Positions 1-64,000 of a stretch of 64,000 nucleotides of DNA are shown here, one piece after another; the stretch's first letter is position 1; every line of letters begins with the position of its first letter. The notes below the pieces were generated by a model. It was not told where the DNA came from, searched no databases, and saw nothing but the letters and a program-made list of their open reading frames with translations. Position numbers and translations under genes: made by a program. The DNA is taken from NCBI GenBank assembly GCA_009746045.1, contig RPFO01000299.1, forward strand, positions 370,001 through 434,000. The letters are read 5' to 3'. This DNA comes from Mesostigma viride (lineage: Eukaryota > Streptophyta > Mesostigmatophyceae > Mesostigmatales > Mesostigmataceae).

Positions 1-1210
1 ATGTGCAGTTTTTCGTCATTTTCCCCCTTTTCTTACATGAAACAAATATGAATAGTGAACAAATGAACTCATATCAGGCTGGATTCTTGCAGGCAGCATC
101 TAGACCATGAAAATAGACCACCCACAAAAATTGGGCTCATTCTGAGCTCAAATGGTGACATTTGACCGCATACATGTGCAGTTTTTCGTCATTTTCCCCC
201 TTTTCTTACATGAAACAAATATGAATAGTGAACAAATGAACTCATATCAGGCTGGGTTCTTGCAGGCAGCATCTAGACCATGAAAATAGACCACCCACAA
301 AAATTGGGCTCATTCTGAGCTCAAATGGTGACATGTGACAGCATACATGTGCAGTTTTTCGTCATTTTCCCCCTTTTCTTACATGAAACAAATATGAACA
401 GTGAACAAATGAACTCATATCAGGCTGGGTTCTTGCAGGCAGCATCTAGACCATGAAAATAGACCACCCACAAAAATTGGGCTCATTCTGAGCTCAAATG
501 GTGACATTTGACCGCATACATGTGCAGTTTTTCGTCATTTTCCCCCTTTTCTTACATGAAACAAATATGAATAGTGAACAAATGAACTCATATCAGGCTG
601 GATTCTTGCAGGCAGCATCTAGACCATGAAAATAGACCACCCACAAAAATTGGGCTCATTCTGAGCTCAAATGGTGACATGTGACAGCATACATGTGCAG
701 TTTTTCGTCATTTTCCCCCTTTTCTTACATGAAACAAATATGAACAGTGAACAAATGAACTCATATCAGGCTGGGTTCTTGCAGGCAGCATCTAGACCAT
801 GAAAATAGACCACCCACAAAAATTGGGCTCATTCTGAGCTCAAATGGTGACATGTGACAGCATACATGTGCAGTTTTTCGTCATTTTCCCCCTTTTCTTA
901 CATGAAACAAATATGAACAGTGAACAAATGAACTCATTTCAGGCTGGATTCTTGCAGGCAGCATCTAGACCATAAAAATAGACCACCCACAAAAATTGGG
1001 CTCATTCTGAGCTCAAATGGTGACACGTGACAGCATACATGTGCAGTTTTTCGTCATTTTCTCGGTTATCTTGGTTATGAAACAAATATGAATATTGAAC
1101 AAATGAACTCAGATCAGGCTGGAAACTTGTAAGCAGCATGTAGACCATCAAAATAGACTGTTTACAGCTCAAAAGGTGACAAATGAAAGGAAAACAATGC
1201 AGTTTGATGC
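1..1210 (+). repeat. Tandem array A, 173-bp unit, about 7 copies
   Basis: Units begin ATGTGCAGTTTTTCG at 1, 174, 347, 520, 693, 866 and 1039, an exact 173-bp period. The first six copies are nearly identical. The seventh diverges after about 1063 and fades out by about 1210. The same unit, reverse-complemented, makes up the array at 3252-4760. The left edge is outside the window, so the array may be longer. No convincing coding potential. Confidence 0.95.
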
Positions 1211-1321
1211 CATTGCCACTGTTCTCTTGAATAAAACATTTTTGTGCGACCAAATGAAATTCATGGGCATTCATTGACAATCCTCGAGGTTCGTGCAGTC
1301 TGAATTTCGTACAACGGTAGT

Positions 1322-2305
1322 ATGAAGTTCAGACTGGACGGGCAGTCTCGGGTCTTCGATGAATGAATTCCAGTGAATGCAAGATGAATTGCCGAGACCG
1401 ACCTGTTAGCAAGGAAATTCGTCCTTTTCGTATGTTCAGACTGGACGGGCAGTCTCGGGGCTTCGATGAGTGAATTCCAGTGAATGCAAGATGAATTGCC
1501 GAGACCGACCTGTTAGCAAGGAAATTCAAGTCCTTTTCGTATGTTCAGACTGGACGGGCAGTCTCGGGGCTTCGATGAGTGAATTCCAGTGAATGCAAGA
1601 TGAATTGCCGAGACCGACCTGTTAGCAAGGAAATTCAAGTCCTTTTCGTATGTTCAGACTGGACGGGCAGTCTCGGGGCTTCGATGAGTGAATTCCAGTG
1701 AATGCAAGATGAATTGCCGAGACCGACCTGTTAGCAAGGAAATTCAAGTCCTTTTCGTATGTTCAGACTGGACGGGCAGTCTCGGGGCTTCGATGAGTGA
1801 ATTCCAGTGAATGCAAGATGAATTGCCGAGACCGACCTGTTAGCAAGGAAATTCAAGTCCTTTTCGTATGTTCAGACTGGACGGGCAGTCTCGGGGCTTC
1901 GATGAGTGAATTCCAGTGAATGCAAGATGAATTGCCGAGACCGACCTGTTAGCAAGGAAATTCAAGTCCTTTTCGTATGTTCAGACTGGACGGGCAGTCT
2001 CGGGGCTTCGATGAGTGAATTCCAGTGAATGCAAGATGAATTGCCGAGACCGACCTGTTAGCAAGGAAATTCAAGTCCTTTTCGTATGTTCAGACTGGAC
2101 GGGCAGTCTCGGGGCTTCGATGAGTGAATTCCAGTGAATGCAAGATGAATTGCCGAGACCGACCTGTTAGCAAGGAAATTCAAGTCCTTTTCGTATGTTC
2201 AGACTGGACGGGCAGTCTCGGGGCTTCGATGAATGAATTCCAGTGAATGCAAGATGAATTGCCGAGACCGACCTGTTAGCAAGGAAATTCAAGTCCTTTT
2301 CGTAT
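1322..2305 (+). repeat. Tandem array, 109-bp unit, 9 copies
   Basis: GTTCAGACTGGACGGGCAGT recurs at 1327, 1434, 1543, 1652, 1761, 1870, 1979, 2088 and 2197. The period is 109 bp after a slightly shorter first unit. Copies 2-9 are almost identical, which points to recent expansion or homogenisation. Each unit holds GTCTCGG and CCGAGAC, a short inverted pair. The array ends 57 bp before the ATG of the Tudor-like reading frame. Confidence 0.95.
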
Positions 2306-2361
2306 GTGCGCGAAACATGAGGGGTGGGAAAACGGAATAAGCACAGAAAACGGAATCAGCG

Positions 2362-2652
2362 ATGGCGGAGAAGACGGCGATGGCACTTTTCAAATCGCAT
2401 GTCATGGACGTGCACGAGCCGGAATGGTTGGTGGGGACCCCGGTATGCAAGATATTTTCAGGCCCAAACTCAGGGGAGAAGCGGTATCATGCCCATGTGA
2501 CGGCGTTTAATAAGGAGCACAACATGGTCCATGTGCTCTACACAGACGGGGACGATGAAATAGTAGGGTTAGATGAGGTGCGAGCTGCGCTTTGCGCATG
2601 CCCAGGTGTAGAGTTACCCAATCTGCCACCCGACTCGACTGCGCGAGGTTAG
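2362..2652 (+). CDS. Small Tudor/Agenet-like domain protein (possibly a gene fragment)
   Basis: This is a 96-residue frame with ATG at 2362. Residues about 22-75 run from EWLVGTPVCKIF to DGDDEIVGLDEV. They resemble the Tudor-like fold of plant chromatin readers, which have a VGxxVxKxF start and a YxDGDxE strand before a short helix. Such domains usually bind methylated histone tails. After the stop, another frame (2666-2780) codes a basic stretch ending HIIDDSDSD and a stop, which looks like a genuine acidic C-terminus separated by a frameshift or a missed intron. The frame starts just after the 109-bp array and sits between the two inverted 173-bp arrays, so it may be a captured or decaying domain. 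The Tudor assignment is by pattern only. Confidence 0.45.
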   Translation: MAEKTAMALFKSHVMDVHEPEWLVGTPVCKIFSGPNSGEKRYHAHVTAFNKEHNMVHVLYTDGDDEIVGLDEVRAALCACPGVELPNLPPDSTARG

Positions 2653-2865
2653 GCGGAGATAGTAGAGTGCGTTCGGATCGAAGCAGGTCGCACACCGGGG
2701 CACGGCTAGCAAGCAAGCGAAGGCGACCCCGCGCCACAAGCGCCGCCCTCCCCACATAATTGATGACTCAGACTCAGACTAGCCTTATTGATGTGAGTTT
2801 AAATTTTTCAGTTTTAGATCCCAGCGTGCAACATACAGGGATGAAAAGCACTTTAACATGTATTA

Positions 2866-2935
2866 TTGTGCTCTGCGACTCCCCAATAGGAGCGCGTGTT
2901 TTATCAATGAATTATTTAATTAATAATTTTTTCAG
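2866..2935 (+). repeat. Solo LINE-tail hairpin element (diverged)
   Basis: TGCTCTGCGACTCCCCAATA, then GGAGCGCG and a TTAATTAAT-rich tail, matches the 3' tail of the LINE copies at 5941-7310 and 41750-42490 with several substitutions. Most likely an old, extremely 5'-truncated insertion. Confidence 0.6.
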
Positions 2936-3047
2936 TTGGAAATGACGTCAAAACTGGGCTGAGTTTAAATGTTACTTATATATATATACTGTCCTGAGCC
3001 AGTAGACATCGCGCCTTACGCGGATCCGCGCTTTTTACGTTTCAGTT

Positions 3048-3251
3048 CAGACAACTGGTCTCAGACATGCACGGGGCTCGGCGTGCCATGCTTCCACGTT
3101 TGTTGTCTCTTTTCAGACAACTGGTCTCAGACATGCACGGGGCTCGGCGTGCCATGCTGCCACGTTTGTTGTCTCTTTTCAGACAACTGGTCTCAGACAT
3201 GCACGGGGCTCAGCGTGCCAATGCTTCAGTCCACGTTTGTTGTCTCTTTTC
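3048..3251 (+). repeat. Three tandem copies of a 66-bp unit
   Basis: CAGACAACTGGTCTCAGACA starts at 3048, 3114 and 3180. Each unit continues with CACGGGGCTCGGCGTGCC and ends CACGTTTGTTGTCTCTTTT. The third unit is slightly longer. It abuts the start of inverted array B. Confidence 0.9.
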
Positions 3252-4760
3252 ATATACTGTCACATGTCACCATTTGAGCTCAGATCGAATGAGCCCAATT
3301 TTTGTAGGTGGTCTAGTATTATGGTTTAAATGTTGCTTGCAAGAATCCAGCTTGATATGAGTTCATTTGGTCATGATTCCTATTTGTTTCATGTAAGAAA
3401 CCGGTGCAAATGGCGTAAAACTGCATATTCATACTGTCACATGTCACCATTTGAGCTCATAATGAGCCCAATTTTTGTAGGTGGTGTAGTATTATGGTTT
3501 AAATGTAGCTTGCAAGAATCCAGCTGGATATGAGTTCATTGGTTCATGATTCCTATTTGTTTCATGTAAGAAACCGGTGCAAATGACAAAAGGTTGCATA
3601 TTTATACTGTCACATGTCACCATTTGAGCTCATAATGAGCCCAATTTTTGTAGGTGGTGTAGTATTATGGTTTAAATGTAGCTTGCAAGAATCCAGCTCG
3701 ATATGAGTTCATTTGGTCATGATTCCTATTTGTTTCATGTAAGAAACCGGTACAAATGACAAAAGGTTGCATATTTATACAAAAGGTGCATATTTATACT
3801 GTCACATGTCACCATTTGAGCTCATAATGAGCCCAATTTTTGTAGGTGGTGTAGTATTATGGTTTAAATGTTGCTTGCAAGAATCCTGGCAGCTCGATAT
3901 GAGTTCATTTGGTCATGATTCCTATTTGTTTCATGTAAGAAACCGGTGCAAATGACGAAAAGCTGCATATTTACACTGTCACATGTCACCATTTGAGCTC
4001 AGAATGAGCCCAATTTTTGTGGGTGGTCTATTTTCATGGTCTAGATGCTGCTTGCAAGAATCCAGCCTGAAATGAGTTCATTTGTTCACTATTCATATTT
4101 GTTTCATGTCAGAAAAGGGGGAAAATGACGAAAAACTGCACATGTATGCTGTCACATGTCACCATTTGAGCTCATAATGAGCCCAATTTTTGTGGGTGGT
4201 CTATTTTCATGGTATAAATGCTGCCTGCAAGAATCCAGCCTGATATGAGTTCATTTGTTCACTATTCATATTTGTTTCATGTCAGAAAAGGGGGAAAATG
4301 ACGAAAAACTGCACATGTATGCTGTCACATGTCACCATTTGAGCTCAGAATGAGCCCAATTTTTGTGGGTGGTCTATTTTCACGGTCTAGATGCTGCCTG
4401 CAAGAATCCAGCCTGAAATGAGTTCATTTGTCCACTATTCATATTTGTTTCATGTAAGAAAAGGGGGAAAATGACGAAAAACTGCACATGTATGCTGTCA
4501 CATGTCACCATTTGAGCTCAGAATGAGCCCAATTTTTGTGGGTGGTCTATTTTCATGGTCTAGATGCTGCCTGCAAGAATCCAGCCTGAAATGAGTTCAT
4601 TTGTCCACTATTCATATTTGTTTCATGTAAGTAAAGGGGGGAAATGACGAAAAACTGCACATGTATGCTGTCACATGTCACCATTTGAGCTCAGAATGAG
4701 CCCAATTTTCGTGGGTGGTCTGTTTTCATGGTCTACATGCTGCCTGCAACAGTCCAGCTT
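3252..4760 (-). repeat. Tandem array B: inverted copies of the 173-bp unit, 9 copies
   Basis: CTGTCACATGTCACCATTTG recurs at 3257, 3434, 3607, 3799, 3976, 4149, 4322, 4495 and 4668. Spacing is 173 bp in the distal half and 173-192 bp in the proximal half. The unit is the reverse complement of array A. Distal copies (3976-4760) are close to array A. Proximal copies are more diverged, with GTAGGTGGTGTAGTATTATGG replacing GTGGGTGGTCTATTTTCATGG. So there is a divergence gradient along the array. Confidence 0.95.
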
Positions 4761-4863
4761 TAGGTACCCTCAGATCTGAAAGATTTTTTTTTTACTCATT
4801 TGAAGACTTGTGAAATTGAGCAAACACCTATGAATCCCCTCACTATCCGTACTCCGCGCCCGC

Positions 4864-5080
4864 ATGATTGACAAGGAGAAATGGGCTGCCATCTGCGATA
4901 AGCACCTCCCCGAGGGGTATGCTCCTGTTTTCTACCCACGGGCCCCGCGGCCCATTGCTAGCCACTGAGGGTAGAAGTCCGCAGGTGGAGGTTATTGGTC
5001 CTGAGGATAGCCGCTACACTACCGCCTCGTCTGCCATTACAGTAGAGGACAGCTCGGATGAGGATTACATCCCCATCTAG
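4864..5080 (+). pseudogene. Possible coding remnant with acidic C-terminus
   Basis: From ATG 4864 a 34-residue frame runs to a stop at 4966, beginning MIDKEKWAAICDKHLPEGYA with a protein-like composition. A second frame then runs to 5080 and ends VEDSSDEDYIPI, a plausible acidic terminus. The two are in different frames, so if they belong together there is a frameshift or intron. I do not recognise the family. It may be transposon-derived, because it is followed directly by dispersed repeats. Confidence 0.25.
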
Positions 5081-5084
5081 TGCT

Positions 5085-5199
5085 TAACGGTTGGGGGATG
5101 ATGCAGACGATATTTGTTTAAACTTTTGTGTAATTATTTTTCTAATGAGATTAGCATAGTACTCCGTGGCATGCCTTTGCGCATATTGAATTGAATTGA
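5085..5199 (+). repeat. Dispersed repeat, copy 1 (second copy at 19190-19312)
   Basis: GATGCAGACGATAT, TTTGTGTAATTATTTTTCT, TGAG and ACTCCGTGGCATGCCT occur in the same order here and in intron sequence at 19190-19312. Both copies are followed by a GCAAGTACTTACTT motif (5474-5499 and 19299-19315). It looks like a short interspersed element with an ACTT-rich end. Confidence 0.7.
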
Positions 5200-5213
5200 A
5201 TTGAATTGTAACA

Positions 5214-5430
5214 TAAAGTTCTCCGTTGGGAGTATATGTAGCACATAGCCCGTGAGAGGGGGGCATATGGCCTATCATACATCCTAAGCTACTTCCTGCA
5301 AGGGTGGGGATGTAAAGGACCCTTGCTCTAGGTGCACCGGGCGCGTGCATCCGGGCCATGATCTTCAAGCTATGCCCAGCGAAGGGGGAGCCTGTCATGG
5401 GGGGGAAGATCAGCATAGCTATACAAAGGC
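5214..5430. repeat. Dispersed repeat, about 215 bp, copy 1
   Basis: CTCCGTTGGGAGTATATGTA, GCACATAG, AAGCTACTTCCTGCAAGGGT and GGAGCCTGTCATGGGGGG recur in order at 5531-5740 with clear divergence. The CTCCGTTGGGAG core and following GTAGCAC also occur at 24381-24415. Confidence 0.75.
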
Positions 5431-5526
5431 TAAAGCGGGGCTCTCAGCAGAGAGTTACTCCCTGCATATGACACGCAAGTACTTACTTACTTACTTACTA
5501 ATTAATTAATTAATTTGATTAATTAG

Positions 5527-5745
5527 GAACATAACTCCGTTGGGAGCGTATGTAGCACATATCCCAGAGAGAGGGCATATGGCTTTTAATACATTCTAAG
5601 CTACTTCCTGCAAGGGTGGGAATGTAAACAACACTTGCTCGAGGTGCACCAAGGGCACCTGCCCCACCACGATCTCTCAGGCAACGCCCAACTATAAGGG
5701 GAGCCTGATCAGAATAAGGGGAGCCTGTCATGGGGGGGACCTGAT
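5527..5745. repeat. Dispersed repeat, about 215 bp, copy 2
   Basis: Diverged second copy of the 5214-5430 repeat. It shares CTCCGTTGGGAGCGTATGTA, CTAAGCTACTTCCTGCAAGG and GGGGAGCCTGTCATGGGGGG. It is preceded by an ACTT/TTAATTAA simple tract (5481-5525), like the tails of LINE-type insertions. Confidence 0.75.
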
Positions 5746-5940
5746 CGATGATCATCCACAAGATGTGGTTGCCGCCTGTGCGGGCTAGAATAGCCCTAGC
5801 TTGAATAATTGGTAATCACTGGGCACCACCCTGGCAGCCATGCCTAGAATGTTTGCCTAGCCGTGCCACCATACCTAGTACGTCACGTGCACCGCTAATT
5901 AACGCACGGTACACAACCAGCCATAATTAATTAATTAATT

Positions 5941-7310
5941 AGACTCGTGCTCCCGTTGGCCGGGGAGTCACGGAGCATTAACCCCGATGAATGGATGGAT
6001 GGGCGCACACATTCCGACCGGTCTAATCTATCTACATTGGCTACATACTACATCTATCCAACAACATTCTAACTACATCATCTATGTAGGCAGCCGCAGG
6101 CTGCCCTAGGGGGAGCTATCTAGCGTGCCTCCCGCGGGATTGCACACGCGGGCGCTTCCCCACTGGGGGGGGCTCGTTGTCCTCTATGACCTGGGCCCAC
6201 TTGGCCTTGTCCATCATCTTCTTCCAAATCACGGAGAGGCCTAGGCCCCCCATGTCCTCTACTAGCTGTTCTTTGAAGGTGCGGGCCTTGCGGCGTCTAA
6301 CATCACTGGGCCCAGCCCACGTCAGGAGGTGACGGCCAGGCTGGGCTGGTCGCAGTCCTGCGGGGGGCCCACGTGAGGTGTCTACCTGGTTGGTGCGAGC
6401 TAGGTGCCCTACTAGCTGCAGGCGGCGTTGCTTAATTGTGCTGGTGATATAGGGCATGCCCTGGTACAGGTCCTCATTGCGGACATGAGCAGCATATCCT
6501 ACTCTGAAAATGGAACGCAGCATGCTGGTGACCGCGCCGTCCAGCTTGCGGGCCAGGTCGGCGGTGAGGGTCCACGTCTCGGCGCCATACGTGAGAACAG
6601 GAAGGACGAGGACCTTGAACAGGTCCTGTTTCTCGATCTTGCCCAGGGGCTTGCGCCATAGGGCCCGGTACTGGCGTAAAGCGTGCCAGGCGAGGGAGAT
6701 GCGGTGGTCCACATCCACCTCGCAGCTAGGGAGCAGGCTGCCCAGCAGCTTAACGCGGTCCCGATACAGGACTCGAGAGCCGTCTAGGAGATAGAGGGGC
6801 GGCGCTGCGGTGGTGAGCCCAACCGCCAGGGCCTCTGTCTTCTTGCTGACCTCAAGCCCCACTGCACGGGCCTCGAGAGCCAGGCAGTCAAGCCATGTCT
6901 GCACGTGCTCAGTGTCCTCAAAGAGGGTGGTGTCGTCTGCGTAAATGATGTCTGCTAGCCGAATCTCCGTGTCCGCACCGCCATGCCAGAATTTGTTAGC
7001 AACCTGCACTCCTGGTTCCCTGCCCACGATGCGGGCAAATCGCTTGCGCGCCTGAATCATTAATTACGTATTCGACAACAATAATGAACAGGTAGGGCGA
7101 CAGCACGCAGCCCTGCCACACACCCTTCTGTAAAGGGCATGGGGGCGTGGTCCCGTAAGAAGTGCGCACCGAAGTGGTGGACCCTTCATACAGGTTGCGG
7201 ATGACAGCAATCAGGGGGCGGGGGATCCGGAACAACTCGAGGATGTCCCAAAGCGCAGGCCAGAAAACCGAATCGAAGGCTTTGATGAAGTCCACCAGCA
7301 CAAGGTGCAA
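5941..7310 (-). mobile_element. Non-LTR retrotransposon (LINE), 5'-truncated, copy 1
   Basis: The element reads on the minus strand from about 7310 to 5941. It contains the RT palm with YADD, a C-terminal region, a short 3' UTR with GATG/CATC repeats, and a hairpin tail (GTGCTCCCGTTGG, GGGGAGTCACGGAGCA on the plus strand) followed by (TTAA)n at 5926-5942. The 3' 560 bp of coding sequence and the tail are almost identical to 41750-42490 on the plus strand, which argues for recent mobility. The end without a zinc knuckle and the motif [11 protein letters not shown] suggest a CR1/L2/RTE-like clade rather than plant L1 (inference). The 5' half, including any endonuclease, is absent. Confidence 0.85.
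6116..7310 (-). pseudogene. LINE reverse transcriptase, truncated and frameshifted
   Basis: The first frame (7310 down to about 7050) holds RT motifs VLVDFIKAFDSVFW and PLQKGVWQGCVLSPYLF, which are fingers/palm motifs with the conserved GxxQGxxLSP pattern. A one-base frame change near 7060, close to YVIND, moves into a second frame that runs to the stop at 6116. That frame contains the catalytic IIYADDTTLF, a thumb region, [11 protein letters not shown] and an end RGRHAR. The N-terminal endonuclease and the first RT motifs are missing. A non-autonomous, dead copy. The frame change could be a true mutation or a sequence error. Confidence 0.85.
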
Positions 7311-7546
7311 AGGGGACTCACCAGGCTGAAGGCCATAGCCTTAGCTTAGCCCTTGTACAGCCATGCTACGTCCTGGCTATGATCAGATTACTTGCCCACG
7401 CTCCTTGTTATGATATGCTCACATGGGTCTTATCGCACCCACAGAACTTGCCGGATCGTCTATATCGTGTCCGATTGCTGCTGTGGCATGCCTCTGGCAT
7501 GAAGGAGAAAGGGGGTCTCTGCCCTTTCTTCCTGTTGTGCACATAC

Positions 7547-7640
7547 CAAAGAGACAACCAGCGCAGGCCAGAAATCGGGAGAATCCGGACCATGGTAGCT
7601 CGAGCCTGCCGTTATCTTTTCCGCGTTTTCGAGTCGTTCA
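7547..7640 (+). repeat. Short interspersed repeat (GAGACAACCAGCG family), copy 1
   Basis: A segment of about 93 bp starts CAAAGAGACAACCAGCGCAG and ends near TTTTCGAGTCGTTCA. It is essentially identical to the reverse complement of 13606-13706. Partial and palindromic copies lie at 59847-60010, with a fragment at 61075-61099. No protein is coded. Confidence 0.85.
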
Positions 7641-7659
7641 TACATACGGCCCTAAAGGC

Positions 7660-7710
7660 ACTCCGGTGCTCCGTGACTCCCCAACGGGAGCACGAGTTTA
7701 ATTAATTATC
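7660..7710 (+). repeat. Solo LINE-tail hairpin element
   Basis: TGCTCCGTGACTCCCCAACG, GGAGCACGAG and then TTTAATTAATTA match exactly the tail of the LINE copy at 42441-42490. The TGCTCC/GGGAGCA arms can pair. No LINE coding sequence precedes it. Confidence 0.8.
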
Positions 7711-7725
7711 AATAGTGATAATTAA

Positions 7726-7802
7726 TCGATCCATTCTTTGGGGTTAATACTCCATGACGTACTCCCCAAATGGAGCACGTGTTTAATTAATCAATTAATA
7801 GG
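7726..7802 (+). repeat. Solo LINE-tail hairpin element (variant)
   Basis: GGGGTTAATACTCCATGACG, TACTCCCCAAATGGAGCACG and a TTTAATTAATCAATTAATA tail. Includes the GGGGTTAAT lead-in also seen at 42437 and 42915. It lies 16 bp after another solo tail, so the tails are arranged in tandem. Confidence 0.75.
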
Positions 7803-8416
7803 AACTGAAGGTTCATTTATTGGTACCCACGTGACGCAGTTTATCTTAATTAGTTTGACTTCCAGGCTAGGAAGGAACAAAGAAAAGAAAATCGTAACTG
7901 TATTAATTGCACGTACCGTGGTTCAACTCCCAACAGGGCGGCACATATGTCATATGTATCGTCGCAAGAGACAGGCAGCCAATGTAAACCAAATGCTGCC
8001 TCCTACGATCGACACGGTATGCATGGGTTCAGTACTGCAATTTCAATAATTACATCAATGCCAAAAGACAAAATGAGACAATTTTGGTTTCCACAACCAA
8101 CGAAAAATCTCGTCGACTGCAGTAGCTTCCCATGTGCCAACGCCGCCGACTGTACATCAGCTTCCTTCTAGGCCCCTGCACCGCTTCTGCCCTGCCATCC
8201 TTCCCCCCCTTCCGTGCCTCCGTGGAAGACGCAAAAAGTAGCCGAAGAGCACCAGTCGAGATGGTCCCAACACGACAAAGATGACAATGGCACCATTGTT
8301 CACATGCATCAATCACGGTAACGCAAACTATTCCTGGTCACTTGGCACGCCAACCTCGCGTAAATAGTAGAGTAGTTGTCCGAAAAGGAGCGTAGAGGTG
8401 AAGGCGGCGAAAGCCG
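7803..8416. other. Non-coding stretch downstream of the mannosyltransferase gene
   Basis: I see no gene here. The part next to 8416 should contain the 3' UTR of the minus-strand mannosyltransferase gene. Reading frames here are short and lack recognisable motifs. Confidence 0.5.
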
Positions 8417-10126
8417 CTAAATATTGACAGACCAACTAGGGCTGTACTGACAGCTGCCACCTGGCACCCAGCAATCCCCCGTGGCCCACCACAGCCGGCT
8501 GATGGCCCCCTTCATGCTCAACGGGGTCAACCCCGCGAGGGGCATCAGGTACAGGAACATGGCCGCACAGGGTGCCAGGACCAGGCCCCGGAGTGCCCAC
8601 CGGAGCGCGCGGGGCTTGGAGCGAACCAGGTTCGACCCTGTGAGCCGGTGCAGGGACAGCGCCAGGTGGAGCACGCCAAAGTGGGACGCGGGGAGGATGT
8701 AGTGGACGAACATCTGCCGGCGCAGCAGGAAGAACGGCAGGTAGTGCAGCATCCAGCCCAGCAGGAGCAGGAGCCCGAACCACAGCCCGTGCACTCTCCG
8801 CAGCCACGCGCGGCCTGTAGCTGTGGGCGCCGCTAGCACCCACATGGCCACCTCAGTCAGCAAGGACGCCTGGTACAGGAACAGTAGGACGGGGTTACCG
8901 TTGAAGTAGTAGACAGTGACTTCCTGCTCGGAAGAGTGGCCTGGCAGCACCCGGCCGGCATTCACCGAGCCGATGTCCGCGTCATTACCCACGACAAACA
9001 GCGTCCCTCTGCCCTGGTAGACCCAGCTCGCGGGCATGGAGTCGTGCGTCATGGACCCAGGGGGAAAGAAGACCGCCATGTCCTGGTTATAGCGGTAGGC
9101 GGTGCGCGTGAACTCGACCAGGCAATCCCAGAGGGACGGCCGCAGGCGCTCGGGTAAGATGTTCTGGAAGTGGTTGCCCTGGAGGCGGGACTGGAAGGAG
9201 GGGGACATGTAGCCATCGCCCGTACCAGCATGCGGAAGTAGCCGCATGTGGAGCGCGAAGCATCCCACGTAGAGCAGCACGGGGATGCCCAGGAGGACGG
9301 TCGCGCGCAGGAGCGCATCGGGGAGCGCGCGCAGGAGGCCGCGCGTGTAGGTGACGTATGCTAGCAGACCCGCGGTGTATGCGCCCACCCAGGCGACCGC
9401 GGGCAGGCCCATCCCGTAGCGAGAATTTAGCGCGCAGCCGAGGGAGAGTCCGATGAGGACGAGTGCGCGCAAGCAGGCCCAGGGGGTGCCGTTGGTCAAC
9501 GTGGCGGAGCCGTAGCGCAGGGTCAGGTAGACGGTGAGGGTGAGGAAGAAGTGGAAGCCAATGTCGACCATGTGGACGCGGGACATGACGAGCTCCAGGT
9601 TGTCGCAGGTGAGCAGGAGCACGCCCAGCAGCGAAGAGGGAGTGGACATGCGCATCTGGCGGCAGGTGAGGTACGCCAGCAGGAGCACGCTCGCGCCGAG
9701 CGCGGCGGGTAGCACCCTCAGTTGCCACATCTCGCACTTCTCGTTCTTGTTCTCGCCGAGGTCAAATGGCTTCCCGGCGAGGACGGCGTCTACGCCGTAG
9801 GTGCAGTGCTCCTCGCCGCGGAATCCTAGCGCTACGCCGGACCAGAGGTTGAGGATTCGGATCAGGGGTGGGTGGATGTCGAAGAAGTATTTGCCCGAAT
9901 AGTAGAAGTTGAGGAATCGCCCCCCGTGAACCTCGTCGAAAATAGGGGTGTCGGGAACCCCGAGCTTCCAAATCCTCGTGCCAAACGCAACCGCGAGCAC
10001 AGCCACAATAACTGACATTCGATAGTTAGTGACCCCTCCGTTTCCTGCATTTCTTTGTTGCTCCTCTGTCTTGCTGCCCCCGCGCGGCTCGGGGCTGCTC
10101 CCAGCATCTCGGGACAGCTGGGCCAT
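8417..10126 (-). CDS. Protein O-mannosyltransferase (PMT/POMT, GT39), no MIR domains
   Basis: A single open frame of 569 residues with no intron. In this family the enzyme transfers mannose from dolichyl-phosphate mannose to Ser/Thr of proteins in the ER membrane. Seen here: a first membrane segment near residue 40; the luminal catalytic Asp-Glu pair in PIFDEVHGGRF (D64, E65); DIHPPL at 84-88; RVHMVDIGFHFFLTL, matching the family's Arg-containing segment before helix 4; several further hydrophobic segments; and a C-terminal LPFFLLRRQMFVHYILPA, typical of the family. Fungal and animal PMTs are about 700-900 residues with luminal MIR repeats. Here that loop is short and no MIR repeat is visible. 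The ATG at 10126 is the first in frame and leaves a short Ser/Gly-rich cytosolic tail. Codon use is GC-rich, unlike the AT-rich flanks. Confidence 0.88.
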   Translation of the reverse strand: MAQLSRDAGSSPEPRGGSKTEEQQRNAGNGGVTNYRMSVIVAVLAVAFGTRIWKLGVPDTPIFDEVHGGRFLNFYYSGKYFFDIHPPLIRILNLWSGVALGFRGEEHCTYGVDAVLAGKPFDLGENKNEKCEMWQLRVLPAALGASVLLLAYLTCRQMRMSTPSSLLGVLLLTCDNLELVMSRVHMVDIGFHFFLTLTVYLTLRYGSATLTNGTPWACLRALVLIGLSLGCALNSRYGMGLPAVAWVGAYTAGLLAYVTYTRGLLRALPDALLRATVLLGIPVLLYVGCFALHMRLLPHAGTGDGYMSPSFQSRLQGNHFQNILPERLRPSLWDCLVEFTRTAYRYNQDMAVFFPPGSMTHDSMPASWVYQGRGTLFVVGNDADIGSVNAGRVLPGHSSEQEVTVYYFNGNPVLLFLYQASLLTEVAMWVLAAPTATGRAWLRRVHGLWFGLLLLLGWMLHYLPFFLLRRQMFVHYILPASHFGVLHLALSLHRLTGSNLVRSKPRALRWALRGLVLAPCAAMFLYLMPLAGLTPLSMKGAISRLWWATGDCWVPGGSCQYSPSWSVNI

Positions 10127-11002
10127 TCTAGACTGACAAATTCAAAGATGAAAAGCTGATGTCGTTATATTCTGATACCGTCGCTAGGCTTAACATTGAA
10201 GACGGAGTTGAAACGAGTGCCAAATAATCACGAGAGGCAACGGGAAGCACACCGAAGTCACCCCTCCCAATGACATCCACGGAGAATGCAATTGCCACGA
10301 GCCTTACAATGGCTGCAACGGCCTGAGCTCTACTCCATTATCAGTCTGCAGTTGGACTTGACACAAAATATCGCTCCTGCGATGCAACACAGTCATGTAG
10401 CTCTCGGAACATGAATACCTCTGCGTTCACCGACGGGCGTAGGTATGCAATCTCCCGCCAAGAAACGGACAAAATGGTACTGTATGGACATTTTGCTTTG
10501 TTCTCTCGAAAATGCCGGCCGGAATGTCACGAAAGGTCACGAATTACGGTGATTTGCCACTTGAAGGCATTGGCGGGAAACCGGTCTACCATTGTAGACT
10601 CATAGATCACATCAGATTTTTTTTTTTAATAGCGCAAATGCGCAATCGACAGATCTCCTCAAGAGGATTCTGGATCACACCTTAGATACCAAAAAGTCCG
10701 TTTCAGTTGAGCGATACTTGGCCTACAAGAAAATGGCTGTGGGCTGGCCCCTTAGCGTGAAATGGGCCCAAGTCAAGACAGAGCAAGTTCGAGGTTAGGG
10801 GGTCAATTCTCAAGTCCAAGTAGCGCAATCGACAGATCTCGATGAGAGTACTCAGAATCTGACCTTTGCATGCCTGAAATTGTCAATATTTGGACGGCAG
10901 CGGTAAAAAACCGATCCTCCCGACGCAAAAATAATTAATTCGCCAAAATGTGCTTTCGTTCTACGATAAGTAGACCGGGCTACCGCCAATGCCTTCACTT
11001 AA
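10127..11002. other. Region upstream of the mannosyltransferase gene
   Basis: No gene seen. It should contain the promoter of the minus-strand PMT gene. A phrase GCGCAATCGACAGATCTC occurs twice (about 10634 and 10825) in otherwise different sequence, suggesting a small duplicated motif. Confidence 0.4.
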
Positions 11003-11085
11003 TCGGGGAAATGGGTATATTTTATTAGCCAATTATGGACCAAAGAGGTGAGAGGGGAAATGAGTATCAGCGAATCCTAATGCCT
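11003..11085. repeat. Flanking direct repeat, left copy
   Basis: CGGGGAAATGGGTATATTTT, TATTAGCCAATTATGGACCA and GAGGTGAGAGGGGAAATGAG recur at 13098-13171 on the other side of the (TTGAG)n array in the same orientation. On the minus strand this reads like a LINE 3' UTR end, as at 13087-13171. Confidence 0.85.
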
Positions 11086-11144
11086 TCACTTGGCATGCTC
11101 AGCATTTTGGAGACTGTCGTGATACAGTCAGTTAGTTAGCTAGT

Positions 11145-12929
11145 CGGTTGAGTTGAGTTGAGTTGAGTTGAGTTGAGTTGAGTTGAGTTGAGTTGAGTTG
11201 AGTTGAGTTGAGTTGAGTTGAGTTGAGTTGAGTTGAGTTGAGTTGAGTTGAGTTGAGTTGAGTTGAGTTGAGTTGAGTTGAGTTGAGTTGAGTTGAGTTG
11301 AGTCAGTTGAGTTGAGTTGAGTTGAGTTGAGTCGAGTTGAGTTGAGTTGAGTTGAGTTGAGTTGAGTTGAGTTGAGTTGAGTTGAGTTGAGTTGAGTTGA
11401 GTTGAGTTGAGTTGAGAGTTGAGTTGAGTTGAGTTGAGTTGAGTTGAGTTGAGTTGAGTTGAGTTGAGTTGAGTTGAGTTGAGTTGAGTTGAGTTGAGTT
11501 GAGTTGAGTTGAGTTGAGTTGAGTTGAGTTGAGTTGAGTTGAGTTGAGTTGAGTTGAGTTGAGTTGAGTTGAGTTGAGTTGAGTTGAGTTGAGTTGAGTT
11601 GAGTTGAGTTGAGTTGAGTTGAGTTGAGTTGAGTTGAGTTGAGTTGAGTTGAGTTGAGTTGAGTTGAGTTGAGTTGAGTTGAGTTGAGTTGAGTTGAGTT
11701 GAGTTGAGTTGAGTTGAGTTGAGTTGAGTTGAGTTGAGTTGAGTTGAGTTGAGTTGAGTTGAGTTGAGTTGAGTTGAGTTGAGTTGAGTTGAGTTGAGTT
11801 GAGTTGAGTTGAGTTGAGTTGAGTTGAGTTGAGTTGAGTTGAGTTGAGTTGAGTTGAGTTGAGTTGAGTTGAGTTGAGTTGAGTTGAGTTGAGTTGAGTT
11901 GAGTTGAGTTGAGTTGAGTTGAGTTGAGTTGAGTTGAGTTGAGTTGAGTTGAGTTGAGTTGAGTTGAGTTGAGTTGAGTTGAGTTGAGTTGAGTTGAGTT
12001 GAGTTGAGTTGAGTTGAGTTGAGTTGAGTTGAGTTGAGTTGAGTTGAGTTGAGTTGAGTTGAGTTGAGTTGAGTTGAGTTGAGTTGAGTTGAGTTGAGTT
12101 GAGTTGAGTTGAGTTGAGTTGAGTTGAGTTGAGTTGAGTTGAGTTGAGTTGAGTTGAGTTGAGTTGAGTTGAGTTGAGTTGAGTTGAGTTGAGTTGAGTT
12201 GAGTTGAGTTGAGTTGAGTTGAGTTGAGTTGAGTTGAGTTGAGTTGAGTTGAGTTGAGTTGAGTTGAGTTGAGTTGAGTTGAGTTGAGTTGAGTTGAGTT
12301 GAGTTGAGTTGAGTTGAGTTGAGTTGAGTTGAGTTGAGTTGAGTTGAGTTGAGTTGAGTTGAGTTGAGTTGAGTTGAGTTGAGTTGAGTTGAGTTGAGTT
12401 GAGTTGAGTTGAGTTGAGTTGAGTTGAGTTGAGTTGAGTTGAGTTGAGTTGAGTTGAGTTGAGTTGAGTTGAGTTGAGTTGAGTTGAGTTGAGTTGAGTT
12501 GAGTTGAGTTGAGTTGAGTTGAGTTGAGTTGAGTTGAGTTGAGTTGAGTTGAGTTGAGTTGAGTTGAGTTGAGTTGAGTTGAGTTGAGTTGAGTTGAGTT
12601 GAGTTGAGTTGAGTTGAGTTGAGTTGAGTTGAGTTGAGTTGAGTTGAGTTGAGTTGAGTTGAGTTGAGTTGAGTTGAGTTGAGTTGAGTTGAGTTGAGTT
12701 GAGTTGAGTTGAGTTGAGTTGAGTTGAGTTGAGTTGAGTTGAGTTGAGTTGAGTTGAGTTGAGTTGAGTTGAGTTGAGTTGAGTTGAGTTGAGTTGAGTT
12801 GAGTTGAGTTGAGTTGAGTTGAGTTGAGTTGAGTTGAGTTGAGTTGAGTTGAGTTGAGTTGAGTTGAGTTGAGTTGAGTTGAGTTGAGTTGAGTTGAGTT
12901 GAGTTGAGTTGAGTACGTTGAGTTGAGTT
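11145..12929. repeat. Pentanucleotide satellite (TTGAG)n, about 355 copies
   Basis: About 1.78 kb of almost pure TTGAG. There are a few interruptions near the edges (about 11303, 11331, 11414 and 12914), while the centre is perfect. Because 5 is not a multiple of 3 and the reverse complement has no stop, it yields a long spurious minus-strand frame of LNSTQ repeats. It is not a known telomere repeat. Confidence 0.97.
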
Positions 12930-13216
12930 TATTCCCGCGCCGGTGGTCCGACAGGGATCCAAGTCATCCAACGGATGGTCCTGCCTTATGGGGGTGGCAA
13001 ATAGATGAAAAAAGGATAAGGATAAGGACTTGACCCCTACATAAGCTAGTCATGTTGTTCAGTGTCATGGCCCTCGGCCTTTCCAATTTTTTTTTTCGGG
13101 GAAATGGGTATATTTTTTATTAGCCAATTATGGACCAAGGAGGTGAGAGGGGAAATGAGCGAATCCTAAATGAGATCGGATGGTCACACACGGGTGTGAA
13201 GGTGACAGGTGAAGGG

Positions 13217-14395
13217 CTAATAGGGCGCGTTATGTGACCAGGGAAGCCAGAGGACCTGAGTCATGTCGCCGTGGGGCATAATGGTGAATACCTGGTTGCG
13301 GCCTAGTAGATCATGAAAAGGCTGGAGCGGGCTGGGTTTGTCGTTATTGGGCCCTGGGTCCCACACATTGTGTTGTTCCTGAGCCAACAACCAGTATCGG
13401 CGCATAGCCGCATTCCATAGGTATATAGTAAAGCGCCGGGCTACGCCGCCGCGGGTAATAATACTCCTCGCGGACCTTAAAGACTGTCTCGTTGCGTATG
13501 GTCCAGATCGCGTATAGCATAGTAGAGCGCAACCATATCCACGTAAGCCAGCCATAATTTCAATGCACAAGGATACACATATTTTCCATCACCATTCATC
13601 TTCATCATCCTGAACGACTCGAAAACGCGGAAAAGATAACGGCAGGCTCGAGCTACCATGGTCCGGATTCTCCCGATTTCTGGCCTGCGCTGGTTGTCTC
13701 TTTGATATCCATTCTGCTTGGGAATCTGAAAGCTCGGCCCCTGGTGTGCCAGCAATACCGAAAATGATGGTACGCACGCTAATTGGGAGATTGGGTGGCG
13801 ATGCCGTCCATGCGGCCCAGATGTTAATGAGCCACTTCCAAACCCCTGGGAGATTACAGAAAAGGAACCGGTGCTCTATGGTTTCGCTAGGGTGCGTGCA
13901 CAGGCATGATGCATCATGACCAAACCGCTCGTGGAGCGTAGCGCAGACCCCTATCGCCCTATGCATCAGAAGATGTTGTACATCAGTGGCCCTGCGGTCC
14001 ACGAGAGGGTGGTTTACCGCCAGGGTAATCAGCTTGACCCAAGTGTAGCCCGGCCATTGTATGCCTGAAGAGAACCAATCAGAATCATGGAATTCCAAAC
14101 AAGATCTTTGTATCCATCCTATATAGTCACACAAAACAGAACAACACCACACACAGCCTGGCAGAATCTGTACATGAGATCCTGAATCTGTAGTAAGCAC
14201 TTAAGTCCCAAAGGAGCATTTAAGACTCGGTAGTACCGACCAACAAACTATAACCCCACGTGGATCAGGCCACGACCAATGAGGGCTTCTACCAATCGGT
14301 TGATAAAGTACAAGCTCCAAGTACCTCCGTCTTAGAAATCTCATAACTTTCTCAATACTGATCCAAAAGTCCTTGAATAAAGGCCAAACATTCAC
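13217..14395 (-). pseudogene. LINE reverse transcriptase C-terminus (zf-RVT), broken
   Basis: The frame at 13589-14200 contains DVQHLLMHRAIGVCATLHER, CLCTHPSETIEHRFLFCNLP and VWKWLINIWAAW. This is the C-x-C, E-T-x-x-H-x-F-x-x-C and W pattern of the zf-RVT module that follows RT in plant LINEs. Another frame (13344-13532) continues with LYAIWTIRNETVFK, the usual next segment. Upstream, 14201-14395 looks like the preceding linker. The frame is interrupted at 13606-13706 by the GAGACAACCAGCG-family repeat, and elsewhere by frame changes. Clearly dead. Confidence 0.75.
13606..13706 (-). repeat. Short interspersed repeat (GAGACAACCAGCG family), copy 2, inserted in LINE
   Basis: Reverse complement of 7547-7640 with near identity from TCAAAGAGACAACCAGCGCA to TTTTCGAGTCGTTCA. 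It splits the zf-RVT reading frame from the downstream AIWTIRNETVF segment, which marks it as a mobile insertion younger than the LINE. Confidence 0.8.
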
Positions 14396-14400
14396 AAAAC

Positions 14401-16161
14401 AAAGGATGTAACAACAAAGTCATTTTTGCTTGTTACAGTGTAAGAATGCATGACTGATCATATCAAGGAGACAATCATATAACTAATAACACAAGTGATC
14501 AAATAACACAAGTGCAACTTGCAGAATACGCACGTTGATCGATCTATACATGTAAGTTTGGTGTGTGCGCATACGTACGCCCGAGCAGGTTCTCCACCCC
14601 ATATCTACTCATGCAAGGGGTCACCGTTGCGGAACGTGCATAGATCCAGTCCGGCCGGCCTGAGTAGTCGTCTTGAGCAAGGATAATTCATCATCCAATC
14701 AGAACTGTCCAGATGAGTTTATTAATCATTTTTCAATGAATTTGAAATGATAATTTTTTGAACGTGAAAGTTAGGCAGCTCATGCCAAGTACAGAGACAC
14801 ACAATAAAGGAACAAAGGCTCCAACATGAAAAAGAACAGACACACAATTTTAAAGATGATCTCCATTAATGCATGAACACTGTGCACATGGAGCAGGCAT
14901 TGTGCACATGGAGCTAGCAGGCATATTCCACAAGTTCTACCACAGCAAGTGCTCTAGATGGCCTTCCACCGGTGACCATGCATGCATGCATGCGCGACTG
15001 ATTAACGCGGACGTATGGCATGCATGCATTATAACAACATCGCCACCCAGTGCTCGCAAGCATGCGTGCACGTGCACTGTAAGTTGCTCATGCACCAGGG
15101 CCGGCCCAGCCTGTAGCTAGCATGTTCATGCATGCAGCAGGCGGTCCCGGCACAGAGCTAGCGCTATAGCTGGCTAGCTAGGCCGGCCCGCAGACGCCAG
15201 TTGCATGGGGGTCGAATGCAAGTGCCTTTGCGCACCCATAGACACACAGCTAATTGGTCGAGCAAAGTGCATCAAGCTAATAGTAATATAAGCTACGAAA
15301 CCCACCCTGGATGAATGTATGAAAGAGGACGATTATACATGTTCACGCCCACTATGCGAAAATAAGATAAACGCATCCAAGCTACGATGCATGCGTGCAT
15401 GCATGGGCGCTCTCATCAGGGGTGCCATGATTCCTCGAGGTACGTGCATCAATTGATGCACTGTCACGGGCACCAAGACCTCGTTGAGATCGGTGCAGCT
15501 GGACGCGCGGCCATAACCGGCTGTACAGCATGCATGTAGGCCGGACGGTTTGCATGCATGGATCGCTGGCTCGATGGTCATAGGTGCCAATTGACTCAGG
15601 GCACCTCCACCTTGATCCACCCCTTTTGAATCCATAATTTGCAGCCATTTGCCGCCAGTCGCTAGTAAGGAAACAATCGCCCTTCTGGACTTTGATTCAC
15701 ACTTCCTAAGTAGACAAATTCAATGAGCCCCCCAGAGATCTGAAGACGAATAAGCCTCAAGGTTCATTGTGGGGCTTAATACAGGCATGCATGTCAGGCT
15801 GGAGTGCTGGGTGTCTTGTTCACCTATATACAGGGATGGTACGAGCATCCCAACCCATGGCACTTGCACCTAGGCAATCACTAGTACGTGTGTGGGCAGG
15901 CAAGACAAGGGCAGCCAAAGGCGATCACAATTGACCATCCAGTACCACCCCGTCAGCATACACCTGTCACGTGCCCCGCTCTCTCCCACTCTCTGTCCAC
16001 AGTTCCTTGTGCCCAGTGGAGAGGCGCCAGGCCCCACGTTTCCTTTGCTCTGGCACGGCAAGGGCTAGGCCGTCACTGCAAGTAGGAGGTCCAACCTCAA
16101 GAGACGGGTCCCACGGAGATGCAGGCAACGTCTTGAGCTCAACATCTGACTGGCACTTCCA
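14401..16161. other. Intergenic region rich in GCATGC/TGCATGCA motifs
   Basis: No gene seen. Between about 14,870 and 15,800 the self-complementary words GCATGC and TGCATG are dense (for example 14979-14995, 15019-15027, 15390-15402 and 15529-15536). The part near 16161 should hold the 3' UTR of the minus-strand NERD-like gene. Confidence 0.4.
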
Positions 16162-19100
16162 CTACTCCCATAAAGGATTACCAGGCGTTGCAAGCCACCC
16201 GCCGGACGCGGGCGTCCCACCAGCAGGCCCAGCTGTGTTGCCCCAGCCAACTGGCCCCTGACCCCCTGGGGCCCGGGCTCCAGAGGACCAGGCGGGTGGC
16301 ACATTGGCAACACCACCCCCACCCCCCGCCATCCAGCTGGGGGCTTGCCCCTGAGGCGGCTGTGGTGCCTGTTGGGCCCAAGCCCCCTGTTGCGCGCCCC
16401 AGCCAGCGCCCATACGACCAGGGGCAGGGGCAGGGGCAGGGCCAGCGTTCCACCCTGCAGGGGCCACGCCACCGCCAGTGGGCGGCCCACCATTGCCAGC
16501 CCCAAAGTCTGACCGACCGTAAAACTGTGGCCCAGCACCTGCGCCCATCCCTGGCCCCATCCCTGGCCGGGCACCCGCATGGCCCCCAGGCATGCCGCCA
16601 TAGCCAGCCATGGACGGATTTCCCGCGTGGGGGCCTCCGTAGGGCAGTATGTCCCTTGGGCCCATGTCGCCCCCTCTGCCTGCCCCCCCCACCGGTGCGT
16701 TGCTGATGGCGTGGTCCGTGAGGGGGGGGGCCATCTGCACCGGTGCGCTCGCCATGCCGTCCACTCGCGGCTCCTGCCAACTGCCACCAGACATCGGCGT
16801 GCCCCCAGCCGCCATCCCTGCACCCGCATTGGCCCCCGGCATTCCTGGGCCAGGTCCCGCCATCACACCCGAAGCCTCTTGCTCCAGCAGGCTGACAAGT
16901 GGCACCGCATCACGCTCCGTCACGTTTTGCTGCCACACCAGCAGCTCGGTGCCTTGGAAGAACCCCTTCAGCTGCCACCCCCTCAGCTTGAACAGAGGAA
17001 ACGGCCCCTGCACCACCCCTTTAGGGTCACGGTACATCCACCCCACCTCGTTGCCCCCCTGCATTGGCCCCCCTGCATTGGACCCTGGTCCCGGCAACGC
17101 TGTGGCCGCTTGCGGCTGCGTTGGCAGCATCTCCCCTTGCATGGGACGGCTGCGAAGCGGCAACGCACCCGGCATGCCGCCAGGGCCAGCACCCTCATTT
17201 GCTGCAGACCAGCCCCCCCGGTGGCCTTCATTAGTACCCGCGCCGGATGCCCAGACGGGCCCACCACCCGCGGCACCATTTGCACCGTCCCGCTCCTCCC
17301 CGCCCCAACCAGAGCCTTCCTCCATGGGTCCCCCCTTGTTCGAGCCCCACACGGGCGCATCGCCGCGGCCATCACCCCCCCTCGGCCCCTTATCCCACCC
17401 ATTCTCCCGGCGACGGCGAGAGGGCTCTTCCGCCTCCTCCCATTCGCGCGGGCGCCGCCCCCCCCTGCGCCCCCTGTCGCGGTCGTCGTCCCCCTTCCAG
17501 CCCTTGGCAACATCCATGCCGTCTGCATGTGTTCACGTTTATATAGATGAGGGGGGGGGGGGGGGGGCAAATACCATCAAGGAGAAGCGGGCAGTATTAG
17601 CGAAAGGCTTCGCAGAGACAGAGCGTTCGGACGCAGCTGCAGCAAAGACGATGACACTTGCAGCCTCCCTGATCGGGGTTTAAGATTATGAGTGACAGAA
17701 TGCAGCATACAGACATCCTTAAACTAAACCATCATGAGAGAAGAACTTGCTAGCCCTAGATGAACGGCAACTAGAGGGCGCATACACTTGAATCCCGCCT
17801 GCTTGCAAACGCACAGAAAACATGTGCCAGCACCAACGCATGCCAGCACCAACACATGCCAGCACCAACGCATGCCAGCACCAACACATGCCAGCATCAA
17901 CGCATGCCAGCACCAACACATGCCAGCATCAACGCATGCCAGCATCAACGCATGCCAGCACCAACACATGCCAGCACCAACACATGCCAGCATCAACACA
18001 TGCCAGCATCAACGCATGCCAGCACCAACACATGCCAGCACCAACACATGCCAGCATCAACACATGCCAGCATCAACACATGCCAGCACCAACACATGCC
18101 AGCACAACGACGCACCGCGATCCCTCCAGGAACCAGGCCCCGTGCGCCTGGGTGGCCCACCGCCGCGCCCGCGTCCTTGATCCTGGTCGCTGTCCCGCCC
18201 CCGCCCCCAGTCCCCCCCCCTGCCCCGATCCCTCTCCCTTTCCCGCCCCCGCTCCTCCTCCCTGTCCTTGCTCCGTTCGCGTTCCCGGTCACGCCCCCCC
18301 CCCCTTCGTACCCGCGCCGCCGCCGGTCCCCCCTCTCCCGTCCCCCCTCCCGCCCCCCCTCCCGCCCCCCCTCTCTCTCTCTCTCCTCTCCCCTCCCCTC
18401 CCGGCCCCACCCACGGGACCTTCCCTCGCGTCCCCCCGCCCCCCCCTCTTTTGCCCCTCCCCGGTCGTCCCTGGCCAACTCAGGTCCTCTTCTGTCCGCC
18501 GCACCGCCCCTGTCGCCATTGACGCCCCCCTCCTTGGCCGCGGTGCTCCCCTTCCCCTTGCCATTCGCCCCCACCCCCCTGTCATCCTGCCTCCCCCCTG
18601 CCCCCGGGTCCTCATCGTCGTCCTCCTCGCCGTCGCTCTGATCAACCACAATAGGCGTCATGACCAGCGCCTTGGCCTTGTCCTTGTCGTCCAGGTCCCG
18701 CAGCTGGTTCACGCACTCCTTGAGCTGCTTCAAGTCGCCGTTGAGGTTCGCCCGGTTGCGCAGGTTGGACAGCTTGGCGCGCAGCGCCTCCACGCGCTGG
18801 CGCACGCAATATGCGGCCCACCAGAGGGCAACCGAGGGCGATGGAGGGCACGAGGGCAAGAGGGGTAAAAGAAGCGTCAGAAGACATGAGGGGACCAACA
18901 GACGCCACGAGCAGGCGAGAAAGTATGGAGCGGGGGCAGAAGCACCAAGAAGGGAGCGATTGGTGGAAACGGGGTGCTAACCACAGCAACAAATGCGCAA
19001 TTCTGTGGTGGTGTGAATGAAGAAGTAAGAATAGCAGTGACCAAAATAACAGAAAAAACAATCCTACAGAGAGTATCAAGGATTCCATGAGAGAGCATAT

Positions 19101-21480
19101 AGGATGCGCCATGCCTGCAACCATTAAGGCTATGCTATGTTCACGGTCCTAGTAGGAACTAGCGTAGTATACCGACTGGCAACTACTCTGTGATTGGGGC
19201 ATGATGCAGACGATATCTGTCGGTTCGTTTAAACATTTGTGTAATTATTTTTCTGATGAGTTTAGCATTGTACTCCGTGGCATGCCTACACGCCTGACAT
19301 GCAAGTACTTACTTAGGAACTAGATGGCTTAAGGTGATGAAGAAACTCCCACACACCGGGTGAACAGCACAGAAGGGGGAGCGCAAGTGGAAGACCATTC
19401 CAACAAAGCAGGGCCAGCCGCGCATATCAGGGAACCTTCTTCCCTTCCACTCCATGGTGGCGGTGCCCTGGAAGCAAACGGATTACCAGCGACAATCGCC
19501 CTTCGCTGGGCCCTCTTCCCCTTGTTCCCAATATTCGGCTCAAGGGTTAGTTAGAGGTAGGTCACAGGCACGCACCTCGGTGGCGAGCTCCATCGCCTTG
19601 TCCTCCCACTCGTTCTGCGGACAAGGGGGGAACGCGGGGCGAAGCCAGCGGGCGCCATCAAGGTGAGGCGTCAGGCGCGAAAATGCATCCGACATGGGGT
19701 AAGAAGAAACACCCCAGTGATGGATGCCTCACACAACGCGCAAAACGTAAGACAGCACAACAAGCAAAATGTTAAACAGCACAGCAAGCGAAACGTGACA
19801 AAGCACAACAACCGAAATGTGACACAGCACAACTGAAACGTGACACAGCACAACAAGCAAAACATAACACAGCACAAGCAAAACGTGACACAGCACAACA
19901 AGCAAAACGTGACACAGCACAACAAGCGGAATGGCCATCAACTATACGCGGAGACGGCGTGTCACAGTGCTTTAAGGGGTTTTGGTTGTTGTAAACGTCA
20001 AAATGTTGATTTTTCAGCCCGATTCTTCCATCAAAATATTGACTTTTGCCCTGGCGTTGCGTCAACAATTTGACTTTCCCTCCATGCAGCGCGTCGCCCT
20101 TATCATTTCGATGGGGCCACCGGCTCAAAGCATACTTCATGTTGCTTGTGCTGTTAAGCGTTCACGTCAGGTAGCTATGGACAAACAGGATCTATTGCAG
20201 GTTACTACTTCTGTCCCATGATTGACGCCGTGCCCTTACCCAGAGTACAGGGTAAGGGTTGGCCCTGCCCCCCTCGATCGTGCTTGTCAACAAGTTGTGA
20301 CTTTTGACCAGTTCATACGCGTCAACATGTTGACTTTTTGTTTAAAAATTTTGTCGTCAACGTGTTGACTTTTTACCCTAAAATTTTGAGTTATAAAAAG
20401 AATTTTCGGTGTTTGCGTCAACATTTGACGAAAACGTCACGTTAGCAGAAGCACTGGCGTGTCAACAACAGATGGGGCGAACGCACTCCGGATGATGTCA
20501 CGGCGGCGGTGGACATGTCAAGTATGGCAAGGAGGGGCCAACAAAAGCCACGTGAAGAGGTAAAACAGCCTTGAACACTGATGGCCACGTTTCAGCAACT
20601 CGGTTACCATTTCCGCGTACACCCTACGGGTCATCGCAGGTGAGGTGCACCGCCTGCACGTCTCTGTTTTTTATCTTGACTGTTTTTATTCTAAATTATA
20701 AATCCAATAATATGACACGCGCGGCTTGTGTGCATTATTAGAGCAACATCAGTCAGCACGGGGTTCCCTGTTCGCTTGGGTCCACCGATCCATCCATTAT
20801 TGCGTGCCCCCGTGCTGACTGATGTTGCGCTGATAATACACAAGCCGCGCGTGTGCATGCCCGCTTACGCGACTGCTGCTCTGTGCACGCCAAGGCTTCC
20901 ACCCAGGTGTGCGTGCGGCCGGGCATGCAGCAGCATCTGGCCTCCTTCCCCAGGGTCCCCCCTCACTTGTGCACAGCAAGGGAGAGCCGCGCAGCGACGC
21001 GCCTACCTCGCGCACGTAGGGCATTTCTTGTATCCATGCTACTGTGTGTTCAAGCAGTTGGGTGTTTCTGGTCGATCAAGCAGAAGCAGACATGTCAAGC
21101 CACGCGTGAGATACGAGAAGGGGATGTGAGGTGGGAGAAGGGGCCGGGATGCCAGCACACACCACAAGGAAACGTTTGTGGATGCCCACGCGGACCGCTT
21201 GCTTCAGCCGCCGCACTTCATCCTGTCGTACGGCACATGGCACAACCAGAGGGTGCGCAGTGAGGCAGGGAATGGCGCCTTGGTCAGGTATAGTGACAAA
21301 ACCATGGCATACAATCATGCACATGGCACGTTCTAAGGTACCTAGAAAAGCACTGCCATGGCAATCGTCCTGGTGCGCATGGCAGGGAAGCAGTAAGCAA
21401 GCGCACACGCTGGCAACGAGAAAACGTGGGCACATGCGCGTGAGTTCCTCCCCGCACACACACGCGCACGTGTACACACA

Positions 21481-21568
<88 letters not shown>

Positions 21569-24500
21569 AGAGGTGACTCGCATTGTCAGGTGGGGAAGTT
21601 GTTTCGACCCCTCGACCCTTGACCCCACTTGCCACGGGGCATGTTTCCCAGCACCCCATGCACACTAGCCCTGGCTGTAACGGACATAATTCTTCAGGGG
21701 CAGTGCTGCCAACCCACAATTGCATGCCTGATGTGTGTCCAGGCCACCGTAACAGCCACCCTAAGGTAATCGGCCTCTTTGAGTCCTCACCACCAACCTA
21801 AAGCCGCCCATGGAAAAGCCCATAGGGCATTTGACCGCATTCGCCTGCCCACCCCACCATGATGTCCGCTCTAGTTGAATGGGCAGCACCCTTATTGGAC
21901 CTCTCACCATGATGGATAGCCAGCACCCTCGTTGAACCACTCACCTCGTTGAAGTCAGAGTTGGACAGCTCGTTGACGTGGTAGTCCTCAATCTTGCCCA
22001 GGTTGTTAAGCTGCAGCACCTTGCGAGTGAAGTAGCCGGCAACGAACTCGTACTCATTAGGCCTTTCGGTCACAGCTGCAATATAATAGTGCCGACCAGG
22101 ACCCAGGCAGACGGCACCAGCACAAACACAGATACACGTAAAAGACAAAGTTAGGTCCAAAAAGAAAGAAAGAAAGCAGTCGCTTAAACAAATGGAAAGC
22201 ATTTGCAAACCACGGACTCTACACATGTATTGAACCTGAGCAACCCAAGACAACCAGACTAAACATGTACCCCGCAATGCACGCAGCTGCAAACATGACC
22301 CCAACCATGCACTTGATAGTGACTAGCCTGGCATCAGGCACCTGATACAGTGACCAGACTGGCATCAGGCACTTGACACAGTGACCAGCCTGGCATCAGG
22401 CACTCGTACAGTGACCAGCCTGGCATCAGGCACTTGATACAGTGACCAGCCTGGCATCAGGCACTTGATACAATTACCAGCCTGGCATCAGGCACTTGAT
22501 GCAGTGACCAGACTGGCATCAGGCACTTGATACAGGTGACCAGCATGGCATCAGGTACTTGATACAATTACCAGCCTGGCATCAGGCACTTGATGCAGCG
22601 ACCAGACTGGCATCAGGCACTTGATACAGGTGACCAGCATGGCATCAGGCACTTGATACAATTACCAGCCTGGCATCAGGCACTTGATGCAGTGACCAGC
22701 CTGGCATCAGGCACTTGATGCAGTGACCAGACTGGCATCAGGCACTTGATGCAGTGACCAGACTGGCATCAGGCACTTGATGCAGTGACCAGACTGGCAT
22801 CAGGCACTTGATACAGGTGACCAGCCTGGCATAAGGCACTTGATGCAGTGACCAGACTGGCATCAGGCACTTGATACAGGTGACCAGCATGGCATCAGGT
22901 ACTTGATACAATTACCAGCCTGGCATCAGGCACTTGATGCAGTGACCAGCCTGGCATCAGGCACTTGATGCAGTGACCAGACTGGCATCAGGCACTTGAT
23001 ACAGGTGACCAGCATGGCATCAGGTACTTGATACAATTACCAGCCTGGCATCAGGCACTTGATGCAGTGACCAGCCTGGCATCAGGCACTTGATACAATT
23101 ACCAGCCTGGCATCAGGCACTTGATGCAGTGACCAGACTGGCATCAGGCACTTGATACAGGTGACCAGCATGGCATCAGGTACTTGATACAATTACCAGC
23201 CTGGCATCAGGCACTTGATGCAATGACCAGCCTGGCATCAGGCACTTGATGCAGTGACCAGCCTGGCATACCGACACCCGCAATGCTGCCCACCTGCCCC
23301 CCCCCCAAGAAACACACCCCGGTGACACTGCGACCAGCCAGCACTCTCACCCACATGTCCACACAGACCCTAGCACGAACACTCAGACCAGCATGCACAC
23401 CCTCCTGTCCCCGTGACCAGCCAACATGCCACCCCATCCACCCCTCCCTGTGACCAGCACACCTCGCCACCCACCCACCTGTCCCCGTGACCAGCCAACC
23501 CCTCCCCCACCCCTACCTGTCCCCGTGACCACCCACACCTCGCCACCCATCCACCTGTCCCCGTGCAAGCACCCCTCCCCACACACCCAACTGTCCTTGT
23601 GACCAGCGCATGCGCCCACCTGTCACCGTGACGAGCCGGTAGATGGGCTCGCCGTCCGTCTTCAGGCGGATGCGGACGATGGCGTCCACCAGCGCGGCCT
23701 CCGGCACCGTGGACTTGCCCATGAAGATGCCCTCCACGTTGAAGCGCTTGAGGAAGATGAGGGCCAAATTGGCGCGACAGATGGCGGCGTACTGAGGCTG
23801 CGGGGGGGACGGCGGGGGTGCGATCAGGGAGCCGCAGGGTGAAGATCTTGGACGGACAAGGGGATGAGGGCACGGACATGCACCATGCACGAATGGACAT
23901 ATGCGTGGGATGGGAGGGATGGACCAAGTAGGATTCGAGCATGGGCGATCAAAGGGGGTGTGGGTTGCCAGTCACAGGATCCTCCACAAGATGTTCGTTA
24001 CGCCGACAGCATCTATCGGATCGCAAGAGAGACGCAAGCAGAACGTATCAAAACATATCCCGGCAGAGGAACGAGGGAGAAGCAAGCAGAACAAATCATG
24101 CCTATTGATAGAGGGAGAAGCTCGCACAGACTGTCACGGCATTACAACGAGAACGTGGCCCAAGGCACTTGACAGCGAGGGGCGCCAAAAACCCAACAGA
24201 CCATGTTCCTTGTCCCCACGCGCTACTGTTAAACGCTTACTTGGCAGTGCGAGCAGAGCAAGCGCTGCACCTCCCCTCTTGAATTGCAGCCATAGCCACA
24301 TGGCCCGACAACATACCAGTACAGACTTTAATGTCATACCTCACACCAAACAGCATTTTAAAAAAATAAAAAAATTATAACATGACTCCGTTGGGAGATC
24401 ATGTAGCACGTATTCAATTGCTGGGTGGGGGTGAAGGGAGCCACGAAAACTAACTAAGCTAACTCTAAGCTAGTCTACCGAAATCCTAGCTACTCTACTC

Positions 24501-27500
24501 AGCAAAGCGCCCCTTCCTTCTGGGGGGGGGGGGGGGGTTGCCCGCAGGGGCTGGCGTGTGGGCCTGGACAATGGTCTGCCATCTCTTTTGTCCTGCATTG
24601 GCAGTCCAAGCTAGAGAGAGAGGCAAACAGGATATGGCTGGTGGTAAATACCACCCTACCGCGCACACAACAACACCCTTTCAATCGTGACAAGCCCCAT
24701 CTATTTCGCCTCCACCTGGCTGGACCATCAACCCCAACTCCAACCCCATCAACGCTCATGCCAAATCCCTCATGCCCGCTTACCCCTGAAGGCACAACCG
24801 GCGCCAGGTCCCCGCTGTCCCGCCGGGCCACTCCCTTGGGCCCCCCCTTGAGCCCATGGGGGATCAAGTCCCCCTCACGAACCCCCTTGTCCTTAAAATG
24901 GCCGCCGTGCGCTTTGTGGAAATGGCCCCCATGCCCACCATGCTGCCCGGCCCCCCCTCCCTGGGGCTTGCGCAGCCCCGCCTGGCTGCCCTTGGCCAGG
25001 TGCACCCCCAGGTACTTTTGCATCTCCATCTGGCCGACCACCTTCTTCTGGAACACGGCACGCAGCAGATCGTCGCACACGATGCGGTTCTTGTGGCGCG
25101 GGTGCTGCGGAATGTGGTGGGTGCGGGCAGCAGCAGCAATCACCCAAGAAGGAAGGAAGAGTGGGGGCGATTCGGGAGTGGGGGTGGGGGAGTCGGACAA
25201 CTATAAAGACGGGGCCATATCAACCGTCGTGCAGCATGACCATCGCAAGCATAGCAGTGGCACAAGATTAGCTTGCACTGTCGGACTTGCTTCTATCACC
25301 CAGCAAACAACAGCCGGGAAGCAGGCAGTGAGCCGCCTTGCCAGGTCGCCATGCAGGCATGTCGTGCACGAGCAGGAGCACTTGCACAAACCACTGGGTT
25401 GCCAGGAGTAGCGCGTCATGCAAGCCACGATGAGCCACAAGCCAAGGAGGCCTTGGGGGCCGAATGAATGGAGACAAAGGGTATGATCAAACATGGGCGG
25501 GTGTCACATGCACAAGAACGCCGATGCCCAGGTTGTGCCACCATTGCCTGCACCATAACCCCACCCCACCCCAACAAATCGCCGCTGCCCTCAACCCTCT
25601 TGCAAGGGCAGCTTCCCTTTCCCCCTCCTGCAATACCCTTCCGCGACTGCCCAGCGCCGCTGCCCTCTGCCATGCCAGCACCGCACCAGCAGGTTGTTCT
25701 TTGCCAGCGGCTCACCTGTAGGTTGTTCTTTCGGATGTAGTTCCACAACGGCTTCTGCATCACAAACCGGTGCATGGGCGCGCTGACGTCCGCGCCGCCC
25801 GCCTCCAGGACCGCCTTGAGTGCCGGCGACGCCCACCCGTCAAATGGCGCCACCTGTGGCAACCATCCCACCTCATCGGCCTCCTCCTTATCAATCACTG
25901 CCGATGACCGCTCGCGCTTCCGCCCACCCCCCCCGCCTTCCCTGCCCCCCTCCTCCTCCTCCTCCTCGCCCTCATCCTGCAGTCCGGCCAGATCGTCTGC
26001 CTCCGACGCCATCTCATCGTCGTCAATCCCGGCCACTGCTTCATCCTCCCCATCACTGCCCTCCCCTTCCTCCTCCTCCCCGAGCACCTCACGAACTTTC
26101 TTAAGGCGGCCTGCCCGTCCCCCCTTGGGCGACTTGGCCGGTGACTTCTTCTTGGTTGCTTTGCTGGCCCTGCCTGCCGCCGCCAACAAGGCGACGTCCG
26201 GCTTCCCCGTCATGTGTTTGAACGGATAGGACAGGCCCATGTCCGCTTTCATCTCGTCCCAGTAGAGCTTGAACAGCCCCTCCCAGGTGGTCTCGTCGGT
26301 CAGGTCCGCCTCGCAGGCATCCAGCCCTTCTAACATCCGTACCATCACGACACAGTCTGCGCACAGGCCAGACTTCGGGTTGTCCGGCTGCAGGTCAAAG
26401 GGATGGGCGTCCATGCACTCCTTGCAGAGCGCGGCCGGGCAGGTCAGGCAGCGCACAACCACCGTGTGGTGCTCGTCACTGCAGCCCATGCAAAAATGCC
26501 AGCCTGCAGGGGGGGGGGGGGCAAGGGGCGGGGGGTTGAAGACAAACAGGGGGGGGGGGGTGAACTTGCTGGCTTTACCCCACAGGACAAACCTGGTGAT
26601 TTGCTTGGTTGGTTGGCTGGCTTGGTACTCGTCAGTGGTTGCGTCCATGGGAGGGGTGACAGGCACAGCAAGTGGGTCGGTGGCTTGGTGGGTGGGTTGG
26701 TGGATGGGTAAGGGGACGTGATGGGCACCACAGGCGGGGACAACGCAGAGGTGGGGAAGAGGCAAGAGAGGGGGCAGAAGGGAGAGGGGGCAGAGAGGAG
26801 AGGCGGCAGAAGGGAGAGGAGAGGAGAGGAGAGGGGGGAGGTTGAAGGGAGAGGGGGAAAAAGGTGGCAGAGGGAGACGTGCGGGGCAGGGCAAGCTAGG
26901 GGTGGCAGTTAGAAGTTTGGCGGTGTTGATTGGGTGGCGGTTTTGGTTGGTTGGTGGTGCGATGGTGGTGGTGGTGGCAGTGTTGGTTGGGTGGTGGTTT
27001 TGGTTGCGTGGTGCTGGGAGGACGGTGGGCGGGGTCGTTGCAGTGGGAGGGCTGGGGAGATGGGATGCGTGATGGCCATGGGGTGCATGGTGGGAAGGTG
27101 AGGGGGGCAATCGGTGGAAGAAGCAGCTGATGACAACCAGGGGGGCAGCGAGGGCGACTCACCACAGGACCATCGCCCCTTTTCGTTCAGGAAGGAGTCG
27201 TCCCGACCGATGCACGAAAGGTGGTAGGACTTGGGGCACAACCTGCAACGATCGGATGGGATGAGAGCACGCAGGAAAAAGCACCAGCAAAGGCCGGCAT
27301 GGTCCATCAGGCAGGACGTGACTAGAGCCCACCTGAAACCTTACCAAAGTGCCTACCCTTTGAAAAAGAGGTTAGTGACAGAAAAACGGCATTCATGTCG
27401 TCAAATCGCAACCAGCAAGAAACGTGACCGCACGCTGTGCCAAAAACGTTTTCTAACACATCGCAGCGTATGAGTACGGACAACCAAACAGGTGAACGAC

Positions 27501-28218
27501 TAGCTCACGGATGCATGCAAGCAAGCCAGCATAAAGACCCCGAAAGGACCCCGACGCACCGTCGGTCGCACACCACCAGGTCCCCTCCATCCTTGCAGAT
27601 GAAGCAGACGTCCTCCTCGTTAGGCTTGCGCACGTAACTGCCCTTGGCCTTCTCCGGCTGCGGCGCACAGCCATCTGCTACAGGTAGCTCCTGGGTGTCG
27701 TCCCCATCCTCATGGGCATCCATCGTGTCCTGCATGTCATCCGAGGCATCTTCCTCCTCATACTTGGCCCCATGGTCGACCGCCTGGACGTCTTCTAACG
27801 AGGCCTGGACAGGGTCCCCCTTCGGCTTGCCAGGGGTTGCGTCGTCGTCATATTTTGCAACTTGGCGCTCTGGCGGAATGAGGGACCCATTCCCCGGGTC
27901 GTCTTCTGAGCGGCATGCACGGGACCCATCCTCCGGTGTTGCAGGTTGGAGCGGAGGCTGCGAAAAAGGCTCGTGATCCGTGGTGTTAATGGGAGAGCTT
28001 ACAGATGCGCTGGCTACGGGTGCGTGGAGCGATTCGGCCGGCCTTTTCTCCGAGGACCAAGTACCCTCCTCTGGGAAAGCGTGTTCAGCTTGCACGTCCA
28101 AATCTTTTATGTTCGGAGACCGGCGCTCCATATCGCTCGTCGCAGGAGGGTTTTCCTCTTTCACGGGCCGATTTGGGCTTGGCAAGCTATCAAAACCCGG
28201 ATCAATCTCTGACGACAT
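16162..28218 (-). CDS. NERD-like chromatin protein: PHD, SWIB, Plus3, GYF, GW-rich tail
   Basis: Exons (minus strand, in order): 28218-27560, 27242-27163, 26503-25716, 25104-about 24883, 23797-23620, 22075-21945, 21222-21163, 19614-19576, 18796-18116 and 17522-16162; about 1,400 residues. Phases agree at nearly all joins. Domains: acidic N-terminus; PHD finger over exons 1-3 (CFICKDGGDLVVCD, LCPKSYHLSCIG, WHFCMGC); SWIB over exons 3-4 (PLWNYIRKNNLQ, IVCDDLLRAVF); Plus3 over exons 5-7 (YAAICRANLALIFLKRF, EPIYRLVTVTAVTE, VLQLNNLGKIEDYHVNELS, DEVRRLKQAV); helical linker (RVEALRAKLSNLRNRAN); Arg/Glu/Asp-rich tract; GYF (VGWMYRDPKGVVQGPF). In Arabidopsis NERD this set acts in RNA-directed chromatin silencing, with GW motifs binding Argonaute. 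Exon 10 here has at least ten GW/WG motifs. The plant C-terminal CCCH finger is not seen. Oddities: exon 9 is out of frame at an 11-C run (18294-18304), exon 4's donor is uncertain, and a short exon after exon 7 may be missed. Confidence 0.85.
16880..17050 (-). other. GYF domain within exon 10 of the NERD-like gene
   Basis: Coded residues VGWMYRDPKGVVQGPF, then FKLRGWQLKGFF and TELLVWQQ. This fits the GYF pattern: an aromatic start, DPxGxxQGPF, then W-x-x-x-GFF. GYF domains bind proline-rich peptides. In the NERD family it follows Plus3, as here. Confidence 0.88.
17819..18106. repeat. 16-bp minisatellite in the last intron of the NERD-like gene
   Basis: Unit TGCCAGCACCAACACA, with variants having CATC for CACC and ACGCA for ACACA, about 18 copies. 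It lies inside intron 17523-18115, whose donor GTGCGT is at 18115-18110 and whose acceptor is at 17525-17523. With a 16-bp period it gives a 48-bp, three-unit coding illusion in every frame. Confidence 0.93.
18294..18304. other. 11-C homopolymer at an apparent frameshift
   Basis: Before this run, exon 9 of the NERD-like gene reads in the frame giving RGDRRRRGYEGGG. After it the plausible frame gives RDRERERSKDREEERGRERE, which is one base off. Twelve bases instead of eleven would join them, and would also give exon 9 the phase needed to splice to exon 10. Either a sequencing or assembly slip, or a real frameshift allele. Confidence 0.7.
19190..19312 (+). repeat. Dispersed repeat, copy 2, in a NERD-like gene intron
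   Basis: Second copy of the element at 5085-5199: GGCATGATGCAGACGATAT, TTTGTGTAATTATTTTTCTG, TACTCCGTGGCATGCCT, then GCAAGTACTTACTT. It sits in intron 18797-19575. Confidence 0.7.
19738..19932. repeat. 24-bp minisatellite (AAACGTGACACAGCACAACAAGC)
   Basis: About eight degenerate copies built from GTGACACAGCACAAC, AAGC and AAAAC words, in intron 19615-21162 of the NERD-like gene. Confidence 0.8.
19995..20475. repeat. Cluster of GTCAACA/TGTTGAC palindromic words
   Basis: GTCAAAATGTTGATTTTT (19997), CAAAATATTGACTTTT (20032), GTCAACAATTTGACTTT (20062), GTCAACAAGTTGTGACTTTT (20287), GTCAACATGTTGACTTTTT (20321), GTCAACGTGTTGACTTTTT (20353) and GTCAACATTTGACG (20418). Seven related near-palindromes fall in about 430 bp of one NERD-like gene intron. 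Confidence 0.65.
20715..20854. mobile_element. MITE-like perfect hairpin in a NERD-like gene intron
   Basis: The left arm (20715-20763, ACACGCGCGGCTTGTG to CAGCACGGGG) and right arm (20808-20854, CCCCGTGCTGACTG to CCGCGCGTGT) are inverted repeats of about 48 bp with about four differences, around a 44-bp loop. Typical of a non-autonomous DNA element. A long hairpin RNA would form if it is transcribed with the intron. Confidence 0.75.
21468..21566. repeat. (CA)n(GA)n dinucleotide tract
   Basis: Pure CA repeats pass into about 34 GA repeats within intron 21223-21944 of the NERD-like gene. Confidence 0.95.
22308..23275. repeat. 31-bp minisatellite, about 31 copies, with higher-order order
   Basis: Core GACCAGCCTGGCATCAGGCA followed by CTTGATACAGT. 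Three variants recur in order: ACAATTACCAGCC, GCAGTGACCAGAC and ACAGGTGACCAGCATGG. This makes a 93-95 bp higher-order unit, repeated at about 22445, 22560, 22655, 22905, 23030 and 23090. All in intron 22076-23619. A degenerate GTGACCAGCC tract continues to about 23600. Confidence 0.92.
24378..24480. repeat. Fragment of the CTCCGTTGGGAG dispersed repeat
   Basis: CATGACTCCGTTGGGAGATC and ATGTAGCACGTA match the start of the repeats at 5214 and 5531. The rest has diverged into CTAAGCTAG-like words. Located in a NERD-like gene intron (23798-24882). Confidence 0.55.
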
Positions 28219-29535
28219 GCTGACTATGTCGAGATAACCTGCTTTCCAAGTTGGCCTGCCGGATAGCAGCGACGTACAGTGGGAACAGCAACGTTGTCGC
28301 GGATCTGTTTCCAGAAGGTAGTTATTGTTGGTTTCCTATACGAAGGCAAACGCTAAGGACCATCAGCCCCCGAGCTAAGGCTCGATTGCATTGGCAAAAC
28401 CCGCAATAATATCTCTCCCGGCCGCGCTCAAGGCTGCGACGCCCTTAGACTACCGTTGTCCACAATTATTGACTCATGCTCGCTTTTCTTCCGCTCCAAT
28501 CGGCAAAAGCGTTGCTAGCAGCCACCTACATTGTGCATCACGAACTAGTGCTAACATCGTAGTCTTGATACCACGCAATCAGCAACAAATTACCCCGGTT
28601 AAATGTTGCCTGTCGCCCTAATCAAAACCAGAAACAATATCGTGCCAATTCCTGCGTGCGACAGTGGGGCTACCGAAGCGCTCGGCACGATTCCATCGTG
28701 CTTGCATGGTTAGACTGGCGGCAGCACGATTCGTCTGGACACCTGACTGGTGCCTAGTGGGTCAATGAAATGCGGATATCCTAGTTTAGTAAATTATGAC
28801 TGGATAATAGTTGTTTTCACAACCTCGATTTCGCAGCGGCCGAGGTTGTGAACGTACTGTACTGTCAGTCGTGATCAGTCAGTCAGTCAGTTGGATCCCA
28901 CGCCGAACGTATGAAGTGTATGCAAACTTTGCACAACTGTATATAGTCGGGCCAGCCAAGCAGGGCCCGCGCTAGCCAAATGCGTTGTCCGCTGGTGGTT
29001 TCCCGCGCATTTTTTGTTGGGGGGGGGGCAGCAAATCTACTACTCTCGTGTTTTCGATTGACGAAAACGATCTTCCATGATCTTCCATGCGTTGCGCAGG
29101 GCGCAGGCGTAGAAGATGATGCAAAACATCACTCACCGAACGCGTGTTGAAGGAATGGTGGACGCTTCATCTATGTATCGCAGCCTCTGCTAGTCCGTAG
29201 TCATGATGATTCAGAAAAGGTTTTACCATGGGTTATACCTGGCGACCAGCGCGTCCTAACGTGTGCTAACCCGATGGGCATCTTTAGGCGCCTGGCGGAC
29301 TTTCGAACCCTGCGGCGGCTTCCTTATCTCCCTAGACTTGTACCTATTGTGGCATTCCGTCGGCTAGTATCACGGCGTCGAACACGCCAGAGGTCAGGCA
29401 TGTGTGGTAACCGAGGCAACGGCATGACGCCGGGCGTTGTTTCTGCAAAGTTTCCGTTTGAAAGGAACGTTGACGAGTGGGTTAGGGGCCTGGAAGCCTT
29501 GAAGTGAATTTCGCTGGCCAGTTAGCCTGTCCGAA
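28219..29535. promoter_or_regulatory. Divergent intergenic region (NERD-like / coiled-coil genes)
   Basis: The two start codons face away from each other across 1.3 kb, so both promoters should lie here. There is a QTCAG-type microrepeat CAGTCAGTCAGT near 28880 and a 9-G run near 29018. A 77-residue frame at 29274-29507 lies just before the coiled-coil start and may be 5' leader. No clear TATA-type element picked out with confidence. Confidence 0.45.
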
Positions 29536-32500
29536 ATGGCCTGCGAACTGGACGAATTGTGCCGGGACGTGGCGTCCTTTGAGGCTGAGTCGGAATCATG
29601 GGCACGCGAGTGCGGGGCCCGTCTGCAGGCTCAGGGTTCTAAACTTAAGGAAGCATGGATGCACTTGCAAACGATGACGCGCATGGTACATGCCAGCTTC
29701 CCAGGACAACTGTCTTTTATGATGCATTTCACGTTTTCTTAGTAAGACCTTTGTTTGCCTGAGTTGTTGAAGCGAGATACTGCGTTCTGATGTTCGGTTC
29801 GAGGAAGGCCGACAAACTTCCTTTTGCCGATCGGGCGAAGGGGAAGAGAGAACGCCTTGAAATTATCTCCCGCATCGTCTACAGTGGCATCCGCCTCGTG
29901 TTATCAAATTTCCAAGCTCGTGCTTTGGCCGGCAACCTGTTCCTACAGTAATCAGGTGGCACATTGTGCCGCGTGCTGGCGGTGCCTCTGTGTGTGTATG
30001 TGTGTGTGTGCGCGCCTGCACGGTTTTTTCTTGCAGCTGGAGGCCCGCTGGAAAGCGCTGGACGTGGAGCGTGGCGAATGCCAGCTGGAGGCCGCCGCAG
30101 CCTCGGCGGCGCTTGACGTGCGCCAGCAGAAAGTGGCGTCCCGCGAGCATGCTGTGGCTGAGAAAGAAGCCACAGCGGCAGCGCAAGAGGCGGCGCTGGC
30201 AGAACGACAGGCCACGATATGGGAGCGGGAGGCTTCCATGATGGAGCGGGAGGCCGAGGTGGCGGCACGAGAGGCCGAGGGCCACCAGGCGGTGGCAATG
30301 CTGGCGTCCGAAGTGGAGCACTCGGCGCGCTTCTGTCGGGCGCTGGCGCAGCAACAGGAGGAACTGAACCAGGTGGGGTGTGCCGCTGTTCAAGTTCGGT
30401 GGCGTGTGCTGCTGCTGGTGGCAACAGGTGGTGTGTGCTGCTGTTTAAGTGAAGTGGCGTGTGCGGGGGTTGAAGCAAGTGGGGTGGCAAACCGGGAACT
30501 TAACAGCCGTGCATCGCCAAAAGTGTGTAACCGTGTATAGCCGTGGCTGTGGGGTGGATAGTAAACACATGAACATGGAAGCGGTCTGAAATGTGGTGTG
30601 CTCGATGCGGTAGGGCCATCTTCCCTTGTGCCCAAGAGATGCCCCGCAGAGGTGTCACCGTTGGCCATGGGCTGACGACACGGTGGATGGGTGTGCCAGC
30701 AGAAACCCTCTGAGGTATCATTTGGGACCCTTCTGCGCGCCAGCGCACACGCACACACACACACGCACACACGCACGCACGCACACACGCACGCACGCAC
30801 ACACACGCACACGCACACGCACACGCACACGCACACGCACACGCACACGCACACGCACACGCACACGCACACGCACACGCACACGCACACGCACACGCAC
30901 ACGCACACGCACACGCACACGCACACGCACACGCACACACACAATCACACACACACACACGAACACTAACACTATAACACCAGCACTATCACCAACACAT
31001 GGCGTGTGCTTGCGTCCGCAGCGTCGCGCCTCACTGGCGCTCCGAGAGACGGCGCTGCGATCGGCGATGGCCGAGCACGAGCGCTTGTGTTGCGAGAGGG
31101 AGGCGACGCTGCAGCAGGCCCAGGCAGCGGGGGAGGTGAGTGCTGCGTGACTGTACTTGTGAGGGCGATACAGGTTTGGCTTGCTGCATGAATACTCGTG
31201 CGAGGGATGCAGGTTTTCTAACTGCAGGCCGAGTGATAGCACAGCTCGCTCGTTGCATATCTGGTGTACAGCGCCGAAGATGCGAGCGCAGAAGGTGTCG
31301 CAGGTGGAACGACCGTGCGTCAGTACGGTTTTAGGGTACCCCTAGTCTGCTGACTCAGTAGACTATGCCCCTAGTCTGCTGACTCAGGAGATGGGAATGA
31401 TCCGACTATCATCGATCGCATTCGCAAGTAATCAATCCCTGCCGGGCTTGTGTTCAATGACCATTCTTCTGAATTTCTTTGGTTATTTGATATCTGCTAT
31501 TTGTTATTGCTACAAATAGCACGCCTGTCAGATATGATTGTTATTGCTACAAATAGCACGCCTGTCATCACCAGACCGCAATAGTCATGACATCAAATCC
31601 GCTGCCATGTACATATCATGATTATCAAGGCTTATGTCCCTACGTACGTCCCTGCTAGAGCCACCATGTAGTCTCCACTTGACTATAATGAAACCATACG
31701 ATACAAATTACATAGGGTATACAAATACCTCTCCATGCGTCTCTTGTGGGTGCCCTGTCCTGCGATCCTGAGATCCTGCGATGCGCGTGCGGCTGCCACA
31801 GCATCATGATCAAGACGCTGCCCCATTTTGTGCCACGTTCCCATGTGCTTGATTCTCATCTTACGCGTCTCATTTTGGTGTGGATCCTGTCACGCCACCC
31901 ATGGGCACGGCTTCACGGTGGGGGGGCGCAGCAAGCGTTGGCGCGCCAGCACACCGCTCTACAACTGGCGGCTGCCACCGAGCGCTCCCACCTGGAACAG
32001 CTGGCGCACGAGATGGCCGTCTGGGAGCGCCGCGCCGACGAACGGGCACGGCTGGCAGAAGAAAAATGCGCCCAAGCGGAGCACAAGTTTGCCCAGGCTG
32101 CGGAAAAATGCGCTGAGCTGGCAGTGCTGGAGGCGCAGCTGCAGGCGACAGCCGGCGCAGTGACAGAGGCGGAACGCCAGGTGGCAGAGCTACAGACGAA
32201 GCTGATGGTGGGGCAGGGAGATCTGGAGGCGAGAGAAGAAGGGTTGAGGAGGAGGGAGGAGCATGTGGAGGCGGAAGAGGAGGCATTGATGGCAGAGGGG
32301 GCTGCTCTGCAGCAGCGGGAGGAGGGTGTGCGCGAACGGGAGGAGCAGATGGGGGAGAGTGAGAGGAGAGAGCGGGCGAAGGAGGCGGAGGTGCGAGCTA
32401 GAGAGGCGAAAGTAGAAGAGAGGGAAACACGAGTGCAGGAGAGGGAGGCGAACATAGAAGAAAGGGAAACACAAGTTTGCAAGCAGGAGGAGGAGGTGGC

Positions 32501-35500
32501 AGGGCAAGCGCGCCACTTGGGGGCAAAGGAAGGAGAGCTGCTGTCGCGTGGGCAAGAGGTGGAGCGCCGAGCGGTCAGTATAAGGGAGGAGGAAGGGGCG
32601 GTGGGGCGCAGGGCGGCCGAGGTAGACAGGAGGGAGGAGGAGGTGGATCGCAGGGCCAGGGAGTTGGAGGGGATGGCTAGGGACCTTGCGGCGCGCCAGT
32701 GTGATGTGGATGCCCAGGTGCAAGGGTTGAGGGAGCGGGAGGAGAGAGTCAGGGGGAGGGAGGCAGAGACGAGCGCTCGTGTGTCGGCGTTGGATTCCCG
32801 GGAAGCAGCGGCGGCGGGCAAGGAAGCTGAGGTCAGCAAGAAGCTCGCTGAGATCAGAGAAACTTACCGCACTTCTGTTGTCAGTGAGATTGGTCAGTTG
32901 TCCCAAAGACAGGCCGATGCGGCGTGCCGTACGACAGAGGCAGCAGTTGACCGCTCCAGCCTCCATCAGCATATGATGGCTCCGCAAGAAGCACGGGCAG
33001 ATGGTGTGGGCAAGGCAGAGAGTAACGGTGCGGAGGCGGAGGACGGCATGTGGGCGCCGGCATCCGGCACGGACCCTGTGTCCGAGTTGGAACAGCTGGA
33101 TTTGGTGCTGCAGAGGAAGATCGCCGAAGTTGGTGGGCTGTTGCGGGTGGCTGGGTTGAGCCTTTCGCTGCCAGTGCTAGGGGAAGAGAGGTCAGCGCCC
33201 ATGGCCACGCGGGGCAACGCGCCCGTGCGGGGGCCGGCAACGGAGGGAGGAGAGAACAGCGTCTCGTTGGATGCCCATGGGCGGGAAGGGGTGCGGGATG
33301 CGGCAGCAAGGGATGCAGCGGATGGAGCCTTAGGAGGTGAGGGAAGCGGCGCGGTGGTACTCATCAACGAATGCAGGGCCGACAGCCAGCAGCCAGGCAA
33401 GGCATCATGGGATCGTGACTATGCGAGGATGGGGCCATGGGAGTGTGGGTGTGTGGGTGTGTGGGTGTGTGGGAGTTGTGGGAGTGTGGGAGTGTGGGAG
33501 GTGGGAGTGTGGGAGTTGTGGGAGTGTGGGAGTGTGGGAATTGTGGGAGTGTGGGAGTTGTGGGAGAGTGGGAGTGTGGGAGCATGGGAGAATGTGAGAC
33601 TGGGGAATATGGGGATAAGTACATTTGAGTATGTGTTCCTTCATGGCCGTGGTATTCACCCTCTGCCTTATGGGTCAGGGGTCACAGTGGCATCCTGTTG
33701 AGTTGTTGGAGTGCCTCAGAGGCTTTGACATATGTGCCACGTGGGTAGTAGCCGTAGATATTAACCTGCACTCGTGCCCCGGGCCCAGCAGCCATGTAGA
33801 TTATTTCATGTGCAGTTGTCGTCCTCATTGTCAGTTGCTTTGTGGGACTGTGCTATATTTCCCCGTGGCTTGGGACATTCTCATGACTCATACTTTCATC
33901 AATGTCCGTCAGTCCGTGGCACGAGGCTGCTGTCCATTTGGCAACACACATACTTATCTGAAAGGAAATGGCCGAAACCTAAAAGGGCTACGTAATGGTA
34001 CTTGAGGCGGGCGGGGAGGTTGAAGGGGGGGCATGGCGGCAAATGCAGATTCTGGTAAGGGCATTTGGATTCTGGCACGCCGAGAATACCTTCCCTCGGG
34101 CCCGTTGTATTTGTGAGTTCAAAGATCATGGCGTGCAACTGCTGTCGCACGTAACGTTTGGGATGGTAGCGCTGACATGCAGTGGTTGTAACTGCAACCC
34201 TATTTTCTGCACTTACAAAAAGAATATGTAATACTGCATCCATGTGCTGTTGTGTTGCTGTTGTTTAATGCTCTTGACTACATGCCTGGTTAACTACGGT
34301 TGGCTGTAACCCCTTCCCCTTCATGTTTGTTTCTGCTAGGCGCCCATGGGTTGCCAACATCCTGTACGACAAGACCACGTTGACTCCGCGCTCCTTTGAA
34401 TTTCATACCAGGCTTTAAATAACGCATGTCTACGGTCCTTGTTCGTGCGGACGGACCACGCTGTCCGCACTGTCGCACACCACGTGCACGCAGGGGACCA
34501 AGCCACGCCACCACTCTCACAAGATTTTGGCAACCCGCCGCCAACACCCTGGGTGCGCTACGGTCATTGCGTGCGCCAGCTGCGCCAGCTGTCCCTTCAA
34601 CACACAGCCGCCGTGAGGTGGCTGTCGGCCGAATGGACCCGGATGGCAGCGGTTCAAGGATGCGGGCAGGAAGAGGCAGACATGGCTGGACAAGCCCAGT
34701 CATCCCTGGTATGAATGAGGGCATCACTTCCTGTGTGCATTTGCATGCTAGGATAAAAAACTCTTCTGCCGATCCGATGGCACCATCGATAAGCATGCCA
34801 AGCATGGTACCGCAAGAGAAACTACAGGAGTTTTGCGGTCGCTCCCTACTATTGCTATGGTTGATATTGTTGCCACTTTCGTAACAGGATCATCTTGAGG
34901 CCAGAGCGGTGCGGCTTCCCTACTTGTTCCCTGCTTGTTCGCTACTCTTCGGTACTTGTTCCCTGCTTGTTCGCGACGTGTTCGCTATTTGCGCGCTACT
35001 TGTTCGCTACTTGTATGCTTCTTGTATTGCCCACACGACCCACGCCACTAGCTGGATTTGGTTCATGTCAAACCTATACCGTAGGTCGCCGCCGTAGGAA
35101 ACCAGGGGGGGGGGGGGAGGGAAAGGGACCTGGAAATGAAGGGGGCATTTTCGTAGTTATGAGCAGCCGGGAACTTGGATCTGGTTGGATTCTCACAGGG
35201 AAATCCACACAGTTATACCACAAACTACCAACTCAACTACAAATCGCCACACTGTTGTGCTCGCATGTGTCGCAGCGCGCCGAGGTCTATCGGGCGCACG
35301 ACACAATCACCCAAACGCCAGCAACACTAAGCACAAGCGTAGCTGGCCGTGTCATCCCCTCCGATCCATCAGACGAGGGGGGGGCGGAAACGTTGGAAGC
35401 CCCAGATGGGCCCTTTCCCGCTCCACGCATTGCTGGTAAAGCAGATGCCAGCAGTTGTAGCAATGATGACCACGTCACCAGTGGGGGGGTCACAGAGCTG

Positions 35501-38500
35501 CGCCCGGCAGGCCGCCCACTGTACGTCCCATCCACCCTGGGTGTAGGTGCAGATGCCAGCAAAAGCGGAGCCGCTGAGTGTGAGGCGCAGCCAGCAGGCA
35601 GGGCTATTCATGGGCAAGCCAGGGACACTAAGGTCATGGACTCGCGTCATCATCGCGGCGTGTGTGACACGGTCCTGGCATCCCCACCCTGTGGCAGTCA
35701 AGGGGTCGAACTCCACCCGTTCCTTAGTTCTTGCGCCAGTCCGTCGCCGTCCCTCGCACGCTTGGCAGCGGGTATCGACCGTACCCTTCTCCACACGGCC
35801 AGCGTGCTGGCTGGATGCGTGGACGAGCTTGACGTGTCACGGTGGCAAGATCTAGAGAACAACTCTAGAAACATCGCCGCCACCTGCAATGGCCACGTGA
35901 CTGGGAGGGGGACGCCAGCAGTACATCGACACCGGGATGGCTGGCATCTGCCCAAGAAGCAAGAGGCAGGCCAGGCCGTGCACCTGGCCGGGTTTGGCCC
36001 CACGATCATGCAAGGAGACACAGCCAGGGGGGGGCCCACGGGCACTACTGCCAATGCTCAGCCTCCAGCGGAGCACGGCCATGCCGGCGGCAGTGCTTGT
36101 GATGGCGGCCCCGGTGCTGGTGATGGCGGTGCCGGTGCTGGTGATGATCCCAGCCATGCGCTGTCCTTGCAGGCATGCCTGTGGCAGCAGCTGCACACGC
36201 AAAAGGAGTACCTGGCCAAAGTGGCTGAGGAGCTGGAGGCCCGCGAGTGCTACCTGGAGAAGAGGTGGGTAAACCTGAGGTAGCGCTACCTGGAGAAGAG
36301 GTGGGTAAACCTGAGGTAGCGCTACCGGGAGAAGAGGTGGGTAAACCTGAGGTAGCGCTACCTGGAGAAGAGGTGGGTAAACCTGAGGTAGCGCTACCTG
36401 GAGAAGAGGTGGGCAAACCTGAGGTAGCGCTACCGGGAGAAGAGGTGGGCAAACCTGAGGTAGCGCTACCGGGAGAAGAGGTGGGTAAACCTGAGGTAGC
36501 GCTACCTGGAGAAGAGGTGGGTAAACCTGAGGTAGCGCTACCGGGAGAAGAGGTGGGTAAACCTGAGGTAGCGCTACCTGGAGAAGAGGTGGGTAAACCT
36601 GAGGTAGCGCTACCTGGAGAAGAGGTGGGCAAACCTGAGGTAGCGCTACCGGGAGAAGAGGTGGGCGAACCTGAGGTAGCGCTACCGGGAGAAGAGGTGG
36701 GTAAACCTGAGGTAGCGCTACCGGGAGAAGAGGTGGGCAAACCTGAGGTAGCGCTACCGGGAGAAGAGGTGGGTAAACCTGAGGTAGCGCTACCGGGAGA
36801 AGAGGTGGGCAAACCTGAGGTAGCGCTACCGGGAGAAGAGGTGGGCAAACCTGAGGTAGCGCTACCGGGAGAAGAGGTGGGCAAACCTGAGGTAGCGCTA
36901 CCGGGAGAAGAGGTGGGTAAACCTGAGGTAGCGCTACCTGGAGAAGAGGTGGGTAAACCTGAGGTAGCGCTACCGGGAGAAGAGGTAGGCATGCCTGAGG
37001 TAGCGCTACCTGGAGAAGAGGTGGGTAAACCTGAGGTAGCGCTACCGGGAGAAGAGGTGGGTAAACCTGAGGTAGCGCTACCGGGAGAAGAGGTGGGTAA
37101 ACCTGAGGTAGCGCTACCGGGAGAAGAGGTGGGTAAACCTGAGGTAGCGCTACCGGGAGAAGAGGTGGGTAAACCTGAGGTAGCGCTACCGGGAGAAGAG
37201 GTGGGTAAACCTGAGGTAGCGCTACCGGGAGAAGGGGTGGGTAAACCTGAGGTAGGGCTACTGGGAGAAGAGGTGGGCAAACCTGAGGTAGCGCTACCGG
37301 GAGAAGAGGTGGGTAAAAATGAGGTAGCGCTACCGGGAGAAGGGGTGGGTACACCTGAGGTAGCGCTACCTGGAGAAGAGGTGGGCAAACCTGAGGTAGC
37401 GCTACCTGGAGAAGAGGTGGGTAAACCTGAGGTAGCGCTACCTGGAGAAGAGGTGGGTAAACCTGAGGTAGCGCTACCGGGAGAAGGGGTGGGTAAACCT
37501 GAGGTAGCGCTACCGGGAGAAGAGGTGGGTAAACCTGAGGTAGCGCTACCGGGAGAAGAGGTGGGTAAACCTGAGGTAGCGCTACCGGGAGAAGAGGTGG
37601 GTAAACCTGAGGTAGCGCTACCGGGAGAAGAGGTGGGCAAACCTGAGGTAGCGCTACCGGGAGAAGAGGTGGGTAAACCTGAGGTAGCGCTACCGGGAGA
37701 AGAGGTGGGTAAACCTGAGGTAGCGCTACCGGGAGAAGAGGTGGGTAAACCTGAGGTAGCGCACCGGGAGAAGAGGTGGGTAAAAATGAGGTAGCGCACC
37801 GGGAGAAGAGGTAGGCATGCCTGAGGTAGCGCTACCTGGAGAAGAGGTGGGTAAACCTGAGGTAGCGCTACCGGGAGAAGGGGTGGGTAAACCTGAGGTA
37901 GCGCTACCGGGACAAGAGGTGGGCAAACCTGAGGTAGCGCTACCGGGAGAAGAGGTGGGTAAACCTGAGGTAGTGCTACCTGGAGAAGAGGTGGGTAAAC
38001 CTGAGGTAGCGCACCGGGAGAAGAGGTGGGCAAACCTGAGGTAGTGCTACCTGGAGAAGAGGTGGGTAAAAATGAGGTAGCGCACCGGGAGAAGAGGTAG
38101 GCATGCCTGAGGTAGCGCTACCTGGAGAAGAGGTGGGTAAACCTGAGGTAGCGCTACCTGGAGAAGAGGTGGGTAAAAATGAGGTAGCGCACCGGGAGAA
38201 GAGGTAGGCATGCCTGAGGTAGCGCTACCTGGAGAAGAGGTGGGTAAACCTGAGGTAGCGCTACCGGGAGAAGAGGTGGGTAAACCTGAGGTAGCGCTAC
38301 CTGGAGAAGAGGTGGGTAAACCTGAGGTAGCGCTACCGGGAGAAGAGGTGGGTAAACCTGAGGTAGCGCTACCGGGAGAAGAGGTGGGTAAACCTGAGGT
38401 AGCGCTACCGGGAGAAGAGGTGGGCATGCCTGAGGTAGCGCTACCTGGAGAAGAGGTGGGTAAAAATGAGGTAGCGCACCGGGAGAAGAGGTAGGCATGC

Positions 38501-41040
38501 CTGAGGTAGCGCTACCTGGAGAAGAGGTGGGTAAACCTGAGGTAGCGCTACCGGGAGAAGGGGTGGGTAAACCTGAGGTAGCGCTACCGGGAGAAGAGGT
38601 GGGTAAACCTGAGGTAGCGCTACCGGGAGAAGAGGTGGGTAAACCTGAGGTAGCGCTACCGGGAGAAGGGGTGGGTAAACCTGAGGTAGCGCTACCGGGA
38701 GAAGAGGTGGGTAAACCTGAGGTAGCGCTACCGGGAGAAGAGGTGGGCATGCCTGAGGTAGCGCTACCGGGAGAAGAGGGGGGTAAACCTGAGGTAGCGC
38801 TACCGGGAGAAGAGGGGGGTAAACCTGAGGTAGCGCTACCGGGAGAAGAGGTGGGCATGCCTGAGGTAGCGCTACCGGGAGAAGAGGTGGGTAAAAATGA
38901 GGTAGCGCTACCGGGAGAAGGGGTGGGTAAACCTGAGGTAGCGCTACCTGGAGAAGAGGTGGGCAAACCTGAGGTAGCGCTACCTGGAGAAGAGGTGGGT
39001 AAACCTGAGGTAGCGCTACCTGGAGAAGAGGTGGGTAAACCTGAGGTAGCGCTACCGGGAGAAGGGGTGGGTAAACCTGAGGTAGGGCTACTGGGAGAAG
39101 AGGTGGGCAAACCTGAGGTAGCGCTACCGGGAGAAGAGGTGGGTAAAAATGAGGTAGCGCTACCGGGAGAAGGGGTGGGTAAACCTGAGGTAGCGCTACC
39201 TGGAGAAGAGGTGGGCAAACCTGAGGTAGCGCTACCTGGAGAAGAGGTGGGTAAACCTGAGGTAGCGCTACCTGGAGAAGAGGTGGGTAAACCTGAGGTA
39301 GCGCTACCGGGAGAAGGGGTGGGTAAACCTGAGGTAGCGCTACCGGGAGAAGAGGTGGGTAAACCTGAGGTAGCGCTACCGGGAGAAGAGGTGGGTAATC
39401 CTGAGGTAGCGCTACCGGGAGAAGAGGTGGGTAAACCTGAGGTAGCGCTACCGGGAAAAGAGGTGGGCATGCCTGAGGTAGCGCTACCTGGAGAAGAGGT
39501 GGGTAAACCTGAGGTAGCGCTACCGGGAGAAGAGGTGGGTAAACCTGAGGTAGCGCTACCGGGAGAAGAGGTGGGTAAACCTGAGGTAGCGCTACCGGGA
39601 GAAGAGGTGGGTAAACCTGAGGTAGCGCTACCGGGAGAAGAGGTGGGCATGCCTGAGGTAGCGCTACCGGGAGAAGAGGTGGGCAAACCTGAGGTAACGC
39701 TACCGGGAGAAGAGGTGGGTAAACCTGAGGTAGCGCTACCGGGAGAAGAGGTGGGTAAACCTGAGGTAGCGCTACAGGGAGAAGAGGTGGGCATGCCTCA
39801 GGTAGCGCTACCGGGAGAAGAGGTGGGTAAAAATGAGGTAGCGCTACAGGGAGAAGAGGTGGGCAAACCTGAGGTAGCGCTACCGGGAGAAGAGGTGGGC
39901 AAACCTGAGGTAGCGCTACCGGGAGAAGGGGTGGGTAAACCTGAGGTAGCGCTACCGGGAGAAGGGGTGGGCAAACCTGAGGTAGCGCTACCGGGAGAAG
40001 AGTGGGCAAACCTGAGGTAGCGCTACCGGGAGAAGAGATGGGTAAATATGTGTGAGAAGCGTAGAGCTGTGTGGAAAAGGGGTGCATGGGTAAACATGTG
40101 TGTGGGAGAGATGTACGAGAGAATGGGGGGCAAACTTGTGAGCCCATGCTCTGATCTGTGGAGGTTGTGCCTGTTTAAATTTACCAGATGTGTCTTATAT
40201 GCAGCACGTCAGAAGAAGGCTATACGTGTCAGGATTGTGGTAACGGCATGCACTAAGGTACCGGCAGGAACTATCTCTATTGAGCTGAGACCAGCCACAA
40301 TTATGTGACTTGCATGCATGTTTATGCACACCACTGAGCCTGCATTGGTAGGATGGACGAGCTGAGACACTCGTGCATCTGCAGATGTCATGGCCCTTTA
40401 ATGCACATATCATGATTCCGATCATTATTAGTTTATCTATCGTTGTCAGCATACAATAGATGTACCCCGTTATAGTATGCTGCCTCAAGTTTTCGTTGTG
40501 TAGTATAATCAGTGGGTGCTTTGATGCTTACATGTTTTATTATTCATGCATGGCTGGTTAGCTATATGGTTAACGCCATGAGTTTTTTTTGGTTGCATGT
40601 TGGTGCTGTTTGATTCTAACGTTTTTATTCTAGCGTTAATACATATATATTTTTATGAATCTTGTGCCTGTATTGTAAATGATACGTCGCGGTCGTATAA
40701 CTGCGCTACAATATCTAGCCGAAACGTGTAAGCACAATCAGATGCAGTGGTGTATAGCTATGCCAGCCTGTGCTTTCTGTCTCGTTGTTATACATAGCTC
40801 GTTGTTGCATGTATAGTTAGCTGCCCAGGGTGGTTGAGAAACGTTAACTACTGCGATTGATCGAGGCCTAGCATGACAGTACTCACCCGCTGGTGTACAC
40901 ATGAATTATGCGCAAGCATATCCTATTCTAAGCTAAAACTAAACATCCATGTATAACCTTGATCGGTTGTACGCAGGGAACGCGCGCTGGACATCAAGCT
41001 CAGCCGGAAAAGGAGCCAAGCTGTGCAAAGCATTCCTTGA
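29536..41040 (+). CDS. Large coiled-coil protein, 8 exons
   Basis: Exons: 29536-29685, 30037-30372, 31022-31135, 31932-about 33356, 34412-34708, 34888-34908 (7-residue microexon), 35276-36264 and 40977-41040; about 1,131 residues. All joins keep phase. The donor of exon 4 is uncertain (33336, 33353 or 33356). Exons 2-4 code an almost continuous charged coiled coil rich in Ala, Arg and Glu (WEREASMMEREAEVAAREAE; VEERETRVQEREANIEERET), interrupted by few helix breakers. Exon 7 is low-complexity and ends QKEYLAKVAEELEARECYLE. Exon 8 restores a coiled-coil end ERALDIKLSRKRSQAVQSIP. I do not recognise the family. Structural proteins of cilia, centrosome or nuclear lamina look like this, but nothing decides among them. 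The last intron (36265-40976) is nearly all 36-bp minisatellite copied from the exon 7 donor. If that first donor is skipped, a stop follows at 36281-36283. Confidence 0.72.
30741..30962. repeat. (CACACG)n / (CA)n tract in intron 2 of the coiled-coil gene
   Basis: About 35 hexamers of ACGCAC with CA-rich ends, between exons 2 and 3. Strongly alternating purine-pyrimidine, hence prone to Z-DNA. Confidence 0.95.
33437..33605 (+). repeat. G-rich minisatellite (GTGTGGGAGTTGTGGGA)
   Basis: GGGTGTGT then GGGAGTGT and GGGAGTTGT words repeat through 170 bp of intron 4 of the coiled-coil gene. There are dozens of GGG runs on the coding strand with spacers of 4-6 bases, a G-quadruplex-type pattern. 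Confidence 0.85.
34915..35025 (+). repeat. Degenerate TACTTGTTCCCTGCTTGTTCGC repeat
   Basis: CTTGTTC/CTGCTTGTTCGCTA words recur about eight times between the microexon (34888-34908) and exon 7 of the coiled-coil gene. A short decayed minisatellite. Confidence 0.6.
36253..40045 (+). repeat. 36-bp minisatellite of duplicated 5' splice sites, about 105 copies
   Basis: Unit: CTACCGGGAGAAGAG, GTGGGTAAACCTGAG, GTAGCG. The first unit is the true end of exon 7 (CTACCTGGAGAAGAG) plus the start of its intron (GTGGGT), so the array is an amplified exon-intron junction. Each unit has the perfect 12-bp palindrome GGTAGCGCTACC and two GT donor-like sites. Variants include CTGG for CCGG, GGGC for GGGT, AAAAATGAG and GCATGCCTGAG, and some units lack CT (GCGCACCGGG), which shifts the frame. 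One plus frame reads LPGEEVGKPEVA repeats for over 500 residues. The other strand is also open. These frames are by-products. Confidence 0.95.
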
Positions 41041-41660
41041 TGAATGGCGCAACAATTCTGGCATGGTTATGAATGCAACGTACAGTCATCATGTAAGTGC
41101 AATGTGCACATTTGCCCTAGCTCAGCTAGCTAAGCTAGCCGTCGACCTAAAATCTAGCTGTCCATATTAGTTAATGAGAGCACTGTTCCTGGACGCATGT
41201 ACATGTAGTGGCTAGGGGTATAGGTACCACATGCATATATGCGTGGCAATTGGGATTCTATCGAATAATATTTGGTGATTGCAATATAATTTTGAGCACC
41301 AGCTACCTATAGCTCGCGGGGCCAGCGACATAAGCAACATGTGTCACACGAATTTGTCCATACATTTGACAGTACGTACGTCTGCAAGTTGCAACATGGC
41401 ATAGCTCCAACGTACGTGCTTACTAATTCACTACGTCCATATGGAGGGTAATTTTCTCGACATTTATGCACAATTCGTCCATGTATTCCCATGCACGTAC
41501 AAAGCACAAACATGCATATGGCTGGGAGAGTACGTACGATATCATAATATGCGGCCTGCAGTTGCTAGCTAGATGATTTTCTCAAGTGGTACACTAGAGC
41601 TAGTCTGGCCGCGCCAGTAATGTTCAAATGGCCGGGCACATATGTATGCACGAATCAAAT
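41041..41660. other. Non-coding stretch after the coiled-coil gene
   Basis: AT-rich, with scattered GTACGT and GCATGC words. It should contain the 3' UTR. I see no other gene. Confidence 0.4.
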
Positions 41661-41750
41661 CCATCCATCCTTCTATCCATCCATTCATCCATCCATCCAT
41701 CCATCCATCCATCCATCCATCCATCCATCCATCCATCCATTCATCCATCC
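41661..41750. repeat. (CATC)n microsatellite at the 5' junction of LINE copy 2
   Basis: About 21 CATC units with a few TTCATC interruptions, directly joined to the truncated LINE at 41750. The LINE's own 3' UTR also contains CATC repeats (42423-42438), so truncation may have happened by homology between the two. Confidence 0.92.
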
Positions 41751-42310
41751 GCCAGTACCGGGCCCTATGGCGCAAGCCCCTGGGCAAGATCGAGAAACAG
41801 GACCTGTTCAAGGTCCTCGTCCTTCCTGTTCTCACGTATGGCGCCGAGACGTGGACCCTCACCGCCGACCTGGCCCGCAAGCTGGACGGCGCGGTCACCA
41901 GCATGCTGCGTTCCATTTTCAGAGTAGGATATGCTGCTCATGTCCGCAATGAGGACCTGTACCAGGGCATGCCCTATATCACCAGCACAATTAAGCAACG
42001 CCGCCTGCAGCTAGTAGGGCACCTAGCTCGCACCAACCAGGTAGACACCTCACGTGGCCCCCCCGCAGGACTGCGACCAGCCCAGCCTGGCCGGCACCTC
42101 CTGACGTGGGCTGGGCCCAGTGATGTTAGACGCCGCAAGGCCCGCACCTTCAAAGAACAGCTAGTAGAGGACATGGGGGGCCTAGGCCTCTCCGTGATTT
42201 GGAAGAAGATGATGGACAAGGCCAAGTGGGCCCAGGTCATAGAGGACAACGAGCCCCCCCCAGTGGGGAAGCGCCCGCGTGTGCAATCCCGCGGGAGGCA
42301 CGCTAGATAG
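41750..42310 (+). pseudogene. LINE reverse transcriptase C-terminal fragment
   Basis: The frame to the stop at 42308 codes the RT thumb and C-terminal region ([50 protein letters not shown], end RGRHAR) with no catalytic YADD. It is 5'-truncated and cannot be functional. Its residues match copy 1 without visible change. Confidence 0.85.
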
Positions 42311-42490
42311 CTCCCCCTAGGGCAGCGTGCGGCTGCCTAGATAGATGATGTAGTTAGAATGTTGTTAGATAGATGTAGTATGTAGCCAATGTAGATAGAT
42401 TAGACCGGTAGGAATGTGTGCACCCATCCATCCATTCATCGGGGTTAATGCTCCGTGACTCCCCAACGGGAGCACGAGTCTAATTAATTA
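41750..42490 (+). mobile_element. LINE copy 2, severely 5'-truncated
   Basis: Begins CGCCAGTACCGGGCCC, homologous to the minus strand at about 6676. It continues through the end of the RT frame, the 3' UTR (TAGATAGCTCCCCCTAGGG, (CATC)n), the hairpin tail TGCTCCGTGACTCCCCAACG with GGAGCACGAG, and (TTAA)n at 42480-42497. The protein part is identical to the copy at 6116-6670, so the two insertions are young. Two more tails follow at 42836 and 42906. Confidence 0.88.
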
Positions 42491-42497
42491 ATTAATT

Positions 42498-42830
42498 AAT
42501 CCATCCGTCCGTCCGTCCGTCCGTCCGTCCGTCCGTCCGTCCGTCCGTCCGTCCGTCCGTCCGTCCGTCCGTCCGTCCGTCCGTCCGTCCGTCCGTCCGT
42601 CCGTCCGTCCGTCCGTCCGTCCGTCCGTCCGTCCGTCCGTCCGTCCGTCCGTCCGTCCGTCCGTCCGTCCGTCCGTCCGTCCGTCCGTCCGTCCGTCCGT
42701 CCGTCCGTCCGTCCGTCCGTCCGTCCGTCCGTCCGTCCGTCCGTCCGTCCGTCCGTCCGTCCGTCCGTCCGTCCGTCCGTCCGTCCGTCCGTCCATCCAT
42801 CCATCCATCCATCCACCCACCCATCCATCC
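42498..42830. repeat. (CCGT)n tetranucleotide array passing into (CATC)n
   Basis: About 73 pure CCGT units (42501-42793), then about nine CATC/CACC units. It lies between LINE tail 1 (42441) and LINE tail 2 (42836). It probably expanded from the CATC tract that precedes each tail. Confidence 0.95.
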
Positions 42831-42833
42831 ATC

Positions 42834-42885
42834 GATCGGAGTTATTGCTCCGTGACTCCCCAACCGGAGCACGAAATAAATAATT
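42834..42885 (+). repeat. LINE-tail hairpin, tandem copy 2
   Basis: CGGAGTTATTGCTCCGTGAC, TCCCCAACCGGAGCACGA and then AATAAATAATTAG. Same module as 42437-42490, with CATC repeats before it. Confidence 0.8.
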
Positions 42886-42899
42886 AGTCCATCCATCCG

Positions 42900-42980
42900 T
42901 CCATTGATCGGGGTTAACTCAATGCTCCGTGACGGACTCCCCAACGGGAGCACGAGTTTACTTGGTTAATTAATCAATAA
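42900..42980 (+). repeat. LINE-tail hairpin, tandem copy 3
   Basis: CGGGGTTAACTCAATGCTCC, GTGACGGACTCCCCAACGGG, AGCACGAGTTT and then GGTTAATTAATCAATAAT. Third consecutive tail module, again preceded by CATCC/CGTCC words. Confidence 0.8.
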
Positions 42981-43135
42981 TGTAAGAATACCGTGAATGA
43001 TGACAGAATCAGCAACCAAATGTCCCAGATCCGCAGTGATTTCTAGGTCACAAGTGTTGGGTGGGCAGGGTGGCGCGGGCTGGCGACCACCCACAAATCG
43101 CGGCAGTAAAAAACAGTGCCACACCGCACTAGAAG

Positions 43136-43271
43136 ACAGTTCACGCCTTAAGTTGGGTTTTCGCTAGTACAGCCAGCAGCCTTAAGTTGGGTTCGCCATG
43201 CAGCCAACTGCGACCCAACGTAAGGCGTGAACCCAACTTAAGCCAACCCAACTTAAGGCGTGAATGACTGT
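43136..43271. mobile_element. MITE-like element with terminal inverted repeats
   Basis: The left end ACAGTTCACGCCTTAAGTTG is matched by the right end CAACTTAAGGCGTGAATGAC at 43250-43269, as inverted repeats of about 24 bp. Inside are two more copies of TTAAGTTGGGTT and their complement AACCCAACTTAAG, so the whole 136 bp is multiply self-complementary. No coding sequence. Confidence 0.7.
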
Positions 43272-43365
43272 ATTCAGTCCTGTACGTAGTAAAAAAGTTT
43301 ATTTTAAATTTTTTTTTGTCATGAATGAAGTTGCAGTGGGCAAATTAAATGTATTTGAAAGCTTA

Positions 43366-43749
43366 TCAAGCTTGAACATAGGCTGAGCAATGACGTGCAG
43401 TATCGAAGGCATGCACGGAGAATGCCTTGTCTTGACATGCAAAAGAATAGTAGAAGAATGAAGCTATCCAGCGTAAGGTGAGTGGGCAATGATGCACCCA
43501 CTTGTTGGGTATATCAATTTCACAGAACTTTTTCCCGACCGGCACATGTATGCCCAAGTGAATCCATACCCGGTAGACGAAGACAGCCTGCAGGAATCCC
43601 CTTACTGCCAGTGGAATCCAGATTAACCAGAATCTGCGGCAAAGGGGGACAAGCTGCTTGTCTTTCGATACTCCTATGTAGTACCCAATCATGAGCGCAA
43701 ATCTCCCCATTTCGTCCCTTAGAAAATTGCACCATAAAGTACACGGCAT
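43366..43749 (-). CDS. Hypothetical 127-residue frame
   Basis: An open frame with ordinary amino-acid composition and hydrophobic stretches (RFWLIWIPLAVRGFLQAVFV, LRWIASFFYYSFACQD). No family is recognised and no introns or neighbours support it. It could be a fragment of a membrane protein gene or a chance frame. Confidence 0.18.
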   Translation of the reverse strand: MPCTLWCNFLRDEMGRFALMIGYYIGVSKDKQLVPLCRRFWLIWIPLAVRGFLQAVFVYRVWIHLGIHVPVGKKFCEIDIPNKWVHHCPLTLRWIASFFYYSFACQDKAFSVHAFDTARHCSAYVQA

Positions 43750-44275
43750 GAGGCATGTGAGCGCCGTCCGCTGCCTCGGCCAGAAGAGATCAGCTGTCCC
43801 AAAGCCTTACGGTGCTTGTGCAACATGCACTGCCGCACTTCACCAAGGCAATCCCGCTGGCGAAACATCTTGACATGCGTGCATGCATCCCTTGGCACCA
43901 CACAGCACCATGTGCAGCACCAAAACACGCTCTATTGTACAAATGGGAGCACGCCTCAGCATCCCATAGACCCTGCAGCACTGCACATGATCTTATTTCT
44001 GTGAGTGCACTCTAGAAGCTGTCTGGACCAGCTCTTTGTGTGAGCACCAAGCCGCCTTCTCCTCGAGTTGACACAACAGATGTCCACAGAATCGCAACGG
44101 TAGGGCATTTCTTGGCACGTCATGGTGAGCCCCAGAGCACAGCGATCTGCCGGTCATTGACATCAAGCCCCCTGCCAAGGTGCCAGAAAAACTATGTTTG
44201 AAATGGCCGGTCTCACCAATTGGCAGAGCTCACAGCAGCGCGCCCCATCCATCCACGGCCGGCTCACCTCCACCA
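43750..44275. other. No gene seen
   Basis: Moderately GC sequence downstream of the minus-strand Kelch gene, with no motif or repeat I can support. Confidence 0.35.
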
Positions 44276-44455
44276 GCTAGTCCTGTAAGAAGCATAAGAA
44301 CCTCCCCCCGCTAGTCCTGTAAGAAGTATAAGAACCTCCACCAGCTAGTCCTGTAAGAAGTATAAGAACCTCCACCAGCTAGTCCTGTAAGAAGTATAAG
44401 AAACTCCACCAGCTAGTCCTGTAATAAGTATAAGAACCTCCACCAGCTAGTACCA
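44276..44455. repeat. 34-bp tandem repeat just after the Kelch gene stop
   Basis: CTAGTCCTGTAAGAAGTATA plus AGAACCTCCACCAG, five copies at an exact 34-bp period. On the gene's strand it lies 10 bp after the stop codon, so it is in the 3' UTR. Confidence 0.93.
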
Positions 44456-44464
44456 CAGGTCGTG

Positions 44465-47400
44465 CTACTCCGTTACATGGAAACCAAAAGGGGAGAGCAG
44501 GTCACCGTCCCCCATGCCAGTCTTATGGCTGAGCACGCCACCTCCCTGGAGCGCAGGATACATCCGGTGAACGCCGTCAAAGATGGAGCTGTCTCGTGTG
44601 CCCTTGGCCCCCAGGGCAGCCGCATGGCCAGTATAACTACTCGCATCCATCCCGTAGAAACCCAGCCCATCCAGCCCGTTCAGCCCGTCCAGCCCGTAAA
44701 AAGCTGTCCCGTAAAAGCTGTCGTCGTCGCGTGGGGCAGGTGGGGGATACACCAGCGACGTGAAGTCCACCGCCCAGACGTCCTCCAGGTAATGCTGGTC
44801 GCCCCAGTACGGCTGGCCACCAAACACCAGCATGCCCGTCACGGTTGCCTGCCATGACGTGATGTTGCAGAGCGCGGATGGCGATGGTGCATCCCCCGAC
44901 GATTCCTGGAACTGACTCCCATCGGAACCAGAGTTAGCGGCGCACCCAGGGGGCTCATACCTATGCAAGGGGATTGCACAATGGCCACGACGCACGTGCG
45001 GGTAAAAGGCGGCCCCCTCGGCAGCGACGCCAGCACCACTGCCCCCCGGCTCCCACCCCACCGGCAACCCCCCCAGGGTCCCTGACGGTCGTGATGAGTG
45101 CAGCTCCTCCCACTTGTCGTCCCAGTAGTGGTACAACCAGAGGTCATTAGCCAGCGCGCCGTGCATGCTGGCAGACGCACCCCCCATGATGGCCATCGTG
45201 TCGGCATTGACGGCAACGGCGACGTGGTCCCCTCGGCCGCCACCGGGGCAGGGGGCGAGCGGCCGGAGGGCTCCCGTGGCTGGCAGTAAGGTGTGAGGAG
45301 GGTGAGGTGATGGGGTGGCAGGCAGGCACAGGGCAAGGTGGGGCAGGCAGGGGGTAACACGCTTAGTTTCCCCCGAGCGGACAAGCTCTCTTATCTGGTC
45401 ATGACAAGCTCTGGTTATCTGGTGATGATGAGAGCAAGCAAGGGATGAGCAGACACGCAGGCGATGCAGAAAAGCGCAATGTGCTGCCATTCGCAACATA
45501 CTGCCATTCGCAACATGCTACCCTTCGCAATCCAAGTTCTGGGCATGCACTTACAAAGGTACCTTGTTCGCGCACAATGACCCCACACATCTTGATCGCA
45601 TGTCGACCGATTGCCTTGGAGGCTAGCGTCCCAGATCAACAGATGCGATGCGGCTGTGGTCTACACACACTCTTGTTGTACTAACTGCTGCTGCGCTCAC
45701 CATCTTATGAGAAGAGATGCGGCCTGCGCTGGAGCATGCATGGCCACGACCATGGCCGCAGTCTCGTGGACACGACACGTCGCCAACATGGCCACAGCCT
45801 ACTCCCTTATGCCACAATCCACACCCTATTAAGATCCCGAAAGACACATCTCAATCGTGCGGTTTGACAGAAGTCAACAGGAAGCGGCCTCCTACTGGAC
45901 ATGCGACCCACACAAACAGCCGTGTGCTGCTGCTGCACGCTCAACTTCTGCTGCAAGCACAACCACTGCAAGCATGGCTGCTGCAAACACATATGGCCAC
46001 TATCATGTTATACTGCACCGCAGTGCACTGTATGGTGACCCTACCTGCATCAAACTCCCACAGGTCGTCCAGCGCGTCCCCACTGCCGTCAAACCCCCCA
46101 AAGAGCAGCACGCGCGCCCCCCAGAACGTGTCCAAGACCACTGCTGAGTGCTGCCACCGCCCTTGCGGCCAACGCGCGCCGTCTGGGTTGTCCAGGGGCC
46201 CCGCATATGCCCACAGGGTGGTGGCCATGCCATCACCCCCATCGCCGCCATTGCCACCATCCCCCGTGTCAGCCCCAGCTGCTTGGTTCGCGAGAAATGC
46301 GGACACGTTGTACGACCAGATGTCGCTTAGGGCCATGCCTTCTGCCGATATACCGCCAAACACCCTGCAGGTTGCAGCCAGATATGAACCAAGGGATGAC
46401 CGAGGATGAGGTGGCTGTGACAAGCAAGCATGCAAAGTAAGGCACTTGTTCCTTGAGTGACCGTGGTCGGTCAAGGCTGATTCATCGGCTCTGTGAAGCT
46501 TGTTCCTAAATTTCCTCTACCCACCCCCAATTCCCTTGTCGACGCGTGCAACATCCCCCAATGCGAAGCCCCTTGGGGGCACAGAACATTCGGCACAAGC
46601 AGAGAGTATCAACGGTGGACCCTTCATTCGACCAACAACTCCACCGGCTGGCCCCAATGCCAACTACCACACGCCCCCACCAATTGACTACCCCACCTAT
46701 TCACCACCCCTCCTATTTACCACCCCTCCTATTAACCACCCCACCTATTCGCCACCCCTCCTATTTACCACCCCACCTATGTAACACCCGACCTATTCAC
46801 CACCCCACCTATCCACCACCCCACCAATTGACCACCCCACCTATCCACCACCCCACCTATTAACCACCCCACCCATTAACCACCCCACCTATTCACCACC
46901 CCACCTATCCACCACCCCACCTATCCACCACCCCACCTATTTGCGCGGCTTCCATCAACATCGTGTCCCGCGCAAAGGAACCGAGGAGGGGAGACCGCAT
47001 GACGGAGGCAGAGATGGCGGGAGCATGGGGGCACGGGGATCTGGAAGGACTGGGGCTGGATGGGGATGTGCCCGTTGCCAGGAATATATTCCCGGTCACC
47101 CCCCCCACACACGTACGAACCCAGGAACGCACAGACAGGTGATACCGCAAGCATTGGAATACAAAGCAACGCCGTTGATGGAGTACCCAGTGACCAACCC
47201 CATGGCCAAATCAGCCGTGGGCATAACCAGTGCCACCTGTTCCCTGGCCCCCACCCCACCCCCACCCCCCCCAACCGCCCCCCACTCCCCCCAACCCGCC
47301 GTACCCCGGGAGCTCCCCCCCACTCCTGACCCACCACGTGCGCAAATGTGCCCCCGGTCACCCCACTCACCACGCATCATCCCCCAGCATCACCATTGCC

Positions 47401-49476
47401 GCATCAGTGCGCGCGAGAGGCCACGCATCGCTGGCCGCACCCGCGTCCACCACCGCCCACTCCCCCGTCGCCACCTGGAGCGCCCACAGGTCATTGGCCA
47501 CACCCACGCGCTGGCCGCGGTAGACGTCGTGTACGGGGGGTGCGGCCCGCTCCCTGGGCGGCCGCCGCAGGGTGCTGCCAGGGAGGCCCTCGGGCGCCCT
47601 CGTGTCGCTGGCGTCCGACACGGCATAGCCCTCCCCTCCAAACACAAGCACCCAGTCCCCGAACGGGCCCGCCATCGCATGGCCCGTGCGCAGGGGGATG
47701 CCAGCACCAGTAGGGCTCGCTTGCCCGCCCGCCCCCCCCACGCCGCTGCCATCACCAGTGCCGTTTGTGCTGCTGCTGCTGCTGCTGTTACCGGCCGCTA
47801 GCAGAGACCAGGTGCCAGAGGCCAGGTCGTAGCGGTAGACAGCATCATGAAGCGCGGGCATGTGCGTGAGGCCACCGAGGACAAGGGCCGACGCAAACAT
47901 GGGGGTGGCGGACGGGATGCCCTCATCACCCTGAGGACCATTTGCCCCATCCCCATCGCCCGTCCCTGCTCCCCCCTGGCCGGCAGGCAGCAGCATGCAG
48001 CTGTGCTGTGCGCGGGAGAGAGACGTTCGCACACTGCGTGGGCAGGTCGGACCACCCCCTCCTTCCCCACCAATGCCACCGCCCTCGCAACCACCATCCA
48101 CCACCTCCATCACGGTAAAGGCATGCGGCAGCCGCTGCCACACAACGCTCGCACGCAGCTGTCCGCCCAACCCCCCCGGACCAAGGGTGCAGCCGCTGGT
48201 GACGTACTCGCATCTGCCGCGCTCGAACACGTGCACGCCAAGGGTTGCCAGATCGTCGTTCGGAAACACAGCCCACTGGCTACTGGCCGCCGCTTCCCAA
48301 TCCATCGTGCCCGCGCTCACCGAGGCCCTGCGCACCAGCCGGTGCCCCTGCATCGCGCCAGGGATGCCGTCCACGGTCCAACCATCCTGGCCAGGGTCCC
48401 CCTGGCCCGCCGTGCCGATGGCGTCCACCAGTGTGCCCCGCACGGCCAGGCCCAGGGCGTCATTACCGGTGAAGGACAGGTGCAGGGACAGCTGGGTGGC
48501 ACGCTCGAGGATTGCAGCGCTGGCCTTGGCGTGCGCCAGCACATAAGCTGTGTGCGGGGGGAGGTGTGCGCCCGCCAAGCTGATTGGGGGGGGGGCAGGG
48601 GGGTGGGGGTGGGTGGGGGGGGCAGGCAGGCAGGGATAAGGGCACGAGGGGAACCAGGGGGGAGGCAGGGCGTGTCAGCGCCATTGTGGCTGTCTGTCTA
48701 AGCATGATTGGAAGAGCGTTTCCTCCAATCCACTCCAGTCGGCATTTGAAGGCCCCATGGAGGTTTCCAGGGCAATTTATGGGGAGCACATCTGGGGGGC
48801 ATGTATGCCATGGTAATGGCCCCAAGGCCAAAGGACAAGTTTGTTACTCTATGCAGCCTCTAGTCATCTGCTGTTATGCTGTTATGAAGCACATGCGGCG
48901 GGCGTTTGCACGGTGACCGCTGGCAGCATCGTGCTCACAATAACGGGAACTCAAAGTGGGGCCACGTGTAGGGGAGCCGTCACACAGGGAGTTTGCATCC
49001 CATCACTTGCCACATGCACAAGATGGGCACCTCCACATCATGCGCCCACAGCAGGGTTGGCCTGCATCCACATCCTTCAGAGCATGAGGATGTGGAGAGA
49101 AATGAGCTGATCAATAAGCAGCAGATGGGTCATGGCCATGGTACGAGCAAATACAATACATGGAATGAGGGACGGACCTGATAGCAGGAGACGATGCTGA
49201 CAAGCTCCACCGCATTCCATTGGTGGCCTTCCATACCGACACGTTCGTCAGGTCAACGGTCCATTCCGTGGGATTGTAGATTTCTACCGCCAGGTTATAC
49301 CCCCCACCTTCAAAATACTCCGAAAAGAACAGGTGCTCATCCAATGACGAGTCCACATATGCTACCCATAGCAAAATCAGTATGGGAACGAATGTGGAGA
49401 AATTGGGCCTGTATCTAGGCCTCCGGGCGCCATATGATTTTAACGGCGGCAGCGGACGGCGAACGATGTCTTCCAT
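44465..49476 (-). CDS. Membrane-anchored lamin-tail-domain (LTD) plus Kelch-repeat protein, 880 residues
   Basis: Four exons: 49476-49178, 48579-47371, 46364-46045 and 45279-44465. The coding total is 2,643 bp, exactly in frame, and every intron is GT-AG. Residues 1-24 are basic. Residues about 25-41 (FSTFVPILILLWVAYV) form a single membrane anchor without a cleavage signature, so the rest is probably luminal or extracellular. Residues about 48-190 fit the LTD fold: LFFSEYFEGGGYNLAVEIYN, then VDLTNVSVW, LAGAHLPPHTAYVL, LSFTGNDALGLAV, LVDAIGT and a W near the end. From about residue 290 on are Kelch blades (ALVLGGLTHMPALHDAVYRY; VLVFGGEGYAV; VFGGISAEGMALSDIWSY; VLLFGGFDGSGDALDDLW; MAIMGG; MLVFGGQPYWGDQHYLEDVW), separated by long Gly/Ser loops. 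LTD commonly occurs in nuclear lamins and secreted proteins. Kelch propellers bind proteins. The ligand is unknown. Confidence 0.85.
46677..46940. repeat. CACCCCACCTATTCAC minisatellite in Kelch gene intron 2
   Basis: About sixteen 15-17 bp units of ACCACCCCACCTATTCACC with CCTCCTATTT, CCACCAATTGA and CCCATTAA variants, between exon 3 (46364) and exon 2 (47371) of the LTD-Kelch gene. Confidence 0.9.
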
Positions 49477-50544
49477 GCCAGCTTGCCACTGTCATCTTAA
49501 CCAAAGGCATTTACAGCCGGCCATTGAGAATGTGCCTAGAATTTTTGATAGAGAATGTACCTTCAAGCGGGCTAGACAGATTTAAGAACGAAGTTCGGGA
49601 TAGCTTAGATGAAAACGGCTAGCTCCAGGATGCATGTAAGATACACCTGCGTTTGTACTTTCGACAAAGTCCATGCACAAGATCGCGCTCGAAAACTACC
49701 ACAACCTGTTGGAATTGTGGGCGACAGTAAAATGTGGCTTGACCTAAGAACTCCAAGGAAATCGTTCCCAGAAGGGGCCTTATTGGTTCCAGCAAAGTCG
49801 GACCACGTACAGTGATTGGCGCTTTACGTCCAGCGAATCTAAGTCATGTTGGTTAATCAAATCGTGCCACGATACACGCGCACCATCGTTAAATGTCAGA
49901 GCGAAATTTTCTTGTTTCCCAAATACACTCTAGTACAGTAATACAATTTAGCCCACGTGCGTCCGTTACGTTTGCGTTGGCATCGTCTTCCCTGTTTGCG
50001 ATTCCTGCATGCGTGCCGAGAAGGCACGTCAATGCCGATTCCGCGCCGTCCAGTGCCAAGAAGCGAAGTCGCAAAGCACAGTTGTTACTTCGGCTCATAA
50101 TGTCCTATACGGACAGGTTCTATACGAACGACCATGCGGCAAGCAGTTGTTAGTAAGTTACTTAGTTGAATCCCAGGCCGCACATGGGCAAGGAGTTGTA
50201 CCAACTACCAAATGTATCCAATGGTGCAACCGTACAAGCACCCGCTGAGTACCTTTGTTTCTTTGTATGTTTGTGATTGCATGCTGTTCAGTCTCCTGGC
50301 CCATCGGCGTGGGCAACAACAACAACAACAACGGACAGGTTTATTTTTTACTTTAGAGGGAGTAGACACGTGGGAAACACTCCAGGATGGCAGCAGAAAA
50401 CATTTTTCCGCGGGGAGAAAACCTTTACCGTGGCTCTGCATGGCCTGTGCAGTGTGAGCACGTTTTTTTCTATCAAGGCGGCTTCTACAAAATTGCGACG
50501 TTGCGATAACTGGCGGGGATCACGGCGTGCAGACAGCTGAAAGA
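49477..50544. promoter_or_regulatory. Divergent intergenic region (LTD-Kelch / APRT genes)
   Basis: 1.07 kb between two start codons that face away from each other, so it should carry both promoters. There are (CAA)5 near 50319 and no repeat of note. No core element is assigned. Confidence 0.45.
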
Positions 50545-59546
<9,002 letters not shown>

Positions 59547-59846
59547 GGTAGAGTATGGCTACCCATTGATGGTGTGACATGCGCACTGGCTGCGCTGGGA
59601 TGGCCTAAAGACTGCACGTCCTGCACGCTTGCACGTTTACTGCAATGTAGGCAGTACGTAGCAAGCCGTGTAGGTCGGCAGTACGTATGAAGCCATGACT
59701 TTGTTCCTGAAACCAAGCCGCTTGGTCATTGCAACCACAGGTAGAAGCTGGGATTCTGTGCCTATCACATTCCGATCGCGGGGAAAACTATTTATTTATT
59801 ATATTCAAAAGTGATGTTAAGTGAGACAACTAAGATCCTGGTTTGC

Positions 59847-60015
59847 ATATCAATGAGACAGCCAACGCAGGCCAGAAGGCATATCAAGGATTCTCCCGAT
59901 TTCTGGTCCGGATTCTCCCGATTTCTGGCCTGCGCTGGTTGTCTCATTGATATCAAGGAGACAACCAGCGCAGGCAAGAAATCGGAAAGATCCGGACCAT
60001 GGTAATCCGGACCAG
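59847..60015. repeat. Palindromic copies of the GAGACAACCAGCG short repeat
   Basis: A minus-oriented copy ends GCGCTGGTTGTCTC at 59946, and a plus-oriented copy starts GAGACAACCAGCGCAGG at 59959, head to head around TTGATATCAAG. The arms extend about 47 bp with few mismatches (ATTCTCCCGATTTCTGGCC against its complement). A third, diverged piece starts at 59852 (GAGACAGCCAACGCAGGCCA). The segment CCGATTTCTGG is also locally duplicated. Confidence 0.85.
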
Positions 60016-60104
60016 AAGGCATCTATACCTGACCTCAACACTAATTTTATTTCAAGTGTAATAGAGGAGGCAGCCAACCAGTGCATGTTTCGATTAGTGG
60101 CGAT

Positions 60105-60895
60105 ATGCCGCCAAATGTGGCGGTGTGGCACTTTTTTTGGTAAAATGTGGCGGTGACCCTAATTGACAAGGCCCCCAAGAAGCCACAAATTGGCCATGCT
60201 GTTCTACTTTCTAGTTTCGTTTCGCCACAGAGTGGCCGTGCCTGAAGTTCACTCTAGTACAGGTTACGCCACAATTGGTAGTGTCAGCCGAACTTCCGGC
60301 CGGCGTTCCGCCACGAATCTCCCTTTAGAAAAGTGCAACAGTGCATACCGCTTAGTGCATGTTAGTAGCGCCAAGTGGCCCGCTGGCCGCTGGACAGGCT
60401 GGGCACTGAGCAGTGACTACCGTAGTGAGCTAGACCGGTGCAGTGTGCAGTGAGCTAGGTAGAATTGTATTAGAAGAATTGATCAACCAAAGTCTTGTCC
60501 AATCAAAATCATCGTCTTCGGAGCAGTGTCTTAGAGACGACAGTATCCTCGAATCCATCGTCGAGAATGGGGACCGAATCGTTGCGACAACAATATAAAA
60601 AAGTACGAAAAAGTACGCAAAAGTACAAACACAAGCGAGCAAGTGCGGCAAAATGCGTCGAACTGAGGATTAATCTACACGGGCGGCCGGCAGGCAGAGA
60701 CCCGCCCTGTATACTCAGCCAGTACGGCGCCGCGCCGCGCTGACCCCGCCGTTCTACTTCCAATGAATGGTTGGAAAGCCAGCCTGCCACACGTGGCCGT
60801 GCCAAGCCCAATTTTAATTGGCTTAAAGCCACACATTGGCCGAGTCAACGGAAGTTTTTGTAGTTCAAAACGCCACAAGTGGCCTAGCGCCACTA
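60105..60895. repeat. Scattered GCCAC(N)GTGGC near-palindromes
   Basis: GCCGCCAAATGTGGCGG (60110), GCCACAAATTGGCC (60182), GCCACAGAGTGGCC (60222), CGCCACAATTGG (60264), GCGCCAAGTGGCCC (60369), GCCACACGTGGCC (60785), GCCACACATTGGCC (60829) and CGCCACAAGTGGCC (60871). The spacing is irregular, so this is a motif cluster rather than a tandem array. No gene is evident. Confidence 0.5.
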
Positions 60896-61044
60896 GCAAC
60901 AAAAACCTTAATCGAATCACTGCAGCCAACAGAGGCTTCAAACACGACGATCGATAAAGTTTAAAAGATTAAGATTTCCATATGCGAATTAGAACATGGG
61001 CATGTTAAATTGCATGTTATGTTCAAAAAAGTAATATGGTTGCC

Positions 61045-61130
61045 AGTAATTCATATAATAATAATAATTTTATTGCGCTGGTTGTCTCCTTGAGTAACAA
61101 CAATATAATTAATAATAATAATAATCGATA
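61045..61130. repeat. (ATA)n tract interrupted by a short-repeat fragment
   Basis: ATAATAATAATAATTTT at 61052, then TTGCGCTGGTTGTCTCCTTG at 61073-61092 (the end of the GAGACAACCAGCG family, minus orientation), then AATAATTAATAATAATAATA. The fragment may be a 5'-truncated insertion into an AT-rich microsatellite. Confidence 0.7.
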
Positions 61131-61517
61131 AGATCCAATTAATACGCCTAACGCCTGGCACGCGACCCCAGCGACCACCGTGGCCCCAGCGACTCCAGAC
61201 GCCCCAGCTTAGGGAAATACAGCAGTGTACTAGTATAGTGTAGAATAGTTAGACAGTGGTCTTGTGCATGCTGATCGTCTCGTGACTTGTCTCATGGATA
61301 AATCAGATGGTTCACAGCTGCAACTTGAATTGCACTTTTTAATTAATTATATTGGTAACTAGTCGACCTTGTACAATCACATCCGCAATATTTGTGTTGC
61401 CCACGACTGAGGACGAACACACCCTACACAAGGAAACGGATGTCACCAAGCCTTGCCTCAAGATGTGAGGACAAACGAAGGCTCGGCATGAAGGTACATG
61501 AAAGAGACTACACGCTA

Positions 61518-61782
61518 GATTTATCTAGTACCAAATCCGAAAGGCTTGCATCACTCCCCGGACAGGAGAACTTTTGCGGAATCATGACTGTAGGTGTAAG
61601 TTGGCGATGCCATGGTAACCGGAGACGTCCGTCCTATTATAGCCAGCGAAAGTTGGTGCGAGAGGTCCCCAGTTTGATTCCGGTCGGATTCATTTGCAGA
61701 TCGCGTTTTTCCGCGTTTTCCGCGGCCCGGCGCTGAACGCAAATGGTTTTCACCTTTGCGGCGTGCCTGATCAGAATATACG
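61518..61782 (+). mobile_element. SINE-like element, copy 1
   Basis: A segment of about 262 bp is repeated nearly exactly at 61934-62197: TTTATCTAGTACCAAATCCG to GCGTGCCTGATCAGAATA. Inside is GGTCCCCAGTTTGATTCCGG, resembling a pol III B box (GGTTCGANTCC) with a decayed T. Upstream TATAGCCAGCG may be the A-box-like part. A tRNA-derived SINE is the simplest reading. Confidence 0.6.
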
Positions 61783-61933
61783 CTTGGCTGATTCCGATAG
61801 TACCGGCTACGCCCCCTTCTAAAAGAAGGATCCAGCCGTGTTCAGCCCGTCTCACGTTGCGATCGAGACTGAACAAGTCTCGCGTGCAGACACGTGTGTA
61901 GTACTCCTACACACAGATCTCGAGTGATAATTT

Positions 61934-62197
61934 TATCTAGTACCAAATCCGAAAGGCTTGCATCACTCCCCGGACAGGAGAACTTTTGCGGATGACTGTA
62001 GGTGTAAGTTGGCGATGCCATGGTAACCGGAGACGTCCGTCCTATAGTCAGCGATCGAAGTTGGTGCGAGATCGAGGTCCCCAGTTCGATTCCGGTCGGA
62101 TTCATTTGCAGATCGCGTTTTTCCGCGTTTTCCGCGGCCCGGCACTGAACGCAAATGGTTTTCACCTTTGCGGCGTGCCTGATCAGAATACACGCTA
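61934..62197 (+). mobile_element. SINE-like element, copy 2
   Basis: Direct repeat of copy 1. Here the B-box-like core is GTTCGATTCC, which agrees with the tRNA consensus, and the region TCCGTCC to GGTCGGA can form a seven-base acceptor-like stem with one mismatch. A TATAGTCAGCGA A-box-like word lies between. The two copies differ by a few small indels. Confidence 0.62.
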
Positions 62198-62762
62198 CGT
62201 GAGAGTCCTCTTCGACTATGAACCATGCAAACCATTCGTCATGACACACGCATGACACACGCCAGACTTGTCAGTCCAGCTAGGAATGCCAAAACTATCT
62301 TGCTGCCTGAACCATGCAAACAAAAACCGCATTCCAGTTGCCGTCCTGGCTTTCTACCACACATATGCCAACAAAAGCAAGAAGGCATCCCGACAAATCT
62401 AAATTGCTACCCTGTTGCTGATTTCATCTCCTAGTAGAGGCTCCGGCATTTCTGTCCCTGGGAATGTCCGACATTGAGCCACGACCACCAAGGTCGAAGC
62501 ATGCATAATATCCTTCAAACAATCTGCACGCTCACACCTCGCGTGTGAGTGGCCCAGCAAACATTGCTTCTATAATCTTTCCTTTCTAGGAGAAATCCCT
62601 TTATAGGGCTGCCAGCGATTTCGCATTCATTCCAGCGATCTGGCCCCGCACCGCAAATTGCCCTTAATTTTTCGTTTTCTGTCCAGCCTTCATAACGTTG
62701 ACCCGCTATTCTACACCACAAAGACACCTGGCCTGTCAATAGCCTCGGCGCTGTAATTGAAG
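62198..62762. other. No gene seen
   Basis: Mixed-composition sequence with no open frame or repeat that I can support, up to the hexanucleotide array. Confidence 0.35.
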
Positions 62763-64000
62763 TCCAGCAGTCCAGCTCCAGCTCCAGCTCCAGCTCCAGC
62801 TCCAGCTCCAGCTCCAGCTCCAGCTCCAGCTCCAGCTCCAGCTCCAGCTCCAGCTCCAGCTCCAGCTCCAGCTCCAGCTCCAGCTCCAGCTCCAGCTCCA
62901 GCTCCAGCTCCAGCTCCAGCTCCAGCTCCAGCTCCAGCTCCAGCTCCAGCTCCAGCTCCAGCTCCAGCTCCAGCTCCAGCTCCAGCTCCAGCTCCAGCTC
63001 CAGCTCTGGACAGCTCCAGCTCCAGCTCCAGCTCCAGCTCCAGCTCCAGCTCCAGCTCCAGCTCCAGCTCCAGCTCCAGCTCCAGCTCCAGCTCCAGCTC
63101 CAGCTCCAGCTCCAGCTCCAGCTCCAGCTCCAGCTCCAGCTCCAGCTCCAGCTCCAGCTCCAGCTCCAGCTCCAGCTCCAGCTCCAGCTCCAGCTCCAGC
63201 TCTGGACAGCTCCAGCTCCAGCTCCAGCTCCAGCTCCAGCTCCAGCTCCAGCTCCAGCTCCAGCTCCAGCTCCAGCTCCAGCTCCAGCTCGAGCTCCAGC
63301 TCCAGCTCCAGCTCCAGCTCCAGCTCCAGCTCCAGCTCCAGCTCCAGCTCCAGCTCCAGCTCCAGCTCCAGCTCCAGCTCCAGCTCCAGCTCCAGCTCCA
63401 GCTCCAGCTCCAGCTCCAGCTCGATCAGCTCCAGCTCCAGCTCCAGCTCCAGCTCCAGCTCCAGCTCCAGCTCCAGCTCCAGCTCCAGCTCCAGCTCCAG
63501 CTCCAGCTCCAGCTCCAGCTCCAGCTCCAGCTCCAGCTCCAGCTCCAGCTCCAGCTCCAGCTCCAGCTCCAGCTCCAGCTCCAGCTCCAGCTCCAGCTCC
63601 AGCTCCAGCTCCAGCTCCAGCTCCAGCTCCAGCTCCAGCTCCAGCTCCAGCTCCAGCTCCAGCTCCAGCTCCAGCTCCAGCTCCAGCTCTAGCTCCAGCT
63701 CCAGCTCCAGCTCCAGCTCCAGCTCCAGCTCCAGCTCCAGCTCCAGCTCCAGCTCCAGCTCCAGCTCCAGCTCCAGCTCCAGCTCCAGCTCCAGCTCCAG
63801 CTCCAGCTCGATCAGCTCCAGCTCCAGCTCCAGCTCCAGCTCCAGCTCCAGCTCCAGCTCGAGCTCCAGCTCGAGCTCCAGCTCCAGCTCCAGCTCCAGC
63901 TCCAGCTCCAGCTCCAGCTCCAGCTCCAGCTCCAGCTCCAGCTCGAGCTCCAGCTCCAGCTCCAGCTCCAGCTCCAGCTCCAGCTCCAGCTCCAGCTCCA
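62763..64000. repeat. (CAGCTC)n hexanucleotide array, over 200 copies, runs off the window
   Basis: Almost pure CCAGCT/AGCTCC hexamers. Rare interruptions are CTCTGGACAGCTCC (63004 and 63201), CTCGATCAGCTCC (63420 and 63807) and single T-to-G or C-to-G changes giving GAGCTC (63289, 63859 and 63943). The shared interruptions at 63004/63201 and 63420/63807 suggest segmental duplication inside the array. Long Ala-Pro, Ser or Gln-Leu frames here are by-products. Confidence 0.96.

Follow-up and report, generated by a model that had tools for sequence, protein, structure and literature searches.

Tandem repeats that span exon-intron boundaries have been described in several lineages. In amphioxus, where they were named mirages, the units are 10-72 bp long in Adh3 (PMC3087553), and such repeats are also reported in the globin genes BflGb6 and BflGb9 and in TnC and PGBD5; in these accounts, splicing is undisturbed and the repeats show somatic length instability (PMC3087553; PMC3902484). 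The human gene 6-16 (IFI6/G1P3) is reported to carry, at an exon end, a minisatellite that provides several donors (Turri 1995, via PMC4526556; the same work is cited in PMC2572611 and PMC3618361), and the human polyubiquitin gene UBC is a coding tandem repeat with dual-specific AG|GT sites (PMC10809524). A two-copy tandem duplication crosses an intron-exon boundary in the potato RdRp gene (PMC4974935), repeats at exon-intron boundaries in human segmental duplications may form new introns (PMC2812944), and direct repeats near splice sites have already been surveyed (PMC11782384). A search of the full text of open-licence papers for a many-copy boundary-spanning minisatellite in plants or green algae found none.

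The array described here, from the green alga Mesostigma viride, is a boundary-spanning minisatellite and thus of known type, and it is notable in three respects: the approximately 106 copies, the lineage of its host, and the similar cases in nearby genes. As in the mirages, tandem units span an exon-intron boundary (PMC3087553): the Mesostigma units hold both sides of the proposed boundary, provided that this boundary is real, and they carry splice signals, with AG|GT at the main site in 90 of 106 units and GT with a G at +5 in 103 of 106 (gapped unit alignment). However, the mirages belong to an animal lineage and number 3 and 6 units in two BflGb6 haplotypes, and both the 5' and the 3' boundaries are duplicated there, whereas in Mesostigma copies were found at 4/15 donors and 0/15 acceptors. 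The array shares with 6-16/IFI6 its position at an exon end and its several donors, but downstream units of the human minisatellite are reported as donors in use that give rise to three mRNAs, whereas the later candidate donors in Mesostigma would bring a stop. In UBC, too, units that carry AG|GT are arrayed in tandem in or at an intron (PMC10809524), although these units are described as coding and as acting as both donor and acceptor, whereas the length of the proposed Mesostigma intron is not divisible by that of the unit and the acceptor proposed for it sits outside the array. Finally, the cases of intron gain under the Rogers model (potato RdRp and the 24-bp repeats of fission yeast) also involve tandem copies of a segment that bears a splice site, but there the copies create a new intron with both splice sites taken from the duplicated segment; in Mesostigma the intron seems to have been lengthened, with donors alone copied, and the proposed acceptor (40976) lies approximately 930 bp past the 3' edge of the array, beyond decayed copies of the unit.

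The window (the whole stretch of 64,000 nucleotides that was analysed, C1679:370001-434000) belongs to an assembly of 439.9 Mb in 2243 contigs, which was the genome searched and the single source of the array copy number. The features of the locus are as follows.

34865-36283, plus strand: open frame of 472 aa from stop to stop; its last part, as far as 36264, forms the proposed coiled-coil exon that precedes the array
36249-40046, plus strand: 36-bp minisatellite of 105.7 copies with 93% match (TRF), each unit being 16 bp of exon end and 20 bp of intron start
36265-36270, plus strand: first donor, GAG|GTGGGT, which would give the proposed full-length tail
36281-36283, plus strand: TAG in unit 1, reached if donor 1 is skipped
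40052-40143, plus strand: decayed unit copies, with a local alignment score matched by 1/500 mononucleotide shuffles
40974-40976, plus strand: proposed acceptor CAG, outside the array
40977-41040, plus strand: proposed last coding exon with stop TGA at 41038-41040 and tail KRERALDIKLSRKRSQAVQSIP

The array begins 16 bases ahead of the GAGAAGAG|GTGGGT boundary, and its unit reads GCTACC[G/T]GGAGAAGAG|GTGGGTAAACCTGAGGTAGC, with 16 bases before the proposed donor and 20 after it. The TRF result agrees with the initial annotation in finding a tandem array of an exon end and its 5' splice site, although the annotation gave the last 15 exonic bases as part of the unit where we count 16 (36249-36264). 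Between the 106 unit anchors the spacing is 36 bp in 98 of 105 cases and 35 bp in the remaining seven (7/105), and the array comprises 28 distinct unit sequences. By gapped unit alignment, GAGGTGGG is retained in 85/106 units, GAGGTGGGT in 60/106, and the palindrome GGTAGCGCTACC in 92/106, and GT is absent from the exact ungapped position in 4/106. The earlier picture of about 105 equivalent donors, each with a palindrome, was therefore right as to the many donors but slightly overstated, because GT and the +5 G are kept in 103 units and the palindrome in 92. The 6-bp ends of the unit, GCTACC and GGTAGC, are inverted, creating a palindrome at the unit junctions. A chance origin of a 3.8-kb array at 93% match is ruled out. 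When the array was compared with the genome, all 16 matches were local to the array locus, and a dispersed genome-wide family was rejected on this ground, although the search scores the best candidates only and skips very common words and so does not prove the array unique. The exon preceding the array had one match in the genome, which was the exon itself, and a paralogue or second allele of it was rejected; Rfam returned 0 matches at gathering scores within the window. Elsewhere in the window, a nearly perfect GTTGA repeat, with a 5-bp unit, fills the 1.8 kb at 11147-12929, and 51677-57029 holds trinucleotide arrays, with TGC over approximately 4.9 kb and then runs of GCC and GCT. A one-exon protein-O-mannosyltransferase frame on the minus strand (8420-10141) matches an entry of the Mesvir1 set with 100% identity across 98% of the frame.

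For the coiled-coil gene, four upstream exons could be drawn in addition to the open frame at 34865-36283, and no forward open reading frame of at least 470 aa arose in 500 mononucleotide shuffles of 33701-36264 (0/500). Protein searches found no record of the gene at E 0.001 among candidates 0.55 to 1.75 times the length of the query, and Pfam gave only weak matches, below the cutoff, to the coiled-coil and array frames. The CAG that the initial annotation proposed as acceptor is present at 40974-40976, and splicing of donor 1 to 40977 would give a coiled-coil tail, as was claimed. Among 116 YAG sites between 40046 and 43500 it is the only one that continues the heptad (E2 and [LIVM]5), a criterion chosen after the candidate was seen; across the window the same property is found at 13/2043 plus-strand and 3/3261 minus-strand YAG sites. 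By residue composition the site ranks 14/370 overall and third of the 72 YAG sites outside the array, the two best-ranked of which open a frame resembling a reverse transcriptase. The GC content of 40977-41042 is 0.56, a value matched by 2.0% of 66-bp windows in 40047-41650 (7.7% for the 119-bp version). From these features of the sequence, we consider the splice 36264^40977 likely to occur. A second frame (NARWTSSSAGKGAKLCKAFLDEW...) is open over 40977-41095, up to a GTAAGT at 41096, and it is possible that the proposed last exon is instead an internal exon that is read in this other frame and would end at the GTAAGT. Frames at 41765-42310 (plus strand) and 6119-7063 (minus strand) resemble pieces of a LINE-type reverse transcriptase, namely its end and its catalytic part with a YADD motif, and had no Pfam match at E 0.01.

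Copied boundaries are not confined to this intron. We drew 15 donors and 15 acceptors, one pair being the array's own (C7), from the coiled-coil gene, a kelch gene, and a minus-strand gene at 28218-16165 with PHD, SWIB, and Plus-3 domains, a glycine-rich last exon, and at least 10 exons drawn, which is presumably a NERD-like gene of the plant type. When the last 18 exonic bases were sought in the first 300 intronic bases, the recurrence was reached in 0/200 shuffles for each of A3, A5, and C7 and in 2/200 for A6. A uniform test of copied boundaries was passed by 4/15 donors (A3, A5, C2, and C7) and 0/15 acceptors, or by 3/14 donors when C7, the case that prompted the analysis, is left aside. 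The cases besides C7 are listed below.

25673-25731, minus strand: second case, A3; SWIB exon end and donor AAGAACAACCTACAG|GTGAGC, 29 bp x 2, 0/200 shuffles
22309-23619, minus strand: third case, A5; Plus-3 exon end GGCTCGTCACGGTGACAG|GTGGGC, decayed copies of approximately 38 bp at 23400-23607, then a 31-bp array at 22309-23269, 0/200 shuffles
30355-30372, plus strand: fourth case, C2; exon end of the coiled-coil gene, with its donor region (GT at 30373) found again further downstream
21920-21953, minus strand: borderline case, A6; TTCAACGAG|GTGAGTGG duplicated once, 17 bp

The introns at A3 and A5 are well supported, since a SWIB domain runs across the A3 junction (E 2.3e-17) and a Plus-3 domain across the A5 junction (E 3.5e-14). 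At A5 the 38-bp copies and the 31-bp array have a GGCTGGTCAC core in common, and four further GTCAC..GACAG copies were found. For C2 the whole 26-bp boundary was matched in 2/200 shuffles and the exon part alone in 21/200, and A6, despite its 2/200, fails the uniform test and is excluded from the count of 4/15. Two other minus-strand arrays lie close to splice-site-like sequence: one of 16 bp x 17.6 (17825-18105) starts 10 bp into intron A9, just past the donor GATCGCG|GTGCGT, and one of 34 bp x 5.5 (44266-44451), located 3' of the stop of the kelch gene, has a last copy that runs into GTGAGC and a unit that resembles an acceptor and a donor-like site with a 15-bp piece between them (TTCTTACAG|GACTAGCTGGTGGAG|GT).

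The rate at donors has to be read against control positions. In the larger control round, 319/1500 intron-interior positions passed without C7 and 346/1500 in the mirror direction, compared with 35/1500 and 44/1500 exon-interior positions; the first round had given 67/300 intron-interior positions without C7 (119/300 with it), 53/300 in the reverse direction, and 13/300 in exon interiors, with acceptors at 0/15 against intron and 0/15 against exon. Duplications thus straddle donors at about the rate seen for intron positions, although the tested segment is mostly exon, and they do not straddle acceptors; at the mirror rate, 0/15 acceptors has a probability of approximately 0.02, and the comparison of donors with acceptors gives approximately 0.05 one-sided, both worked out by hand from small numbers.

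Examination of 200 kb of flanking contig, 264 kb together with the window, brought two further arrays into view.

C1679:336860-337278, minus strand: array in an importin-alpha intron, 26 bp x 16, outside the window and 69 kb away
C1679:362694-365331, plus strand: 32 bp x 84 array, outside the window, the second longest minisatellite of the 264 kb after the 36-bp array

Both were found by looking at arrays and are therefore illustrative and left out of the rates. The importin-alpha intron is the clearest example and is fixed by homology: the 44 residues of the exon before it (...SPSDDVREQ) align over their full extent with residues 136-179 of importin subunit alpha-1a (4b8j chain A), and the exon that follows after 1965 bp, AVWALGNIAGDS, starts with AVWALGNIAGDSPKCRDL behind CCATGCAG, so that the expected junction would run from C1679:337273 to 335307. 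The 26-bp array begins inside the exon (...HGAVPIFVQLLMSPSDDVREQ), each copy containing the last 6 exonic bases and the donor, and the intron opens with 16 matches of GAGC[AGT][GA]|GTG[GA]GT, the first of which is the exon end itself. Only this first donor joins DDVREQ|AVWALGN; the second leaves the frame, and 14 reach a stop after VGAMMRESG. That a conserved protein seems to tolerate 16 near-identical donors is the strongest argument that the first donor would win. The 32-bp array lies just 3' of a coding exon end, ...MSVLLGE|GTGAGG, and GGGGAG|GTGA is present in the units shown, but the gene is less certain, with a RINGv match below the cutoff.

Several other accounts of the 36-bp array can be weighed against this background. 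There may be no intron at all, in which case the coiled-coil frame would end at the TAG of unit 1 (...CYLEKRWVNLR) and the array would be 3' UTR or intergenic DNA. The unspliced frame does put a leucine on a heptad position and has a natural end at 36281-36283, and no protein record supports the splice; however, the array copies an exon end together with a GT/+5 G donor, as at the introns A3, A5, and importin-alpha that homology fixes, and the acceptor at 40976 both keeps the heptad going and opens a GC-rich stretch, all of which makes the absence of an intron unlikely. The array might alternatively be translated as a 12-residue repeat (PGEEVGKPEVAL), for which a single sense frame is indeed open for 521 aa. 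A coding minisatellite keeps its frame and shows an excess of silent changes, whereas here 4 of 20 substitution types are silent and 16 are not, against an expectation of 27% silent, each of the seven 35-bp spacings breaks the frame, and stops are also few in two antisense frames (4 and 12). A coding array was rejected for these reasons, and we give translation hardly any chance; in looking non-coding by its substitutions and its spacings, the array agrees with the model of the initial annotation, which needs it to lie outside a translated exon. Copies could also be dual-specific sites, as in UBC, each serving as donor and acceptor so that the array is removed piecemeal. Such sites are documented in tandem repeats (PMC10809524), AG|GT stands at the main site of 90/106 units, and 36 is divisible by three, but the proposed intron of 4712 bp leaves a remainder of 32 when divided by 36, the proposed acceptor is outside the array, the AGs of the units have no pyrimidine tract, and the coiled-coil frame, if continued through the array, meets 97 stops, nearly one in every unit. 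We therefore regard piecemeal removal as very improbable.

The initial annotation left open whether the array is a copy-number-dependent switch between full-length and truncated protein or a passive expansion. Its statement that only the first donor keeps the frame holds, given the proposed acceptor: donor 1 spliced to 40977 would yield the full-length tail, whereas 101 further donors would all yield KRWVNLR and the stop at 36281-36283. For a switch, in which more copies would move splicing to later donors, it can be said that the later donors share this truncated tail, that from donor 3 on the stop lies 53 nt or more before the junction and could trigger RNA decay, and that the minisatellite of human 6-16/IFI6 is reported to supply donors that are used (PMC4526556). 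The short tail, however, is identical for every later donor whatever the copy number, and what would be lost amounts to about 20 residues. One predicted fold of the first units exceeds shuffled sequence in stability (z -3.60), but predicted pairing and accessibility at 14 donors revealed no trend and did not set the first donor apart, and no feature separates the donors. The same architecture in importin-alpha, where the conserved protein results only from donor 1 of 16, and at 4 of the 15 donors drawn makes a dedicated switch unnecessary, and the rate of 4/15 against 319/1500 random intron positions favours passive expansion. The switch half of the initial proposal thus finds no support beyond its being possible, and is in our judgement quite improbable, whereas passive expansion is much the likelier of the two.

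The structure of the array gives some indication of how it grew. Units 1-15 differ by 1.14 bases on average and later blocks of 15 by 1.79-3.03, and decayed copies follow the 3' edge but are not evident in the 5' flank (score matched by 87/300 shuffles), and uniformity is therefore greatest next to the exon, whereas the copies that look oldest lie deeper in the intron. We propose that 36 bp around the donor, 16 bp on its exon side and 20 bp on its intron side, underwent tandem duplication and then expansion to the present approximately 106 copies, with replication slippage or unequal exchange as the probable mechanism. Because all copies lie 3' of the first donor, they would be intronic whenever the 5'-most donor is used, leaving the protein unchanged, and the array would be tolerated without any role as a switch. 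That it is an exon-intron-boundary ("mirage"-type) minisatellite, passively expanded and hidden by use of the 5'-most donor, is in our view the probable explanation, within which we infer the splice 36264^40977, the success of the first donor, and the mechanism of expansion.

Whether donors attract arrays beyond such passive growth is a separate matter, on which our tests partly conflict. By an ungapped shift statistic requiring at least 16 matches, 3/15 donors and 0/15 acceptors qualify, but so do 24% of intron-interior positions without C7 (2.9% of those outside TRF arrays), and donors are therefore no hot spots by this measure. A codon-model test of the flanks of 45 arrays in the 264 kb was weak, with a coding flank pointing in for 12, out for 5, and both ways for 5. 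In an edge test on 58 arrays (116 edge-strand pairs), a donor motif with a coding flank occurred at the 5' edge 16 times against 6.3 expected, and CAG with a coding flank at the 3' edge 7 times against 15.7 expected. With the same motif scored at both kinds of edge, GGTNNG gave 16 in (5.7 expected) and 7 out (4.9), or 10 (2.7) and 2 (1.4) at a stricter threshold, and CAG gave 16 in (16.1) and 7 out (15.7), or 6 (6.6) and 4 (6.1). This test is taken as suggestive, since some of the edges are G-rich repeats inside exons, the training genes of the codon model come from this same window, and the model recovers only 9/12 known donors and 7/12 known acceptors. Counts of copied boundaries at predicted sites (donors 27/74, acceptors 27/172; 21/48 and 27/89 under stricter conditions) were dropped because they were swamped by simple repeats.

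The edges suggest an asymmetry, with donor-like sites at 5' edges over 3' edges, in partial conflict with the straddling tests, where donors merely match the intron interior. One reading would fit both: introns may gather repeats freely, with the donor side open, since use of the upstream donor continues, but the acceptor side closed. An upstream copy of an acceptor would be the first to be met, which would close that side. The donor-like edge counts (16 against 6.3 expected) would be accounted for more readily by a donor hot spot than by neutral tolerance on its own. It is conceivable, although we think it doubtful, that Mesostigma minisatellites start preferentially at 5' rather than 3' splice sites, either because duplication is more frequent there or because a strict rule that the first donor wins hides them from selection while acceptor copies are purged. 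If this is true, natural competition experiments between consecutive near-identical donors, up to a hundred at a time, would be numerous in the Mesostigma genome.

The 36-bp array is itself a natural test of donor choice, with approximately 100 near-identical donors in a row, only the first of which would give the proposed protein. If junction reads fall almost entirely at the first donor, donor sequence cannot explain the choice, and transcription order or exon definition must. Illumina and PacBio RNA data are reported for strain NIES-296 (PMC6947507). The array also extends many-copy boundary-spanning minisatellites to a green alga, and their presence in importin-alpha and other genes close by points to a group of cases for which ordinary RNA reads could be decisive.
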